Shown one piece after another: positions 1-64,000 of a stretch of 64,000 nt of DNA. The DNA is from Streptomyces umbrinus (GTDB taxonomy: Bacteria; Actinomycetota; Actinomycetes; Streptomycetales; Streptomycetaceae). Both the position numbers and the translations under genes were made by a program. A model generated the notes under the pieces. That model ran no database searches. It saw only the letters and a list, made by a program, of their open reading frames with translations, and was not told the DNA's origin. Location of the stretch: assembly GCF_030817415.1 (NCBI RefSeq), contig NZ_JAUSZI010000002.1, positions 558,001-622,000 on the forward strand, written 5' to 3'. Position 1 is the stretch's first letter; each line of letters begins with the position of its first letter.

Positions 1-3000
1 GAGTGGCAGGTCGACAAGTTCGAATCGCGGCCCACCGAGGCCGAGGTGGCCGCGCTGGACGCGTACTGGTCCGCCCGCTGGGCCGCGGGCGGACGGTCGG
101 ACGCCCTCCGGGCCGCCTGGCAGGAACTGGTCGGGCGGATTCCGGCGGGCAGGGCGGCCTGGCTGCTGAAAGCCCGTACTCCGGCCAACCCGGCCGAGGA
201 ACCGGCCGGGGTGACGGCCGACACCACCGTGCTGGTTGTCCGCGGCACCGCGGCTCCGTCCCCCGGCGACCGGCAGGCGACGATCACGTACTGGACCGCG
301 GTCTGGCGGGCACACGGCGACCGGAGCCGGCTGAGGCAGGCGAACGACGCGCTGGTCACCGCCGTGGACACCGACCGGGCGAAGGCCATCCGGGGCCGCC
401 GTCCGTCCGGGATGGACGCCGCCGCGGTGAACCGGAGCGACAAGGTCACGGTCGCCTTCCTGGTGCTGCCGCCACCCGCCACCGCCACCCTGGCGCCCGA
501 GTCGTGGACGCAGGCGGCCCGGGCCCGGCTGCTGCCCGACCGCTTCCGGGTACTGGGCTATGTCGGCGGTGAGCAGGTGTTGTCGGCGACCGGCGCCGCG
601 GTGCCGGCCACCCTGCCGGTGAGCCCGGATCCGAGCGCCACCGACCGGATCAGCGTGAACGAGCAGACCGGGGCACTGCACGTACCGGAGGAGCTGCGCT
701 GGCTGACCGACTTCGACCGGGCCGTCGCGGTGGGCATGGGGCTGCGGATCCCGCTGGACGACCGCACTCGCAACGGGCTGGACCGGCTGATAGTGCTCGG
801 TCTGCGCGAGCAGTCCACCCCGCAGCAGGTCGGCGCGGACCTGGCCGCCCTGTTCACCCGGCAGTTGCGCAGCCCGGACGGGTTCGGCCTGCTGCCGCAG
901 GGCACACCCACGAACAACTCGGAGGAGACAGCGGCCGGGCAGGACGCCGAGGAGGAGGCCGACGCGGCGCTGCGGAGCACGGACAGGGCGGCCTTCGCCG
1001 CGGCCACCGGCGACTGGACCACACGTACCGATGGACAGCGGTTCGCCGAACTGCTCGGCCTCGACCCGGCCGTACTGGCCGGGATGCCCAACGCGGACAT
1101 CACCGACCAGCGTGACGCCCGCGCCGCGAACACAGCACTGTGGCCTGCCACTTGGGGATACTTCCTGCAGACCGCGCTGCGTCCGGTCCTCGGCCCGGCC
1201 GCCGTCGAGGCGACCCGGGACTTCTTCCTCCGCTACGTCTCCGGCCGTGGCCCGCTGCCGGCCGTGAAGATCGGGCGGCAGCCGTACGGGATCCTGCCGA
1301 CGACCGCGTTCTCCCGGCTCGCGTACCCGGCCACCGCAACGCACCGCCGGGCGCTGCACCGGGTGCTGACCGCCGCCGGTCAGGACTGGAATGCGGCGGC
1401 GGAACAGGTGCCGCGTCTGGGTGCTCCCGCGGACGATGAGCAGCCTCCGCCGGATCCGCACCAGCTGTTGCTGGACATCCTTGCCCTGCACCCGACGTCG
1501 GCGGAGTACTACCAGCGGTACGCGCAGAGCGTCGAGGACCTGTTCAACCGGGAGAACCTGGGCGGCCTCGGCGGGACCGTGCTGCCCGCGCTGGACCGGC
1601 TGAATCTGCCCGGGCAGGTGCGGGCGCTGCTCGACCGGTTCGGCGCCGCCACCGGGCCGGGTCGGGATCCGGACCTGCTGCGGCGGCTGTTCACGGACTT
1701 CCAGCAGCCTCTGTTGGCGCCGCTGGTCGACGACCGCCCGCTGTCGGAGACCGAACCGGTCCGGGAGTACACCCCGGACGAGCGGAACTATCTGCGGTGG
1801 CTGGCCGACGCGGCCGGCACCGACCTGCACACGGTCCGGCTGGAGTTGGGTTTCACCGGTGACGTACGGCCGGCCGCACTGTTGTATCTGCTGCTGCGTC
1901 ACGCCGTGCTGCTCGGCTGGGCGGACGCCGCGCGCGGCCTCGTCGCCGCGGCCGGCGGCGCCGGTCCGGCCGATCTGTCCACCGCGGACCCGGCGTTCAT
2001 CCACGTCCGGATCCCGGCGCCCGGCCAGGTGCTGGAGAGCGAGAGCCGGTTCCGGCTGCTGTACTCCCCCGCCCCGGCCGTCACCGGGAACCCCGAGCAG
2101 CTGCTGGTCGACTTCATCCCGGCGCTCCTCGAGCAGAACGGGACAGGGGGCGGCCCGGCCGCGGCCACGACCGCGCTCGCCGAGCAGGTCGAGGCCCTGA
2201 AGCAACTGGCCGGTCTGCCGACGGCCCGGCTGGAACGGGTGCTGGCCGAGCATCTCGACCTGGCCACCTACCGGCTCGACGCCTGGCGTCTGGGCCAGGC
2301 CACCGAGCGGCTCGCCGAGCTGCGGTTCGGCCCCGGCGGCACCGGGACCGCCCGGCCAGGCCTGCATCTGGGCGCGTACGGCTGGCTGGAGGACGTCCGG
2401 CCGAGCACAGCCACACTCACCCCGGTCACGCTGACCGGTCCGCTCGCGACGGTCTTCGCCGGCAACTCGCCGCTGCTCCACGATCCCGGCAACGAGGGCT
2501 TCGTACACGCGCCGTCGCCCGGCCATGCCCGGACCGCAGCCGTGCTGCGGGCCGGGTACGCCGCCAACCGCACGCCCGACAACCCGGGCGCGTTCGCGGT
2601 GAACCTCAGCTCGGAGCGGGTCCGGGGCGCGCTGACCATCCTGGACGGGCTACGGCAGGGCCAGTCGCTCGGCGCGCTGCTCGGCTACCGGTTCGAGCGC
2701 GGCCTGCACGACCGGCACGGCCAGGCCGAGGTGGACCAGTTCATCTCGGCACTGCGCCTGCGGTTTCCGCTGCTGGCCGGGAAGATCGCACAGACCGCGG
2801 CCGATCCACAGACCGAGCCGGACGACATCGGGCAGGTCGAAGCCCGCAACGTGATCGACGGGCTCGCCCTGGTCCGGCACTTGACCCGCGAAGACGTGTC
2901 GCAGATCTACCCCTTCGACATCGACGGCCTGCCTCCCGCCGACTCGGGGCAGATCGATGCCGTCACCGCCGAGGCGGCCCGGCTGCTCGACGACAACGAC

Positions 3001-5184
3001 GCGGTCGCCGACCTCGCCGTCGCCGAGTCCGCCCACCAGGCGCTCGCCGGCAACGTCGAGCGTGCCTCGGCGACCCTGGACGCGTACGCCAAGGACGGTC
3101 TGCCGCCCGAGCCCGCCGTCGTCGAGACCCCGCGCAGCGGGACCACACTGACCCACCGGTTCGGCCTGCGGTTGCGGGCGGGACGGCACCCGGACCACGG
3201 GGACCCGCCGCGGGCGCAGGCCGAACCGGCCGTCGACGACTGGCTGTCGGACCTCCTGCCGTCGCCACGGTCCGTGGCCGCACGGGTCACCTGGACCGAT
3301 CCGGTCGGCGGCGGCGTTCGCCACCGGGATGTCACCCAGGACGACCTCGACCTGGCACCGATCGACCTGCTGTGGGCGGTGCGGCCGGCCGGGGACACCG
3401 CGATGACCGACCTGGACGACCGAATCATCGGCGCCGTCGTCGACGACGATGACGACGACGGACCGCGTCCGGACCGCGAGTTGACGATCCGCTACACCGA
3501 GCGGATCAAGGACAAGATCACTTTCTTCGAGCTGTCCCCACTGGTCGCCGCGCTCCGGACGCTGCTCACGACGGGCCGGCCGCTGCGCCCGACCGATCTG
3601 GTGCCGGCCGCCGGCACCGCCCCGGTGGAGCGGACCGCCGACGACGCCGTGTCCCTGCCCCGGGAGCGGCCGGCCACCGTCCGCTCCTCGCTGGCGGACC
3701 TGGCGGAGGACGTGGACGACTGCTTGGAGGACCTGCGGCGGCTCTACCCCGCCGCGCCCGCGCCACCGCGCCGGGGCGACGTACTGGACCGCATCGACAC
3801 GTTCCTCAGCCGGTACGCCGGGCTGGTCTCCACCGCGGCGGGCTTCGGCATGGTCCTCAGCGGATGGGGCGAACTCGCCGCATGGCGCCGCGGCGTCTAC
3901 GCCGACGTACTCACTGCCGTGGCGGCCACGGCGGACCGGTTGGCGCGGGCGCTCGCCGACGCCGACGCGATCCTGGCGCAGTACGACGCACTGCCCCGGT
4001 CCACCCCGAACGCCGAGCGGTACCGGATTCTGCGGCAGACGGAGCGGCTGCTGACCACCACGCCGGTCGCCGTGCCGCCGGATCCGCCGTCCAGGTTCCT
4101 GTCGGAACTGCAGTCCAAGCGGCGCGGCTTCGCACGCCGTCTGGAAAACCTTCGGAAACAGGCCCAGACGAAGGAGAGGTCGCTCAACGGCCTGCTCGAC
4201 GAGGTCTCCCGCCTGCTGCCACTGACCGACATCGACCCGGTCGGCCTGGACCTGACCGACACCCAGGACCGGGTGGTCGCGTTCGGCCGGGAGCTGCTGG
4301 ACCGGGCCGCTGCGCTGCGGAGCGAGATCACCGGCCGGCTGGCGGCGGGCGCCACCGCGCTGGCCGACTACGACAGAGCCGCCCCCGGACCGGACCAGGT
4401 CCGGTCCGGGACCGAGGCACTGCGCGCGATGCTCGGCACCGACGTCCTCGTCGTACCCGAGTACACGCCGTCCGAGACCCTCGCCTCCGACCTGCGCAAA
4501 GCCTTCCGCGACCGCGAGGCACTGGTCGGACACCTCACCCGGCCGCCGGTGACGCGGGACTTCCCGGTCGACGACTGGCTGCACGGGATCGCCCGGGTGC
4601 GCGACATGCCCCGGCTGTGGGAGCGCGCCGTGCTGCTCGCCGACGCGCTCCGGGGCCGCGACGGCCTGCTCGACAGCGGACCCGACGGCGACGATCCGCA
4701 ACTGGTGCCGGTCCAACTGCCGTACCACGCCGACGACCACTGGCTGGGCATGGAGTTCGCCACGGGAACCACGATCACCGAGGATCGGCTGCTGTTCACC
4801 GCGCACTACGCGGACCAGCCGTCGTCGCGGAATGACCCCCAGTGCGGTGTGCTGTTCGACGAGTGGACCGAGGTGATCCCGGCGGACCGCGAGACCACCG
4901 GGATCGCGGTGCACGCCGACAGCCCGGACTCCGAACCACCGCAGGCGATGCTCCTGGTCAGCCCGCCCGTACGGACCGGCACCTGGAACATCGACGACCT
5001 GCTGGCCGCGGTCAACGAGACCTTCGACCTGGCTCGGACCCGGCTCGTGGAACCGCACCAGCTGGACGGCGGCGGATACGCGCAACTGCTGCCGGCGACG
5101 CTGATGTCGGCGACCCGGCGGCCGATCACGATCAGCACCGATCTCGCTGTCGCCAACGAACGCTGGAAGGCAGACCATGACTGA
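1..5184 (+). CDS. Very large hypothetical protein, 5' end outside window
   Basis: I do not recognise this family. Frame 1 is open from the first base and the first in-window start (GTG at 46) has no clear ribosome binding site, so the gene very probably begins upstream; at least 1,712 residues are present. No signal peptide or membrane segment is seen. Visible features are a conserved-looking stretch VKIGRQPYGILP near residue 407 (counting from 46), a run of six aspartates near residue 1131, a charged helical segment around residues 1350-1380, and a C-terminal block beginning LLVSPPVRTGTWNIDDLL. It overlaps the next gene by 8 bases, so the two proteins are probably made together and may act together. 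GC-rich codon use matches the neighbours. Confidence 0.85.
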   Translation, partial: EWQVDKFESRPTEAEVAALDAYWSARWAAGGRSDALRAAWQELVGRIPAGRAAWLLKARTPANPAEEPAGVTADTTVLVVRGTAAPSPGDRQATITYWTAVWRAHGDRSRLRQANDALVTAVDTDRAKAIRGRRPSGMDAAAVNRSDKVTVAFLVLPPPATATLAPESWTQAARARLLPDRFRVLGYVGGEQVLSATGAAVPATLPVSPDPSATDRISVNEQTGALHVPEELRWLTDFDRAVAVGMGLRIPLDDRTRNGLDRLIVLGLREQSTPQQVGADLAALFTRQLRSPDGFGLLPQGTPTNNSEETAAGQDAEEEADAALRSTDRAAFAAATGDWTTRTDGQRFAELLGLDPAVLAGMPNADITDQRDARAANTALWPATWGYFLQTALRPVLGPAAVEATRDFFLRYVSGRGPLPAVKIGRQPYGILPTTAFSRLAYPATATHRRALHRVLTAAGQDWNAAAEQVPRLGAPADDEQPPPDPHQLLLDILALHPTSAEYYQRYAQSVEDLFNRENLGGLGGTVLPALDRLNLPGQVRALLDRFGAATGPGRDPDLLRRLFTDFQQPLLAPLVDDRPLSETEPVREYTPDERNYLRWLADAAGTDLHTVRLELGFTGDVRPAALLYLLLRHAVLLGWADAARGLVAAAGGAGPADLSTADPAFIHVRIPAPGQVLESESRFRLLYSPAPAVTGNPEQLLVDFIPALLEQNGTGGGPAAATTALAEQVEALKQLAGLPTARLERVLAEHLDLATYRLDAWRLGQATERLAELRFGPGGTGTARPGLHLGAYGWLEDVRPSTATLTPVTLTGPLATVFAGNSPLLHDPGNEGFVHAPSPGHARTAAVLRAGYAANRTPDNPGAFAVNLSSERVRGALTILDGLRQGQSLGALLGYRFERGLHDRHGQAEVDQFISALRLRFPLLAGKIAQTAADPQTEPDDIGQVEARNVIDGLALVRHLTREDVSQIYPFDIDGLPPADSGQIDAVTAEAARLLDDNDAVADLAVAESAHQALAGNVERASATLDAYAKDGLPPEPAVVETPRSGTTLTHRFGLRLRAGRHPDHGDPPRAQAEPAVDDWLSDLLPSPRSVAARVTWTDPVGGGVRHRDVTQDDLDLAPIDLLWAVRPAGDTAMTDLDDRIIGAVVDDDDDDGPRPDRELTIRYTERIKDKITFFELSPLVAALRTLLTTGRPLRPTDLVPAAGTAPVERTADDAVSLPRERPATVRSSLADLAEDVDDCLEDLRRLYPAAPAPPRRGDVLDRIDTFLSRYAGLVSTAAGFGMVLSGWGELAAWRRGVYADVLTAVAATADRLARALADADAILAQYDALPRSTPNAERYRILRQTERLLTTTPVAVPPDPPSRFLSELQSKRRGFARRLENLRKQAQTKERSLNGLLDEVSRLLPLTDIDPVGLDLTDTQDRVVAFGRELLDRAAALRSEITGRLAAGATALADYDRAAPGPDQVRSGTEALRAMLGTDVLVVPEYTPSETLASDLRKAFRDREALVGHLTRPPVTRDFPVDDWLHGIARVRDMPRLWERAVLLADALRGRDGLLDSGPDGDDPQLVPVQLPYHADDHWLGMEFATGTTITEDRLLFTAHYADQPSSRNDPQCGVLFDEWTEVIPADRETTGIAVHADSPDSEPPQAMLLVSPPVRTGTWNIDDLLAAVNETFDLARTRLVEPHQLDGGGYAQLLPATLMSATRRPITISTDLAVANERWKADHD

Positions 5185-7039
5185 GACCCGCATCGAGGAT
5201 CTTCCCGGCGCGATGAGCCGGCGCGACCATCCGACGGTCGGGGTGTGGAACAGGCTGGAGGGCCGCCCGCGCACCACCGACTTCGGCCGCGCGCTGCGGG
5301 TGGAGGTACGCGACCCGCTGTGGATGCTGGCCCGGCAGTGGCAGCTCGGCGAGTTCCGCGGCACGGACGGCGGGTCACCGGTGACCGCGACCTACTCAGT
5401 CACCGCGAGCCCGCCGGGCCGGTTCCGGTCGGACACCGGCCCGGACGAGGTGCCCGGGCCGTCCGGGCCGCTGCCGCCCGACCGGCCGTTGGAGGCGGTC
5501 GCGGAACGGCGGCCGCTGCCGTTCACGTTCGGCACCGAGCCGATCTCGTTCGACCTCCGGCTGGCGCTCGGCCGACGCTGGCTGAAACTGCTGGCCCGGT
5601 CGTCCGAGCTGCGGTCGCGGCGCTTCGGCGAACGGTACGTCGAGTTGTACCCGATTGCGCTGCCCGACCCCGCGAATCCGGCGGACTCCGCACGCGTCGC
5701 GCATCCCGAGGTGTGGGCCGCCACCCAGGCGGTCGCCGGCCGACGCCTGGACGGATATCTGCTCTACCTGCACCTGAAGGCCGGCGGTCACGCGGCCGAC
5801 GGCATCGACGCGCGCGGGCAGCGCAACGAGTTGAACGCGCTCGGCCCTCGGCTGACCGGCTGGTTCGACGACCTGATCGACCAGCCGTCCGGTGCCACCG
5901 CGCAACGCCCGGAGGGCGACTCGACCTGGGACGCGCGACGGCTGGAGCACCGCTTCTCGGTGTCCGCCGCCGTGCCGGCCGGGGGCGAGCAGGTGCTCAC
6001 CGCGCCGGAATACCCCGGCGGCGAGCTGGACTGGCATGCGTTCTCGGTCACTCCCGGCGGCTCACTCGGCGGCACGGCCCCGGCGCCCGCGCCGATCAAT
6101 CGCACGGTCTTCCCGGCGCCCGTCCGCTTCTCCGGCATGCCGCTGCCCCGGTGGTGGGCGGTCGAGGACGGCCGTACGAACTTCGCGGCGGTCACCCCGG
6201 ACAGTACCGACCTGGCCCGGCTGATCTTCCTGGAGTTCGCCCTCGTCTACAGCAACGACTGGTACCAGCTCCCCTGCGACCTGCCGGCCGGTACCCTCGC
6301 CTCGATCCAGGGCCTCGCGGTGACCGACGTCTTCGGGCAGCGCCGCTGGATCACACCCGCCGACGGCGGCGTCGGGCAGAACCGGCAGCACTGGTCGATG
6401 TACACCCTCAACTCCCTCGGTTCTCGCGATGGCGAACCGGCCGACGACGCCGGCCTGTTGCTGCCGCCCGGTACGCCGAAGGTCGCGACCGGCCCGGCGC
6501 TGGAGGAGGTCGTGCTGGTCCGCGACGAGAGCGCGAACCTGGTCTGGGGGGTCGAGCAGACGGTGCGGCAGGCGACCGGCGAGGGCCGAAGCGGTGACGA
6601 GGCCGCGGCCGAGACACTGGCCTTCCGCCGTCGGCTGCATCCCCCGGCCGCCCCGGACGACCCCCACACGCCCGTCGCGTACCAGGTGATGAGTGCCGTC
6701 CCGGAGAACTGGATCCCCTTCATCCCGGTACACGTCCCCGGTGACAACCGCGCCGTCCAGTTGCAGCGCGCCGCCATGCCGAGCGAGGTCGACGCCACGC
6801 CGGTCCGCCCCCGCACCACCCTGCTGCGGGAGGGCCTGGACGCAGGGTGCCCGTACTTCGTCAACGAGGAGGAGGTACCTCGCTCCGGCACCCGCCTCAC
6901 CGTCGCCTACAACCGGACCCGGACCAGGACGGGCCGCGTGGTGCTCTGGCTCAGCGTCCACCGCACCGTCGGCCGCGGCGAACGCTCCAGCGGCCTGTCC
7001 TTCGACCTCCTCACGCCCCCTGCCGAGCCGGGCAGTTGA
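5177..7039 (+). CDS. Hypothetical protein, partner of the upstream giant protein
   Basis: A 620-residue soluble protein of unknown function. The ATG at 5177 lies inside the last codons of the preceding gene (8-base overlap), which suggests translational coupling. The N-terminal region carries a distinctive stretch, DPLWMLARQWQLGEF then GTDGGSPV (about residues 49-73), which I associate with uncharacterised bacterial proteins but cannot tie to a function. No signal peptide, membrane helix or known catalytic motif is apparent. It is followed by a 124-bp gap and a convergent gene, so it ends its transcription unit. A structural or assembly role with the giant partner is possible but is inference only. 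Confidence 0.85.
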   Translation: MTETRIEDLPGAMSRRDHPTVGVWNRLEGRPRTTDFGRALRVEVRDPLWMLARQWQLGEFRGTDGGSPVTATYSVTASPPGRFRSDTGPDEVPGPSGPLPPDRPLEAVAERRPLPFTFGTEPISFDLRLALGRRWLKLLARSSELRSRRFGERYVELYPIALPDPANPADSARVAHPEVWAATQAVAGRRLDGYLLYLHLKAGGHAADGIDARGQRNELNALGPRLTGWFDDLIDQPSGATAQRPEGDSTWDARRLEHRFSVSAAVPAGGEQVLTAPEYPGGELDWHAFSVTPGGSLGGTAPAPAPINRTVFPAPVRFSGMPLPRWWAVEDGRTNFAAVTPDSTDLARLIFLEFALVYSNDWYQLPCDLPAGTLASIQGLAVTDVFGQRRWITPADGGVGQNRQHWSMYTLNSLGSRDGEPADDAGLLLPPGTPKVATGPALEEVVLVRDESANLVWGVEQTVRQATGEGRSGDEAAAETLAFRRRLHPPAAPDDPHTPVAYQVMSAVPENWIPFIPVHVPGDNRAVQLQRAAMPSEVDATPVRPRTTLLREGLDAGCPYFVNEEEVPRSGTRLTVAYNRTRTRTGRVVLWLSVHRTVGRGERSSGLSFDLLTPPAEPGS

Positions 7040-7163
7040 CAGGACCACGGTCGTCGGCCCGTGTTCGGGTTCTCTGCGCAGCCAAGGCATCCTGCGGCTC
7101 ATGGGGTTCAACTCCAGGAGAAACACGGCTTGGTCCATTTCGGGCGGAGCCCTGCTCGTCGTC

Positions 7164-8291
7164 TCAGCCGAACCGCAGGATGCGTGGGGCGAAGGTGCCC
7201 TCGGGGCCGGCGGCGCGGCCGACCGACCAGACCGTCGTCGTACCCGGTACCGGTGCCAGCCGCAGCACCGAGGAGTCACCCTCCCCGGCCACGGCCGGTT
7301 CGCTGTACTCGGTGAACGACTGTCCGTTCCAGGCAAGGAAGTCCGGCCCGGGGACAAACGGGGGACTGCTACCCGGCGGGCCCCACTTCTGCGAGCGCGC
7401 GACCGAGATCCAGGCCAGCGCGCCGGACGTGGTGGGCGTCAGTGAGCTGATCGAGCCGAAGTCGGTGGGCACGCTCGCGTGGCTCCACGCCTGCCCGTCG
7501 AAGCGGACCAGCAGCGGCGGAATCGGCCGGCCCGGTGGGCCGCCGACGAACCCGGCCGTGCCGCCCGCCCAGACCTCCGTCGGAGAGACCGCCAGCACAC
7601 TGCTCACGGCGGACCGCGGGAATCCGTCCACGATCGTCTGTTGCCACGCCTGCCCGTTCCAGTGCGACACGGCGGCACCCGAGTCGGTGGCGCCCGCGGC
7701 CCAGACGTCGCCGGCCGCCAGGATGTGCAGGCCGTACACGGATCCCGGCGGCACCGGCACGTCCCGCCAGCCGCGACCGTCCCAGCGCAGCAACACCTGC
7801 GCGCCGTCCCGCGAACCGATCAGCCAGGTCTCACCTCCGCCGGCCACGGCTTTGGTCAGCACGACACCGCGCGGCGGCCGGTTCTCGTGCCAGGAATTGC
7901 CGTAGTGGCGGAGCAGGTGGGTGCCGCCCGCCGAGTCGCGGCCGACCGCCCAGGCCGCGGTCGGTGAGGTCGCGGCGATGGACAGCAGCTCTCCCTGCCA
8001 GCCGATCCCGGGCAGGCTCTGGCGCTGCCACGCGGTTCCGTCCCAGCGCAGCACCAGCGGGAAGCCCGGCGCCTCGCGACCGACGGCGTCGGCACCCACC
8101 GCCCACGCCCGGTCCGGACCGAACGCCACGGCCTCGTTCAGCCCCGCCTGCGGGCGTACCTGTGCCGGGACCGGAACGTGTTGCCAGGACAGGGTTTCCG
8201 CTGCGGCCGAGGACATGACGGCCATGATGGTCATGGCGACAGCGAGGGCCGCGACGAAGAATCTGCGTGCCATGGGAAGTCGGCGTGCCAT
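7164..8291 (-). CDS. Secreted repeat protein, probable beta-propeller (paralog B)
   Basis: A 375-residue exported protein. The ATG at 8291 is preceded by GGAGG at good spacing (a second ATG lies at 8273). The N-terminus has arginines, a hydrophobic core and an Ala-rich cleavage region ending near SSAAAETL. The mature part repeats a unit of about 45-50 residues with patterns such as AWAVGxD..G and LRWDGTAWQ, which suggests a propeller-like or sialidase-like fold; no catalytic residues are recognisable. It starts 2 bases after the stop of the upstream gene, which has the same architecture, so the pair is a tandem duplication in one operon. Function unknown; an extracellular binding role is a guess. 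Confidence 0.8.
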   Translation of the reverse strand: MARRLPMARRFFVAALAVAMTIMAVMSSAAAETLSWQHVPVPAQVRPQAGLNEAVAFGPDRAWAVGADAVGREAPGFPLVLRWDGTAWQRQSLPGIGWQGELLSIAATSPTAAWAVGRDSAGGTHLLRHYGNSWHENRPPRGVVLTKAVAGGGETWLIGSRDGAQVLLRWDGRGWRDVPVPPGSVYGLHILAAGDVWAAGATDSGAAVSHWNGQAWQQTIVDGFPRSAVSSVLAVSPTEVWAGGTAGFVGGPPGRPIPPLLVRFDGQAWSHASVPTDFGSISSLTPTTSGALAWISVARSQKWGPPGSSPPFVPGPDFLAWNGQSFTEYSEPAVAGEGDSSVLRLAPVPGTTTVWSVGRAAGPEGTFAPRILRFG

Positions 8292-8293
8292 GC

Positions 8294-9370
8294 TCAGCCT
8301 CCAAGCCGCTCGCTCATCAGGTTCGGTTTCGAGCCGTAGATCTCCACGGTCCCGAAGGACAGCAGTGAGGACCCGGCCCTCGCCAGCGCACGCGGCTTGA
8401 CGTCGATCGCGTTCGTGCGCTCCGGGCCGTAGGAGAAGGTGGTGCGGGGGCCGTCCACCCGTGCGTACTTCGACTGGAACGCGCGGTCGCTGCGCACCGG
8501 CAGCCACAGCGCGCCGTCCGGGCCGCGCACCATGGCCTCGGTGTAGGTGTCGCCCAGCGGTGGGTAAGTGGTGCGCCAGGCGTGCCCGTTGAAGGTCATC
8601 AGGTAGGTGCGGGCCACGCCGTCGGTGTACTGGCTGCCGCCGATCGTGACCCGGCCGCCGGACGGTTCGACCAGGATCGTGTGTACGTTGCTGTTCGGCG
8701 GCAGCGGAACCTGCGCATCCCGCCACACCGTGCCGTCCCAGCGCAGGACGGCGGCCCCGGTGCTGGTGTCCGCCCAGGCCCAGGCGTCGGTGGCAGTACG
8801 CGCGGTGATCCCCATCAGGTACAGCACACCGTCCGGGGCGGCCTGTGTGGTCCAGGTGGAGCCGTCGTAGTGCAACACCTTCAGCCCGGTGTCGTCCTCG
8901 CCGACCACCCACGCGGCACCGGGCACCGCGGTGAAGTCCTGGTAGGTCCACAGGGTCTGCGGCAGTGGGACGGCACTCCACCCTCCCGCCGACCGGCGCA
9001 GGATCTCCCCCGCCCCCGCGCGGTTGTGGAAGATCCACACCTCCTCGCCGACGAACTGCACCTTGCCGAGCCACCCCGGCTCGGCGGCGCCGGGGAAGGT
9101 GGTGTCCCGGCTCCAGGCCGCGCCGTCCCACCGGTGCAACATCGGCCGCAGTCCATCGGCGGCCTGCTCGTACCCGGTCGCCCACGCCTCGTCCGGCCCG
9201 CGGGCGGCGAGATCCAACACGGTCACCGGCGGGGCCGCCGTCGGCACCGGCAGCGCCGACCAGCTCGGCTTCGCAGCCGCGGCAGGCGTCACAGCCGCGG
9301 CCGCGGCCGGCGACACCACCGCGGCACACGCGATCACAAGGCAGGCAATGACCGCACGGAGACCGTTCAT
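8294..9370 (-). CDS. Secreted repeat protein, probable beta-propeller (paralog A)
   Basis: A 358-residue exported protein, first gene of a two-gene tandem pair. I chose the ATG at 9370 because it starts a typical signal peptide (MNGLRAVIACLVIACAAV followed by an Ala-rich region) and is preceded by a G-rich ribosome binding site; the open frame extends 36 codons further upstream without such support. The mature part repeats motifs of the type DEAWATGYE, LHRWDGAAWSRD and VLHYDGSTW at about 45-50 residue spacing, like its downstream paralog. No enzyme motif is visible. The two proteins probably arose by duplication and are co-translated. Confidence 0.8.
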   Translation of the reverse strand: MNGLRAVIACLVIACAAVVSPAAAAAVTPAAAAKPSWSALPVPTAAPPVTVLDLAARGPDEAWATGYEQAADGLRPMLHRWDGAAWSRDTTFPGAAEPGWLGKVQFVGEEVWIFHNRAGAGEILRRSAGGWSAVPLPQTLWTYQDFTAVPGAAWVVGEDDTGLKVLHYDGSTWTTQAAPDGVLYLMGITARTATDAWAWADTSTGAAVLRWDGTVWRDAQVPLPPNSNVHTILVEPSGGRVTIGGSQYTDGVARTYLMTFNGHAWRTTYPPLGDTYTEAMVRGPDGALWLPVRSDRAFQSKYARVDGPRTTFSYGPERTNAIDVKPRALARAGSSLLSFGTVEIYGSKPNLMSERLGG

Positions 9371-9516
9371 GAGACCCCCCAGAACGCGAAGGCCGCACAG
9401 GCTATTGGCATGCACACACCCGTGAACAGACGGCATTCGGCCGACACTGCTGCGCAACCGGTCGAGGTTCGTGCGCAACCGGGCAATGACAGGCCCCTCC
9501 CGGCGACTGATGGCAC

Positions 9517-9560
9517 CACGTCTTCGCCCCGCTCACACCAGTGAGCGGGGCGAAGACGTG
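9517..9560 (-). terminator. Perfect 20-bp stem terminator of the ThuA operon
   Basis: CACGTCTTCGCCCCGCTCAC at 9517-9536 is an exact inverted repeat of 9541-9560 with a 4-base loop (ACCA). It lies 45 bases after the stop of the ThuA-DUF1080 gene and about 150 bases upstream of the start of the next minus-strand gene. It has no U-tract, which is common for Streptomyces terminators. The symmetry means it would fold on either strand. Confidence 0.8.
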
Positions 9561-9604
9561 AGGAAAGCCGCTGGTTCACCGCGCCGTGGCAATCGGTCGG
9601 TTCG

Positions 9605-11374
9605 TCAGGGCAGGGTCCATTTCTGGTTGGTGTTGGCATGGCAGGTCCACAGATGGACCGCGGTCCCGTCGTTCCAGGTGCCGCCCGAGGCGTCCAGGCA
9701 CTTGCCGGACTGCGGATTACGGACCGTGCCGTCCGACTGAGCCGCCCAGCTCTGCGCGCCCGAACCGTTGCACGTCCAGAGCTGGATCCTCGTACCGTCC
9801 GCGGTGCCTGCGTCGGACACGTCCAGGCACTTGCCCAGCGCCCGCAGCGTGCCGTCACCGGAGACCGTCCACCTCTGGGCACCGGATCCATTGCACGTCC
9901 AGATCTGCACCTTCGTACCGTCGGCCGTCTGGGCGTTGTCGATGTCCAGGCACTTGCCGTTCACGCCCTTCACCTCACCCGAGCGGGGGCCGGGCTCCTG
10001 GCCGCCGGCGTGCTTGACGCGGATGTTGCGGAAGGACACGTCGTCGCCGTCGCCGTGGTTCTGGATGCCGACGTGCCCCTGTCTCAGGCTCCGTACCGGG
10101 TCGGTGTTGGTGAAGTCGTTGATCTTCCGGCCGTTGAGGAAGATCTCCAGCCGCTCGCCGGTGACCCGGAGTTCGTAGGTGTTCCACTCCCCCGGCGGAT
10201 TCAGTGCCGCGTCCCGTGCGGCGATGTCCGCCGACTTGAAGCCGTAGACGGAGCCCGTCGTGCGGTCTGCGGCGTCGGTGGCGTCGATCTGGATCTCGTA
10301 GCCGTTGTTCACCGCAGTCCACGGGTCGTCGGATGCCGGGAAGCCGATGAAGACACCGGAGTTGTCGTCCCCGGCCATCCGCCAGTCGAGCTTGAGGGAG
10401 TAATCGCCGGTGAACTCCTGGGAGTTGTACCAGAAAAGCCCCATCCCGCCCACTGAGGTGAGGGTTCCGTCCGCGAGACTGAACTGCCCGGGACCGGCCT
10501 GCTTCCAGCCGCTGGTGGACGAGCCGTTGAACAGTGACGTGTAGCCGGTTTCCGGGCGGCAGTCGGCGTCGGTCATCCCGGAGGCCCAGCGGATGCCGCC
10601 GAGGAGGTGGCGCCGGAAGGCGGGCTCGGCGTACGACTCCTCGGTGTGTCCGCCGCCGGTGTAGAAGGCCCGGCCGCCCTGGTAGTCCTTGCACCAGGCG
10701 ATCGGATGGTCGCCGGACATGTTCCCGCCCGAGTAGCTGGACTCGTCGAGTGAGGCCAGGACGCGGGCGGTGGTGCGCGGATTGGTGCGGTAGTTGTACC
10801 ACTCGTCGGTGCGCTGCCAGGTGCTGCCCAGGTGGGCGGTGGAGTCGTGCGTCCGGTCCTCCACCTTGACCGTGGCGGGCTGAATGGCCGGGTGCGAGTG
10901 GAAGAGTGCGCCTGCCAGACCCTCGTAGAAGGGCCAGTCGTACTCCGTGTCGGCGGCGGCGTGGATGCCGACATATCCGCCGCCGCCCTGGACGTACTGT
11001 TCGAAGGCCGTCTGCTGGGCGGCGTTCAGCACGTCGCCCGTCGTCGACAGGAAGACGACGCTCTTGTACTGGGCGAGGTTGCCTGTCGTGAAGGTCCCCG
11101 CGTCCTCGGTCGCGTCCACGGTGAAGTTGTTCGCGGTGCCCAGGCCGCGCAGGGCCGCGATGCCCTCGTCGATCGAGGAGTGGCGGAAGCCCGCCGTCTT
11201 GGAGAACACGAGGATCTTGTACGCCGGGTCGGCCGCCGCGAGTGGCCGTGCTTCAGCGGTTGCGGAACCGGTGACTGACTGGCCCACCGCTCCGGGCAAC
11301 GCCGCGGCCTGCGGGGTCAGACAGAGCGTGGCGCCCACGAACAGGCCGAGGGCCGCTTTCAGGTAAGTACGCAT
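9605..11374 (-). CDS. Secreted ThuA-DUF1080-ricin (CBM13) protein
   Basis: A 589-residue secreted multi-domain protein. The ATG at 11374 follows GGAGGAG and starts a signal peptide (MRTYLKAALGLFVGATLCL). Domains in order: ThuA-like (about residues 45-265, trehalose-utilisation family, class-I amidotransferase-like fold), DUF1080 / 3-keto-disaccharide hydrolase-type jelly roll (about 275-455, with DDNSGVFIGF and NGYEIQI), then a ricin-type beta-trefoil CBM13 (about 465-589) with the repeated signature IWTCNGSGAQ. ThuA and DUF1080 families are linked to 3-keto-sugar metabolism, so extracellular cleavage of an oxidised glycoside is plausible. It starts 17 bases after the GSDH gene and is co-transcribed with it; its ricin module is nearly identical to that of the partner. 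Confidence 0.88.
   Translation of the reverse strand: MRTYLKAALGLFVGATLCLTPQAAALPGAVGQSVTGSATAEARPLAAADPAYKILVFSKTAGFRHSSIDEGIAALRGLGTANNFTVDATEDAGTFTTGNLAQYKSVVFLSTTGDVLNAAQQTAFEQYVQGGGGYVGIHAAADTEYDWPFYEGLAGALFHSHPAIQPATVKVEDRTHDSTAHLGSTWQRTDEWYNYRTNPRTTARVLASLDESSYSGGNMSGDHPIAWCKDYQGGRAFYTGGGHTEESYAEPAFRRHLLGGIRWASGMTDADCRPETGYTSLFNGSSTSGWKQAGPGQFSLADGTLTSVGGMGLFWYNSQEFTGDYSLKLDWRMAGDDNSGVFIGFPASDDPWTAVNNGYEIQIDATDAADRTTGSVYGFKSADIAARDAALNPPGEWNTYELRVTGERLEIFLNGRKINDFTNTDPVRSLRQGHVGIQNHGDGDDVSFRNIRVKHAGGQEPGPRSGEVKGVNGKCLDIDNAQTADGTKVQIWTCNGSGAQRWTVSGDGTLRALGKCLDVSDAGTADGTRIQLWTCNGSGAQSWAAQSDGTVRNPQSGKCLDASGGTWNDGTAVHLWTCHANTNQKWTLP
9609..9985. repeat. 377-bp ricin-module DNA repeat, copy 1
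   Basis: This stretch encodes the C-terminal ricin module of the ThuA protein and aligns without indels (constant offset 1,787) to 11396-11772 in the neighbouring GSDH gene. About 95% of bases match by eye, including silent positions, which indicates recent duplication or gene conversion. Confidence 0.85.
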
Positions 11375-11391
11375 GGTCGGTCTCCTCCCTC

Positions 11392-14241
11392 CTACGGCAG
11401 GGTCCATTTCTGGTTGGCGTTGGCGTGGCAGGTCCACAGATGGACCGCGGTTCCGTCGTTCCAGGTGCCGCCCGAGGCGTCCAGGCATTTGCCGGACTGC
11501 GGGTTACGGACCGTGCCGTCGGCCTGGGCCGCCCAGGTCTGCGCGCCCGAACCGTTGCAGGTCCAGAGCTGGATCCTCGTACCGTCCGCGGTGCCTGCGT
11601 CGGACACGTCCAGGCACTTGCCCAGAGCCCGCAGTGTTCCGTCGCCGGAGACCGTCCACTTCTGGGCACCGGATCCATTGCACGTCCAGATCTGCACCTT
11701 CGTACCGTCGGTGGTCTGGGCGTTGTCGATGTCCAGGCACTTGCCGTTCACGCCCTTCACCTCACCCGAGCGAGTTGTGCCGCCCGAGGTGGTGAAGGAG
11801 AACTCGTCCACGTCGAAGAGCGCGCCGCTGCCGCCCTTGAAGACGAGGTAGAGGGAGGTGGAGCCGCTGGGCTGGTTGCTCAGGCCGGCCGTCACGTCCT
11901 GGAAGGTCTCCCACCCGCCGGTCACCGGCACGGTCGCCGTGCCGAGCAGGGTGCCGGTCGTGGATCCGGCGCGGACCTCTATGGTGCCGCCCGCGCCCGC
12001 CGAGGAGACCCGGGCGGTGAACTGTGTCGCGTTGCCGAGGGCGTACGGCTGGAAGGAGATCCAGTCGCCGTTCTCGATGTTGCCGACGGTCTTCCCGCCG
12101 TGTGCGGGACCGTGGGAGATGACGTCGACACCGGCGGAGGCGCCGTAGTGCTCGCCCTGCCGGTGGCTGGGCTGGGCGACGTGCTGGTCGTGTGTGGTGA
12201 GCGCGGGCTGGCCGCCGGCGCCCTTGTCGGTGTACTCGGCGTCGATCACGCCGAAGATGTTGGCGTTGGGGTCGTGTTCGCCGTCCGCCAGGGTCTGGAG
12301 CGTGCCGTTGCACCCGGTGGTCGAGGTCTGCGGATGGCCGTGGCTGTCGTGTCCGACGATGAAGGTGACCTTCACTTTGGAGCAGTCGATCGTGCCGTCC
12401 TCGGGGTCGGTCACCGTCACCTTGAACGGGATGGCGTCGCCGAAGTCGTAGATGCTTCCGTCCGAGGGCAGGTCGAGCTTCACCGTCGGCGCGGTGTTCC
12501 CCACCGTGATCTGCACGGAGGCTGTCGCGGACTTGCCGGTGGTGTCCGTGACCTTGAGCGTGGCCGTGTACTGGCCGTTGGTCGCGTAGGTGTGGGAGGG
12601 GTTGGCGGTGGTGGAGGTTGCCCCGTCGCCGAAGGTCCAGGCGTAGCTCAGGGCACCGCCGTCCGGGTCGGTGCTGCCGGCCGAGGAGAACGAGACAGCC
12701 AGGGGCGCCTTGCCCGAGGTGACATCGGCCTTCGCCTGTGCGGTCGGGGCGAGCCCGTCGGTGACGTGCTCGATGCGGTACAGGGCGGAGTTCTCGTCGC
12801 CGCTGAAGTAGCCGGTGCCGTAGTCGAGGACGTACAGGGCGCCGTCGGGGCCGAAGGTCATGTCCATCACCTGGGTGCCGCTCCAGGGGAAGGGGTTGAT
12901 GGACTGTACGGTGCCGTCGGTCCCGGACTCGATGCGCTTGATCCAGCGGCGGCCGAACTCCCCGGCGAAGTAGTCTCCGTCGTACTCCTGCGGGAACTTG
13001 ACCTCGGAGGTGGAGGCGGGGTCGTAGCGGTAGACCGGGCCGCCCATCGGGGACTCCGAGCCGTTGCCGAACTCCGGTACGGATCCGCCGTCGTAGGGGA
13101 TCCAGGCGGGCTGGACGGGAGGCAGGCCGGTGAGGCCGGTGTTGTTCGGTGAACTGTTCGTGGGCGCCGCGCAGTTGAAGGCGGCACCGGAGGCGCCGGT
13201 GGCGAAGTTGTAGTCGATGTAGGCGTCGTTGTCGCCGGTGCAGTACGGCCAGCCGAAGTTGCCGGCCTTGGTGATCCGGTTGAACTCCACCTGCCCGCCG
13301 GGTCCGCGCGTGGGGCTGGCGGTGCCGGCGTCGGGGCCGTAGTCGCCGAGGTAGACAATGCCTGTGGCCTTGTCGACGCTCATACGGAAGGGGTTGCGGA
13401 AGCCCATCGCATAGATCTCGGGGCGGGTCTTCGCGGTACCGGACGGGAAGAGGTTGCCGCTCGGGATCGAGTACGACCCGTCCGCGTTGACCTTGATCCG
13501 CAGGACCTTGCCGCGCAGGTCGTTGGTGTTGGCCGAGGAACGCTGGGCGTCGAAGGCGGGGTTGCGGCTGGAACGCTCGTCGATCGGGGTGTAGCTGTCC
13601 GACGCGAACGGGTTGGTGTCGTCGCCGGTGGACAGGTACAGGTTTCCGGCCGCGTCGAAGTCGATGTCGCCGCCCACGTGGCAGCAGATGCCGCGGGAGG
13701 CCGGCACGTCGAGGATCTTCTTCTCGCTGCCGAGGTCCAGGGTGCCGTCGGTCTTCAGCACGAACCGGGAGAGCCGGTTGACCCCGTCGAAGGGGGCGAA
13801 GTCGGAGGCCGTCCCGTCGGAGGGGGCGTCACCGGCCGGAGTGCTGAGTTTGGGGGCGTAGTAGAGGTAGACGAACCGGTTGGACGCGAAGCCGGGGTCC
13901 ACGGCGACGCCTTGCAGGCCTTCCTCGTCGTGGCTGTATACGTCCAGCCTGCCCGCGACGGCCGTGGTCCCCGCGGCGTTCGTCAACCGGACCGTGCCAT
14001 CACGGGAGGTGTGCAGGACCGAACGGTCCGGCAGCACCGCCAGGGTCATGGGCTCGCCCGTCTCGGCCACACCCTTGGCGAGCGTGACCTGCTGGAACTC
14101 GACGGCGGCCGCTTTGGACCCGGAGGCCGGATCCGCCTGCTGGGCGGCGGCCTGAGGCATGGGCAGCAGACAGCCGAAAGCGCAGGCCACGGCAGTCAGC
14201 AGGTAACGGACACGTCTGTGTCTGAGCGGTTTGTTGCGCAC
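11392..14241 (-). CDS. Secreted GSDH-PKD-CBM6-ricin carbohydrate enzyme
   Basis: A 949-residue secreted protein. The GTG at 14241 starts an N-region rich in Arg/Lys, then a hydrophobic core ending near MPQAAAQQA. Domains in order: glucose/sorbosone dehydrogenase-like six-bladed propeller (about residues 50-430; segments GICCHVGGDIDFD and MGFRNPFRMSVD fit the PQQ-type sugar dehydrogenase fold), PKD domain (about 455-540, with SYAWTFGDGATS), a conserved linker domain found in ThuA-type secreted proteins, a CBM6-like sandwich (about 700-815), and a ricin CBM13 trefoil (about 820-949). It probably oxidises or binds a polysaccharide outside the cell. It is the first gene of an operon with the ThuA-DUF1080 gene 17 bases downstream. 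Exact substrate unknown. Confidence 0.88.
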   Translation of the reverse strand: MRNKPLRHRRVRYLLTAVACAFGCLLPMPQAAAQQADPASGSKAAAVEFQQVTLAKGVAETGEPMTLAVLPDRSVLHTSRDGTVRLTNAAGTTAVAGRLDVYSHDEEGLQGVAVDPGFASNRFVYLYYAPKLSTPAGDAPSDGTASDFAPFDGVNRLSRFVLKTDGTLDLGSEKKILDVPASRGICCHVGGDIDFDAAGNLYLSTGDDTNPFASDSYTPIDERSSRNPAFDAQRSSANTNDLRGKVLRIKVNADGSYSIPSGNLFPSGTAKTRPEIYAMGFRNPFRMSVDKATGIVYLGDYGPDAGTASPTRGPGGQVEFNRITKAGNFGWPYCTGDNDAYIDYNFATGASGAAFNCAAPTNSSPNNTGLTGLPPVQPAWIPYDGGSVPEFGNGSESPMGGPVYRYDPASTSEVKFPQEYDGDYFAGEFGRRWIKRIESGTDGTVQSINPFPWSGTQVMDMTFGPDGALYVLDYGTGYFSGDENSALYRIEHVTDGLAPTAQAKADVTSGKAPLAVSFSSAGSTDPDGGALSYAWTFGDGATSTTANPSHTYATNGQYTATLKVTDTTGKSATASVQITVGNTAPTVKLDLPSDGSIYDFGDAIPFKVTVTDPEDGTIDCSKVKVTFIVGHDSHGHPQTSTTGCNGTLQTLADGEHDPNANIFGVIDAEYTDKGAGGQPALTTHDQHVAQPSHRQGEHYGASAGVDVISHGPAHGGKTVGNIENGDWISFQPYALGNATQFTARVSSAGAGGTIEVRAGSTTGTLLGTATVPVTGGWETFQDVTAGLSNQPSGSTSLYLVFKGGSGALFDVDEFSFTTSGGTTRSGEVKGVNGKCLDIDNAQTTDGTKVQIWTCNGSGAQKWTVSGDGTLRALGKCLDVSDAGTADGTRIQLWTCNGSGAQTWAAQADGTVRNPQSGKCLDASGGTWNDGTAVHLWTCHANANQKWTLP
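11396..11772. repeat. 377-bp ricin-module DNA repeat, copy 2
   Basis: Second copy of the ricin-module repeat, at the 3' end of the GSDH gene. It is a direct repeat of 9609-9985 in the same orientation, so homologous recombination between the two would delete 1,787 bp and fuse the two genes in frame. Confidence 0.85.
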
Positions 14242-14270
14242 AGAGGTCTCCCAAAGTGGGGTGGGATGAC

Positions 14271-14291
14271 GGCAGCCCTCGTCGGGCTGCC
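14271..14291 (-). promoter_or_regulatory. Hairpin in the leader of the GSDH operon
   Basis: GGCAGCCC (14271-14278) pairs exactly with GGGCTGCC (14284-14291) across a 5-base loop, 30 bases upstream of the GTG start at 14241. It could be a leader hairpin, mRNA stabiliser or attenuator. There is no family match to a known riboswitch. Confidence 0.45.
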
Positions 14292-14370
14292 AAGCAGTGC
14301 ACAGGCGCGCGCCGTCGCGCCGTCATGACCGGCCGCGGCTCTATGACCGGTTCATTTCAAGGAAGTTAGC

Positions 14371-14386
14371 GAGCTTTGTTGAGCTC
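14371..14386. promoter_or_regulatory. Candidate operator upstream of the GSDH operon
   Basis: GAGCT-N6-AGCTC is a perfect inverted repeat about 130 bases upstream of the GSDH start, inside a locally AT-richer stretch that probably holds the promoter. No regulator is assigned; the LysR gene ends only 71 bases away on the same strand. Confidence 0.35.
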
Positions 14387-14456
14387 CGTAACCCGTTTCA
14401 CACAAGATCTCGATGCTTTTTCCACGCGCGGGACAAAGTTGGAACGCCAGCAGGCA

Positions 14457-15380
14457 TCAAGCACTGGCCGGCGGCGCGAGCTCGGCCGCGACTTCGACGG
14501 CGATCTCGATGGCCCGGGCGGCAAGTGGTGAGAGGGTACGTCCGGCCCGCCAGTGCAGGTAGATCTCCCGCGGCGGCAGGGAAGGCCGTAGCTCGTGGAT
14601 GCGGAGCCTGTCGTCGGACGGGACGTCGGCGCCGCGGATGGCGAGCCAGGGCAGCACCGCCGATCCCAGGCCCGCTCGCACCATCGACAGCAGGGTGTCG
14701 TTGACCGCGCTGCGGAACACGACCTGTGGACTGGCGCCGCTGCGGGCGACCGCCTGCTCCATCGCGGGCTGGTCGCAGGTCAGCGGCCAGGCCACCATCG
14801 GTGCACCGTCGAGCAGTTCCAGCGGGACCGGGCCTTCGGGGAAGGCGTCGGCGCCTGCCACCAGCAGGTACGGATCGTCGAGCAGTTTGCGGTGCTCGAC
14901 GTCCCCGTCGACGCGGCCGTCGTAGAACAGCAGATCGAGGTCGCCGATCTGCGGCTGCTCCGGCTCCTCCTCGGACAACCTGATGTCGCAGCCGGGGTGC
15001 TCGTCCCGCAGCCGGCGTACGACCGACGGCAGGATCACGTTGGACACGCTCTGGAACGTGCCGATGTCGATCCGTCCGTCCCCCGCCTTGAACCGGTCCA
15101 CGGCGTGGGCCAGTGCCTCCGCCTTCGCCAGCAGTTCACGACCGTGGTCCAGGACCACGGAGCCGAGCGGGGTGAGCCGCACTCGCTTGGGACCACCCGG
15201 CCGGTCGAACACCGCACCGCCGAGGGCCCTCTCCAACACGGCGATCTGCTGGCTCACCGTTGACTGGGTGTACCCGAGGCGGGCGGCCGCCCGGCCGAAC
15301 GAGCCCTCCTCGGCGATGGCGGCCAAGGCCGTCAGATGGCGCAGCTCGACGTCGGTCACACGCTCCACCGTAGCGACCAC
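14457..15380 (-). CDS. LysR-family transcriptional regulator
   Basis: A 307-residue LysR regulator. An N-terminal winged HTH (about residues 10-70, with SFGRAAARLGYTQSTVSQQ) is followed by a periplasmic-binding-protein-like effector domain. The start is taken at GTG 15380; an internal GTG at 15359 (VTDVELRHL) would give a more typical LysR N-terminus. It is divergent from the alpha/beta hydrolase gene with about 75 bases between, and a palindromic site lies in that gap, so it most likely controls itself and the hydrolase/oxidoreductase pair. The ligand is unknown. Confidence 0.9.
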   Translation of the reverse strand: MVATVERVTDVELRHLTALAAIAEEGSFGRAAARLGYTQSTVSQQIAVLERALGGAVFDRPGGPKRVRLTPLGSVVLDHGRELLAKAEALAHAVDRFKAGDGRIDIGTFQSVSNVILPSVVRRLRDEHPGCDIRLSEEEPEQPQIGDLDLLFYDGRVDGDVEHRKLLDDPYLLVAGADAFPEGPVPLELLDGAPMVAWPLTCDQPAMEQAVARSGASPQVVFRSAVNDTLLSMVRAGLGSAVLPWLAIRGADVPSDDRLRIHELRPSLPPREIYLHWRAGRTLSPLAARAIEIAVEVAAELAPPASA

Positions 15381-15392
15381 AATCGCCGCGAG

Positions 15393-15407
15393 CGATCAAA
15401 TTGATCG
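15393..15407. promoter_or_regulatory. LysR-type palindromic operator
   Basis: CGATCAAATTGATCG is a perfect palindrome around a central A, in the gap between the divergent LysR and hydrolase genes. T15396 to A15408 satisfies the T-N11-A LysR box. It is the likely autoregulatory and activating site of the adjacent LysR protein. Confidence 0.65.
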
Positions 15408-15455
15408 AAAACCATCGCTTTTCGCAATGGATTCATGCGCTCTAGCGTGACAGAC

Positions 15456-16307
15456 ATGACCTCACATCAATCTCACGGCGAACAACTCCTCGAGATCAAC
15501 GGCGTCGAGCTGTGCGTGGAGCCCTTCGGTGACCGCGCGGCCCCGGCGATCGTGCTGGTCGCCGGGGCGGCCGCCTCGATGCTCTGGTGGGACGCCGAAC
15601 TGTGCGAACAGATCGCCGCCCGTGGCCGGCACGTGATCCGGTACGACCATCGGGACACCGGCCGGTCGACCTGCTACCCGACTGGACAGCCGGCGTACTC
15701 GTTCAACGACCTGACCCTCGACGTGCTCGGCATCCAGGACGCCCTGGGCATCGAACGCGCCCACGTGGTCTGTCAGTCGATGTTCGGCGGGAGCGGACTC
15801 ATCCTCGGGGTGGACCATCCCGACCGGGTCGCATCGCTGACGTTCGTCTCGACCTCGACCGGGGCCGACGACCTGCCGCCGCCGAGGGACCTGGCCATGC
15901 CGGCCGAGCCGGATTCCTCCGACGCGGCCGCGGTCGTCGAGTACGTGGTCGCCGGCGCGATGGCGTTCGCCGGTGGCTCGCCCTACTTCGACGAGGCCGC
16001 GATCCGCGCGTTGGTCGAACGGGACGTGGCGCGCGCCAGGAACTACGCGTCGACTCTGGTCAACCACTACGCCATCGAGCCCGATGGTCCGGCCCGAGGC
16101 GGCTTCGGCGACATCGCGGCGCCGACGCTCGTGGTCCACGGCGACCACGACCCGTTCCTGCCGCTGCCGCACGGCGAGGCGTTGCGCGACGCGATCCCCG
16201 GTGCGGAGCTGCTGGTCCTCAAGGGGGCCGGACACGACCTGCCGAGGCCGGTGTGGGACGACTTCGTGTCGGCCCTGGTGCGGCACACGGCAGGAGCCCG
16301 CCCATGA
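15456..16307 (+). CDS. Alpha/beta hydrolase
   Basis: A 283-residue alpha/beta hydrolase. I prefer ATG 15456 (MTSHQSHGEQ) over ATG 15435. The fold is supported by the oxyanion region VLVAGAAASMLWWD, the acid-loop motif HGDHDPF and the histidine in GAGHDLP. The nucleophile elbow reads CQSMFGG rather than the usual GxSxG, so both glycines next to the serine are replaced; it resembles the aclacinomycin-methylesterase-type branch otherwise. Its stop overlaps the start of the next gene (ATGA), so the two are translationally coupled. Probably an esterase or C-C hydrolase of a small aromatic or polyketide-like compound, controlled by the divergent LysR. Confidence 0.88.
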   Translation: MTSHQSHGEQLLEINGVELCVEPFGDRAAPAIVLVAGAAASMLWWDAELCEQIAARGRHVIRYDHRDTGRSTCYPTGQPAYSFNDLTLDVLGIQDALGIERAHVVCQSMFGGSGLILGVDHPDRVASLTFVSTSTGADDLPPPRDLAMPAEPDSSDAAAVVEYVVAGAMAFAGGSPYFDEAAIRALVERDVARARNYASTLVNHYAIEPDGPARGGFGDIAAPTLVVHGDHDPFLPLPHGEALRDAIPGAELLVLKGAGHDLPRPVWDDFVSALVRHTAGARP

Positions 16308-17116
16308 ACCGGCTGCGGTCCGCACTCTGGCTGCCCCTCTTCGACGACCTCGCGGACCGCCGGGTGGTTGCGCGTCTCGCAGCCGACGCGGAGGAAGCCG
16401 GGTGGGACGGTTGCTTCGTATGGGATCAGCTGTGCTGGCGGGCGCCGGTCCGACAGGTCGCCGACCCGTGGATCGCGCTGGCGGCGATCACGACCGCGAC
16501 CGAGCGGCTCCGGCTCGGCCCGATGGTGTCACCCCTCGCCCGTCGACGGCCGGCCAAGGTCGCGCGGGAGACCGCGACACTGGACCGGCTCAGCGACGGC
16601 CGCCTCACCCTCGGCGTCGGCCTCGGCAGCGACCGGTTCGCCGGCGAGCTGTCCAGGACCGGTGAGCAGCTCGACGACCGGCGGCGCTGGCAGATGCTCG
16701 ACGAGTCCTTGGCGATCCTGGCCGCCGCCTGGTCCGGCGAGCCGGTGCGCCACCGCGGCGAGCACTACACCGTCGACGACATCGCGTTCCTCCCGCGGCC
16801 GGTTCAGCGGCCCGGCGTGCCGGTGTGGGCCGCCGGATTCCCGGGCAACGCAAAGCCGATCCGCCGGGCCGCCCGGCTCGACGGCTTCTTTCCGGCGAAT
16901 CTCGAGCACCCGGACCAACTCGCCGAGGCCGTCGGCACCCTCACCCAACTGCGCCACGGCGAGATGGCCGCGTACGACATCGCCGTCGGTCTGCCGCTCG
17001 GTGTCGATCCCGAACCGTACGCGAAGGCCGGCGCGACGTGGTGGCTGCCGGAACTGGAACCGGGGGTACGGCTCGACACCGTGCGCGGCCTGCTTCGCGA
17101 CGGCCCAGCGGCGTGA
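16304..17116 (+). CDS. LLM-class flavin-dependent oxidoreductase
   Basis: A 270-residue luciferase-like monooxygenase, probably F420- or FMN-dependent. The ATG at 16304 overlaps the TGA of the hydrolase gene. Family features are the N-terminal LWLPLFDDL strand, WIALAAITTATERLRLGPMV (about residues 50-70), and the DRLSDGRLTLGVGLGSD segment typical of the bacterial LLM fold. The length is slightly below the usual 280-340. With the hydrolase it forms a two-gene, LysR-controlled unit that may detoxify or modify a small molecule. Substrate unknown. Confidence 0.88.
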   Translation: MNRLRSALWLPLFDDLADRRVVARLAADAEEAGWDGCFVWDQLCWRAPVRQVADPWIALAAITTATERLRLGPMVSPLARRRPAKVARETATLDRLSDGRLTLGVGLGSDRFAGELSRTGEQLDDRRRWQMLDESLAILAAAWSGEPVRHRGEHYTVDDIAFLPRPVQRPGVPVWAAGFPGNAKPIRRAARLDGFFPANLEHPDQLAEAVGTLTQLRHGEMAAYDIAVGLPLGVDPEPYAKAGATWWLPELEPGVRLDTVRGLLRDGPAA

Positions 17117-17311
17117 TGACGCGGTCGCGTTGTTCGACTGCGGCTCAGGGTTCGTCCTCGAAAACGGCAGGGTGGGAGCCCTCGATGCCGGCGGCTCCTG
17201 TCAAACTCCGTTGCGGCGCCTCCCCCTCATGGGACTGAAACCTCGCGAGCCGTGGAGCCGCTTCGACTGGCACTACGGGAGCTGCTTCAGGTGGCCCAGG
17301 CCAACGGCCCG

Positions 17312-17614
17312 CTACGGATTCGTGGCCAGCGGATCGAGGAACGTCAGCACGGAGGCGTCCTCTTCGATCAGCGGGGTGAGGGCCGTGTTGAAAGGGCCTC
17401 CGTACGGGGCGTTCAGGTGCGCCTGGAAGGCGTCCTCGTCCCGGTACACCTCGAAGATCCAGAAGGCGCGCGGGTTGGCCGCCCTGGTGTAGACGTCGAA
17501 GGCGAGGTTGCCTTCTTCCTCGCGCACCGTCCGGGCGTAGTCCCCGATCAGGCGGGCGACTTCGCCCTCCGTTCCCTCGCGGGCGGTGAACTCGGCGAGC
17601 AGGGTCTTCTTCAC
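17312..17614 (-). CDS. Antibiotic biosynthesis monooxygenase-family (ABM) protein
   Basis: A 100-residue dimeric alpha+beta barrel protein of the ABM/quinol monooxygenase type. The start MKKTLLAEFTAREG, the RTVREEEGNLAFDVY segment and the WIFEVYRDEDAFQAHL motif match YgiN-like proteins. These act on quinones or polyketide-like substrates without metal or flavin. Decayed sequence on the same strand lies upstream (17648-17860), so it may once have belonged to a longer operon. Confidence 0.85.
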   Translation of the reverse strand: MKKTLLAEFTAREGTEGEVARLIGDYARTVREEEGNLAFDVYTRAANPRAFWIFEVYRDEDAFQAHLNAPYGGPFNTALTPLIEEDASVLTFLDPLATNP

Positions 17615-17647
17615 GGTCTGGTGTCCTTGTCGGTCGTGGGTGGGGCG

Positions 17648-17860
17648 TCAGTCATGGGCGGAGTCAAGGTTCCGGACGACGGCCTTGGCCGGCTTCGCCG
17701 AGCCCTTCTCGGCGAGGACTCGCACTACCTGGCTGGCGGGTGTTGAAGCCCACGTCGCCGGTTGCACTGCGGACGAGTTTGCCGTCGACGCGGAGCGCAG
17801 CGGGGTGGCGGACGCTACGGCCTACGGGGCGAGAGGTGTGGAGGACGGGGCGCGGAACGT
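17648..17860 (-). pseudogene. Decayed gene remnant of unknown identity
   Basis: Two protein-like stretches sit in different minus-strand frames: LRVDGKLVRSATGDVGFNT (about 17745-17815) and VVRVLAEKGSAKPAKAVV ending at a TGA at 17648. A frameshift between them (near 17735) would join them into one C-terminus. I do not recognise the family. The rest of 17861-18124 holds no supportable gene. Low confidence. Confidence 0.3.
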
Positions 17861-18124
17861 CGCCACCGCCACCGGTGGACGGATGCGGACATGCCGGGAT
17901 ACACGTCCAGGTCTCATGAGGGTCTCCTGTGCCGCGGCCGTCCGCGCAACGGTGCCTGCTGCCCCGGCGCCTACGGACCGAGAAGTGACGCCCTGGTCGG
18001 CGTCGTCGTCCACATCGCCTACCAAGGGCGTCATCGATGACATCGAGTGGGCCCGATGATGAGCGCATTCCGGCCGACGCGTCAACGGTTCGACCGGAAT
18101 TGCCCGGCGCCGCCCACCCACCCA

Positions 18125-19087
18125 TCAGGCGCCGTCGGCGTTCGTGAGCTGCTCCAACTGGCTCTGCCACGGCGGGTTGGGGCCGGCGACCGAGCAGGTC
18201 AGAGCGGCGACCTGAGTGCCGAACCGGCAGGCTTCCGCGACATCGTCGACACCGAGGTCCGTCAGTCGGCCGCCGAGGAGTCCGCGGTTGCCGAGGTGGT
18301 GCAGCAGCCCGGCGCTGAAGGAGTCCCCCGCGCCCACTGTGTCGACCACTTCTGTCGCCACCGCGGGCACCCGCAGCCGTTCGCCGTCGAGCGAGGCCAG
18401 GGCGCCGTCGGCTCCGAGCGTGATCACGACGAGCCGCGCTCCAGCGGCGTGCCAGATGTCGCACGCCCGCTCCGGCGGCGTGCCCGGCAGCAGCAGTTCC
18501 AGGTCGTCCTCGCTCAGCCGCAGGATGTCGGCGAGGCCGCACCAGTGCGCCAGCCTTGCGCGGTAGATCTCGGGGTGCACCAGCAGCGGCCGGACGTTGG
18601 GATCGATGCTGATGGTGGCCCGCGGAGCGGCAGCATCCAGGAACTCCTCCACCACTGCCCCGCCGGGCTCACGGACCAGCGCCAGCGACCCGGTGTGCAC
18701 ACATGCCGTTCCGGACAGATCCACCCTCGCCAGTTCCCCCGAAGTCCACTGCCAGTCGGCCGTGTTCTGCGCGTGGAAGGAGAACGCGGCCTGCCCGGTG
18801 GCATCCAGCTCCGCCACGGCCAGCGTGCTGGGCTCGGCGGCGGCGACGGCGTACGACAGGTCGACGCCGGACGCCTCCAGGTGGGCCCGGAACAGGCGGC
18901 CGAACACATCGCCGGACAGACGTGCGAGGAAGCGGGCCGGCGTGTCCAGCCGGGCCAGGGCCACCGCCGTATTCGCAGGTCCGCCGCCGGGCAGCACCCG
19001 CAGGGCGAGCTCGTTCGAGGCGTTTGCCGGTTCGGCGAAGGCGTCCGCGACGCACTCCCCCAGGACGGTGATCCGACGCGGGCTCAT
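18125..19087 (-). CDS. PfkB-family sugar kinase, probable fructokinase
   Basis: A 320-residue PfkB carbohydrate kinase. The ATG at 19087 (MSPRRITVLGECVADAF) gives the canonical beginning. The first PfkB signature is visible in LPGGGPANTAVALARL and the second, with the catalytic aspartate, in DTVGAGDSFSAGLL. It would phosphorylate a ketohexose such as fructose with ATP in the cytoplasm. It is divergent from a CUT2-type sugar importer, with two LacI-type operators between, so uptake and phosphorylation are probably co-regulated. Confidence 0.9.
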   Translation of the reverse strand: MSPRRITVLGECVADAFAEPANASNELALRVLPGGGPANTAVALARLDTPARFLARLSGDVFGRLFRAHLEASGVDLSYAVAAAEPSTLAVAELDATGQAAFSFHAQNTADWQWTSGELARVDLSGTACVHTGSLALVREPGGAVVEEFLDAAAPRATISIDPNVRPLLVHPEIYRARLAHWCGLADILRLSEDDLELLLPGTPPERACDIWHAAGARLVVITLGADGALASLDGERLRVPAVATEVVDTVGAGDSFSAGLLHHLGNRGLLGGRLTDLGVDDVAEACRFGTQVAALTCSVAGPNPPWQSQLEQLTNADGA

Positions 19088-19246
19088 GGGCTGCTCTTCT
19101 CTCGGAAGGCACGGGCAGAAACGGGCACGTCCCGGGCAGCCGCCGAAAGGCTTCGGGCAGGCGATGGCCGCGGGCGTTGCCGATTTGTGACGGGTACAAG
19201 GCATTGACGTTGCCGGGGACCGGAGTCCATCATCCTCGCCAAGCAG

Positions 19247-19276
19247 TGTCAACGATGACATAAGTCAACGATGACA
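19247..19276. promoter_or_regulatory. Double LacI-type operator between kinase and importer genes
   Basis: TGTCAACGATGACA (19247-19260) and AGTCAACGATGACA (19263-19276) are two near-identical 14-bp sites with TGTCA/TGACA half-sites and a central CG, as expected for LacI-family operators. They start 16 bases apart, in the divergent promoter region. The regulator is most likely the LacI protein encoded at the end of the importer operon (22425-23456). Confidence 0.7.
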
Positions 19277-19334
19277 CCGAGGGACGGCATGCCCCGATGC
19301 CGGCCGATCGCCCGCAATCCCGCAGGAGTCGTTC

Positions 19335-20351
19335 ATGTCACGCATCTCTCGTCTGCCGTCCTCCCTGCTCAGAGTCACCGCCTGCACGGGTGTCGCAGCC
19401 CTCGCCCTGACCGCCTGTGGATCCGGATCCGGATCGGACACCGCGAGCTCCGGATCGGGCAGCGTCAAGGTCGGTCTGATCACCAAGACCGACACCAACC
19501 CGTTCTTCGTGAAGATGAAGGAGGGCGCGGAGAAGGCCGCCAAGGAGAACGGCGCCCAACTGTCCACTGCCGCAGGCAAGTTCGACGGAGACAACGCCGG
19601 ACAGGTCACCGCCATCGAGAACATGGTCGCCGCCGGTGTGAAGGGCATCCTGATCACCCCGAGCGACTCCAAGGCGATCGTGCCCGCGATCGAGAAGGCC
19701 CGCGCCAAGGGTGTCCTGGTCATCGCCCTGGACACCCCGACCGAACCGGAGAGCGCAGTCGACGCCCTCTTCGCCACTGACAACCTCAAGGCCGGCGAGC
19801 TGATCGGCGAGTACGCCAAGGCCGCCATGAAGGGCAAGTCGGCGAAGATAGCCGCCCTCGACCTCGCGCCGGGCGTCTCCGTCGGCGTCCAGCGGCACAA
19901 CGGTTTCCTGAAGGGCTTCGGCGCCACCGACAAGGACGTCGTGTGCGCCCAGGACACCGGCGGCGACCAGGCCAAGGGCCAGACCGCGATGGAGAACTGC
20001 CTCCAGAAGGAACCGGGCATCAACGTCGTCTACACCATCAACGAGCCCGCGGCCCTGGGCGCGTACACCGCTCTGAAGGCCAAGGGCCGGGAGAAGGACG
20101 TCCTGATCGTCTCCGTCGACGGAGGCTGCACCGGGACCAAGGCCGTCAAGGACGGCAAGATCGCCGCGACGTCGCAGCAGTACCCGCTGAAGATGGCCGC
20201 CGAGGGCGTCAAGGCTGTCGTGACGTTCGCCAAGGACGGCAAGAAGGCGTCCGGTTACACCGACACCGGCGTCACGCTGATCACCGACAAGGCGCAGGAC
20301 GGGGTCACGTCCAAGGACACCGCGTACGGCCTGGAGAACTGCTGGGGCTGA
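19335..20351 (+). CDS. Sugar ABC transporter substrate-binding lipoprotein (FrcB/RbsB-like)
   Basis: A 338-residue lipoprotein of the periplasmic-binding-protein type used by CUT2 importers. The signal peptide ends in the lipobox ALTAC, with the lipidated cysteine at residue 28. The mature part starts with [16 protein letters not shown], typical of ribose/fructose-binding proteins, and carries [18 protein letters not shown]. It captures the sugar at the outer membrane face and delivers it to the downstream permease and ATPase. The long, structured gap to the permease gene suggests that this gene is expressed at a higher level than the membrane parts. Confidence 0.92.
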
Positions 20352-20360
20352 GCCGTCCTC

Positions 20361-20412
20361 CTGATCCGTACGTCTGATCAGTATGCCTGATCCGTACGCC
20401 TGATACGTACGT
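20361..20412. repeat. Four tandem 13-bp units after the binding-protein gene
   Basis: CTGATCCGTACGT, CTGATCAGTATGC, CTGATCCGTACGC and CTGATACGTACGT follow each other without spacing, beginning 9 bases after the stop codon. The units contain the palindromes CGTACG or TGATCA. They precede a strong hairpin (20424-20464). Confidence 0.8.
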
Positions 20413-20423
20413 CCCCCTCAGCG

Positions 20424-20464
20424 GGGCGGCCGTCCCTCCCTCCCCGACCGGGTGACGGCCGCCC
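20424..20464 (+). terminator. Attenuator/terminator hairpin between binding protein and permease
   Basis: GGGCGGCCGTC (20424-20434) pairs perfectly with GACGGCCGCCC (20454-20464) over a 19-base loop. Placed between the binding-protein and permease genes, it probably causes partial termination or protects the upstream mRNA, giving an excess of binding protein. Confidence 0.65.
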
Positions 20465-20527
20465 GCTCGTCCTCTTGTCCTCCGACCGGTAAGGACAACG
20501 ACCACTGTCTTCCGACAAGGACTTCGC

Positions 20528-21523
20528 ATGACAGCCACGACCACGCCGTACGCCGAGCTCAAAGCGCCGACGACGGCCCGCAGACTGCTCACGGCACCGA
20601 CCACCGGCCCGCTGGTCGCCCTCCTCCTGGCCTGCGCCTTCTTCTCCCTCTCGACCGACCAGTTCCTCACCGGCGGGAACTTCTCCCTGATCGTGCAGCA
20701 GGTCATGGTCGTCGGCACCCTCGCCATCGGACAGACCCTGATCATCCTCACGGCGGGCATCGACCTGTCGTGCGGTGCCGTGATGGCTTTCGGCAGCATC
20801 GTGATCGCCAAGATGGCAGCCGAGGGCTCCCTGCCCCCGCTCGCCGCCATCGCTCTGGGCATAGTCGTCTGCGGCGGCTTCGGCCTGGTCAACGGACTGC
20901 TGGTGCAGAAGATCCCGCTGCCGCCGTTCATCGTCACCCTCGGCATGCTCAACGTGGCGTTCGCGCTGACCCACATCTACTCCGAGGAGCAGACCGTCAG
21001 CAGCCTGCCGGGCCCGCTGACGGCCCTCGGGCAGACCTTCCCGCTCGGCAACACCGACATCACCTACGGTTCGCTGGTCACCATCGCCCTGTTCCTCCTC
21101 CTCGCGTACGCGCTGAGCAGCACCGGCTGGGGCCAGCACGTCTACGCGCTGGGCAACAGCCCGGAAGCGGCTCGGCTGAACGGCATCCGCACCTCCCGGC
21201 TGACCATCGGCGTCTACACCGTGGCCGGCCTGCTGTACGGCATCGCCGCCCTGCTGCTCATCTCCCGCACCGGCGTCGGCGACCCCCAGGCCGGCCAGAC
21301 CGACAACCTCGACAGCATCACCGCCGTGGTCCTCGGCGGCACCAGCCTCTTCGGCGGACGCGGCTCGGTCCTGGGCACCTTCATCGGCGTCCTCATCGTC
21401 GGCGTGTTCCGCAACGGCCTGCAACTGATGGGCGTCGCCTCCATCTACCAGACCCTGATCACCGGAGTCCTGGTGATCCTCGCGGTGACCGTCGACCAGC
21501 TCTCCCGGAAGAAGGCCCGATGA
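20528..21523 (+). CDS. Sugar ABC transporter permease (FrcC/RbsC-like)
   Basis: A 331-residue CUT2 permease with about ten hydrophobic segments. Family features are GIDLSCGAVMAFGSIV (about residues 77-92), IPLPPFIVTLGMLN and GTSLFGGRGSVLGTFIGVL near the C-terminus. It forms the membrane channel for the sugar bound by the upstream lipoprotein. Its stop overlaps the ATG of the ATPase gene (ATGA). Confidence 0.92.
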   Translation: MTATTTPYAELKAPTTARRLLTAPTTGPLVALLLACAFFSLSTDQFLTGGNFSLIVQQVMVVGTLAIGQTLIILTAGIDLSCGAVMAFGSIVIAKMAAEGSLPPLAAIALGIVVCGGFGLVNGLLVQKIPLPPFIVTLGMLNVAFALTHIYSEEQTVSSLPGPLTALGQTFPLGNTDITYGSLVTIALFLLLAYALSSTGWGQHVYALGNSPEAARLNGIRTSRLTIGVYTVAGLLYGIAALLLISRTGVGDPQAGQTDNLDSITAVVLGGTSLFGGRGSVLGTFIGVLIVGVFRNGLQLMGVASIYQTLITGVLVILAVTVDQLSRKKAR

Positions 21524-22356
21524 CCGCCACCTCCTCCCCCACGCCCGTGCTGCAGGCCCGCGGTCTGTTCAAGCGGTACGGCCAGGTCACCGCCATCGAC
21601 GGCGCCGACTTCGATCTGCTGCCCGGCGAGGTCCTCGCCGTCATCGGCGACAACGGAGCCGGCAAGACCAGCCTGATCAAGGCCCTCACCGGCGCGTTGA
21701 TCCCCGACGCGGGCGAGATACGGCTCAACGGGGAGCCCATCACCTTCTCCGGTCCGCAAAGTGCTCGCGCCCACGGCATCGAGACGGTGTATCAGGACCT
21801 CGCAGTGGCCGCCTCCATGGACATCGCGTCGAACGTGTTCCTCGGGCGCGAGCTGCGCCGCCCCGGTGTCCTCGGCAGTGTCTTCCGCATGCTGGACAAG
21901 AAGCGCATGCGCCAGGAGGCCGCCGAGCACATGGCCGACCTGAAGATCGGTCTGCGCTCGCTGACGCAGTCGGTCGAGACGCTCTCCGGCGGACAGCGGC
22001 AGGCCGTGGCGGTCGCCCGGTCCGTCGCCTGGGCCAGCAGTGTCGTCGTCATGGACGAACCCACCGCCGCCCTGGGCGTCAAGGAGTCCGGGCAGGTTCT
22101 GGACCTCATCCGCCGCGTCCGCGACAAGGGCATGCCGGTCGTCCTCATCAGCCACAACATGCCGCACGTCTTCGAGATAGCCGACCGGATCCACGTCCAC
22201 CGTCTCGGCCGGCGCGCCGCCGTGATCAAGCCCTCCGACTACTCCATGGCGGAGGTCGTCGCCATCATGACCGGCGCACTCAGCATCGACGAGGCCGGAG
22301 ATACTGTCGTAGCGGATTCCAAGGCCGCAAAGGCTGCTGGAGTCCAAGCCCACTGA
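21520..22356 (+). CDS. Sugar ABC transporter ATP-binding protein (FrcA-like)
   Basis: A 278-residue single-domain ABC ATPase. The ATG at 21520 overlaps the permease stop. Walker A is GDNGAGKTS, the signature is LSGGQRQ and Walker B is VVVMDEPTAALG, with the switch histidine in LISHNM. CUT2 systems often have a duplicated ATPase; the single-domain form is typical of fructose (FrcA) importers, which agrees with the divergent fructokinase-like gene. It energises uptake. Confidence 0.92.
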   Translation: MTATSSPTPVLQARGLFKRYGQVTAIDGADFDLLPGEVLAVIGDNGAGKTSLIKALTGALIPDAGEIRLNGEPITFSGPQSARAHGIETVYQDLAVAASMDIASNVFLGRELRRPGVLGSVFRMLDKKRMRQEAAEHMADLKIGLRSLTQSVETLSGGQRQAVAVARSVAWASSVVVMDEPTAALGVKESGQVLDLIRRVRDKGMPVVLISHNMPHVFEIADRIHVHRLGRRAAVIKPSDYSMAEVVAIMTGALSIDEAGDTVVADSKAAKAAGVQAH

Positions 22357-22369
22357 CTCAGCGCTCCCG

Positions 22370-22398
22370 GGTTCCGGCCGTCTGTCGCGGCCGGAACC
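22370..22398 (+). terminator. Hairpin between ATPase and LacI genes
   Basis: GGTTCCGGCCG (22370-22380) pairs perfectly with CGGCCGGAACC (22388-22398) across 7 bases. It lies 14 bases after the ATPase stop and may lower read-through into the regulator gene. Confidence 0.6.
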
Positions 22399-22424
22399 GG
22401 CGAGCCCACAAGAAACGGTCCCCC

Positions 22425-23456
22425 ATGGCAGCGATCCGCCGCCCCACCCTGGCCGACGTGGCCCGAGAAGTGGGCGTCAGCGCCAAAACGGTCTCCCGCG
22501 TCCTCAACGAGGACGGGCCCGCCTCGGCCCGGACCAGGGAGCAGGTGCTCGCCGCCGTCGCCAAACTCGGTTTCCAGCCGAACCTCATGGCACGCAACAT
22601 CCGAGTCGGCGGCCCCGACACCACCATCGGCCTGGTCATCCCCGACCTCGCCAACCCCTTCTTCGGGGCGGTGGCCCGCGCAATCGAGGACACCGTCATC
22701 GAACGCGGACTGACGCTGCTCATGGGCTCCTCCGCGGACGGCCCCGACCGCGAACGCGCCCTGACGGACAAGTTCCTCGCCCGCCGCGTCAGCATCCTGA
22801 TCGTCGTGCCGTCCGTCGGCGCCGACCACTCCCACCTCAAGTCCCACCGTACGGCGGGACTGCCCGTGGTCTTCCTCGACCGACCCGGAGTCGGCCTCGC
22901 CACGGACAGCATCGTCAGCTCCAACCGCGCGGGAGCGCATGACGGTGTCGCCCACCTCGTTGCCCACGGCCACCGGCGCATCGGCTTCCTCGGCGACCTG
23001 CCCGTGAAGCTGTACACCCGCCGCGAGCGCCTGGCCGGGTACCGCTTGGCTCTGCAGGAGGCCGACATTCCCTACGACCGCTCGCTCGTCGCCAACGCCC
23101 ACGACCAGCAAGGTGCCGAGGCCGCGACCGCCCAACTCCTCGGCCTGGCCGATCCCCCCACCGCCCTGTTCGCCGGCAACAACATCATGGCGCTGGGCAT
23201 CGTCGCCGAACTGGCCCGCAGCAAGCGCAAGGACGTCGCCGTCGTCGCCTTCGACGACGTCTCGCTCGCCGAGGCACTCGAACCGGCCCTGACCGTCGTC
23301 GCCCAGGACGCGGAAGAACTCGGCAGAGCAGCCGCGACCACCGCGCTGACCCGACTCGACGGCGACCGCACTCGCGCCCGCACCATCACCGTCCCCACCC
23401 GACTGATCGTCCGCGGCTCGGGCGAACAGACCGCGCCCGGCACGCACGGGGCTTGA
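22425..23456 (+). CDS. LacI-family transcriptional regulator of the sugar importer
   Basis: A 343-residue LacI/GalR regulator. The HTH is TLADVAREVGVSAKTVSRVL (about residues 8-27), followed by a hinge and a sugar-binding core beginning TTIGLVIPDLANPFFGAV. It is the last gene of the importer operon. It most likely represses the importer and the fructokinase by binding the two operators at 19247-19276 and is released by the transported sugar or its phosphate. Confidence 0.9.
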   Translation: MAAIRRPTLADVAREVGVSAKTVSRVLNEDGPASARTREQVLAAVAKLGFQPNLMARNIRVGGPDTTIGLVIPDLANPFFGAVARAIEDTVIERGLTLLMGSSADGPDRERALTDKFLARRVSILIVVPSVGADHSHLKSHRTAGLPVVFLDRPGVGLATDSIVSSNRAGAHDGVAHLVAHGHRRIGFLGDLPVKLYTRRERLAGYRLALQEADIPYDRSLVANAHDQQGAEAATAQLLGLADPPTALFAGNNIMALGIVAELARSKRKDVAVVAFDDVSLAEALEPALTVVAQDAEELGRAAATTALTRLDGDRTRARTITVPTRLIVRGSGEQTAPGTHGA

Positions 23457-23710
23457 CCGGGACCGCCTCCGTCCGCGTACGGGCGCGCCCGTAGGCACGT
23501 GGAGGGCACGCATGCGGCACAGGCGGGGCCAAGGTGCGGGACCGTTCCGCCGAAGGCGACCTTGTCGGCCCAGCCGACGCGGTCCATGTCGCAAAGGGAG
23601 AAGGCGACGCCTGACCGCGGTGGTCATGCAGTCATTGCTGGTGCCTCGCCGACCGGTGGGTTCGACAGCCCAGGTCCTCCGGCCGGCAGCCGTGCCAATA
23701 GGGTGCCTCC

Positions 23711-24805
23711 GTGACTGCCACCATGAGTTCCACGAAGGCCCGTGCCGCGCTGCGCACATCGGCACGTTTTTCTGCGGAGTTGCTGCTGATATTCGCGATG
23801 CTCGCGGTGTCTCTATGGCTTCTGGGCCGGATGTGGTCGGTGGTGTGGCCGCTCGTCGTCGGCCTGCTGCTGACCACACTGACCTGGCCCCTGGCTCGTT
23901 TTCTGCGTCGTCACGGGTGGAAGCCCGCTCTCGCCGCGTCGGCGGTGACCGTGCTGTCCCTCCTCGTCGCAGGCGGTGTCGTGGCGCTGATCGCCGTACC
24001 GGTGGCGTCCCAGTCCGGTGAGCTGACCGACGGCGTGGTCGAGGGCATCCAGAAGCTGCGTGACTGGGCCTCCGGGCCGCCTTTGAACATCGGCGACGAC
24101 GACATCACCAAGGCCATGGACAGCGCGGTCGCCCGCGCTCAGGACGGCCTCGGCAGCATGGTCACCACCGTGATCACGGGAGTGAGCACCATCGTCAACG
24201 GCGTGGTCACCGCCGTGCTGGCGCTCTTCCTGATGTTCTTCTTCCTCAAGGACGGCCCGCGCTTCCTGCCGTGGCTCGCCCGTCAACTGCCCGGCCGGCT
24301 CGCCACCGACATCCCCACCGTGGCCGCTCGTGGCTGGGCGACCCTGGGCTCCTTCGTACGTTCCCAGGCGGCCGTCGGCCTGCTCGACGCCGTTCTGATC
24401 GGCCTGGGCCTGTGGGTTGTGGGGGTGCCGCTGGTGCTCCCGTTGGCGGTGCTGACGTTCGTCTCCGCGTTCGTGCCGATCATCGGCGCCCTGTTCGCCG
24501 GTTTCGTCGCCGTCCTCATCGCGTTGGTCTTCAACGGTCTGACGGACGCGTTGATCGTGCTGGCCATCATCATCGCGGTGCAGCAGCTCGAGGGGAACGT
24601 GTTCCAGCCGATGATCCAGAGTCGTGGGCTCGGCCTCCATGCGGCCGTGATCCTGCTGGCGGTGACATTGGGCGGCAGTCTGGCCGGCATCGTGGGCAGT
24701 CTGCTCGCCGTACCGATCGCCGCGCTGATCGCGGTGGTGTGGAACTACGTGCGCGAGCAGCTCAGCGAGCCGTCGCAGGAGCCAGAGCCAGTGCCCGAAG
24801 GGTGA
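23711..24805 (+). CDS. AI-2E (PerM-type) family membrane transporter
   Basis: A 364-residue integral membrane protein. Paired N-terminal helices (LLIFAMLAVSLWLL, VVWPLVVGLLLTTL), a central extracytoplasmic region (about residues 95-150) and C-terminal helices with NVFQPMIQSRGLGLHAAVIL match the AI-2E/PerM exporter family. Some members export AI-2, others act as ion antiporters; the substrate here is unknown. The start may be GTG 23711 or ATG 23723. It appears monocistronic; the 255-base region before it shows nothing recognisable. Confidence 0.9.
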   Translation: MTATMSSTKARAALRTSARFSAELLLIFAMLAVSLWLLGRMWSVVWPLVVGLLLTTLTWPLARFLRRHGWKPALAASAVTVLSLLVAGGVVALIAVPVASQSGELTDGVVEGIQKLRDWASGPPLNIGDDDITKAMDSAVARAQDGLGSMVTTVITGVSTIVNGVVTAVLALFLMFFFLKDGPRFLPWLARQLPGRLATDIPTVAARGWATLGSFVRSQAAVGLLDAVLIGLGLWVVGVPLVLPLAVLTFVSAFVPIIGALFAGFVAVLIALVFNGLTDALIVLAIIIAVQQLEGNVFQPMIQSRGLGLHAAVILLAVTLGGSLAGIVGSLLAVPIAALIAVVWNYVREQLSEPSQEPEPVPEG

Positions 24806-24910
24806 CCTGCCGGTCGGGCCGACGGCCGTGGCCGGGCGCGCGAACGGCCCCTCCCAGGTCGCGGTGCTCCACCTCGCTTGCGAATCTGCAAGCGAAAGGA
24901 GTTGCCTCCC

Positions 24911-25633
24911 ATGGTTCCTGTCACCGCGTCGCCCGTGCGTATCGAGGCATCCGTCGATGCCCGGCTCTCCAGATGGCTGTGGCTGGTGAAGTGGCTCCTC
25001 GCCATCCCGCACTACATCGTGCTGTTCTTCCTGTGGATCGGGTTCGTCCTCGTCACGGTGATCGCGTTCTTCGCCATTCTGTTCACCGCCCGGTATCCCC
25101 GGTCCCTCTTCGACTTCAGTGTCGGCGTACTGCGATGGAACTGGCGGGTCAGCTACTACGCCCACACGGCGCTCGGCACCGACCGGTACCCGCCGTTCAC
25201 CCTCGCGGATGTGCCGGACTACCCGGCGCGTTTCGACGTCGCCTACCCCGCGCGCCTCTCGCGTGGCCTGGTCCTGGTGAAGTGGTGGCTGCTGGCGATC
25301 CCGCAGTACATCGTCGTCGCGATGTTCGCGGGTGGCTGGGGATGGGGCGGGGGCTGGGGCGACGGGCACGGCTGGCGGGGCGGCGGGCTGATGCCCTTCC
25401 TCTCCTTCGTCGCCGTGGTCATCCTGCTGTTCACCGCCCGGTACCCGCGGCACCTCTTCGACTTCCTCATGGGCCTCGCCCGGTGGGTGGCGCGCGTGAT
25501 CGCCTATGCCGCGCTGATGACCGACCAGTACCCGCCGTTCCGCCTCGACATGGGCGGACAGGAGTCCACGCCGATCCCCCAGCCGGACTCACCGCCGCCC
25601 GCGCCGCCGGCCTCCCCGATGACGAAGAGCTGA
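24911..25633 (+). CDS. DUF4389 membrane protein with two repeats
   Basis: A 240-residue membrane protein. ATG 24911 follows AAGGAG at 9 bases. Two DUF4389-type halves are visible, each with an amphipathic start ([40 protein letters not shown]), a second helix and an FTARYPRxLFDF motif. Between the helices of the second half lies a Gly/Trp-rich loop around residues 140-160. The tail is proline-rich and probably disordered. Function unknown. Confidence 0.85.
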
Positions 25634-25677
25634 ATCCACCGGGGGAACCGATTCCGTTCGGCACGTATCGTCCAGAC

Positions 25678-26055
25678 ATGGACACCACTGCTTCACCCCG
25701 CGTCCTCGTCATCGGGCTCGATCCGTATCGAGTGCCCGGGCCGTGGGATCCCGAGCCGGCAGCCAAGGCGATCGAGGAGGGACTGGCCAAGTTCGCCGAA
25801 CACGACGTGGGCTTCGAGACCTGCCTCATCGGTCTTGATGGAAGTGACGACGTGGAAGCGGTCGTCGGGAATGCGCTACGAGCCCATCCGTGGGAGTGCG
25901 TCACCGTCGGCGGTGGCCTGCGGCACTCAGACGATCAAGCTGAACTCCTCGAGCAAGTAGTCAACCTGATTCGGCGGCACGCACCCGACGCGGCCATCGC
26001 CTTCAACAGCACCCCAGCCACTACCTACGAGGCTGCTGCCCGTTGGATCCAGTGA
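25678..26055 (+). CDS. Conserved small protein of unknown function
   Basis: A 125-residue soluble protein beginning MDTTASPRVLVIGLDPYRVP. It reads like a Rossmann-type alternating fold: VLVIGLD, CLIGLD, WECVTVGGGLRHSDD and IAFNSTPATTY. I recall similar short proteins in Streptomyces but no function. The 3' end abuts an IS256-type transposase remnant on the opposite strand, so the last residues could have been altered. Confidence 0.7.
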   Translation: MDTTASPRVLVIGLDPYRVPGPWDPEPAAKAIEEGLAKFAEHDVGFETCLIGLDGSDDVEAVVGNALRAHPWECVTVGGGLRHSDDQAELLEQVVNLIRRHAPDAAIAFNSTPATTYEAAARWIQ

Positions 26056-26290
26056 CGGCAGCATACGCAAACCTTGGCCTGCTCCAGGCGGACGTTGAGG
26101 TGAATGCCGTCGGCCCGCACGTACACGTGGTCGACCTCCGCGAGGTCACGATCCATGAACGCGGCATGGTCAGCCTGCTCTGCTGGGACAGCCGGGTGAC
26201 CGTCGCCGGGGAGAGGCCGCCCGAGTTGCCGAGGAACTGCTCCGGCAACGGGCCACGAGGCCAGGGGATTCTCCTCGTGCACGTCCCTCC
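26056..26290 (-). pseudogene. IS256/Mutator-type transposase remnant
   Basis: Minus-strand fragments match the middle of IS256-family transposases: GLSPATVTRLSQQ in one frame, then DHAAFMDRDLAEVDHVYV and ADGIHLNVRLEQAKVC in another, with a frameshift near 26195. The DDE domain is otherwise missing. It lies between the small conserved gene and the end of a sugar permease gene and is a decayed insertion. Confidence 0.7.
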
Positions 26291-26305
26291 CGTCAGCAAA
26301 AGCCC

Positions 26306-27160
26306 TCAGCCCTTGACGGCCGAGCTGGCGACTCCCTGGACGAACCAGCGTTGGAAGAACGCGAAGACGATCAGTACGGGCAGGACCAGGAGGACGCCGA
26401 AGGCGAGGATCTGACCCCAGTCCGGCGGGAGTTGGGCCTGGAAGACGCTCATCTCCAGGGGCAGCGGGCGTACCGAGGGGTCGGAGACCATCAGGACGGG
26501 CCAGAGGAAGGAGCCCCACTGGGTGAGGAAGGTGAGGATCGCCACGGATGCGAAGGCCGGCTTCGACATGGGGACGATGATGGCGAAGAAGGTGCGCCAG
26601 GGGCCCGCGCCGTCGATGCGGGCGGCTTCCTCGATGCTCGGCGGGATCGAGCGGAAGAAGGTGTGGAACTGGTAGACGGAGAAGGCGTTGGCGATGAACG
26701 GGATCGCCTGGATGAAGAGCGTGTTGCGCTGGTCGTTGAACATGTAGAAGAGCGGGACGGCCACCGACTCGAACGGGACCAGCATCAGCAGCAGGATGAG
26801 GGTGAAGACGGCGTTGCGGCCGCGCCACTTCAGCCGTGACAGCCCGTACGCCGCCATCGAGTTGACGAACAGTCCACCCGTCACCACCACGAACGCGAGC
26901 AGCAGCGAGATGCCCATGAAGCGCCAGAAGTAGCCGGTGCTGTCGGAGTTGAGGCTGCTCAGGACGTTGGAGTAGTTGTCGAAGGACAGGTGCGTGGGCA
27001 GGAAGCCGGACAGGCCGTTCAGCACTTCGTCGGACGGCTTGAGGCTGCCTATCAACAGGTAGAGGACGGGCAGCACGAAGATGAACGCCAGTACGCCGAG
27101 GACGGCGTAGTCGAGGACGCGGCGCAGGGGTGTGCGGGTGAGGCCCGTGTGGGTGCTCAT
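26306..27160 (-). CDS. Carbohydrate ABC permease, MalG-like (CUT1)
   Basis: A 284-residue permease with six predicted membrane helices. The EAA loop is EEAARIDGAGPWRTFFAIIV and the C-terminus RWFVQGVASSAVKG is typical of MalG-type subunits. It is the last gene of the importer operon, starting 2 bases after the stop of the MalF-like gene. No ATPase is encoded nearby; Streptomyces CUT1 importers commonly share the MsiK ATPase. Confidence 0.92.
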   Translation of the reverse strand: MSTHTGLTRTPLRRVLDYAVLGVLAFIFVLPVLYLLIGSLKPSDEVLNGLSGFLPTHLSFDNYSNVLSSLNSDSTGYFWRFMGISLLLAFVVVTGGLFVNSMAAYGLSRLKWRGRNAVFTLILLLMLVPFESVAVPLFYMFNDQRNTLFIQAIPFIANAFSVYQFHTFFRSIPPSIEEAARIDGAGPWRTFFAIIVPMSKPAFASVAILTFLTQWGSFLWPVLMVSDPSVRPLPLEMSVFQAQLPPDWGQILAFGVLLVLPVLIVFAFFQRWFVQGVASSAVKG

Positions 27161-27162
27161 GG

Positions 27163-28170
27163 TCAGTCCTCGTTGTCGGGCCGGACGACGCGGCGCTGGA
27201 TGAGGGTCAGGGCGACGACGATCAGGAAGAAGACGACGGTGATCGCGGCTGCCTGGCCGACGTTGTTCTGGTCGAAGGCGGTGGTGACGGCCTGGTACAT
27301 CACGGTGCGGCCGGCGTCCTCGTTGAGGCCGCCGCCCTTGACGAGGACGTAGACCTGGTCGAAGACGCGGAAGGAGAGCACCGAGGTGAGCATGGCGACG
27401 AAGACGAGGGTGCCGCGGATGCCGGGCAGTGTGATGTGGCGAAACTGCTGCCAGCGGCTCGCGCGGTCGAGATCCGCGGCCTCGTAGAGCTCACCCGGTA
27501 TCTGCTGGAGGCCGGCGAGGAGGATGACCATCTGGAAGCCGACGCCCTGCCAGATGGACAGCACGATGATCGAGGCCATCGCGGTGGCGGAGTCGCCGAG
27601 CCAGTCGAAGGCTCCCCAGTTGCCGAAACTGACAGCGTGCAGGGCGGAGTTGAGCATGCCCTGGTCGCTGCGGGCGAGGATGAGCCGCCAGATCACGGCG
27701 ACCAGCGCCATCGGGAAGACGACCGGCATGAAGAAGAGGGACCGGAACAGGCCGATCGCCTTGAGCTTGCGGTTCAGCAGGATCGCCAGCCCCAGCGCCA
27801 GGGCCGTCTGGACCGGTACGACGACCACGGCGAAGGTCAGGTTGTTCAGCAGGGCCCGCAGGAAGGGGCCGGACAGGTCGGGGTCGGTGAACAGCCGTCG
27901 GTACTGCTCCAGACCGAAGAAGGTGGGCGCGAGCGGGGAGCCGAGGCGGACGTTGTAGAAGGAGAGGACGACGGCGTAGCCGAACGGGATGCCCACGAAG
28001 GCGATGAGTCCGGCGACGGCGGGCGTGGACATGAGCAGGCCGTGCAGCCAGTCGCGGTTCTTGCGCACGGAACGCGCCGGACGCACCGGACGCGCGGGCT
28101 TGGCGGCGGTCACGGGTGGGGCCTTCTCCCGGGCGTGGGGCGCGGCGTGCGCCGGTTCGACGGAGGTCAC
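27163..28170 (-). CDS. Carbohydrate ABC permease, MalF-like (CUT1)
   Basis: A 335-residue permease. A basic, Ala/Pro-rich N-terminal tail precedes six membrane helices; the EAA loop is YEAADLDRASRWQQFRHITL. It pairs with the downstream MalG-like subunit and is fed by the binding protein encoded 64 bases upstream. Confidence 0.92.
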   Translation of the reverse strand: MTSVEPAHAAPHAREKAPPVTAAKPARPVRPARSVRKNRDWLHGLLMSTPAVAGLIAFVGIPFGYAVVLSFYNVRLGSPLAPTFFGLEQYRRLFTDPDLSGPFLRALLNNLTFAVVVVPVQTALALGLAILLNRKLKAIGLFRSLFFMPVVFPMALVAVIWRLILARSDQGMLNSALHAVSFGNWGAFDWLGDSATAMASIIVLSIWQGVGFQMVILLAGLQQIPGELYEAADLDRASRWQQFRHITLPGIRGTLVFVAMLTSVLSFRVFDQVYVLVKGGGLNEDAGRTVMYQAVTTAFDQNNVGQAAAITVVFFLIVVALTLIQRRVVRPDNED

Positions 28171-28234
28171 GGATGGGTCCTGTTCCCGGCGGGGGCGGGC
28201 GCGGTCTGTACCGTCCCGCCCCTGGCCGATGGTC

Positions 28235-29575
28235 CTACGGGATCTTGTAGCCGGCGTTGTCGGAGAAGTCCTGGTCGATGGCGCGGGCGGCCTTCTCCAG
28301 GGCGCTCTTCGGGTCGGCTCCGCCGTAGATCGAGTTGAGGGCCTCGCTGAACTTGGCGGTGATGGTGGGGTATCCGGCGGTCACCGGGCGGGTGACGGCG
28401 ACGCAGGACTTGGTGATGTCGCTGTCGCCGCAGGGCTTGGCGAGCTGGTCGGCGAAGAGCTGGAGCGGGCCGCCCTCCTTGTACAGGGGGCTCGCGGCGA
28501 GCGCGGTCTTCGTGGCGGGCGGGGCGCCGTTGGCCGTCGTCATCGCGGTGACGTTGGCGTCGTTGAGCAGGTAGTCCATGAAGGCACCGGCGGCCTTGGC
28601 GTTCTTGGTGTCGGCGCCGATGCCCCACGCCCAGGAGCCCTGGCCGGTCTTGGGACCGTTGCCGAAGTCGGGCAGCGGAAGGACGACGAGGTCGTCGCCG
28701 AGCGCCTTGCCGTAGGTGGGGTACATCCAGTGGCCGACCCAGCTCAGGGCAACGCGGTCCTTGGCGAAGGCGTTGCCGTCGGTGTTGGGGTCGACGTACG
28801 TCTTCCAGGACTGGACGGTCTTCAGCGCCGAGACGACGGCCGGCGTGTCGAGGGCGCCTTCCGCCTTGTCGCCCTTGATCAGCGAACCGCCGGCCGACCA
28901 GACGACGGGGGCGAAGCCGTAGGTCCCCCACTCGGTGGCCAGGCCGTTGCCCTCTTGGATGTCGAGGGTCTTGCCGTCGGAGTCCTTGGCCTTCAACGCC
29001 TTGAGCGCGGCGGTGAACTGCTCGGCCGTCCAGTCGTCGGACAGGCTGGTCGGGTACTTCACGCCGGCCGCGTCCAGCAGCTTCTTGTTGCCGTAGATCC
29101 CCAGGCCCGAGTCGTACATGCCCAGGCCGTAGTGCTTGCCGCCGATCGCTCCCTGGGACTTGCTCGCGTCGGTGGCGTTGGACATCGTCTTGGCGGAGAC
29201 GTAGTCGTCGACGGGGGCGAGCTTCTTGTTGTAGACGAAGTTCGCCATGGTCGGGCCGTCGAACTCCATCACGTCCGGCAGCTCGGAGGCGCTGGTGGCG
29301 GTGATGGTCTTGGTGTAGTCGTTGCCGGGTATCAGCTTCAGCTCGACCTTGATGTCGCTCTGCGAGGAGTTGAAGGACTTCACCGCGGCCTGCACGGCGG
29401 CGTCCTCGCTCTTCTGGCCCTGGTGGGCCCAGACGCTGATGGTGCCCTTGCCGCTGCCGGCGTCCGCCGAGGCGTCGGTGCCGCTGCCCCCGCCACAGGC
29501 GGCCAGTGCCACGAGAGGGAGCAGGGCCAGGCCCGTACAGGCCGTGCGGCGGTGCCTTCTGTTGGTCGAGCTCAT
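28235..29575 (-). CDS. Carbohydrate ABC substrate-binding lipoprotein (CUT1)
   Basis: A 446-residue extracellular solute-binding protein (family 1). The signal peptide ends in the lipobox LAAC with the cysteine at residue 27, followed by a Gly/Ser/Ala linker. The mature domain begins GTISVWAHQGQ and shows the usual lobe pattern. It is the first gene of the importer unit. The neighbouring GH32-like enzyme suggests that the ligand is a fructoside, sucrose-like sugar or related oligosaccharide; this is inference. Confidence 0.92.
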   Translation of the reverse strand: MSSTNRRHRRTACTGLALLPLVALAACGGGSGTDASADAGSGKGTISVWAHQGQKSEDAAVQAAVKSFNSSQSDIKVELKLIPGNDYTKTITATSASELPDVMEFDGPTMANFVYNKKLAPVDDYVSAKTMSNATDASKSQGAIGGKHYGLGMYDSGLGIYGNKKLLDAAGVKYPTSLSDDWTAEQFTAALKALKAKDSDGKTLDIQEGNGLATEWGTYGFAPVVWSAGGSLIKGDKAEGALDTPAVVSALKTVQSWKTYVDPNTDGNAFAKDRVALSWVGHWMYPTYGKALGDDLVVLPLPDFGNGPKTGQGSWAWGIGADTKNAKAAGAFMDYLLNDANVTAMTTANGAPPATKTALAASPLYKEGGPLQLFADQLAKPCGDSDITKSCVAVTRPVTAGYPTITAKFSEALNSIYGGADPKSALEKAARAIDQDFSDNAGYKIP

Positions 29576-29612
29576 GGTCTGTGCCTCCGTGCTGTGGCGT
29601 GGGTTCGAGGTG

Positions 29613-29626
29613 TGGGAGCGCTTCGA
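29613..29626 (-). promoter_or_regulatory. Candidate LacI-type operator before the binding-protein gene
   Basis: TGGGAGCGCTTCGA is a near-palindrome around AGCGCT, close to the common LacI-family consensus in actinomycetes. It lies 38 bases upstream of the SBP start and between it and the LacI gene stop. Confidence 0.45.
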
Positions 29627-29655
29627 GGCGTGGGGGGTGTGGGGCTCAGGGGGTG

Positions 29656-30675
29656 CTACTGAGGTCCGCGCGGACGGGGTGGGGCGGTGGTCTCGCGCAG
29701 GACCAGGCGGATGGGCATCTGGACATGACCGGGGTGTTCGGCACCGGGTTCGTCGAGCTGGCGCAGCAGCAGCCGGGCGGCCTCGGCGCCCTGGCCCGCG
29801 ACCGGCTGGGCGACCGTGGTCAGTCCGACCACGTCGGCGAGTTCGTGGTCGTCGAAGCCGACGACGGACACGTCGTCCGGGACCCTCAGCCGGTGGCGGC
29901 GCAGGGCCCGGAGCGCGCCCATCGCCATCTCGTCGGACTGCGCGAACACGGCGGTCGGCGGCCGGGAGGCGGCCAGCAACTCGGTCATCGCCCGCTCGCC
30001 GCCCTCGAGGGTGTAGTCGCCGTCCGCCTCCAGGGCCGGGTCGTGCTCGATCCCGGCCTCGGTCAGCACGTCGAGATAGCCCCGGCGGCGCTCGATGGGC
30101 GTGGTCCAGTGCAGCGGCCCGCTGGATCCGCTGATCGTGCCGATGCGGCGGTGGCCGAGGTTCACCAGATGCCGTACGGCGCTCTCCGCACCGGCCCGGT
30201 CGTCGATGCCGACCACGGTGAAGCCGGGCCGGGCGACGCCGACCGTGCTGGCCAGCGGCACTCCGAGGGAGCGCAGCGCCGCGGACTCCCCCTCGTCGGG
30301 GATGAGCAGCGACAGCACCGCGTCCACCCGCTTGCGGACCGGCAGCTTCGTGAAGAAGCGCTTGCGGGTCTCGGGTGTGCCCAGGTTGTACAACAGGACG
30401 TCGTACCCGGCGGCGCTGAACACCTGCTCCGCCGCGTCGAGCACGGTGCCGAAGAACCAGCGGCCCACGTACGGGACGACGACCCCGATGGTGAAGGTGC
30501 GGCCGCTGGCCAGGCTGGAGGCGGAGCGGGACGCGGTGTAGCCGAGCTGTGCGGCGACGGCCGCGATCCGGTCCCGCACCTCGTCGGAGACGCCCGCCCG
30601 GCCGCGCAGGGCGCGGGACACGGTGGACGCGGAGACGCCGGCGGCGCGGGCGACGTCGTTGATGCTGGCCGTCAC
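29656..30675 (-). CDS. LacI-family transcriptional regulator
   Basis: A 339-residue LacI/GalR regulator. HTH: INDVARAAGVSASTVSRAL (residues 5-23), then a sugar-binding core (FTIGVVVPYVGRWFF). It lies upstream of the CUT1 importer on the same strand and is divergent from the GH32-like gene, with an operator-like palindrome in between. It probably represses both units until the sugar appears. Confidence 0.92.
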   Translation of the reverse strand: MTASINDVARAAGVSASTVSRALRGRAGVSDEVRDRIAAVAAQLGYTASRSASSLASGRTFTIGVVVPYVGRWFFGTVLDAAEQVFSAAGYDVLLYNLGTPETRKRFFTKLPVRKRVDAVLSLLIPDEGESAALRSLGVPLASTVGVARPGFTVVGIDDRAGAESAVRHLVNLGHRRIGTISGSSGPLHWTTPIERRRGYLDVLTEAGIEHDPALEADGDYTLEGGERAMTELLAASRPPTAVFAQSDEMAMGALRALRRHRLRVPDDVSVVGFDDHELADVVGLTTVAQPVAGQGAEAARLLLRQLDEPGAEHPGHVQMPIRLVLRETTAPPRPRGPQ

Positions 30676-30750
30676 GGCTCAGTTCCTCCCGTTGATTTCA
30701 CGGCGGTGTGATCTGCGAGTGACGTGACCGTAAACCTGACCTCGCTGTTG

Positions 30751-30764
30751 CGCAAGCGTTTGCG
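30751..30764. promoter_or_regulatory. LacI-type operator between LacI and GH32-like genes
   Basis: CGCAAGCGTTTGCG has perfect CGCAA/TTGCG half-sites around GCGT. It sits in the 181-bp divergent promoter region and is a good candidate site for the adjacent LacI protein. Confidence 0.65.
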
Positions 30765-30856
30765 TTCAGATTTACTTGGGCCGATTCCCAAGAGATACCG
30801 CTTTGGTCAATGGTCAGCGCATGCGTTTGGGCGCTGTGAGCCGACAGGAACTGTGC

Positions 30857-32197
30857 ATGCGATACGCCCCGCCCGGCCTCTGCGTGAACGACTTCGCCCT
30901 GCTGCGCGACGAGGACGGCACGTACACGGTGCTGCACCTGCAGGGGCCCTGGACAGCGGAGTTCGACCACCTGCGGATGGAGACCTCCTACGGCCGGGCG
31001 ACCTCCGCCGACCTGGTCCGCTGGCAGCCCCAGGGCACCGCCTTCGGCAACGGGCTGCCCGGCCGATTCGACCAGCAGGCCGTGTGGACCATGCACCCGT
31101 TCCGGCACGGCAGCGGGATGGCCATGTTCTACACGGGGGTGAGCGGGCTGACGGCGGACGGCTGGCCGCTGCAGTCCGTCGGCCTCGCGTACTCCGACCG
31201 CACCGACGGCACGGGCTGGCGGCGCCACGGCACCGGTCCGGTCGTCGAGGCGGACCCGCGCTGGTACCGCACCGGTGAACGCATGGGCTGGCGCGACCCG
31301 TTCGTCGTACGCGACGACGAGGGCGAGGGCTGGGTGATGGCCGTCTGCGCGAGCGACGCCTCGCTGCCGGTGGAGGTCAGCGGCTGCGTGGCGCTGGCCA
31401 CGTCGAGCGACCTGGAGCACTGGACGGTCCACCCGCCGCTCGTCTCACCCGGGGACGTCGACGAGTTGGAGTGCCCGGTCCTGGAACGCCTCGACGACGG
31501 CAGCTGGCTGTTGCTCGGCTCCATCGGCGCCACCCGCGGCTTCGAGGCGTGGACCGCCCCCCGCCTGCGCGGCCCCTGGACCCGCCGCGGCCCCCTCGGC
31601 CCGACCGGCTCGTACGCCCCCCGTGTCGTCGGCGCGCCCGACGGTTCCCGGGTCGTCGTGCACACCACGCCCCGTCAGGTGGGCCTCACCGACACCGGGG
31701 AGCGCTGCCGCGGCATGCTGGCCCAGCCCAAGTCCCTTGTCGTACGGGAGGATTCGGCGCCCCGCCTGGAATGGTGGACCGGCCTGAACGCCTGGCTCGG
31801 CGAGGAGACCGACCGGCCCGCCCTCCACGCGGTCGGTGACATCGGCATCACCGGGCCCGTCGAGATCACCCTCCGCACCGACACCCCGGACGACGACCGC
31901 CCCGCCCTCTCCGTCGGCTGCGACGGCAAGAACCTCTGGGTCACCGGCCCCGGCGGCATCCGCCTCGGCGAGACCGTCCTGACCGAACCGGCCGCCACTC
32001 TCCGCATTCTCACCATCGGCGAATACGTCGAGGTGTACGCCGACAACGTCTTCGCCCTCACGGCCCTGTGCTACTCCGGGCACTCCACCCCGTGGACAGC
32101 CGTGACCGAAGGACACAGCCGTACGATCCCCATACGCCCGATCCGCCTGCCCGACCCCCACCGCGACGACGCCTCGGCCATCTGGCCCGGCCCTTGA
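30857..32197 (+). CDS. GH32-like beta-fructosidase family protein
   Basis: A 446-residue cytoplasmic glycoside hydrolase of the five-bladed GH32/GH43-type propeller superfamily. I chose ATG 30857, which follows AGGAA at 6 bases; earlier ATGs at 30776 and 30821 lack such support. Three acidic positions match the GH32 triad: Asp12 in CVNDFALL (the usual WMNDPNG motif is strongly altered), Asp147 in WRDPFV, and Glu205 in ELECPVL. A C-terminal beta-sandwich follows (about residues 320-440). There is no signal peptide, so it would act on an imported sugar. It is divergent from LacI and the importer genes. Sucrose/levan oligosaccharide hydrolysis is likely, but the altered first motif leaves room for another fructoside. 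Confidence 0.82.
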   Translation: MRYAPPGLCVNDFALLRDEDGTYTVLHLQGPWTAEFDHLRMETSYGRATSADLVRWQPQGTAFGNGLPGRFDQQAVWTMHPFRHGSGMAMFYTGVSGLTADGWPLQSVGLAYSDRTDGTGWRRHGTGPVVEADPRWYRTGERMGWRDPFVVRDDEGEGWVMAVCASDASLPVEVSGCVALATSSDLEHWTVHPPLVSPGDVDELECPVLERLDDGSWLLLGSIGATRGFEAWTAPRLRGPWTRRGPLGPTGSYAPRVVGAPDGSRVVVHTTPRQVGLTDTGERCRGMLAQPKSLVVREDSAPRLEWWTGLNAWLGEETDRPALHAVGDIGITGPVEITLRTDTPDDDRPALSVGCDGKNLWVTGPGGIRLGETVLTEPAATLRILTIGEYVEVYADNVFALTALCYSGHSTPWTAVTEGHSRTIPIRPIRLPDPHRDDASAIWPGP

Positions 32198-32230
32198 GTG
32201 ACCCGCGTCGACTGCTGGGCGTTGGGCCGT

Positions 32231-33295
32231 TCACTCGGTGGCGGCCCGAGCGCGTGCGGCCTCTCGGACCGCGGCCACGTTCTTCTTGCCCTTCCGCGAG
32301 CCGTTCAGCTTGGCCCTGATGTGCTCTCGGACGGTGACCGGTTCGTAGGCGAGACCGTGGTCCGCGTCGAGTAGGGCGGGCAGCGTCTCGATGACCGCGT
32401 CCGGGTTCCCGTCGTGGAAGAAGGCGGCCGAGCGGCGCCGCAGGATCGTCCCGTCGACGACGGGGGGCTTGACGCGGTGCAGCGTCGACATCCACCGGTC
32501 GTTGGTCAGGAGGGCCGTGAGATCGCCGAGGTTGACGAGCAGCGCGCCGTCCGCGGGCGTCACGTCGTGCCAGGTGCCGTGGCGGTCGAGCACCTGGAGC
32601 CCGGGGACCTGGTCGGCCCACAGCACGGTGACGATCCCGTAGTCGGTGTGTTCGCCCATACCCATCAGCTCGCCGTCCAGGTCCACGGTGCCTTCGGGCA
32701 GGGCGTAGTTGTTCATGCGGAGCACGTCGATGGAGTGTCCGGTGAGTGCCTCGAAGAAGTCCGGTGCCAGACCGAGGGCGTCCGCGAAGATCCGCGTCAG
32801 CGTGCGTGCCACCCGCGAGGCGTGACCGAAGTAGGCCTCCACCCGCGGCGTGAAGGCCTCGGTGTCCGGCCACACGTTGATCCCGAAGTCGTCCTCGGAA
32901 AGGCCGAGTTCGGGCGGGAAGGAACGCGCCTCGACACCGACGTTGAAGGCCTCGAAGAAATCGTTCATCCGCGAGGCCGACTCAAGTCCCAGGCTCAGGC
33001 TCAGCGACTCGCTCTTCGGCGGGCTGTAACCGCGGTTGGCGCCGTCGACGCGGTACGCCTTCTTCGCCTCCAGCGGCAGCGCGAAGAACGCGTCCATGGC
33101 CCCCTTCAGACCGTCGAACGCCGGCTGCGGAATGCCGTGCCCGAGGATCTGGATGAACCCCACCTCAGCACACGCGGCGTCGATCAGCCGTGCCACATGC
33201 CCCCGCTCCTCGTCCGTACCGTCTCCGACGTAGGGGGAGATGTCGACGGCCGGCACGGTGAACATGGGCGTGGAGGTGGCAATGTGAGACTTCAC
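32231..33295 (-). CDS. Isopenicillin-N-synthase-like 2-oxoglutarate/Fe(II)-type oxygenase
   Basis: A 354-residue oxygenase of the IPNS/plant-2OGD type. GTG 33295 follows GGAAGG; the frame is open further upstream without support. The N-terminal domain has VPAVDISPY and GFIQILGHGIP. The iron ligands are the H and D of EHTDYG and the H of STLHRVKPP, with the 2-oxoglutarate-type RxS in RRRSAAFF. It would hydroxylate or oxidatively cleave a small molecule. It is the last gene of a nine-gene minus-strand operon for uptake and breakdown of an unknown, probably glycosidic, compound, after a 140-bp gap. Confidence 0.88.
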   Translation of the reverse strand: MKSHIATSTPMFTVPAVDISPYVGDGTDEERGHVARLIDAACAEVGFIQILGHGIPQPAFDGLKGAMDAFFALPLEAKKAYRVDGANRGYSPPKSESLSLSLGLESASRMNDFFEAFNVGVEARSFPPELGLSEDDFGINVWPDTEAFTPRVEAYFGHASRVARTLTRIFADALGLAPDFFEALTGHSIDVLRMNNYALPEGTVDLDGELMGMGEHTDYGIVTVLWADQVPGLQVLDRHGTWHDVTPADGALLVNLGDLTALLTNDRWMSTLHRVKPPVVDGTILRRRSAAFFHDGNPDAVIETLPALLDADHGLAYEPVTVREHIRAKLNGSRKGKKNVAAVREAARARAATE

Positions 33296-33435
33296 TGTCG
33301 TGCGTCCTTCCAGACTGTGATCATTTGGCGAAGGGCCGCCGACCGGCCCGTGTTCCCTGCCCAGTTTCGGGCGGAGCAGGTCGCGCGGCATCCGCTTCCT
33401 CCGGGAGCCACCGCTCAGAGCGACGGCCAACCGGC

Positions 33436-34380
33436 TCAGGAGAGAAGCCCGGCGTCTGCCCGTATCCCCTTCACCACGGCCGTCCCTGTCCGAAGCGCGG
33501 CGACGGGATCAGCGGCCTCGTCCAGCTCGATGAGCACGATGTCGGCGCCGGGAGTCATTGACATCGCGGCGGCCCATCCTCTCCAGTCCACGATGCCCGT
33601 ACCCAGTTCGGTCATGTAGGGCTGCTGTTGGGCGAAGACCGTTTCGTCGATGGTGAGTTCGATGTCGATCGGCTTGACCGCGTCCTTCCAGTGCGCCAGT
33701 GCGATGCGTTGGGAGTGGCGACGCGCGACGGCGACGGGGTCGCCTCCCCCGAGTGCGATGTGGCAGGAGTCGGGACACAGCCACACGTAGCGTGGATCGG
33801 TCAGAGCCATGAACAGGTCGATGTCCCTCTCGTACCAGAGGGTGCTGTTGGACTCGGTGTGGAAGGCGAGCTTCACACCGTGCTGTGCGACGGCCTCACC
33901 GACGATGTGGGCGATGTCTGCCATCCGGGTCATGTACGCGGCGTCGACGAAGAAGGGCGGGCGCGTCCCCGACGTCGCACGCATGGGCAGCCCGGCGACG
34001 AGAAGTCCGGCGCCCACGTCGGCGAGGAAGGCCGCGCGTCGCTCGGCGTCGGCGACTATCGCGGGCAGGCTGTCGCTGTCCCGCCAGTCGGGGCATTCGC
34101 TCTCGGCGATGAAGGCGCTCACGACGGACAGGCCGCGGGCCTGCAACTCATGGCGGAACGACGGCGCGTCGCCGAACGCGCGCAGGACCGAGTCGATGTC
34201 GCCCGGCGCGAAGGTCAGCTCGATGCCGGTGACACCCGCCTCGGCCAACGCGTCCATCGTCCGGTCCCAGAAGCGCCCGGGGTTCTTGACGGCCCAGTCG
34301 CGAAAGGCGTCCGCGGATTCGAGGCCCCAGAAACCGGGGTGGTAGAAGGTCACGACGTCGGTGGCGAAGCGTGGTGCCAC
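33436..34380 (-). CDS. IolE-like sugar isomerase/epimerase or keto-glycoside lyase (TIM barrel)
   Basis: A 314-residue xylose-isomerase-like TIM barrel starting at GTG 34380. The pattern LALTDPRYVWLCPDSCHIALG matches inosose dehydratase/epimerase (IolE-type) proteins. Likely metal ligands are the E of FHTESN, the D of CPDSCH, a histidine in IALAHWKD, and the E of IVLIELDEA. Relatives act on keto sugars, including the 3-keto-C-glycoside cleaving enzymes (DgpB/CarC-type families). With a pyranose-oxidase-like enzyme in the same operon, processing of a keto-glycoside is the natural inference. It starts 28 bases after the deaminase gene. Confidence 0.85.
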   Translation of the reverse strand: MAPRFATDVVTFYHPGFWGLESADAFRDWAVKNPGRFWDRTMDALAEAGVTGIELTFAPGDIDSVLRAFGDAPSFRHELQARGLSVVSAFIAESECPDWRDSDSLPAIVADAERRAAFLADVGAGLLVAGLPMRATSGTRPPFFVDAAYMTRMADIAHIVGEAVAQHGVKLAFHTESNSTLWYERDIDLFMALTDPRYVWLCPDSCHIALGGGDPVAVARRHSQRIALAHWKDAVKPIDIELTIDETVFAQQQPYMTELGTGIVDWRGWAAAMSMTPGADIVLIELDEAADPVAALRTGTAVVKGIRADAGLLS

Positions 34381-34408
34381 GGGAGTCTCTCCATTCGGAT
34401 CGGCGGAA

Positions 34409-35017
34409 TCATTCGGCGCCTGCGCGCGCGTTGTAGACGACGATGCCGTCGGCGTCGACGGCCTCCCGGTAGCCGCGGAACACCGCGAGCGCCTCGTCCC
34501 GGAGCACGTCCCGCACGACCTCGATGCCGCGTGCCTGGAACTGCCCGGCCCAGTCCGCGCCGAGCGGGCCCTCGTCGAACGTGGTGATCTCCTCCAGTTC
34601 CGGGCCCTCGCCGGCGACCACGAGGCCGCGCACCCCGGACCACATCGCCGCGCCGTAGCACTGGATGCACGGACGCCAGTTCACCACCAGCTCGTGCGCC
34701 GGCATTCCGTCACCACCGAGATCCCAGCCGCCCGTCGTCGTCTGGGCCAGTCCGAGGGCGACGACCTCGGCGTGCGCGCTGGAGACACCGGAGGCGAGTA
34801 CGACGTTCACGCCGACCGAGACGATCCGGCCGGTGTCCCGCTCGGCGACGAGTGCCGCGAACGGACCGCCATTGCCCTCACGCCAGTTGCGGTCGGCCAG
34901 CCGGTGCACGAGGCGCATCCGGTCGTCACGGGCCGGAATGGCAGCGGGGACGGCGGCCAGTTCGTCGTCGATCCACGTCGGGAGCACCACCCGGTATTCC
35001 TTTGCGATGTCGATCAT
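34409..35017 (-). CDS. Cytidine-deaminase-fold (guanine/nucleoside deaminase-like) zinc enzyme
   Basis: A 202-residue protein of the CDA superfamily. ATG 35017 overlaps the stop of the GMC gene (ATGA). The zinc site is complete: His82 and the proton-shuttling Glu84 in SSAHAEVVAL, and Cys117 and Cys120 in RPCIQC. It is longer at the N-terminus than guanine deaminase or tRNA deaminase (about 150-160 residues). Such enzymes hydrolyse an exocyclic amine of a base or pteridine-like ring. Its place inside a glycoside operon suggests that the aglycone carries an amino group; the true substrate is unknown. Confidence 0.85.
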   Translation of the reverse strand: MIDIAKEYRVVLPTWIDDELAAVPAAIPARDDRMRLVHRLADRNWREGNGGPFAALVAERDTGRIVSVGVNVVLASGVSSAHAEVVALGLAQTTTGGWDLGGDGMPAHELVVNWRPCIQCYGAAMWSGVRGLVVAGEGPELEEITTFDEGPLGADWAGQFQARGIEVVRDVLRDEALAVFRGYREAVDADGIVVYNARAGAE

Positions 35018-36558
35018 GATCGGACCTCCTCTCGGTGCGTGGCGAGCGCGGCGGTCCGTACGGCGACGGCCCGGGCGGCCCGTACGGCCGTCACCGCGCC
35101 GGTCAGGGTGACGTTGGCGGCCATCGCGGTGGGGATCACGCCGTTGCCGGCGAGGTACAGGTTGTCGTAGCCCCACACCCGGCCGTCCGGGCCGCACACG
35201 CTGGTGCCGTCGTCGACCGGGCCGGAACGGACGGTGCCGGTCAGGTGCAACGACGAGCCGGGCGGGAGCAGCGCACGCTCCGTCGCGGGATCGAAGGGGC
35301 CGAATTCCTCGGCAATCGACTGGATTTCGTCAAGTGCCCGGCCGAGCAGCGCTCGGTCGGCGTCGGAGTAGCCGAACTCGACACCGATCCGGGGCATCCC
35401 CGCGAGGTCGGTCTCGGTCGGCGAGAACACCAGCCGGTTCTCGGGGCGCGACTCGACAGGCACGTACAGCGAGAGGCCCACGGAGTGGGCGAGGGGGCGG
35501 CCGTCCTCGTCCACGTACGTTCGGTTCATGATCTGGCCGTGGAACGGCTGCGCCGCTCCGTTCTGGGGCAGCCAGAGCGAATCGGTGCTGAACTCGCCGA
35601 CACGCGGCAGAGGCAGGTCGTCGAGATCGATGCCGAACCGGTCGGGGTCGAGCAGCACCCGGGCGGTGATGAACGCGTGCTCGTTGAGGTAGCGGCCCAG
35701 CGCCTCGGGCCGGATGCCCGAGGCGAACAGCAATTGCGGGGTGCGCAGCGCGTCGGCGCACACCACCACGGCATCCGCGAGGAGTTGCGACTCGCCGCCG
35801 TCGGCGATGCGACGCAGCCGGGCGCCGGCGACCCGGCCGTCCGAGACGATGAGAGCGGTCGCGAGGGTACCGGTCAGCAGGGTGAAGGCCGGGTCCTCGC
35901 CGGTCGCCATCGCGGGGAAGATCGTCCCCGGAGCCGTGCGCGGCATGGGGCCCGATGCCGGCGTGGTGACGGCCATGGGCATCGACTGCGGCCGCCGGTC
36001 GTCCGGTCCGATGCCGTCGAAGCGCCGACGCAGTACGTCGAGCACGATCCGGCCGACGTCGGTCGGACCGATCGCGGACGGGGTGACCGCGAGCAACCGG
36101 CGCGCGGTGTCCAGGTCCGTCGCCCAGCGGGCCGGGTCGCCGAAGTCGAACACCTCGTCCCCGGCGGGCCAGGGCGTCGCGGCGGTCCAGTGCACGCCCA
36201 TGCCGCCGGCGTTCCACGCGAGCGCTGTCGCGGGCATCGCCTCGGCGTCCTCGCCGAAGGCGAGCGCGTGGAACATGCCGGGTGTCAGATCGTCGAGGCT
36301 GCCCGCGGCATCGCGCACCACCTCGGCGCCGGTGTACATGCCTTGGATGCCGGTGCCGACCCGTTCGTTGTAGCGCGACCAGAGAGCCGGATCGTCGACG
36401 TCGTGCAGGTGCAGGCCGGGGACCTCGCCGATCGCGCTGCCACCCTCGACCATGGTGATGTCCAGCGCCGGATCGGTGTCGCGCAGCAGTCTGGCCACGA
36501 CTGATCCCATGATGCCGCTGCCCACGACGAGGACGTTGGTGCGAGTGGTGCCGGTCAA
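35014..36558 (-). CDS. GMC oxidoreductase, pyranose-oxidase/glycoside-oxidase-like
   Basis: A 514-residue FAD enzyme. The TTG at 36558 is preceded by AGGAG at 6 bases and begins just before the dinucleotide-binding motif VLVVGSGIMGS; no ATG fits. AGGMGVHWTAATP (His123) corresponds to the pyranose oxidase segment in which the histidine carries FAD covalently. The catalytic His-Asn pair of the GMC family is His438 (in SLHLTGTVRSG) and Asn482 (in AANVTLTG). Length is shorter than fungal pyranose oxidase (about 620) but near bacterial glycoside oxidases. It would oxidise a ring hydroxyl (C2 or C3) of a sugar or glycoside. It is coupled to the deaminase gene downstream. Confidence 0.85.
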   Translation of the reverse strand: MTGTTRTNVLVVGSGIMGSVVARLLRDTDPALDITMVEGGSAIGEVPGLHLHDVDDPALWSRYNERVGTGIQGMYTGAEVVRDAAGSLDDLTPGMFHALAFGEDAEAMPATALAWNAGGMGVHWTAATPWPAGDEVFDFGDPARWATDLDTARRLLAVTPSAIGPTDVGRIVLDVLRRRFDGIGPDDRRPQSMPMAVTTPASGPMPRTAPGTIFPAMATGEDPAFTLLTGTLATALIVSDGRVAGARLRRIADGGESQLLADAVVVCADALRTPQLLFASGIRPEALGRYLNEHAFITARVLLDPDRFGIDLDDLPLPRVGEFSTDSLWLPQNGAAQPFHGQIMNRTYVDEDGRPLAHSVGLSLYVPVESRPENRLVFSPTETDLAGMPRIGVEFGYSDADRALLGRALDEIQSIAEEFGPFDPATERALLPPGSSLHLTGTVRSGPVDDGTSVCGPDGRVWGYDNLYLAGNGVIPTAMAANVTLTGAVTAVRAARAVAVRTAALATHREEVRS

Positions 36559-36634
36559 AGGGGGACTCCTGTCCTGTACTGCTGCCTGGTACTGACGTCT
36601 GCCACGCTGTCCTGCTTCTGCTGGTGGTGAGCGT

Positions 36635-37774
36635 TCACGCGCTCGGGGCGAGCGGGCCGAACAGCTGCGTGTCCATCGAATCGAGTGCCAGCTTGACGGC
36701 GCCGATGAGGTCGGCGTCGCGCCCCAGACACGTGGCACGCAGCTCGACCGCGGGGGTGCGGGCGTCGTGCATCGCCTTGCGCACGCGGGGCAGCAGCACA
36801 TCGGCCGCGTCCTCCAGACCGCCGCCGAGCACGATGAGCGACGGCGCGACCGTCCACGACAGGGTCGTGAGGATCGACGCGATGTTCTCCACGAATTCGT
36901 CCACCTCGGCGAGCGCTGTCGCATCACCGGCACGAGCCGCGTCGAAGCGGTCGAGCGCAACCCTGCGTCGATCCGGTTCCGGGGAGGTGAGCCCTGCCAC
37001 CGGGCGGTTCTCCACCGAGCCGGTCGGCATCGACGCCGCTTCGACGATCTCGCCCGCGGCACCGTCGAGCCCCCTGTGCACGGCACCTCGGATGAGGATG
37101 CCCAGGCCGGTCCGGTTCCCGAGTATCGCCCATACGACGTTGTCGTGATCGTCGGCCACGCCCCGCCAACGCTCCGCGAGGGCACCGAGGTTGGTGTCGT
37201 TGTCAGCGAACCAGGGCATCGGGACCCGCCGCGCGAGTTCCTCGGGGAGGTTCACGCCTTCCCAGCGCGTCGTGTGCACCAGGCGTCGTACGACCCCGTC
37301 GTCGTCGATCGCGCCACCGCTCGCGACAGCACCGGCCCGAAGACGGTTCGCCGACCCGCCCGCGTCGTCGAACGCCTCCAGCACCAGTGCCGCCGCGTCG
37401 TCGAGCGTGGACTGCGGATCCTGGTAGGCGCGCAGCGGCCGATGCGCCCGGCCGACGACACGGCCGCGTACGTCGGCGACGACCGCGGACGCGTCCAGGG
37501 TGGTGATGCGCACGGCCGCCAGCAGCGCGTGTTCGGCCCGCAGTTCGTACCGGCGGGCCGGGCGCCCGGCACAGCCGCTGGTCGGCACGCGGTCCAGTTC
37601 GGTCACCCAGCCCGCCTCGACGAGCGAGTCCAGGACGACCTCGATGGTGCGGCGGGAGAGGCCGACCTGCTCGGCGAGCTCGGTCAGCGTGATCGGCCCG
37701 GCCGACACCGCCAGTGCGCGCAGGATGACCGAGGTGTTGATGCGTCGGACGGCGCTCTGGTTCATTCCGGACAT
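36635..37774 (-). CDS. ROK-family transcriptional regulator
   Basis: A 379-residue regulator with an N-terminal winged HTH (about residues 15-65, LTELAEQVGLSRRTIEVVL) and a ROK domain with ILGNRTGLGILIRGAVHRGL and GAAGEIVE. Start ATG 37774 overlaps the esterase stop (TGATG). It lacks the kinase-type CxCGxxGC zinc motif, as expected for a NagC/XylR-like repressor rather than a sugar kinase. It probably senses the operon's sugar and controls the promoter upstream of 42302. Confidence 0.88.
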   Translation of the reverse strand: MSGMNQSAVRRINTSVILRALAVSAGPITLTELAEQVGLSRRTIEVVLDSLVEAGWVTELDRVPTSGCAGRPARRYELRAEHALLAAVRITTLDASAVVADVRGRVVGRAHRPLRAYQDPQSTLDDAAALVLEAFDDAGGSANRLRAGAVASGGAIDDDGVVRRLVHTTRWEGVNLPEELARRVPMPWFADNDTNLGALAERWRGVADDHDNVVWAILGNRTGLGILIRGAVHRGLDGAAGEIVEAASMPTGSVENRPVAGLTSPEPDRRRVALDRFDAARAGDATALAEVDEFVENIASILTTLSWTVAPSLIVLGGGLEDAADVLLPRVRKAMHDARTPAVELRATCLGRDADLIGAVKLALDSMDTQLFGPLAPSA

Positions 37775-39201
37775 CAGCACGCCTCCGCCACCCCGGACAC
37801 CGCCGGTACCACCGGATCGAACAAGCCCGTGGTGTCGGCGGTGAGCGCCGCGCCGGGACGGCCGTATTCGCGAGCCGCGTCGCCGAGTGTCCCGGTCGCC
37901 CTGGCCCAGGCCGGCTCCTGGCCACGTACGAACCTGACCAGATCGGTGTGGGTCAGTGCGGCCAGCTCCCCTGGCGGGTTCGGCCCGAGCGCTTCACCGA
38001 CTCCGGGTGCGTCGAGCACGTCGAAGAAGAACGGGATGTCGATGCAGTGCGTGGCGCCGCCGAGCACCGGGGAGGGCCATTCGAAGGAGTACAGCCAGGT
38101 GCCGGCGGCGGCGTCGCGGCGGGAGGCCGCGACCCGCGGGCAGGCGGCGCGGAAGAGGGTGTCCGTCACCCGGGTGCCTGCCTCGCGGGTGCCTGCCGTG
38201 CGGATGGTGGCGTCGCCGTCGAATTCGTCGCCCGTGGCGCCGAGCAGCAGCGGTACGGCGTGCCCGTGCCGGGTGAGTCCGTCGGCGATGGGCGCAGGCA
38301 GAATGTCGTCGCCGACGAACAGGCCGAGCGCGGGCAGGTCGTCGCCCTGTTCGTCCCGCAGGTCGATGACGCAGCGCTGGATGTGCTCCACGGCGCGGCC
38401 GGCGAATCCGGCTCGCGTCGGCGGCACACCGAGCCGGTGCGCGAGCCGTCCGAGGAAGTCGCGTGCCGCGTCCCCGTCTGCCGCGAAGGTGCCACCGGAC
38501 AGGCTGGCCGCACGGTGGAAACGGCCGCTGCCCGCGGGCGACGAGAGCAGCGCTAGGACCGCCGCACCCCCGGCCGACTGACCGGCGACGGTGACCCGGT
38601 CCGGATCGCCGCCGAAAGCGGCGATGTTGTCCTGCACCCAGTCGAGCGCGAGCAGCAGGTCGCGCATCCCGAGGTTCGCTGGAACGCCGTCCAGTACGGC
38701 GAATCCGTCGACGCCCAGCCGGTAGCCGACGGTGACGCAGACGACCCCGTCGCGGGCGAAGGCACGGCCGTCGTACCACGGACTGGCCGGGCTCCCCGCC
38801 AGGAAGGCGCCGCCGTGGATCCACACCAGAACCGGGAAGGGCTCGCGGTCGTCGTCGGCGTCAGGCGCGACGATCCCTAGGTTCAGCACGTCGTCGCCCG
38901 GCACCGACGGCTCCGGCACTGTGGTCGTGGCGAACAGCGGCACGCGCTGCGCGGTGGCACCGTGCCGGGACGCGTCGAACGGCTCCGTGAACCGGCCGCG
39001 GCGGGCCGGCGCTGCGAACCGCCGTGCACCGGTGGGAGCTTCGGCGTACGGAATACCGAGGAAGCGCCGAACCGAGCCGGTGCGACGGCCGATGATCGTG
39101 CCCGCCGGCGCGCGGACGGTGACGGTCTCCCGGACTTCGGCCGGGCGGATCCTCATCTCGTTTCGCTCGCCGCGCGCGTCGAACGAGTCCATGGGGGTCA
39201 C
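37774..39201 (-). CDS. Type-B carboxylesterase
   Basis: A 475-residue carboxylesterase/lipase. The GTG at 39201 overlaps the permease stop (GTGA). Family features: oxyanion hole VWIHGGAF, nucleophile elbow TVAGQSAGGAAV, acid region ATGDEFDGD, and the histidine in GGATHCIDIPFFF. No signal peptide, so it works in the cytoplasm on an imported ester. Within this operon it may remove an acyl group from a glycoside before oxidation. Confidence 0.9.
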   Translation of the reverse strand: MTPMDSFDARGERNEMRIRPAEVRETVTVRAPAGTIIGRRTGSVRRFLGIPYAEAPTGARRFAAPARRGRFTEPFDASRHGATAQRVPLFATTTVPEPSVPGDDVLNLGIVAPDADDDREPFPVLVWIHGGAFLAGSPASPWYDGRAFARDGVVCVTVGYRLGVDGFAVLDGVPANLGMRDLLLALDWVQDNIAAFGGDPDRVTVAGQSAGGAAVLALLSSPAGSGRFHRAASLSGGTFAADGDAARDFLGRLAHRLGVPPTRAGFAGRAVEHIQRCVIDLRDEQGDDLPALGLFVGDDILPAPIADGLTRHGHAVPLLLGATGDEFDGDATIRTAGTREAGTRVTDTLFRAACPRVAASRRDAAAGTWLYSFEWPSPVLGGATHCIDIPFFFDVLDAPGVGEALGPNPPGELAALTHTDLVRFVRGQEPAWARATGTLGDAAREYGRPGAALTADTTGLFDPVVPAVSGVAEAC

Positions 39202-40079
39202 CGCATTCCCGTTCCGGCGACGCCCTGCACGAAGTAGCGCTGCAGGAACAGGAAGAGCACCAGCACCGGCAGCATCACGACGATCGCCCCGGCGAGCAGC
39301 AGACCGTAGTCGGTGACGTGCGCCGCGGCCTGGCTGGTGGCGGCCAGGCCCACCGGCAGTGTGTAACTGGACATGCTCTGGGCGACGATGAGCGGCCAGA
39401 GGAAGTTGTTCCACGAACTGAGGAACGACATGATCGTGATCGTGGCGACAGCGGGTCCGGCCAGCGGGAGGAAGATCCCGAAGAAGATCCGGAACTCCCC
39501 TGCGCCGTCGATCCGGGCCGCTTCGAGCAGTTCGTCTGGGATCGACATCGCGTACTGCCGCATGATGAAGACCGACAACGGCAGCGCCACGCTCGGCAGC
39601 GCGACACCGGTGAGGGTGTCCGCCAGGCCCAGGTCGACCGTGATCACGAACTGCGTGACGAACACCGAGGTGAGCGGCATCATCATCGCGCCCATCACCG
39701 CGGCGAACGCGATCCGCCTGCCGGCGAAGTCGAGCTTGGCGAGTGCGTAGCCGGCGGCCGACGCCGCCACGATGTTGCCGACCACCACCATGACCGCGAC
39801 CACGACGCTGTTGACCAGGAACCGGCCGAAGCCCTGTGTGGTGAACAGCCGCTCGAAGTTGTCGAAGGTGAGGTGCTGAGGGACCCAGGCACCGGGGTCG
39901 GAGCGGATCTCGTCGAGACTGCGCAACGAGCCGCTGATCACCCAGACGAACGGAAGCATCGTGAGCAGCGCGCACAGCACGAGCGCGCCGTACAGCAGGG
40001 GCCGGGAGACGGACCGGCGGCGCACCGCGATCCGGTCGGTGGTCATGTCGGCGTTCTCCAACGCGGCGAGGGCGGTCAT
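39198..40079 (-). CDS. Carbohydrate ABC permease, MalG-like (CUT1)
   Basis: A 293-residue permease with six membrane helices. ATG 40079 overlaps the stop of the MalF-like gene (an internal ATG lies at 40046). The EAA loop is LEAARIDGAGEFRIFFGIFL and the C-terminus LQRYFVQGVAGTGMR is typical. Second membrane subunit of the importer that opens the nine-gene operon; its ATPase is presumably the shared MsiK. Confidence 0.92.
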   Translation of the reverse strand: MTALAALENADMTTDRIAVRRRSVSRPLLYGALVLCALLTMLPFVWVISGSLRSLDEIRSDPGAWVPQHLTFDNFERLFTTQGFGRFLVNSVVVAVMVVVGNIVAASAAGYALAKLDFAGRRIAFAAVMGAMMMPLTSVFVTQFVITVDLGLADTLTGVALPSVALPLSVFIMRQYAMSIPDELLEAARIDGAGEFRIFFGIFLPLAGPAVATITIMSFLSSWNNFLWPLIVAQSMSSYTLPVGLAATSQAAAHVTDYGLLLAGAIVVMLPVLVLFLFLQRYFVQGVAGTGMR

Positions 40080-40996
40080 GTGCGGGGCCTCAGCAGCCGG
40101 AACTGGACGACGCTCACCAGCATCACGAGCACGAGCGTCACGAAGGACGCCGCCGAGGACATCCCGAACTCGCCGGCCCCGAACTGGTGGTAGGTGTACA
40201 GCGCCACCGATTCGGTGGAGCCCAGCGGGCCGCCGTTGGTGAGCAGGTACGGCTCGTCGAACATCTGGAGGTAGAAGACGGTCAGCAGCACCGACACCAT
40301 GAGGGTGGTGGGCCGCAGCAGCGGCAGGGTGATGTGCCTCAACTGCCGCCATCGGCCGGCCCCGTCGAGGGAGGCGGCCTCGTACACGTTCTGCGGAATC
40401 GCCTGCAGGCCGGCGAGGAACAGCACCATCGCGATGCCGAAGTTCCGCCAGACGCCGAGCAGGATGACCACGGGCATGGTCAGGTTCGGGTCGTCCAGCC
40501 AGTTCGGCCCCGCGAAGCCGACAGCACCGAGCGTTTTGTTGACGGTGCCGCCCGCGTTGAAGGCGTACTGCCAGATCAGGGCGACCGCTACGACGTTCGT
40601 GACAACCGGGGCGAAGAAGACCGTGCGGAACGCGCCGCGCAGCCGGCGGATGCCGGAGTTCAGCGCGAGAGCCAGCGCGAGCCCGATCCCCATCGTCAGT
40701 GGCACGCCGACGGCCACGAAGACCGCGGTGTTGAGGATGTCCCGCAGGAAGATCTGGTCCTGGAACAGTCGGAGATAGTTGTCCAGTCCCGTGAAGTCCA
40801 CCGCGAACGGATGACGCAGATCCGCGCCCCGCAGGTCGGTGAGGCTGAACCCGAGCGCGGCGACGGTGGGAATCGCCGTGTAGACCAGGAACACGACGGT
40901 GAACGGCGCCAGGAACAGCCAACCCACAGCCGTTCGACGGGCGCCCCGAGGACGACGCGTTCTGCGAGGCACCTTCTGGAGGACGGTGACGGTCAT
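40076..40996 (-). CDS. Carbohydrate ABC permease, MalF-like (CUT1)
   Basis: A 306-residue permease. A basic N-terminus precedes six helices; the EAA loop is YEAASLDGAGRWRQLRHITL. It starts 7 bases after the binding-protein gene and overlaps the next permease gene by 4 bases, so these subunits are tightly co-translated. Confidence 0.92.
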   Translation of the reverse strand: MTVTVLQKVPRRTRRPRGARRTAVGWLFLAPFTVVFLVYTAIPTVAALGFSLTDLRGADLRHPFAVDFTGLDNYLRLFQDQIFLRDILNTAVFVAVGVPLTMGIGLALALALNSGIRRLRGAFRTVFFAPVVTNVVAVALIWQYAFNAGGTVNKTLGAVGFAGPNWLDDPNLTMPVVILLGVWRNFGIAMVLFLAGLQAIPQNVYEAASLDGAGRWRQLRHITLPLLRPTTLMVSVLLTVFYLQMFDEPYLLTNGGPLGSTESVALYTYHQFGAGEFGMSSAASFVTLVLVMLVSVVQFRLLRPRT

Positions 40997-41003
40997 CCGC
41001 GGA

Positions 41004-42302
41004 TCACTCCGTGCCCGTGCCGAGGCTCTCGGCGTACGTCTGGAGGTTCGCGGCGGCCTTCGCGGCGGTCTCCTCGCCCTTGGCCACCGCTTCCATCTCC
41101 TTGCCCAGCCGGGTCGCGACCTGCGGCCAGGTACTGACCTGCGGGAACGCCCTGGTGTTCTTCAGCTGCGTCAAGAAGGCGTCCAGCAGCGGCTGGCCCG
41201 CGATGGCGGAGTCCTTCCAGGCGGAGACGACCGCAGGCAGCGAGCTGTACGCCTTGTACTGCGACACCTGCGTGCTCGGGCTCGATATGTACCGGATGAG
41301 CTTCCACGACGCGTCCGCGTTGTCGGTGTCGGCAAGCACCCCCCAACTGCCGCCCGCGGAGAAGGAGACGCTGCCCGACGTCCCCGCCGGCAGCGGCGCC
41401 GTGGCTACGTGGGACGCCGTCCAGCCGTCCTTCTTCGCGGCGGCGTCGAGCTGGCCGATGACCCATGGGCCAGTGATCATCGTGGCCGTCTTGCCGGACA
41501 CGAAGTACGGCTGCGAGTCGAGGAACCCGGGCCCGGCGGTGTCAGCGGTCCCCGAGGTGTAGAACGACGCGTTGTACGTGATCGCGTCGACCATCGCCGG
41601 AGTGTCGAGCGTCCACTCCCCGCCCGAGGACAGCAGCGAACGGCCCGCCTGCCAGGCGTACATCGCGGCGTCCTGGCCGTTGAAGATGTCCCAGCCGATG
41701 TCGGCCCCGAGGCCGTGCGCGGCTCCGGCGCTCTGAAGCGCCTTGAAGAACGGCACCATCTCGTCCCATGTCTTCGGCGCCTCGACGCCCGCCTTCTTGG
41801 CCAGGTCGGAGCGGTAGACGAGCGCGTAGGTGTACGCGTACCAGGGCACCGTGTAGGCGACGTCCTTGACCACACCGGCATCCCACAGGCTCCTGAAGAA
41901 GCTGTCCGGGTCGACGAGCCCGTCCGGAACGGGCCGGAGTATCGACGGATCCAGGAACTGCGCCTGCGACTCGGGAAAGAACTGGGCGACATCGGGCCCC
42001 TTGCCCGCCGCGATCGCCGACTGGAGTTTGGTGTAGTAGTCGGCGTTCGGGATCAGCGTGAACTTCACGTCGAGGTCAGGGTTCGCCGCCTTGAAGGGCT
42101 TGATGACCTTGTCGAGCACGTCCGCATCGCCCTGGGCGGCCCAGACACTGACGGTGCCTGTGGCCGGGGAGCTGGCGATGGGCTCCGCGCCGGCTTTCGC
42201 GGTGGTGTCGTCACTGCGGCCACAGCCCGTCAGGGCGAAGCTGCCGAGGAGAGCGATGCCGCCGGTCAGCCGTAGGGCATCGCGTCTGGAGAGGTTGGAC
42301 AC
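41004..42302 (-). CDS. Carbohydrate ABC substrate-binding lipoprotein
   Basis: A 432-residue family-1 solute-binding protein. Its N-terminus MSNLSRRDALRLTGGIALLG carries twin arginines and ends in the lipobox LTGC (Cys27), so export may be through Tat or Sec before lipidation. The mature domain begins GTVSVWAAQGDADV. It is the first gene of the nine-gene operon and defines which glycoside enters. Confidence 0.92.
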   Translation of the reverse strand: MSNLSRRDALRLTGGIALLGSFALTGCGRSDDTTAKAGAEPIASSPATGTVSVWAAQGDADVLDKVIKPFKAANPDLDVKFTLIPNADYYTKLQSAIAAGKGPDVAQFFPESQAQFLDPSILRPVPDGLVDPDSFFRSLWDAGVVKDVAYTVPWYAYTYALVYRSDLAKKAGVEAPKTWDEMVPFFKALQSAGAAHGLGADIGWDIFNGQDAAMYAWQAGRSLLSSGGEWTLDTPAMVDAITYNASFYTSGTADTAGPGFLDSQPYFVSGKTATMITGPWVIGQLDAAAKKDGWTASHVATAPLPAGTSGSVSFSAGGSWGVLADTDNADASWKLIRYISSPSTQVSQYKAYSSLPAVVSAWKDSAIAGQPLLDAFLTQLKNTRAFPQVSTWPQVATRLGKEMEAVAKGEETAAKAAANLQTYAESLGTGTE

Positions 42303-42353
42303 TCGGGGCTCCTGTCACATGAAGGCGCTGAGGACAGTGATGTGCTTTCTGGT

Positions 42354-42409
42354 GAAAGCAGCCTTTTCAGCCTGATGGACCCAATGCGACCGATGGGTCC
42401 TATGCGGCC
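42354..42409 (-). promoter_or_regulatory. Promoter-proximal repeats of the nine-gene operon
   Basis: The 470-bp gap before the operon holds two 18-bp tandem units, GATGGACCCAATGCGACC (42374-42391) and GATGGGTCCTATGCGGCC (42392-42409), identical at 14 of 18 positions; they also contain the inverted repeat GGACCCA/TGGGTCC. Nearer the start is an imperfect palindrome GAAAGCAGCCTTTTC (42354-42368). These are candidate sites for the ROK regulator. The remainder of 42410-42771 shows nothing recognisable. Confidence 0.5.
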
Positions 42410-42771
42410 GATAATGAGTGACCGTATGAATGGTGTGTTTCGACGGCATGCCGGAGGCCGCCCCGAATAATTTCGGAACTTGTAGCGAAATCGATTTGTC
42501 ACGCTCTGTCGCAACCGCCGTCCACTCGCCCGACCGACTTCGGCGGGCTCAGGCTGCGGCATGACGGCACGGACGCTTCGCTGACGGCACCTCGGTGTTC
42601 AATCCACCAGGGAGCATCCGAGCGGACCTCACTGGGAAGAGAGAGCAGCGTTCTCCGGAGAGGCGTATGCGGCAACTGCGGCACACGAACAGGTCCATGC
42701 CTGCCCGCCCGTCCATCGCAGAACGCGCCGCTGTCGGGCGCGTCGGGCCCCAAGTGCAGCGACCGAGTGCG

Positions 42772-43035
42772 TCAGCGGGAGGTGAGCGGGGTTTCCGACT
42801 CGACGCGGGTGAGCTTTTCAGGGTTGCGGACGTAGTAAAGGGCGGTGACGCGGGCGTTCTCCACCGTGAAGGCCAGTACGCCGTCGATCACTCCGCCCAG
42901 TCGCAGGATGAGGCCGGGGTTGCCGTTGACCGTCGTGGGCTCCCTGCTGAAGGTGCCGCCTGCCTTGTCGATGCTGCCGGCCATGTAGCGGAGCACCTTG
43001 TCGGCGCCGACGACCGGCAGAACATCCCCGTTCAT
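42772..43035 (-). pseudogene. C-terminal remnant of an ECF41/SigJ-type sigma factor
   Basis: An 87-residue frame matching only the SnoaL-like C-terminal domain of ECF41-type sigma factors: VGADKVLRYMAGSI, IDGVLAFTVENARVTALYYV and the typical end RNPEKL. The sigma-2 and sigma-4 regions are absent. The remnant begins 19 bases from the left end of the TnpB element, and no sigma sequence is found beyond the element, so the rest was lost by deletion. Confidence 0.75.
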
Positions 43036-43181
43036 CGGATTCCTCCGTGGATACTCCGCCCTTCAGGGCGGGGAGGAAACGGACTCCTGCGGAGCAGGGC
43101 AACGAGCTGGGATTCGCCATCAGAGCGGATCGCAGTGCCCTCACCAGCAGGTTTTTCCCCTACTTGTGAACCCGCTAGTTT

Positions 43182-44381
43182 GTGAGAGTGACCGTGAACC
43201 ACGTGAAGCGGGCGTTCAAGTACCGCTTCTGTCCGAGTGATGCGCAGGCGGCTGAGCTGTCGCGCACCTTCGGATGCGTGCGCAAGGTCTACAACCTGGC
43301 GCTCGCCGCCCGTACAGAGGCGTGGACGCGTCAGGAACGGGTCAACTACAACGCCACTTCCGCGATGCTGACGGCATGGAAGAAGACCGAAGAACTGGCC
43401 TACCTCAACGAGGTCTCCTCGGTTCCCCTCCAGCAGACGCTGCGGCACTTGCAGACGGCGTTCACCAACTTCTTCGGCAAGCGGGCCAGGTACCCGCACT
43501 TCAAGTCCAGGCGGAAGTCGAGGAAGTCGGCGGAGTACACCACGTCCGGTTTCCGGTTCCGTGACGGGAAGCTGACACTGGCGAAGATGCCTGAACCGCT
43601 GGACATCGTGTGGTCCCGTCCCCTCCCCGAGGGAGCGAAGCCCTCGACGGTGACGGTGTCGCAGGACGCTGCGGGCCGCTGGTTCGTCTCGCTGCTGTGT
43701 GACGACCCGTCCGTCACGCCGCTGCGGGCCAACGACAACGCGGTCGGTATCGATGTGGGCCTGGACCACCTGCTGACCCTGTCCACCGGGGAGAAGGTCA
43801 CCAACCCGCGCCACGAGCGCAAGGACCGCGTTCGCCTGGCGAAGGCTCAGCGGAACCTCGCGAAGAAGACCAGGGGTTCGGCGAACCGGAACAAGGCCCG
43901 ACACAAGGTCGCCAGGATCCATGCCCGGATCGCCGACCGCAGACGGGACGGCCTGCACAAACTGACCACCCGGCTCGTGCGCGAAAACCAAACGCTCGTG
44001 ATCGAGGACCTGACCGTGCGCACCATGGTCAAAAACCGGACCCTGGCCCGTGCGATCAGCGATGCCGCCTGGTCGCAGTTCCGGAGGATGCTGGAGTACA
44101 AAGCCGCCTGGTACGGGCGCGAGGTGATCGCCGTGGACCGGTGGTTCCCCTCGTCCAGGCTGTGCTCCGCCTGCGGCACCGTGCAGGACAAGATGCCGCT
44201 GAACGTCCGCACCTGGACGTGCGACCGCGGCACGACCCACGACCGGGACGTGAACGCAGCGAAGAACCTTCTGGCCGCCGGACGGGCGGTTGCAGCCTGC
44301 GGAGCTGGCGTGAGACCCCAACGGAGTACTCCGGGCGGGCAGTCGGCGATGAAACAGGAAGTCTCACGGCGCGAGCCGTAA
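43182..44381 (+). CDS. tnpB: TnpB RNA-guided nuclease of the IS605 type, zinc motif altered
   Basis: About 399 residues; start GTG 43182 or 43188. It has the N-terminal RNA-binding helical region and the split RuvC nuclease: Asp191 in GIDVGLDHLL, Glu275 in VIEDLTV and Asp356 in HDRDVNAAKN, all present. The C-terminal zinc ribbon normally has two CxxC pairs. The first is intact (Cys328, Cys331), but the second reads Cys347-Asp-Arg-Gly, so one cysteine is missing, perhaps by loss of one codon. TnpB proteins cut DNA guided by an RNA made from the element's right end. Whether this copy is active is uncertain. Confidence 0.88.
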   Translation: MRVTVNHVKRAFKYRFCPSDAQAAELSRTFGCVRKVYNLALAARTEAWTRQERVNYNATSAMLTAWKKTEELAYLNEVSSVPLQQTLRHLQTAFTNFFGKRARYPHFKSRRKSRKSAEYTTSGFRFRDGKLTLAKMPEPLDIVWSRPLPEGAKPSTVTVSQDAAGRWFVSLLCDDPSVTPLRANDNAVGIDVGLDHLLTLSTGEKVTNPRHERKDRVRLAKAQRNLAKKTRGSANRNKARHKVARIHARIADRRRDGLHKLTTRLVRENQTLVIEDLTVRTMVKNRTLARAISDAAWSQFRRMLEYKAAWYGREVIAVDRWFPSSRLCSACGTVQDKMPLNVRTWTCDRGTTHDRDVNAAKNLLAAGRAVAACGAGVRPQRSTPGGQSAMKQEVSRREP

Positions 44382-44414
44382 GAATCTCCCCCCTTCAGAG
44401 GGGAGAGCGTCAAC
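44300..44414 (+). ncRNA. Predicted omega-RNA (reRNA) of the TnpB element
   Basis: The 3' part of tnpB and the right end can fold as expected for an omega-RNA. GTGAGAC (44310-44316) pairs with GTCTCAC (44361-44367); ACGGC-GCGA-GCCGT (44366-44379) forms a 5-bp stem with a GNRA tetraloop; CTCCCC/GGGGAG (44386-44405) forms the terminal hairpin. The guide would be read from flanking DNA just after 44414. The 5' boundary is a guess. Confidence 0.55.
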
Positions 44415-44614
44415 ATGTCTCCCTGTGTCTCCTCGAGTGATGGACTCGGCATGGAGACACCGGCCGCGCATCCCGTGTCACAGCCGGCGGATGAGACGTA
44501 GCGCACATCGGACGCGGCGCGGACGCCGCAGCGGCAGAGATCCCTCGACGGGGCCCGACCTGGCGGCGCAGTTGCCCGGCCGGACCGGGCTGCAGGACAG
44601 CACCGCCCCTCGGC

Positions 44615-44815
44615 GTCCGTGAACCCGGCACGACGGTGCAGCCCCGCCGTGCGAGCAGGGGTCGCACTTCGCCGATGGCACGCGTGACGGTGCAGCGGTC
44701 CACGCCGAGCCGGCAGGCGAGCACGTCGTGGGTGGTGCCATGGCGCAGATTCACCAGGGTGGCCGGCAGCCGGTCGACGAAGACGTGCTTGTGCTTCGCA
44801 CCGGCTCCCACGGCT
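44615..44815 (-). pseudogene. IS5-type transposase N-terminal remnant
   Basis: The minus strand encodes AGAKHKHVFVDRLPATLVNL, HGTTHDVLACRLGVDRCTVT and AIGEVRPLLARRGC, the HTH-containing N-terminal part of IS5-family (DDE_Tnp_4-type) transposases. The similarity fades near 44615 and the DDE domain is absent. It is next to the TnpB element, so this spot has received several insertions. Confidence 0.7.
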
Positions 44816-45015
44816 CACCGCGGCACGAGCTCGTTGGGCGACGATCTTGGCTGCCGCTCAGGGTGCCCAGGGGGCGGCCCCGGACCGGCCTCGACCGGTC
44901 CCACGGGCGCTGCAACGCTCTTCCGTCTCGCGCGGATCACATGATCTACTCCACGAGGGCCATCAGTACTCGGCCTGAACCTTTCACTGGAAGCGACGGA
45001 CACGACGGAGTGGTC

Positions 45016-45804
45016 ATGCCGACCGGCCCACAGCGGTTCTCACAGATCGTCACCGACAAGGCGCATCCCGCGCGGGTCTACGACTGGCTGCTGGGTGGCA
45101 AGGACAACTATCCGGTCGACGAGGCCGTGGGTGAACAACTGCCGCCCGAGGCCAGGGACGCGGCGCGGCAGAACCGCCAGTTCATGCACCGAGCGGCTGC
45201 CTGGCTCGCCACGCAGGGCATTGACCAGTTCCTGGACATCGGGACAGGGATCCCCACCGAGCCCAACCTCCATCAGATCGTTCAGGGCATCGTGCCGACG
45301 GCGAAGGTCGTCTACGCCGACAACGACCCGATCGTCCTGCGTCATGCCGAGGCGTTGCTGGTCAGTCTGCCCGGAGGAGTCACCGACTACATCGAGGCCG
45401 ATGTCCGGCAGCCGCAGGGGATCGTCGAGCATGCCCAGCGCATTCTGGACTTCAGCCGCCCGATCGCGCTGTCGCTGATCGCGCTGATGCATTTCGTCCC
45501 CGACGAGCAGGACGCGCACGCCATCGTCCGCGATCTGGTCGCCACGCTGCCGCCGGGCAGCTATCTGGTGCTTTCGCACGCCGCTTCCGACCTCTATCCC
45601 GAACTTGCCGCACAGGTCACCGCCGAGTACGCCAAGGGCGGGATCCGGCTCGGCTTCCGCACCCGTGCGGAGGTGGAGCGCTTCTTCGACGGCCTCGACC
45701 TCGTTCCGCCGGGTCTGGTCACCGCGACGGAGTGGGCTCCCTCGGACAAGGAGCAGGAAGTCGAAGGCAGCGGCATCTACGTGGGAGTGGCCCGCACTTC
45801 GTGA
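45016..45804 (+). CDS. SAM-dependent methyltransferase (PF04672 type)
   Basis: A 262-residue protein of the actinobacterial S-adenosyl-methyltransferase family, which is highly expanded in Streptomyces. ATG 45016 follows GGAG at 5 bases. Typical features are ARVYDWLLGGKDNYPVD near the N-terminus, the SAM-binding motif FLDIGTGIPTEPN and YADNDPIVLRHAEALL. Substrates of this family are mostly unknown. It stands alone between IS remnants and a broken esterase gene. Confidence 0.9.
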   Translation: MPTGPQRFSQIVTDKAHPARVYDWLLGGKDNYPVDEAVGEQLPPEARDAARQNRQFMHRAAAWLATQGIDQFLDIGTGIPTEPNLHQIVQGIVPTAKVVYADNDPIVLRHAEALLVSLPGGVTDYIEADVRQPQGIVEHAQRILDFSRPIALSLIALMHFVPDEQDAHAIVRDLVATLPPGSYLVLSHAASDLYPELAAQVTAEYAKGGIRLGFRTRAEVERFFDGLDLVPPGLVTATEWAPSDKEQEVEGSGIYVGVARTS

Positions 45805-45997
45805 ATCGCGGGGTCTCCGGCGTGGACCGGCCCCGCGATCGGCGGTACCGCAGGGAAGGCGCGGCGAGCTCTCGCCGGGGCGCCGGCGGCTTCGACGTGA
45901 CCGGCACAGCCCCAGGCGCACCGACGGCACACTCCCGCTGGTCAACGAGCAAGGACGGCTCGGGCAGGCCGGGCCGTACGACGTCGAAGGGACCCCC

Positions 45998-47310
45998 GTG
46001 CATCCTTTCCGTCCGTCCTCGCTGCGGCGCGCCGCAGTAGCGCTGACCCTGACGCTCGTGGCGTCCGGCTCGGCGGTTTCCGCCACCACCGCGTCCGCCT
46101 CGGGCGACCGGTCCTCGGCAGGGCCGGCCGAGCACGGATGGTTCACGTCCTGGGCCCAGCCCCAGCAGGAACTCGCCCCGACTCCCCTGCGTGACCAGTC
46201 CGTTCGCATGATCACCCATCTCAGTCAGGGCGGAGGCGCACTGCGGGTCCGGATCCAGAACACCTTCGGCAGAACACCGCTCACCGTCGACGCCGCCACC
46301 GTCGGCCGAAGCAGCACAGACGGCAAGGGCGGACCGGCGATCGACGGTGCCGTCCATGCCGTCACCCTCGACGGCCGGCGCGAGGTGGTCGTTCCGCCCG
46401 GTGGCGAGGTGTGGAGCGACGCCACGGACCTGGAGACCCGCGCTCAGGACGACGTCGCGGTCTCCCTGTCCATGTCCGGCACGGTCACCCCGGGGCGGCA
46501 CGCCAACGCCTTCCGCTCCAACTACCTCACTCCGCCCGGGTCGGGCGACCACACGGCCGAGGCGAGCGGCTCCGCGTACACGCAGACAGTCGACTCCACG
46601 TACCTGGTCAGCGCCGTCGACGTGGACAACCCCGCCGTCAGGGGCACCATCGTCGTGTTCGGGAGTTCGGTGGTCGACGGGACCGCAGCACCGACTGCGG
46701 GCCAGGTTGCACACCGGACGGACCCGATCTTCGCTGGACGGACCACGTCGCCCGCCGCGTCACCGCCGAGCTCCCCCGCACCCGGCAACTCGCAGTCGCC
46801 AACGCGGGCATCGCCGGCACGACGAGTTCCGCCGAGTGCCCGGGCACTCCCGCCGGGGTGCAGGGTCTCGACGCGGCGGCCAGGCTGGACCGTGATGTGC
46901 TCGACCTGCACGGTGTGACCGGAGTCCTCTACTACTACGGCACGAACGACCTCGCCAACGGCTGCGACGCCACTCGGATCCTGCGCAGCTACCGGGAGGT
47001 GTTCCAGCGCCTGCACGCGGCTGGGATCAAGGTCTACGTCACGCCCGTCACGTCGCGGCCCGGGTACACCGATCAGAACAACCTCGACCGTCACACCGTC
47101 GGCAGCCACGTCAAGAAGCGGAACTCCTGCGACGGAACCTGCGACGGCGTGATGGACTTCGACCAGGTGCTCAAGGACCCGCTCAAGCCGAACAGCATCA
47201 ACCCGGCCTACGACACCGGCGACGGAGTCCACGCCAATATCGCCGGCCAGCGGGCACTCGCCGACTACGTCTCCCTGCCGATGCTCCTCTCGTCGACCGC
47301 ACACCACTGA
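45998..47310 (+). pseudogene. Secreted SGNH/GDSL-type hydrolase gene, frameshifted
   Basis: Starts at GTG 45998 with a signal peptide (RRAAVALTLTLVASGSAVSA). The first frame runs to IVVFGSSVVDG, where the second serine would be the nucleophile in place of the usual GDS; sequence then continues in the +2 frame as STDCGPGCTPDG, WTDHVARRV, YYYGTNDLANGCD and the catalytic-histidine block GVHANIAGQRALADYV. Loss of one C in the run near 46680-46684 explains the shift. Repaired, it would encode about 437 residues, a full-length exported esterase. Either a real mutation or a homopolymer sequencing error. Confidence 0.8.
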
Positions 47311-47346
47311 CGGCGCAGGCGGTGGCGGCCGTCCGCACTTCGCCGG

Positions 47347-49284
47347 GTGCCGAATCCTGAGTGGGGTCAGACTTGTGGGGTGACCGTGCCACCTGAGACC
47401 TCACCCCCGTCGGGACAGACCCTCTGCGGCCAGGACACGCGCGGCCCCCTGAGTGCCTTCCTGCGGACGGAGACCGGCAGTGCCTCGGTGCTGCTCGTCG
47501 GCGCCCTCGCCGCCCTCGTCTGGGCCAACATCGCCGCCGGTTCGTACGAGGCGCTGTGGGGAACCGAGTTGTCGGTCCGTATCGGATCGAGCTCTGTGTC
47601 GCTGGACCTGCGCGAGTGGCTGAACAGCGGGCTGATGACGTTGTTCTTCTTCGTCGTCGGCCTGGAGGCACGACGCGAGTTCGACATGGGCGAGCTGCGG
47701 GAGCGCCGACGGATCACCCTGCCGCTGCTCGCCGGGCTCAGCGGCATGCTCGTACCCGTCGCGATCTACCTGTCCGTCAACGCGGGCGAGGACTCCGTGC
47801 ACGGCTGGGGTGCCGCCATGTCGACGGACACGGCCTTCGCGCTGGGCATGCTCGCCGTCTTCGGGAGCCGGCTGCCCGGCAGCCTTCGGGTCTTCATCCT
47901 CACGGTCGCCGTCGTCGACGACTTCCTGGCTTTGGCCGTCATCGCCTTCGCCTACAGCGGAGCCGTCTCCCTGCCGTCGCTGCTGACCGCGCTCGCGCTC
48001 TTCGCCGTCGTCCTGCTGGTGCGACGCACCCTCGGCATGCGAATCCCCGCCCTGTACGCGCTGCTGGGCACGGCGATCTGGGTGGCACTCCTGAAGTCCG
48101 GGGTGGACCCGGTGGTGACCGGCCTCGCCATGGGTCTGCTCACCTATGCCCGGCCGGCGGAACGCCGCGACCTGGAACAGGCCAGCAGGCTGTTCAGACG
48201 CTTCCGTGAACAGCCGACCCCCGAACTCGGGCGCTCGGTGCGACGTCAGATCGCCTCGACGCTCTCCCCCAACGACCGCCTCCAGCGGATGCTGCACCCT
48301 TGGACGAGCTATGTGATCGTGCCGCTGTTCGCCCTCGCCAACGCGGGCATCACTCTCAGCGCCGGCCAGCTGGCCCACGCCTTCACTTCACCGGTCACCC
48401 TCGGCATCCTGCTCGGCTATGTCCTCGGCAAGCCGCTCGGCATCATCGGCGCGACCTGGCTCACGACACGCCTCAGCGGAGGGCGCCTGCACCCACCGGT
48501 CGGCTGGGGCGCCATCACGGCGGGCGGCACCCTGGCCGGGGTGGGCTTCACCGTGTCCTTGCTGATCGCCACTCTCGCCTTCGACGGGGACGTACTGGAA
48601 CAAGCGAAGATCGGCATCCTGGCCGCCGTCCTCTGCGCCTTCCTCCTCACCTGGCTGGTCACCGCAGTGATCGGCGCCCTTCCGCGGCCCTCCCGTGCCC
48701 GAGCCCTGCTCGGCACCGGCCGCACGATCGTCGACCTCAGCGATCCCGTCGACATGGACCGCGACCATGTACGCGGTCCCCTCGACGCACCCGTGACGCT
48801 GCTGGAGTACGGGGACTTCGAGTGCCCCTACTGCGGGTTGGCCGAGCCCGTGGTGCGCGAGCTGCTCGCCGACTTCGGCGACGTGCGCTACGTATGGCGG
48901 CATCTGCCGCTCACCGACGTGCACCCGGGCGCCCAGCTCGCCGCGGAAGCCGCCGAAGCCGCCGCCCGCCAGAACCGCTACTGGGAGATGCACGCGCAGA
49001 TGATGCGTCATCAGGGAGAACTGCGGCCGGAGGATCTGCTCCGTTACGCCGAGGAGGTCGGTCTCGACATCGACCGCTTCAGCGCGGACCTGAATGCCGG
49101 TACGGGCGCCGCCCGAGTTGCCGCGGACGTGGAGTCCGCCGACCTCAGCGGGGTGTCCGGTACTCCGACGTTCTTCGTCAACGGCCGTCGCCATCACGGC
49201 GCCTACGACATCGCCACCCTGTCCGCGGCCGTACGCGCCGCGCGCGCACGAGCGGCTCTCACGGGAGCGGGTCAGGAGAGCTGA
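47347..49284 (+). CDS. nhaA: NhaA Na+/H+ antiporter fused to a DsbA-like domain
   Basis: A 645-residue protein (start GTG 47347, or 47380 at [10 protein letters not shown]). Residues about 35-440 form an NhaA antiporter with twelve hydrophobic segments, including the [13 protein letters not shown] region and [17 protein letters not shown] and [13 protein letters not shown], which hold the ion-binding aspartates. Residues about 455-635 form a thioredoxin-like DsbA domain with the redox motif ECPYCG and a cis-proline loop [11 protein letters not shown]. The antiporter exports Na+ in exchange for H+; the fused thiol domain may link transport to redox state. This fusion is known in actinobacteria. 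Confidence 0.92.
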
Positions 49285-49320
49285 CGTCCGGTTCCGCGGC
49301 GGCCGGACACGGGTGGAACC

Positions 49321-49935
49321 TCATGCCGCCACGGGCTCCCACGCGAACCCGTCCGGGTCGGTGAAGGCCTCGGCGCCGCCACCGATGGTCAGACGGTGGG
49401 ACCCGCTGCCCTCCGGCGTGACTCCGGCGACCTTGGCCAGGCCGCGACGTCCGTACAGCGACAGCTTGATGGCACTCGCCGAACCGTCGAACTCGACGTA
49501 CTTGCTCCCGAAGCTCTTCGCGACCGTGAGGCCGCGGTCGACGTAGAACTGCTTGGTCGCGGCCATGTCCGAGACACCCAGCAGGACAACGATCTCATCG
49601 ATGTGCCGACTGTCCGGGCCGCTGTCCTTCTTCGACGAGCTTGCGAGCTGCCAGATCGTCCCGTCCGGGGCCTGTACGACGCCGCCGTAGCCCCACAACG
49701 ACTTCTTGGCGGGCTTCAGCTCGGTGGCACCGGCGGCCAGGGCGGCGCCGAAGAATCCGTTGACGATCGACGGCTGGGAGACCACGAGCGACACCGTGAA
49801 CCCGCGGAAGCCGGACGTCGGCTCCTCCGAGGCCCGCAGCCGTACCTGTTTGCCCAGCCCGAAGGCATCCGTGTAGAAACGCTCGGCAGCCGCGGGGTCG
49901 GCCACCTCGAGGGTGAGGAAATCGATTGAGGTCAT
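49321..49935 (-). CDS. VOC (glyoxalase/bleomycin-resistance-like) family protein
   Basis: A 204-residue protein with two betaalphabetabetabeta modules (MTSIDFLTLEVADPAAAERF; IDEIVVLLGVSDMAATKQF). ATG 49935 is preferred over upstream frame extension. It ends in FTDPDGFAWEPVAA, typical of the family. Such proteins bind or modify small molecules through a metal site; no specific function can be given. It is convergent with nhaA, with a possible 6-bp-stem hairpin (49286-49308) between them. Confidence 0.88.
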   Translation of the reverse strand: MTSIDFLTLEVADPAAAERFYTDAFGLGKQVRLRASEEPTSGFRGFTVSLVVSQPSIVNGFFGAALAAGATELKPAKKSLWGYGGVVQAPDGTIWQLASSSKKDSGPDSRHIDEIVVLLGVSDMAATKQFYVDRGLTVAKSFGSKYVEFDGSASAIKLSLYGRRGLAKVAGVTPEGSGSHRLTIGGGAEAFTDPDGFAWEPVAA

Positions 49936-50370
49936 GACATTCACGCTAGCTGCGCATCCGTGACCGGCGCTTCTTGAATCCTGACCGGTGTTGCCACGTT
50001 TGGTCCCACGCATGGGGCAGCAGGGAGAGCACACGGGATTGCCCGACCGGGCGCCAGTGTCCCGACCAGCGCCATTTCGCGGGTTCTAGGCCGGGCCACC
50101 AACGGGTGGGCGGGTCAATCAGTGCGCGGCGGTCCTGCGTGTTGCGCGGCCGAATGTTGCCGCGGGGCCTTGCCGTGCGAGCACGGTGTCGGAGCCTCGC
50201 AGCGCGAGCACGGTGTCGGATTACGCACGGTCGGCTGCCTGCGGTCTGCAGGCCCTTTTCGCCGACGACGTCTCCCAGGGATCGCCGACGAGCTCATCTG
50301 CATGTGCGCGCCGGCCTGCCCAAGGCCCAGGAGGTGGCACCCCACGTCGGCGTGCGCATCGTCGCCGCGC
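49936..50370. other. Intergenic region without a recognisable gene; 17-bp direct repeat
   Basis: No supportable gene. The only clear structure is an exact 17-bp direct repeat, GCGAGCACGGTGTCGGA, at 50177-50193 and 50204-50220. A short protein-like stretch on the plus strand around 50310-50390 (LPKAQEVAPHVGVRI) may be a gene remnant but cannot be identified. Confidence 0.5.
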
Positions 50371-50967
50371 TCAGGCCGGGTAAGGGGTGGCCTCGCGTGC
50401 CGACTTGAGCGCACCCGCCCACCAGGCCAGCTGGTCGAGCAGCGTCTTGGCGTATCCGGGGGTCTCGGGGTCGAGCGGACGGCCGTCCTTCCATGCCGTG
50501 AAGTAGTTGGGGAAGGCGAGACCGTCGCGGATCGTCACCGCATGCAGTTCCGTCAGCACGTTCTCCAGGTGCAGGACAGCGTGGCGGCCGCCCGCCGCGC
50601 CCCCGTAGCTGACGAACGCGACAGGCTTGGCCGTCCACTGGGTGAAGTGCCAGTCGATGGCCGACTTCAAGGAGGCGGGGTAGCTGTGGTTGTACTCGGG
50701 TGTGACCACGACGAACGCGTCCGCGCTCTCCAGTGCGGTGGTCAGGGGCCGCATCCCGGCCGGGCGAGGGTAGTCGTCGCCGGCGTACTTCGGTGATGCC
50801 GCGGGCAGGGACAGCGGGATCTCGACGTCGGCCAGATCGACGACATCGACGTCGAAACCGCCGTGCGACTCGGCCTGTTCAGCCAACCAGGACGCCGCCA
50901 CCGGACCGAATCGCCCTTCGCGGACGCTCGCGACGATGACCACCAGCTTGTGTGTGTTGTTCTCCAT
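50371..50967 (-). CDS. NAD(P)H-dependent FMN reductase-like flavoprotein
   Basis: About 198 residues (ATG 50967; an ATG at 50979 in frame is possible). Flavodoxin-like fold with the phosphate-binding loop VASVREGRFGP and the signature TPEYNHSYPASLKSAIDW. It reduces FMN, quinones or azo compounds with NAD(P)H. It is divergent from an XRE/MmyB regulator 113 bases away, a common arrangement in Streptomyces where the regulator controls the reductase. Confidence 0.9.
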   Translation of the reverse strand: MENNTHKLVVIVASVREGRFGPVAASWLAEQAESHGGFDVDVVDLADVEIPLSLPAASPKYAGDDYPRPAGMRPLTTALESADAFVVVTPEYNHSYPASLKSAIDWHFTQWTAKPVAFVSYGGAAGGRHAVLHLENVLTELHAVTIRDGLAFPNYFTAWKDGRPLDPETPGYAKTLLDQLAWWAGALKSAREATPYPA

Positions 50968-51080
50968 GCCCACCACCATCGGGGCTGCCCTCGGCCACAG
51001 CCAGGCCGGGCTCAGGCTGGCCCCCGCAGGGCCACCCTGAGCCCGCCGCGACCGGTCCGGCCCGGCCTATCCTTCGAGAC

Positions 51081-51920
51081 ATGGGTACGCCGTTGGGAGA
51101 CTTCATCCGGAGCAAGCGCGACAGTGTCCAGCCGGAGACACTCGGCCTCCCGGACCGAGGCCGCCGCCGCTCACCGGGGCTCCGCCGCACGGATCTCGCG
51201 GCGCGCGCCGGCATCAGCGTCGAATACCTGACCCGCATCGAGCAGGGCCGTGACCGCAACCCCTCGGTGGCAGTGGTGAACGCTCTCGCCGACGCCCTCA
51301 GCCTCTCCCCCACCGAACGCACCCACCTGCGCTACCTCACGAAGATCACAGGCGGAGAATGCACGGCCCACACCCGACCAGCACCCCCGCCCCGGCAGGT
51401 GCGCGACGCCGTTCGGCAGACACTCCGCCTCCTCGAACCAGGCATCGCCGTGGTGACCAACCGGCTGGGTGACATCCTCGCCCACACCTCCGCGTACCAG
51501 TTGGTGACCAACGGCAGCGGACTGCTCGACACCGAAGCCCCGAACCTCACCCGCTACGTCTTCGCCGACCCCCGCGCCCGCACCTTCTTCACCGACTGGG
51601 ACGACGTCGCCGACGAGCAGGCATTCGACCTGTGGCTCGCCCCGTCCGTCGAGAACTCCGAGTGGCTCACCGCGGAACTCGCACCCCTTGCCGGCCCCGA
51701 CCTGACCCGGCGCCTGAACCGGCACGTCGTTCCGCGACGCGGAGTCCTCCGGCTCAGCCATCCATCCGGATGCGAGCTCCGGCTGCTGCGGGAGACACTC
51801 GAACTCCCCACTGATGCGCAGCAGTTGACCGTCCTTCTCCCCTCGGACGACGAGACCGCCGAGGCCGTCGAAGAACTCCGCCGCAGAAGCCGGCACGGCA
51901 CGCTGCGGGCCATCTCCTGA
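51081..51920 (+). CDS. XRE-family regulator with MmyB-like ligand-binding domain
   Basis: A 279-residue regulator. HTH about residues 10-85, including RRTDLAARAGISVEYLTRIE and QGRDRNPSVAVVNALADAL; the C-terminal MmyB-like domain (about 105-275) has a PAS-like fold thought to bind fatty acids. ATG 51081 is chosen because the family starts MGxxLGDFIRSKR. It probably controls the divergent FMN reductase gene. A transposon-like unit is inserted 44 bases after its stop. Confidence 0.9.
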   Translation: MGTPLGDFIRSKRDSVQPETLGLPDRGRRRSPGLRRTDLAARAGISVEYLTRIEQGRDRNPSVAVVNALADALSLSPTERTHLRYLTKITGGECTAHTRPAPPPRQVRDAVRQTLRLLEPGIAVVTNRLGDILAHTSAYQLVTNGSGLLDTEAPNLTRYVFADPRARTFFTDWDDVADEQAFDLWLAPSVENSEWLTAELAPLAGPDLTRRLNRHVVPRRGVLRLSHPSGCELRLLRETLELPTDAQQLTVLLPSDDETAEAVEELRRRSRHGTLRAIS

Positions 51921-51956
51921 CGTGTGGCGGGCGAGGTGCTCGACGGGCCGGCAGAT

Positions 51957-52041
51957 CGTCAGACTGGCCCTGACGTTGTTCATCGGGCTCTGGCACAGAT
52001 CTTGGACAGCGGTCGCGGAGCGTCACCGCGTTGTTCGAATG
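51957..52041. repeat. Left target duplication and 77-bp terminal inverted repeat
   Basis: The target duplication CGTCAGAC (51957-51964) is followed directly by the inverted repeat TGGCCCTGACGTTGTTCA onward (51965-52041). The 77 bases match the reverse complement of 53631-53707 with about six differences. Confidence 0.85.
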
Positions 52042-52067
52042 GAGGAGTTGAGGAGCGATGGGACCGC

Positions 52068-53215
52068 TTAATGCCTGTAGCTTCGCTTCTCGGCCATCGC
52101 ACTGGCAGTGGCGAAGAGCAGCGTGATGGCGACTCCGCCAATGATCGCGGCTGAAGGATTCCCCAAGTCCAGTGCCACGGCGGCCAGGGCCGCGGCGAGG
52201 CTGTAGCCCAAGCCTCCGAGGGCGTACAGGACGGAGTACGCAGCGGCATGCATGTGCGAGGGCAGCTGTTCGCGAAGGCTGAGGTTACGGGTGATCATCA
52301 CGCCGGACTGGAAGACGCCGGCGAGGAGAAAGCCTACGGTGATGCCCGACGCACCGGGCAGGACGGTGATCAGCAAAAGGCACCCGGCCATGGCGACCAG
52401 CAGCACCAGACTCTGGGTTTGTACGGATCCTGGCCAGAGCCGCAGGCCGTAGCAGAAGGCTCCGGCGGCGCTGGCCAGCGCGAAAGCTACGAGGAGTGGG
52501 CCTGACCATCCGACCGCGACCTGCCGCTGTTCGAGGAAGGCGGGCAGGACCAGTTCCGCGGCGGCGAGCATTGCCATGGAAGCCGCGCTGGTGAGGTAGA
52601 CGGGCCAGCCGAGAAGCCAGATCTGTGTCAATGGCGCTGCTGCACGTTCGGCGGGTGGGGGCTGTTGAGGTTCGGTGGGAAGCCGGAGCAGCAGGATTGA
52701 CGCGGCGGCCGCGCACAGCGCGCCCAGCAGGAGAGGGGCTCCTGCGTGGACCTGGAGCGCCAGGAAGACCACCAGAGCGGGCGCCGCTGCCCAGGTGATC
52801 TGAGTCAAGGTGGTCTCGGCGCTCAGTGCGCGGGGCACCGCACCGTCGGTCACGAGCTGGGTCAGCATGGTGCGGATGCCGCCGGGACAGGCGGCCGGTG
52901 CGGCGCCGGCCAGGAAGGCCAGGACGATCAGTACGCAGGCAGGTGCCGGTCCCGCAAGCGACAGACCGCAGAAGGCAAGAGCCCCAGTCAGCAGCCCGGC
53001 CGACAGTTGCTGTTTCATGCGGTTGCGGCGCAAGCGGACTCCGAGCAGGGACGCGCCGACCACCTCGCCCACGACGTACACGGAGCCAGACCTGCACCGA
53101 GGGTGTAGCCGGCCGGATGCTCTCGGGCGAGGAACATCAAGGCCAGCGGTGCCATGGCCACCGGAACCTTGCTGGCGAAGGCGACCACGCCCCAGAGCAG
53201 CAGTTCACGAGTCAT
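52068..53215 (-). pseudogene. MFS transporter gene, frameshifted, inside the ISL3-like element
   Basis: N-terminus in one frame (ATG 53215, MTRELLLWGVVAFASKVPVA and ending HPAGYTLGAGLA), the remainder in another (VYVVGEVVGASLLGVRLRRN and then about ten hydrophobic helices to the stop at 52068). One missing base near 53084-53088 explains the break; repaired, it would be about 380 residues with twelve helices. It resembles small drug-efflux MFS proteins. It is the passenger of the mobile unit. Mutation and sequencing error are both possible. Confidence 0.78.
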
Positions 53216-53376
53216 CAGGGCTCGGTAGGAAGCACCGGGTACGGGCACCTGGATCAGCCTTTCGCACAACGCGAGAACGGGGAGCTTCGCGACGGCCCAT
53301 TTCAGTGCAGAAAGTGTTCGGCGTCTTCAGTCATCGTGCGGTGCACACGCCGCAACTGCCAGATGAGTTGTAGCCG

Positions 53377-53600
53377 TTACTGGAGCAGGATCATCTTGCG
53401 GAGCAGCTCGAACCCGGCTCGACCGTAGAGTTGCCGCTTGATCTTTTTGATGCGGTTCACGGCGCCCTCGGTGCCGCCGGAGCACCAGTGCACGGTGAGT
53501 CCGGCGATCACGGCTTCCAGGTCAGTGGTGAGTCCGTGGGCGAAGCCGGTAATTCCGGGCAGTCGGGCGGCGTCAGTAGCGGTTGTTCGGTGGCACGGCG
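53377..53600 (-). pseudogene. ISL3-family transposase C-terminal remnant
   Basis: About 65 residues matching the C-terminus of ISL3 transposases: LPGITGFAHGLTTDLEAVIA, GLTVHWCSGGTEGAVNRIK and KIKRQLYGRAGFELLRKMIL. The catalytic core is missing; only about 30 bases separate the remnant from the inverted repeat, so an internal deletion removed the N-terminal part. Confidence 0.78.
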
Positions 53601-53630
53601 CACGCCGTCTCACGGAGGAGCGACCCACCA

Positions 53631-53715
53631 CAATCGAATAACGCGATGACGCTCCGCGACCGCTGTCCAAGATCTGTACCAGAGCCCACTGAACAACGTC
53701 AGGGCCACGTCAGAC
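53631..53715. repeat. Right 77-bp terminal inverted repeat and target duplication
   Basis: 53631-53707 is the inverted partner of 51965-52041, and CGTCAGAC at 53708-53715 is the second copy of the 8-bp target duplication. From 53716 to 53956 nothing recognisable is present. Confidence 0.85.
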
Positions 53716-53956
53716 CGCACGAGGTGTCTCCCAGCTGCCCACCGCCAGGGAGGCAGAGGCAGTCTCCAGATGCCCATACGAGGCGGACTTCCTGCGCTCT
53801 TCCCGCGCGACAGGATTCAAGAGTTCCCCGGGCTGCGCTTCGAGGCCCTTGGCGATATCCAGGGTTGTCAGCACTCAGGGATTGCGCCCACCGGGCGATC
53901 GGACGGTTGAGGCCGCCTGGGCCGTCGCTACGGATGCAGGGCGCGGGGGTTTCGTT

Positions 53957-54829
53957 TCAGCGGGTGCCCAGCAGGCCGGCGAGCAGTTGGAGTCGTTCGG
54001 CGTCGGGGCCGCCGTCTTCGGCGGTGTAGACGATCAGCATCGGACCGGGATCACCGGGCAGCGGGTACGCGTCCCAGTCCAGGTTCAGTTCTCCGACCAG
54101 CGGGTGGTTGACGCACATCCGGCCACGGGTCGTCTCCTCCACGTCGTGGCGGGCCCACAGTGTGGCGAACTCGCCGCTGTGGACTGCGAGTTCACCTACC
54201 AGTTCCGCGGCGCGCGGATGGCCCGGATGGGCGGCGACCTGCGCGCGGAGCATCGCGGTCAGCTCGGCGACGGTGGCTGCCCGCTCCGGGCAGGTCTGGT
54301 CTGCCTCCGGGTGCAGCAGCAGTGCGAGCAGGTTGCGTTCCGCCCGCGGCCGCTCGGTGAACTCGCCCAGCAGGGCCCCGGCCAGCGGGCTCCAGGCCAG
54401 CACGTCCAGGAAGCGGCCGACGACCAACGCGGGCGCGGGCATGGTGTGCAGCAGCCGCAGCGTGGTGGGCGGCACCTCCTCCGGCGCGTGTTCGCGCGGC
54501 CGACGGGCGGGCGTGCGCGCGGCGGCGGCGAGGCCGTGCAGATGCCGGGACTCCTCGGCGGTGAAGTTCAGGGCGCGCGCCAGGGCGTCCAGGACCTGCT
54601 CGGAGGGGTGTACGTCGCGTCCCTGCTCCATGCGCTGGTAGTAGTCCGAGCTGACTCCGGCCAGCAGGGCCAACTCCTCCCGTCGCAGCCCGGCAACACG
54701 CCGCCTCGGGCCCGGTTCCAGGCCAACGTCCTGTGGACGTAGGCGAGTGCGGCGGGTTCGCAGGAACTCGGCGAGTTCGCGCCGGGGATCGTCGGTCACG
54801 GCGAGGGCGTCGAGGGAGTCGTCGGTCAC
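53957..54829 (-). CDS. XRE-family regulator with MmyB-like ligand-binding domain
   Basis: A 290-residue regulator starting at GTG 54829. HTH about residues 15-90 (GLRREELALLAGVSSDYYQR, MEQGRDVHPSEQVLDALARA), MmyB-like domain about 110-285. It is divergent from the MDR oxidoreductase gene, 131 bases away, so it very likely regulates that gene; this regulator/oxidoreductase pairing is common in Streptomyces. Confidence 0.92.
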   Translation of the reverse strand: MTDDSLDALAVTDDPRRELAEFLRTRRTRLRPQDVGLEPGPRRRVAGLRREELALLAGVSSDYYQRMEQGRDVHPSEQVLDALARALNFTAEESRHLHGLAAAARTPARRPREHAPEEVPPTTLRLLHTMPAPALVVGRFLDVLAWSPLAGALLGEFTERPRAERNLLALLLHPEADQTCPERAATVAELTAMLRAQVAAHPGHPRAAELVGELAVHSGEFATLWARHDVEETTRGRMCVNHPLVGELNLDWDAYPLPGDPGPMLIVYTAEDGGPDAERLQLLAGLLGTR

Positions 54830-54960
54830 GGAGTCAGTATGGCGCGGGCGCGGCCGGGGATGGTGGGTCTGCCAGTCCCAGGAAAAGGCGAACGACCATG
54901 ATGCGGGCAGTCCGAGGAAGGATCGGACTCACACCAGCCGACCACGGAAGGACCACTGCC

Positions 54961-55911
54961 ATGAAGGCCGCCCAGATCACGAGTTACGGTGCAGCGGATG
55001 TCCTGCGGGTCAACGAGGTCGCCCGGCCCGCTCCCGGTGCGGGCGAGGTCCTGGTGTCGGTCGAGGCGTCCAGCGTGAACGGGCATGATGTGATCGTCCG
55101 CGCCGGGGAGTTGAAGATGGTCTCCGGCCGCCGCTTCCCGCTCGGGGCGGGGCTGGACTTCGCGGGCGTCGTCGTCGAGACCGGCGCGGATGTCGAGGGC
55201 TACCGGGCCGGGGACCGGGTGTGGGGCATGGTGCATCCCCGTAAGCGGCACGTAACCGCTGGAGCCGCCGAGTACGTCGTGGTCCCTGCCGGCCGCATCT
55301 CGCTCGTCCCGGCCGGGGTCTCGTCGGTCGACGCGGCCTCCCTGGTCGTCACGGGCGCGACGGCGCTTCTCGCGCTGCGGGACTCCGTGCACGCGGTGAA
55401 GGGGGAACGGGTCCTCGTCCGGGGCGCGGCGGGCGGGGTCGGCACGGCCGTCGTCCAACTGGCCCACGCGCTGGGCTGCCACGTGACGGCACTCGCCCGC
55501 GACCGCCACGCTCCGGTCCTCACCGGCCTCGGCGCCGACGAGGTCCTCGACTACGGCTCGACCACCTCGGACGCGATCGGCCCCTTCGACGTCATCGTCG
55601 ACACGGTCGGTACGGAACTGAACTGCTACCGGAGCCGGTTGGCGGCCGGCGGCCGGATGGTCACCGTAGGACTCTCCGCGTCGGCCCTGGCCGCGATCGC
55701 CGCGTCGAGTGTGTACGGTTCCCGCCGCGTCCGCACCTTCAGCGCCAACCCCGACACCGCCGTACTGCGCGACCTGGCCGACAAAGTCACGTCAGTTGCG
55801 CTGCGCCCGGTGATCGACAGCGTGTACCCGCTCACGGACATCGCGGCTGCGCACAAGGCGTTCGAGCGCGGCGGCGTCGTCGGCAAGCACGTGGTCGCGG
55901 TGTCCGCGTAG
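54961..55911 (+). CDS. NADP-dependent MDR oxidoreductase, quinone-oxidoreductase-like
   Basis: A 316-residue medium-chain dehydrogenase/reductase. ATG 54961 (MKAAQITSYGAADVLRVNE). GroES-like N-terminal domain (to about residue 125), then a Rossmann domain with GAAGGVGTAVVQLAHALG. No structural or catalytic zinc cysteine cluster is seen, as in quinone oxidoreductases. It would reduce quinones or enones with NADPH. Controlled probably by the divergent XRE/MmyB regulator. Confidence 0.92.
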   Translation: MKAAQITSYGAADVLRVNEVARPAPGAGEVLVSVEASSVNGHDVIVRAGELKMVSGRRFPLGAGLDFAGVVVETGADVEGYRAGDRVWGMVHPRKRHVTAGAAEYVVVPAGRISLVPAGVSSVDAASLVVTGATALLALRDSVHAVKGERVLVRGAAGGVGTAVVQLAHALGCHVTALARDRHAPVLTGLGADEVLDYGSTTSDAIGPFDVIVDTVGTELNCYRSRLAAGGRMVTVGLSASALAAIAASSVYGSRRVRTFSANPDTAVLRDLADKVTSVALRPVIDSVYPLTDIAAAHKAFERGGVVGKHVVAVSA

Positions 55912-55935
55912 CTCCGTCGCTCTCGTGGAGAACGG

Positions 55936-56060
55936 CGCGCAACCGTCCGGGGACTTGGCCACTCGTCGGCGAGGTAGCCGCCGATCACGTCCCGGTTGCG
56001 GGCCAGGACGTCGACGCGCTCGGTCAGCCTGTCACGCTCGCGTTCGAGCGCCGCCATGGC
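55936..56060 (-). pseudogene. Possible C-terminal remnant of a MerR-type regulator
   Basis: The minus strand encodes MAALERERDRLTERVDVLAR followed by NRDVIGGYLAD, a coiled helix typical of the C-terminus of MerR-family regulators, but no HTH precedes it. It may be the end of a lost gene. The rest of 56061-56358 holds only a short GCATCT hexamer repeat (56178-56200) and the ribosome binding site of the next gene. Confidence 0.35.
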
Positions 56061-56358
56061 CGCAGCGTCGGGCGCCGGATCCGTCGATACGCCCCATCCA
56101 CCCACCGCCAACCCGTCGCGGCCGCCGGCGCCGCACAGCCCCACATCACCCGGACGGAGCGCCGGCCGCTCGCCTCACCCGCATCTGCATCTGCATCTGC
56201 AGGAGGGCGAGGCACGTCGTCCCGAGCGTCCGCATACGCCCACGGGCAGACGAACTCAACCGCGCACACCGGCGTTTGGACCATTGACAGCGATCCGGTC
56301 GGCATGGCAGGTTCTCGGTCTGTCCAGCCGAGACAACGTTGTCAAGGAGGTCTGCCCG

Positions 56359-59300
56359 ATGCGGCTGTCCGTCAGACGGATCACGGCCCGCGCAATCGCC
56401 GCGGGCGTCAGCCTGCTCATTCCAGGCCTGCTGTTCGGGGGTGTGCTTCCGCCCGTCGCGGCCGCCGCGGAGCCGGTCTCCGACCCCGCCGCACTGGTGA
56501 ATCCCTTCATCGGCACCCAGAACTTCGGGAACACCTTCCCCGGGGCCGCCGCCCCGTTCGGCATGGTCCAGGTCAGCCCGGACACCGGTGGGCAGGGCGG
56601 GTACGACTACCAGCAGGACAAGATCCACGGGTTCAGCCAGACCCACCTCTCCGGAGTCGGCTGCGGTGTCTCCGGGGAGCTGCCCATCATGCCGACGACC
56701 GGCGCGGTCGACAGCGTGAACCCGGACACGTACCGCTCCAAGTACTCGCACGACGACGAGGAAGCCACCCCCGGCTACTACCGGGTCGGCCTGTCGACGT
56801 ACGACATCGAGGCCGAGCTGACCGCCACGAAGCGCACGGGCTGGCAGCGCTACACCTTCCCGGCCACCGGCGCGGCGAACGTGCTGTTCAACACCGGCAA
56901 GGCCAACCAGAACGTGTTCGACTCCGAGGTGCACGTGGTCGGGGACCGCACGGTGGAGGGGCGGGTGCGTGCCGGAGGGTTCTGTGCCGGGAAGGACAAG
57001 CACACCGTCTACTTCACCGCCACGTTCGACCGGCCCTTCAAGGATCACGGCACCTGGCGCGGTTCAACACCCGAGCCGGGCACGCGAGATGCCGAAGGAG
57101 AGGGCAGCAACGGCGCCTGGGTGACCTTCGACGCGACCGACGACCGGGACGCCGTCGTGAAGGTGGGCCTGTCGTACACCGGCATGGACGGTGCCCGGAA
57201 GAACCTCGCCGAGGAGACCGGGGACTCGTACGACTTCGACGCCACGCGCGCCGCGCTGCGTGCCACCTGGGAGAAGCAGCTCTCCTCGATCAAGGTCGGC
57301 GGCGGGGCTCCGGAACGGCAGAAGGTGTTCTACAGCGCCCTGTACCACGCGCAGTTGCACCCGAACCTGGCCGGTGACGTCGACGGCCGCTACACGGGGT
57401 TCGACGGCTCGGTGCACACCGCATCCGACTTCACGCCGTATCAGAACCTCTCACTGTGGGACACCTACCGGCCGCAGAACCAGCTGCTGGAGATGGTGGA
57501 GCCACGTGTCGCCCGGGATGTGGCGCTGTCGGTCCTCGCGATCGGCAAGGACGGCGGGTGGCTGCCCCGGTGGGCCCTCGCCAACAGCGAGACCAACATC
57601 ATGACCGGCGACCCCGTGACGCCGTTCCTCGTCGAGGCATGGTCGAAGGGCATGCTGGCCGGGCACGAGGACGAGGCCTACGCGCTGCTGAAGAAGAACG
57701 CGACCAGTACCCCGCCCGCCGACTCCCCGTACAACGGCCGCTCCGCCGTGGACCAGTACAGCGAGCGCGGCTACGTCCCCTCCGGTCTGGAGCTGAAGAA
57801 GGACTGCGCGGACAAGGGCGGCGACAACGACTGCACCCACCCGGCTTCGGCGACCCTGGAGTACTCGGCGGCGGACGCGTCACTGGCCCTGATGGCCAAG
57901 GGGCTCGGGCACGGCTCCGACGCACGGATGTTCGCGGCCCGCGGCCAGTGGTACCGCAACCTGTGGGACTCCTCGATCGGCCAGTTCCGGCCCCGTACGA
58001 CCTCGGGGACGTGGATGACGCCGTACGACCCGGTCGAAGCGGGCCACCAGTTCCACGAGGGCGGCGCGTACCAGTACCAGTGGCTCGTGCCGCAGGACCC
58101 CGCCGGTCTTGTCGGGCTCATGGGCGGCCGGAAGGCCACGGAGAAGCGGCTCGACTCCTTCTTCGTCTACGACAAGCTGCTCACCGACCCGGCGGGCACG
58201 GCACGCAAGGACTGGATCTCTCAGCCGTACGACTACTACGGCAAGCCGACCTACAACCCCAACAACGAGCCCGATCTCCACGCGCCTTACATGTACCTGT
58301 GGGCGGGCGCGCCGGCGAAGACGGCGACCGTGGTGCGGGCCGCGATGACGCTGTTCACCAACGGGCCCGACGGCATGACCGGCAACGACGACCTGGGCAC
58401 CATGTCGGCCTGGTACGTGTTCTCCTCGCTCGGCCTCTACCCGACGATGAGCGGCGGCGACTTCCTCGCGCTGTCCAGCCCGCAGTTCGACTCCGCGGCC
58501 ATCACGATCGGCCGGTACGGGAAGCGGCAGGGCGGCACGCTGACGATCAAGGCGCCGGGGGCGAGCGACACCAACCGGTACGTACAGGATGTGTCGTTGG
58601 ACGGCCGCGACGTACGGCGCACCTGGCTGGACTGGGACAAGGTGTCGCACGGCGGCACCCTGGTCCACCGGCTCGGTACGAAGCCGTCGGACTGGGGTAC
58701 CGGTGCGGGTGCCCAGCCGCCGTCGGTCAACCAGGCGGACGCGGACGGCCGACGGCACCTGGACGCGTCCCTGCGGAGCTCCTCCGATGTCGTCCCGGTC
58801 GGCGACACGGCTCAGACCGCCCACCTGACCCTGGATGTCCTCGGCCAGGCCCCTGGTGAACTGCGGGCGTCTGTGACGGCCAAGGCGCCCACCGGCTGGC
58901 AGGTGACGACAACTCCGCGCTCACCGCTGCGGATCCGGTCCCAGCACCTGCCCGTGCAGAAGACGGTGTCCGTGAAGGTGACCGTGCCTCCCGGCACCGC
59001 CGCAGGTTCCTACCCGGTGCGCTTCACGGTCGAGGCGGAGGGAGCGGGTCGAGTCACCCGGGAAGCCACCGTCGAGGTACGCCCGGCCGCGAAGTGTGCG
59101 ACAGCCACGGACAAGCAGTGTGCGGTGGACCTGAGCGGGGACATGGCGCACGACGGGACGGCCACCACGGACAATCCCGGCCAGGGTGACTTCGACGGAT
59201 CCGGCTGGAGTTACGACGCCGGTCTCCTTCCGGCCGCCGGTCCTGTCACCTGGGACGGCGTGACGTACGAGGCACCGGATCCGACGGGGACCGCGGCGAA

Positions 59301-59652
59301 CTTCGTCGAGGCCCGCGGCCAGACGCTGCTGCTGCCCGGCCGCAGCCACGGCACCCTGCGCCTGGTGGCGGCATCGCACAACGGGCCGGTGACGACCGCG
59401 CTGACCGTCCGGTACACCGACGGCAGCAGCTCCGAGGTCCCGCTCAAGGTCGGCGACTGGGCCGGCCAGGCCCCCGACGGCACCACCGTCGTCCTCGACA
59501 TGCCACACCGGATCAAGGCCGGCCAAGGCGTCGACGGGCCACCGGTACGGCTGTTCGGCACTTCCGTCGAGCTGGACGACGCCAAGGAGATGCGCTCGTT
59601 GACGCTCCCGGACGATCCGCGGATCGAGGTGTACGCGATCACGCTGTCGTAA
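56359..59652 (+). CDS. Secreted GH92 alpha-mannosidase with NEW3-like domain
   Basis: A 1,097-residue exported enzyme. ATG 56359 follows AAGGAGG at 8 bases and begins a signal peptide (MRLSVRRITARAIAAGVSLL onward, cleaved near AAAAEP). GH92 core about residues 45-770: FIGTQNFGNTFPGAAAPFGM, GFSQTHLSGVGC, a probable acid Glu637 in NNEPDLHAPYMY, and the Asp677/Asp678 pair in GNDDLGTMSAWYVF that supplies the base. A NEW3/Ig-like domain (about 830-915) and a further beta-rich C-terminal domain follow. GH92 enzymes are Ca2+-dependent, inverting exo-mannosidases, mostly on fungal or plant N-glycans and mannan. It is monocistronic with a strong terminator. Confidence 0.93.
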   Translation: MRLSVRRITARAIAAGVSLLIPGLLFGGVLPPVAAAAEPVSDPAALVNPFIGTQNFGNTFPGAAAPFGMVQVSPDTGGQGGYDYQQDKIHGFSQTHLSGVGCGVSGELPIMPTTGAVDSVNPDTYRSKYSHDDEEATPGYYRVGLSTYDIEAELTATKRTGWQRYTFPATGAANVLFNTGKANQNVFDSEVHVVGDRTVEGRVRAGGFCAGKDKHTVYFTATFDRPFKDHGTWRGSTPEPGTRDAEGEGSNGAWVTFDATDDRDAVVKVGLSYTGMDGARKNLAEETGDSYDFDATRAALRATWEKQLSSIKVGGGAPERQKVFYSALYHAQLHPNLAGDVDGRYTGFDGSVHTASDFTPYQNLSLWDTYRPQNQLLEMVEPRVARDVALSVLAIGKDGGWLPRWALANSETNIMTGDPVTPFLVEAWSKGMLAGHEDEAYALLKKNATSTPPADSPYNGRSAVDQYSERGYVPSGLELKKDCADKGGDNDCTHPASATLEYSAADASLALMAKGLGHGSDARMFAARGQWYRNLWDSSIGQFRPRTTSGTWMTPYDPVEAGHQFHEGGAYQYQWLVPQDPAGLVGLMGGRKATEKRLDSFFVYDKLLTDPAGTARKDWISQPYDYYGKPTYNPNNEPDLHAPYMYLWAGAPAKTATVVRAAMTLFTNGPDGMTGNDDLGTMSAWYVFSSLGLYPTMSGGDFLALSSPQFDSAAITIGRYGKRQGGTLTIKAPGASDTNRYVQDVSLDGRDVRRTWLDWDKVSHGGTLVHRLGTKPSDWGTGAGAQPPSVNQADADGRRHLDASLRSSSDVVPVGDTAQTAHLTLDVLGQAPGELRASVTAKAPTGWQVTTTPRSPLRIRSQHLPVQKTVSVKVTVPPGTAAGSYPVRFTVEAEGAGRVTREATVEVRPAAKCATATDKQCAVDLSGDMAHDGTATTDNPGQGDFDGSGWSYDAGLLPAAGPVTWDGVTYEAPDPTGTAANFVEARGQTLLLPGRSHGTLRLVAASHNGPVTTALTVRYTDGSSSEVPLKVGDWAGQAPDGTTVVLDMPHRIKAGQGVDGPPVRLFGTSVELDDAKEMRSLTLPDDPRIEVYAITLS

Positions 59653-59700
59653 GCGGCTTGCGCAGACAGCCGTCGGAAGCCCTCCCCAGCCCCCCATCCG

Positions 59701-59740
59701 CCTCCGCTCCAGCCTGTCGGCCGGAGCGGAGGTGGGGGGG
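59701..59740 (+). terminator. Terminator of the GH92 gene
   Basis: CCTCCGCTCC (59701-59710) pairs with GGAGCGGAGG (59723-59732); the outer C-run (59690 onward) and the G-run (59734-59740) extend the stem, and CTTTTCCTG follows as a short T-tract. It lies about 50 bases after the stop. From here to 59937 no gene is seen. Confidence 0.8.
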
Positions 59741-59937
59741 CTTTTCCTGTGTCGGGGCGGTTGAGTAGTGGTTACTCATGCCATGCCGCAGCAGCGCAAG
59801 CCACTCTCTGAGAACCGGCGCGATGCACACCCCACCGGGCCCGGACCACGAGAAGGGACACGGCGGGAAGACGGGCGAGCGGTACACGTGCACGCTCAGC
59901 GGAGCAGTGCACAGTCGGCTTTGATCAGGAGGCAGGT

Positions 59938-60042
59938 ATGAGAGGTAAGTTACGGCGCCGAGGCGCCATGGCCGCGGTGGTCGCGGCGCTCAGTGCCGGT
60001 GGGATGGTTCTGTCGACCGCGTCAGCGTCGGTGCTGCTCAGG
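59938..60042 (+). pseudogene. Signal-peptide fragment of a secreted protein
   Basis: A good start (ATG 59938 after AGGAGGCAGGT) leads into a signal peptide: MRGKLRRRGAMAAVVAALSA continuing to STASAS. The homology to a secreted protein ends near residue 32-35, where the sequence passes straight into the middle of an acyl-CoA dehydrogenase gene. The mature protein is lost, and the identity is unknown. Confidence 0.55.
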
Positions 60043-60045
60043 GTG

Positions 60046-60730
60046 GGGCCAGGGTCACGCACGGTGGTCAGGCCGACTTCTACACCGTGTTCCTGCGGAC
60101 CTCCCCGACGCGAGCGGGGGCATCTCCTGCTTCCACGTCGACGCCGGCACGGCAGGGCTTGTCGCAGGCACACCGGAACGCAAGATGGGTCTGCGCAGCT
60201 CGACCACTACTGAGATGCACTTCGAGGGAGTGGTCATCCCCGAGGACAGACTCGTCGGCGCTCCTGGCCAAGGACTGCAGATCGCTCTGTCGGCTCTCGA
60301 CGCGGGCAGGCTCGGCATCGCCGCGGTCGCCGTCGGTATCGCGCAGGCCGCTCTGGACTACGCGATCGAATACGCCCGGGAGCGCCAGACGTTCGGGCGC
60401 CCGGTCATCGAGCACCAAGGCGTCGGATTCCTGCTGGCCGACATGGCCGCCAGGACCGAAGCCGCGCGCGCGACCTACCTGGTCGCCGCACGTCGCAAGG
60501 ACAACGGCCGGCCGTACACCCGGCAAGCCAGTGTGGCCAAGCTGATCGCGACCGACACTGCGATGGCGGTCACGACCGACGCGGTGCAGGTCCTCGGCGG
60601 CGCGGGATACGTGCTCGACCACCCGGTGGAACGGTTCATGCGGGAAGCGAAGATCACGCAGATCTTCGAAGGCACCAACCAGATCCAGCGCCTGGTGATC
60701 AGCCGCCAACTCGCGGATCCCACACGCTGA
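60046..60730 (+). pseudogene. Acyl-CoA dehydrogenase, N-terminally truncated and frameshifted
   Basis: VTHGGQADFYTVFLRTSP (plus frame 3) continues as DASGGISCFHVDAGTAG in another frame; one C missing from the run at 60102-60106 would restore it. After that the C-terminal half of an acyl-CoA dehydrogenase is intact, with YARERQTFGRPVIEHQGVGF, the QVLGGAGYVLDHPVERFMRE block and the end FEGTNQIQRLVISRQL. The N-terminal and middle domains (first about 150 residues) are gone. Not functional as it stands. Confidence 0.8.
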
Positions 60731-60821
60731 CCACCGCCGCGACGCCAACCCCTCATGTCCGGACGCCAACCCTCATGTCCGAGACACCAATCCACGATGC
60801 GTACATGTGAGGAGAACTGCC

Positions 60822-61335
60822 GTGCAGTATCGCGATGCCGTAGCCGTCGTCTCCGGCGGTGCTTCCGGCCTCGGGCGTGCCGTGGTCGGGCGGCTGCATT
60901 TCGAGGGAGCCACCGTGGTGGTTCTGGACCTGCCCACCGGAGCGGGCCGCGAGTTCGCCGACCACCTCGGCAAGCGCGCACATTTCGTAGCGGCCGACGT
61001 CACGGACGCGTCCGAGGTGCGGGCGGCGTTCGCCACGGCCGCTGAACTCGGCACGCTGCGCGTGGCCGTCAACTGTGCCGGGGTGGCCACACCCGGTCGG
61101 ATCATCGGCAGCCGAGGACTGCTCCCGCTCGACCAGTTCCGCCGCGTGGTCGACATCAACCTCGTAGAGACCTTCAACGTCCTGAGCAACGCCGCGGCGG
61201 TGATGGCGGGCAACGAACCCGTCGACGGCGACCGCGGAATCATCGTCTGTACGTCCTCCATCGCCGCGTACGACGGGCAGATAGGGCAAGCCGCGTACGC
61301 CGCCGGCAAGGGCGGAGTCGCCTCGCTGACGTTTC
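60822..61335 (+). pseudogene. SDR oxidoreductase (HSD10-like), C-terminally truncated
   Basis: GTG 60822 follows AGGAG at 7 bases. The Rossmann part is well kept: VSGGASGLGRAV, NCAGVATPGR, the catalytic Ser region CTSSIAAYDG and the YxxxK as YAAGK. It resembles type-II 3-hydroxyacyl-CoA dehydrogenases of beta-oxidation, consistent with the neighbouring acyl-CoA dehydrogenase. At about 61332 the sequence switches to a fumarate-reductase-like gene, so the last about 70 residues are lost; the frame runs on to 61421 as unrelated residues. Confidence 0.75.
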
Positions 61336-62188
61336 CTACACGGAGATCAGGGAAGGCCGCGGCACGTCCAAGGGCGGTGTGTGGCTCGACGTGTCCCACC
61401 TGCCCCGGCAGACGATCATGAGCCGTCTGCCGAGGGTCCACCAGACGCTGCTGGACCTGCAGATGCTGGACATCACCCGCGATCCGATCGAGATCGCGCC
61501 GACCGCTCACTACTCGATGGGCGGGGTGTGGGTCAGTCCCGACGAGCACAGCACCGACGTACGCGGCCTGTACGCCATCGGCGAGGCCTCCAGTGGCCTG
61601 CACGGCGCCAATCGCCTCGGTGGCAACAGCCTCATCGAACTGCTGGTCTTCGGCCGTATCGCAGGACAGGCCGCGGCCGCCTACTCGAAGGGGCTGACGG
61701 CACAGCCACGGTCGGCGGCCGCGGAGGCCGAGGCCCGGCTCGAGATCGACGGCCTGCTCGCCGCGGACGGCCCCGAGAACGTCCGTGCCCTGCAGCGCGC
61801 CAACCGCAACACCATGACCGAGCACGCCGGTGTCGTCCGCGACGAGGAAGGACTGCGCACCGGTCTGGCAGAGCTGGCCGAGATCGACGCGCGCACGGAG
61901 AACGTCGGGATCCACCCGGACATCGCCGGCTTCCAGGATCTCGCGCACGCCTTCGACCTCAAGTCCGCGGCGCTCGCCGCTCGCGCCACGATCGAAGCGG
62001 CGATCGAGCGCCGGGAAACCCGGGGCTGCCACAACCGCAGCGACTACCCGGACATGGATCCGGCACTGCAGGTCAACCTCGTCTGGTCCCCGAAGACGGG
62101 AATCACACACGAAAGCATCGCACCCGTCCCGGACGAGATCGCAGCCGTGATGGAAGAGGTGTCCACCGAAGGCAAGCTCGTGGAGTGA
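61331..62188 (+). pseudogene. Fumarate reductase/succinate dehydrogenase flavoprotein, C-terminal part
   Basis: From YTEIREGRGTSKGGVWLDVS onward the frame matches the C-terminal half of the FrdA/SdhA/NadB flavoprotein family: TAHYSMGGVWVSPDEHSTDV, LYAIGEASSGLHGANRLGGN and SLIELLVFGR, then the helical C-terminal domain with HNRSDYPDMDPAL. The FAD-binding N-terminal half is absent; the sequence is fused at about 61331 to a truncated SDR gene. An internal ATG at 61418 could start a fragment but no enzyme could result. Confidence 0.78.
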
Positions 62189-62246
62189 CCGACCGATCGG
62201 AGCAGTCGCCTGTTCCGTGCGGTGCCGTGCGAGTGGAGAACGCCGT

Positions 62247-62987
62247 ATGAACGATGCAGGTGATTCGGTGTCGATCGCCGATCTGCTCGACGAACGGCGG
62301 CATCTCCTGGACGTCGCGCACGGGATGCTCGGCAGCCGCTCTGAGGCGGAGGATGTCATCGCCGAGACCTACCGGCGGTGGTACGAGCTGGCCAGCGCGG
62401 CGCGGGCGCGGATCACGACTCCTCGGGCCTGGCTCGAGGAGGTCGTGGGCAGCATCTGCTGCCAGGCTCGGCCGAACGCGCCGGATTCGATGTCCACGGC
62501 CGTGGACATCGCGGGACGCACAGAACCGGAGTACGCCGAACCGGCCGACCGCGCGCGGCACAGTCTGCGGGCAATGCACTCGCGTCCCACCACACCGCGG
62601 CAGCACGACGCCGTGGTCCATACCGTCCGGCAGGCTTGCGTCACCGAGGACGCGCCTCTTCACGCCTCTCTGCTGGCACCCGACGTGACGGCGTTCTTCG
62701 ACGGCGGCGGCAAGGTCCGCGCGCCGACGGGGCCCGTCCACGGCAACCTGCACGTCGCCCGCAGCCTGTTGGCCCTGGTCGCCCTGCGCCCACGCATCAC
62801 CTTGCACACCCACTCGGTCAACGGCCGCACCGGAATCGTTGTGCGCTACGACCGCCAGGTCGCCGTCGTCATCAGCCTCGACATCGACGCTCGCCATGTC
62901 GTACAGGTCTGGGTCACCCTCAACCCGGACAAGCTCCGCTCCTGGAACCGGGCACGGGACGGTGGCGGCCCCGGTCGAGGGAACTGA
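62247..62987 (+). CDS. ECF sigma-factor-like protein lacking sigma-4, with SnoaL-like domain
   Basis: A 246-residue protein from ATG 62247. Residues about 8-75 look like an ECF sigma-2 region (LLDVAHGMLGSRSEAEDVIA and TYRRWYELASAARARITTPR), followed by WLEEVVGSICCQ. The segment where sigma-4 would supply the -35 binding HTH is short and does not look like one (about 85-125). Residues about 130-240 form a SnoaL-like domain (LLAPDVTAFFDGGGKVRAPT, VWVTLNPDKLRSW), as in SigJ/ECF41-type factors. It may act as a regulator or antagonist rather than a true sigma factor, or be a degenerating copy. Confidence 0.75.
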   Translation: MNDAGDSVSIADLLDERRHLLDVAHGMLGSRSEAEDVIAETYRRWYELASAARARITTPRAWLEEVVGSICCQARPNAPDSMSTAVDIAGRTEPEYAEPADRARHSLRAMHSRPTTPRQHDAVVHTVRQACVTEDAPLHASLLAPDVTAFFDGGGKVRAPTGPVHGNLHVARSLLALVALRPRITLHTHSVNGRTGIVVRYDRQVAVVISLDIDARHVVQVWVTLNPDKLRSWNRARDGGGPGRGN

Positions 62988-63017
62988 GCGACTCCTCGTC
63001 GGCGACGGCTGTCTGCG

Positions 63018-63920
63018 TCACCCGTACGGTGTTGCCCTCGGTGTCTCCGAGGTGTCGGGTGTCGAGCGAGCGGCGCGGGCATGGTCGGCGGCCCACGCGG
63101 AGAGCACTGTCAGGGCCTCGTCCGACGGTGATCCGGGGTCGGCGAGGAATGTGAACAGCGTCTGGTCGGGGTCGCCGGGGAAGGTCAGTGCCTCGGTGCG
63201 GAGGGTGAGGCGGCCGGCGATCGGGTGGTGGAGGGTCTTGGTGCCGTGGCTGGGCTCGACGACCTTCTGTCCGGCCCACCAGCGCAGGAAGCGGTCGCTC
63301 TTCATGGACAGCTCCCCCACCAGTTCGGCGGTGCGTGTGTCGTCGGGGTGGTGGGCGGCATCCATCCGCAGCGTCCCCACGAACATGGAGGCGGACTTCT
63401 CCCAGTCCTGTGCGAAGAGCGACCGCGCGGCCTCGTCGAGGATGACCCAGCGCACGGCGTTCCGGTCCCGGACCGGCATCGCGCCGAAGTCGGCGAGCAG
63501 GGCGCGGGCCATCCGGTTGCTCGCCAGGATGTCGGTGCGGCGCCCCAGTACGAAGGCCGGGGTGTCCCCGAGACGCGCGAGCAGCGCATGCACCCCGGGA
63601 CGTACCTTCTGCACGGTACGGGGTGTGCGGCGCCGGCTCGTGGCCGGTCGGCGCGCCACCGCGTGCAGATAGCTGCGTTCCGCCGGATCGAGCTGCAGAG
63701 CGTCCCCGAGGGCGTCCAGGACGGCTTCAGAGGGTGTGATGGGTCTGCCCTGTTCCAGGCGCGTGTAGTAGTCCACGCTGACGCCCGCCAGCGCGGCCAC
63801 TTCCTCCCTGCGCAGCCCGGGGACCCTGCCCGGGGCCGCGTCACGGATACCGAACTGCTACGGGTCCAGTGCCGCGCGCCGGGCGCGCAGGAAATCACCG
63901 AGTCCCTCGTTGCGCTCCAT
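63018..63920 (-). pseudogene. XRE/MmyB-type regulator with in-frame TAG
   Basis: From ATG 63920 the frame reads MERNEGLGDFLRARRAALDP, a TAG stop at 63858-63860, then QFGIRDAAPGRVPGLRREEV and the rest of an XRE regulator (HTH with LAGVSVDYYTRLEQGRPITP; MmyB-like domain to 63018). The stop splits the HTH domain from its start; an internal ATG at 63800 would give a 260-residue product without the first HTH helix. A single base change from a sense codon explains it. Otherwise about 300 codons, normal for the family. Confidence 0.75.
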
Positions 63921-64000
63921 GACCCCATGGTCGCCGGTGCCCGCCCGCCGTGTCCCGGTGAAGGTGGCCCTGCGGATCCCAGGAAGCAGCGGGCCAATCC

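Follow-up and report, generated by a model that had tools for sequence, protein, structure and literature searches.

The window, i.e. the whole stretch of 64,000 nucleotides that was analysed, comes from contig NZ_JAUSZI010000002.1 of Streptomyces umbrinus and carries nine minus-strand genes at positions 32231..42302. These genes had been proposed by a sequence-only reading, and all of them (9/9) appeared in the ORF listing at the same coordinates, with the protein families named for them being matched by Pfam and NCBIfam (Table 1). A gene caller based on codon usage also recovered the nine genes, which is not an independent confirmation because it was trained on these same genes; it placed the start of P1 later, at 40927, and that of OXY at 33265. 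The start picked for GMC was a TTG codon, and starts further upstream are possible. The distances between consecutive genes were +7 nt (SBP-P1), −4 nt (both P1-P2 and P2-EST), −7 nt (EST-ROK) and +76 nt (ROK-GMC) in the upstream half, and −4 nt (GMC-DEAM), +28 nt (DEAM-TIM) and +140 nt (TIM-OXY) in the downstream half. The N-terminus of SBP, read by eye, showed a twin-arginine-type signal and an LTGC lipobox, and no ATPase gene for the CUT1 importer was found among the nine genes.

Table 1. Features of the locus (positions in the window); fractions give presence among the 51 operon loci
Feature	Position	Strand	Evidence and occurrence
Solute-binding protein (SBP), CUT1 lipoprotein	41004..42302	-	PF01547/PF13416; 51/51
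ABC permease 1 (P1)	40076..40996	-	PF00528; 51/51
ABC permease 2 (P2)	39198..40079	-	PF00528; 51/51; 4-nt overlap with P1
Carboxylesterase (EST), accessory	37774..39201	-	PF00135 (2.4e-68); GQSAGG at residue 207; 28/51
ROK-family regulator (ROK), N-terminal helix-turn-helix	36635..37780	-	PF00480 and HTH; 51/51
GMC flavo-oxidase (GMC), predicted clade III pyranose/C-glycoside oxidase, likely ScPOx orthologue	35014..36558	-	
Deaminase (DEAM), CDA fold, guanine-deaminase type	34409..35017	-	2g84 (1.6e-40); 51/51
IolE-like TIM barrel (TIM), putative 3-keto-glycoside lyase or 2-hydroxy-3-keto-glycal hydratase	33436..34380	-	
Fe(II)/2-oxoglutarate oxygenase (OXY), DIOX_N type, accessory	32231..33295	-	PF14226/PF03171; 6/51
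Inverted repeat ATTTCG-N10-CGAAAT, 22 bp	42470..42491	-	168-189 bases 5′ of the SBP gene

A total of 80 loci were fetched with the deaminase, and SBP, P1, P2, ROK, GMC and DEAM appeared together on one strand and in one order in 51 of them, to which all the conservation counts given here refer. These operon loci came from Streptomyces, Nonomuraea, Promicromonosporaceae and Microbacterium. A TIM barrel was encoded 3′ of DEAM in every one of the 51, either TIM itself (46 loci) or a divergent protein, c19 (5 loci). Furthermore, 199 Streptomyces genomes were sampled separately; ROK-GMC-DEAM-TIM was found in them at 14/14 GMC loci with at least 80% identity, that of the present genome included, and the four distant GMCs (37-52%) of the same sample had no deaminase within their 1.5-kb flanks. 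The arrangement is therefore conserved far beyond chance, and the homologues clearly do cluster in other genomes, the opposite outcome having been named beforehand as one that would speak against an operon. Only part of the nine-gene operon first proposed stood, namely the unit of importer, ROK, GMC, DEAM and TIM, which is kept in one order in many soil actinobacteria. EST was present in 28/51 operon loci and OXY in only 6/51 (five at the 3′ end and one divergent at the 5′ end), so that both are accessory members and a fixed nine-gene pathway is ruled out. In these counts, two of the 51 loci stop too early past the last gene for the 3′ end to be judged, and the frames of the binding protein and GMC are broken or partial in locus L010.

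Upstream of the first gene, the inverted repeat was matched in 48 of the 51 upstream regions (the window and 50 further loci), 45 of them with at most one mismatch over the 22 bases and three with 6-7. It occurred at a single site in the entire 12.4-Mb genome, and a reversed-pattern control gave none. The repeat is thus likely the operator to which the ROK regulator would bind. A scan for consensus promoters and terminators gave no signal above chance.

Regarding the oxidase, the matches of GMC in the structure database were 8qve (2.5e-79), 7dve and 7qf8, and its motifs comprised GVHW at residue 121, a substrate loop M344-P355 with RTYVDEDGR, H438 and N482. The catalytic pair H438/N482 was invariant across the alignment of operon GMCs, and GVHW was found in 49/51 of them (GAHW in L062 and a partial call in L010). 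The loop pattern R(P/T)(F/Y)VDEDG(E/R), present in the window GMC, was fully matched in only a few others, most differing at one position at least. POx-family enzymes act on pyranoses and ordinary nucleosides are furanosides, a preference that counts against a nucleoside reading. The flavinylation motif GVHW was defined as a feature of clade III POx/CGOx in PMC10807413, and by its motifs the window GMC is predicted to be a clade III actinobacterial pyranose/C-glycoside oxidase. Its likely characterised orthologue, which the sequence-only reading had not named, is ScPOx from S. canus; judged on the residue positions given in the accessible text of PMC9659204 and PMC10807413 and not on the ScPOx sequence itself, the two enzymes have the same catalytic residues (H438/N482) and loop bounds (M344-P355), as well as the GVHW motif and the His at the PsPOx K55 position found in clade III POx. 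In three S. canus genomes the operon GMC was the only GMC match at E ≤ 1e−20, and for the GMC of locus L034 a mass of 53.15 kDa was calculated, slightly different from the 52 kDa stated for ScPOx. According to the same portions of both papers, ScPOx is weak on free sugars and oxidises puerarin, mangiferin, homoorientin or related C-glycosides, with puerarin being the best substrate tested, and Km values in the molar range led its authors to conclude that its natural substrates are not sugars; neither a gene neighbourhood nor a deaminase is mentioned in them.

For TIM, the residues H174, D204, H230 and E285, which we take to be the metal ligands of an IolE-type barrel, were conserved in both TIM and c19. 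Fold comparison returned IolE, 3-keto-glucoside lyases and many (ketose 3-)epimerases at similar Z, with a tie between AL1 lyase (23.2) and L-ribulose 3-epimerase (23.0), so the fold alone leaves the function undecided and TIM as a proven lyase was not upheld. DgpB-C (7drd) came only at Foldseek rank 47, and CarB was not among the fold matches listed, which is no evidence against a lyase role; neither CarB nor DgpB was among the sequence matches of TIM. The closest solved sequence relatives were not epimerases but IolE for both proteins and also AtHYD for c19. In particular, the c19 profile matched IolE 3cny (2.4e-23) and the 2-hydroxy-3-keto-glucal hydratase 8ro4 (1.2e-6), and the TIM profile reached AL1 entries only at 0.03-0.04. 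Moreover, TIM may in some cases work without the oxidase, as deaminase and TIM are adjacent in L029 and no GMC homologue was found in the assembly of that MAG.

In the CarABC/DgpABC systems, the sugar is oxidised at C3, CarA being of the same GMC family as the operon oxidase, and a TIM-barrel protein then cleaves off the aglycone. The window operon had been likened to them, a membership that is not supported, since the small eliminase subunit of those systems is not encoded among the nine genes, all of which match other Pfam families; a guanine-type deaminase is present in addition. A second comparison is offered by the O-glycoside beta-eliminase operon of A. tumefaciens (AtOGE/AtHYD; PMC10628242) and the AL1/BT1 3-keto-glucoside 1,2-lyases, whose TIM barrels carry the annotation of sugar phosphate isomerases and act on 3-keto-glycosides or 2-hydroxy-3-keto-glucal. 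AtHYD is similar to c19, and the A. tumefaciens operon has the dehydrogenase GlycDH in place of the clade III GMC, as well as a second oxidoreductase; PMC10628242 nowhere uses the word ‘deaminase’. In the literature outside most subscription journals, neither an operon with a pyranose or glycoside oxidase and a deaminase nor a 3-keto/beta-elimination route for nucleosides or purine glycosides was found described. Within that coverage, the joining of a guanine-type deaminase to oxidative deglycosylation genes appears to be new.

The deaminase resembles guanine deaminase in sequence. The nearest solved relative of DEAM, with similarity across residues 23-201, was 2g84, presumably the guanine deaminase NE0047 of Nitrosomonas europaea, with which it shares the zinc motifs (HAE at 82 and PCIQC, i.e. 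PCxxC, at 116), FDEGP at 147 and the C-terminal YNAR loop (VYNAR at 194), the last two presumably having a role in guanine binding. The sequence around the second zinc motif differs (NWRPCxQC in DEAM in place of AEPCVMC), and DEAM, unlike 2g84, is encoded within a glycoside operon. Purine or ureide genes were found near the DEAM relatives in 7 of the 29 non-operon loci: xanthine-dehydrogenase-type genes lay directly upstream in L077, L078, L081 and L082, and adenosine deaminase nearby in L055 and L082; in L058 the deaminase was directly followed by a purine/cytosine permease gene, and the L029 deaminase was part of a ureide cluster. No purine gene was recognised in 21/29, seven of which had sbcD/sbcC directly upstream. 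The TIGR02967 guanine deaminase profile gave 13 matches in the own genome, none above the cut-off.

The iron triad and 2-oxoglutarate motif of OXY were HTD at 216-218, H273 and RRRS at 286. Its relatives elsewhere adjoin purine-catabolism genes in 6/20 neighbourhoods (single genes in L178-L181 and L183 being checked by Pfam), and no purine enzyme was recognised in the other 14, of which only nine were read gene by gene. In addition, the metagenomic protein P0212 is an OXY-family oxygenase fused to OHCU decarboxylase. A role of OXY as a replacement uricase is unlikely in this genome because a uricase is encoded at C2:3037843-3038685, where it adjoins an 8-oxoguanine deaminase, and the simple replacement of xanthine dehydrogenase is likewise unlikely, as both occur in one cluster in L179-L183. 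A MoCoBD_2 scan gave 10 matches, several of them partial, and these do not distinguish xanthine dehydrogenase from molybdenum enzymes of other kinds.

From the gene content, conservation, unique operator-like repeat, family assignments and intact catalytic motifs, we infer a substrate and a sequence of steps. On a balance only slightly better than even, the operon, under ROK control, would serve to scavenge a glycoside; its aglycone would be guanine or a closely similar 2-amino-4-oxo-pyrimidine and would then be deaminated. The glycoside would be taken up by the CUT1 importer and, where EST is present, stripped of acyl groups; the clade III GMC would introduce a keto group into the sugar at C3 (or C2), and TIM, probably metal-dependent, would act on the 3-keto sugar by eliminating the aglycone and/or would hydrate the glycal that results. 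DEAM would turn the freed guanine-like base into its oxo form and ammonia, and in some strains the oxygenase, of a purine-linked family, might oxidise the base further. The importer-linked glycoside oxidation with a deaminase, as first proposed, thus holds as a reading, and the amino-bearing, nucleoside-like aglycone is supported and sharpened by the similarity of DEAM to 2g84 and the purine genes near some DEAM and OXY relatives.

A plainer explanation would be the scavenging of C-/O-glycosyl flavonoids or other plant glycosides, with DEAM as a co-regulated but unrelated nitrogen-salvage gene. C-glycosides are known substrates of the GMC family, ScPOx as the likely orthologue oxidises compounds such as puerarin, and the deaminase of the non-operon locus L053 adjoins a urea importer (the sole such link there). 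However, a side gene would be expected to be lost more often, like EST and OXY, whereas DEAM and GMC stay together in all 51 operon loci, across four families, and in the 14 Streptomyces genomes, and overlap by 4 nt in the window, which makes this explanation unlikely. It is improbable, too, that DEAM acts on a sugar amino group or a non-purine aromatic aglycone, with TIM epimerising or isomerising the sugar once it is released: CDA-fold enzymes are diverse and many ketose 3-epimerases lie among the structural neighbours of TIM at nearly equal Z, but the strong similarity of DEAM to 2g84, with HAE, PCxxC, FDEGP and YNAR conserved, and the IolE and AtHYD relationships of the barrels argue otherwise. 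Finally, streptomycete hosts and the combination of esterase, oxidase and deaminase might suggest that the operon serves not nutrition but to detoxify or recycle a purine-like nucleoside antibiotic, either as such or in glycosylated form. Such a role is improbable, as the importer and the sugar-type ROK regulator suggest catabolism and no flanking gene beyond the operon borders was shared by all operon loci.

Returning to the guanine-like aglycone, a wider proposal is offered tentatively and may well fail: the operon could encode an oxidative (3-keto) breakdown of nucleoside-like glycosides, which would be the first such route, the natural substrates of clade III POx being purine or pyrimidine glycosides, for example of the vicine type, and not flavonoids, and OXY representing an uncharacterised family of Fe/2OG purine oxygenases. 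A clade of enzymes that includes ScPOx and has been studied biochemically would gain a natural role open to testing, 3-keto deglycosylation would be linked to nitrogen catabolism of the purine type, and attention would be drawn to an Fe/2OG oxygenase family of which some members take part in breaking down purines. The 2-amino-4-oxo ring of vicine-type pyrimidine glucosides mimics guanine and, if the substrate were vicine-like, the enzymes could serve to remove the favism agents of faba bean. In this plant, vicine-type forms with hydroxycinnamic and dicarboxylic acids exist, according to the accessible part of PMC10934171, and such acylated forms would explain the optional EST.

The sequence-only reading had described nine minus-strand genes at 32231-42302, all of which were present as claimed; they were also recovered by a gene caller, which had been trained on those same genes. 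The intergenic distances were +7 nt (SBP-P1), −4 nt (P1-P2, P2-EST and GMC-DEAM), −7 nt (EST-ROK), +76 nt (ROK-GMC), +28 nt (DEAM-TIM) and +140 nt (TIM-OXY).

Genes of the operon in 5′ to 3′ order, and features around it or in related loci
Feature	Position	Strand	Assignment	Basis or remark
SBP		−	CUT1 binding lipoprotein	Pfam, NCBIfam
P1, P2		−	two permeases	Pfam, NCBIfam
EST		−	carboxylesterase	Pfam, NCBIfam; GQSAGG intact
ROK		−	ROK regulator with helix-turn-helix	Pfam, NCBIfam
GMC		−	pyranose-oxidase-like GMC enzyme	Pfam, NCBIfam; catalytic H438/N482 intact
DEAM		−	CDA-fold deaminase	Pfam, NCBIfam; HAE and PCIQC intact
TIM		−	IolE-like TIM barrel	Pfam, NCBIfam
OXY		−	DIOX_N/2OG oxygenase	Pfam, NCBIfam; HTD, H and RxS intact
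Inverted repeat	42470-42491		ATTTCG-N10-CGAAAT	upstream of SBP
87-aa ORF	42772-43035	−	perhaps a gene remnant	between operon and tnpB; no Pfam match; resembles an ECF sigma factor C-terminus
tnpB	43188-44381	+	TnpB-family RNA-guided endonuclease	just upstream of operon; NF040570, 378 bits (cut-off 100)
Second sugar-uptake locus	26306-32197		two permeases, binding protein, LacI regulator, GH32-type glycosidase	neighbours operon
S. cavernae genes	L004:15263-17592	opposite to operon	amidase (PF01425) and BPD_transp_2-type permease; may belong to a nucleoside-type importer locus	behind operon
c21	L005:11541-12314		second TIM barrel, hydroxypyruvate-isomerase-like	also in L006, L022, L035, L042; in the 3′ slot held by OXY in other strains

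With the deaminase as query, the best 80 of 98 confirmed matches were fetched, and SBP-P1-P2-ROK-GMC-DEAM appeared in one direction and order in 51 of these loci (operon loci), counting L010, in which the SBP and GMC frames were broken or partial. A TIM barrel lay 3′ of DEAM in all 51, being TIM in 46 and the divergent c19 (24–26% identity across 118–146 residues) in five, from Promicromonospora, Antribacter and Microbacterium sp. B19. EST was present in 28 operon loci, while the 3′ end carried OXY in five and c21 in five others, with two loci stopping immediately after TIM; a sixth OXY, from Antribacter (L054), was divergent and upstream of SBP. The Microbacterium locus L062 shared 52–75% identity with the window for five genes and 42% for ROK. 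Among 199 Streptomyces genomes, 18 GMC matches were found at E ≤ 1e−60, and ROK-GMC-DEAM-TIM occurred in all 14 with GMC identity of at least 80% (own genome included). The remaining four GMCs (37–52% identity) had no deaminase within their 1.5-kb flanks, one of these loci (L123) showing a weak TIM-type match (26%). TIM was scarce elsewhere: of 394 genomes in the class, four matched at E ≤ 1e−25, three of them (own genome included) showing GMC-DEAM-TIM and the fourth giving a partial match. The deaminase was found at E ≤ 1e−30 in 21 of 296 genomes of the phylum sample, with 42–50% identity except for the own copy.

The closest solved structures to GMC were 8qve, 7dve (MtCarA) and 7qf8 (PsPOx/PsG3Ox). 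In the accessible text of Kostelac et al. (PMC10807413), clade III, the actinobacterial POx/CGOx group, is defined by GVHW and R(P/T)(F/Y)VDEDG(E/R), and that of PMC9659204 gives H438, N482 and the loop M344-P355 for ScPOx, the characterised Streptomyces canus pyranose oxidase. Identical residues and loop bounds were found in the window GMC and in the GMC that the S. canus DSM 40017 operon encodes (L034, loop RTYVDGTGR); the numbering was offset by one residue in L050, and the loop ended at A355 in L033. Judged by these published positions, and with the operon gene as the sole match at E ≤ 1e−20 in three S. canus genomes, ScPOx is very probably an orthologue of the operon GMC; its stated mass is 52 kDa, and 53.15 kDa was computed for L034. 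ScPOx is reported to oxidise glucose poorly (0.045 U/mg at 200 mM), its highest activity among the tested substrates being on puerarin (7.35 U/mg at 0.2 mM). The accessible text of both papers mentions no deaminase, operon or gene cluster, and the term nucleoside is absent from that of PMC10807413.

The motifs NWRPCxQC, FDEGP and VYNAR were common to the operon deaminases and their nearest non-operon relatives. The closest solved relative of DEAM was 2g84 (E 1.6e−40, residues 23–201), which we take to be the Nitrosomonas europaea guanine deaminase NE0047, the entry itself bearing no name beyond ‘cytidine and deoxycytidylate deaminase zinc-binding region’; next came 1tiy and 1wkq, both named guanine deaminase, near 1e−7. 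Of the 52 deaminases placed in a tree, 17 were operon copies (from 50 usable), 27 were non-operon and 8 were distant (from 21). All of these operon copies except L062, which fell in the unresolved backbone, grouped in a single supported lineage (18 rows, 100/98) together with two non-operon copies. One of them (L029) lay within a ureide-type cluster with an allantoin-type permease, racemase, formamidase and amidase, and the other (L053) behind a urea importer. Seven of the 29 non-operon loci, L029 among them, were purine-linked. The deaminase was immediately 3′ of xanthine-dehydrogenase-type genes in L077, L078, L081 and L082 (the first and last of these by domain check), adenosine deaminase was directly upstream in L055 and two genes downstream in L082, and a purine/cytosine permease immediately followed the deaminase in L058. 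No purine gene was recognised in 21 others of the 29, seven of which had sbcD/sbcC immediately upstream; in L067, the deaminase ORF was not returned by the gene caller.

Within the class, 29 of 394 genomes carried OXY relatives at E ≤ 1e−60. Leaving aside the own genome, 29 places were listed, and the 20 neighbourhoods fetched covered 21 of them. Six (L178–L183) had OXY alongside purine genes: adenosine deaminase, an NMT1-type importer, a small CDA deaminase and a xanthine-dehydrogenase-type gene in L179–L183, and adenosine deaminase with a purine/cytosine permease in L178. Pfam confirmed adenosine deaminase in L178, L181 and L183, NMT1 in L179 and L181, CDA in L180 and L181, xanthine dehydrogenase domains in L181 and the permease in L178, the remaining labels coming from clustering. 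No purine enzyme was recognised in the other 14 (nine gene by gene, five by cluster label only), one of the five (L191) adjoining NMT1-type importer clusters. Moreover, the metagenomic relative P0212 (70% identity to OXY) carried a C-terminal domain of OHCU decarboxylase, a urate-breakdown enzyme. These neighbourhoods and the P0212 fusion tie at least part of the OXY family to purine catabolism, and the homologues in L178–L183 suggest an uncharacterised Fe/2OG purine oxygenase family.

Overall, the operon is a real, conserved variant of 3-keto deglycosylation operons, undescribed as far as literature searches reach. In the proposed pathway, a glycoside would be imported, optionally deacylated and oxidised at C3 of its sugar by GMC, TIM would perform beta-elimination and/or hydration, and the freed guanine-like base would be deaminated, with an additional Fe/2OG oxidation in some strains. 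The oxidise-eliminate-hydrate logic is known for other glycosides (accessible text of PMC10628242), the new element being a guanine-type deaminase that is invariably present. Purine hexosides, pterin glucosides and vicine-type pyrimidine glucosides are the candidates for the substrate, and acylated vicines occur according to the accessible text of PMC10934171. The cluster is very probably one glycoside-catabolic operon and the deaminase probably acts on a guanine-like ring; the full model, from import through deamination and including the strain-dependent Fe/2OG step, is rated marginally above an even chance.

The inverted repeat lies within GATTTCGCTACAAGTTCCGAAATT. Allowing up to 8 substitutions per 22 bases in 51 upstream regions (the window and 50 loci, L010 being excluded for its broken SBP frame), it was present in 48, with one mismatch or none in 45 and 6–7 in three from Promicromonosporaceae; it was not found at this threshold in L026, L051 and L062. 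The repeat occurred once in the whole 12.4-Mb genome (reversed control pattern, 0), which agrees with one dedicated regulator and one target, and ROK would be its putative binder. On the other side of the operon, the second sugar-uptake locus also adjoins it in S. phaeochromogenes (L003), as judged from gene lengths.
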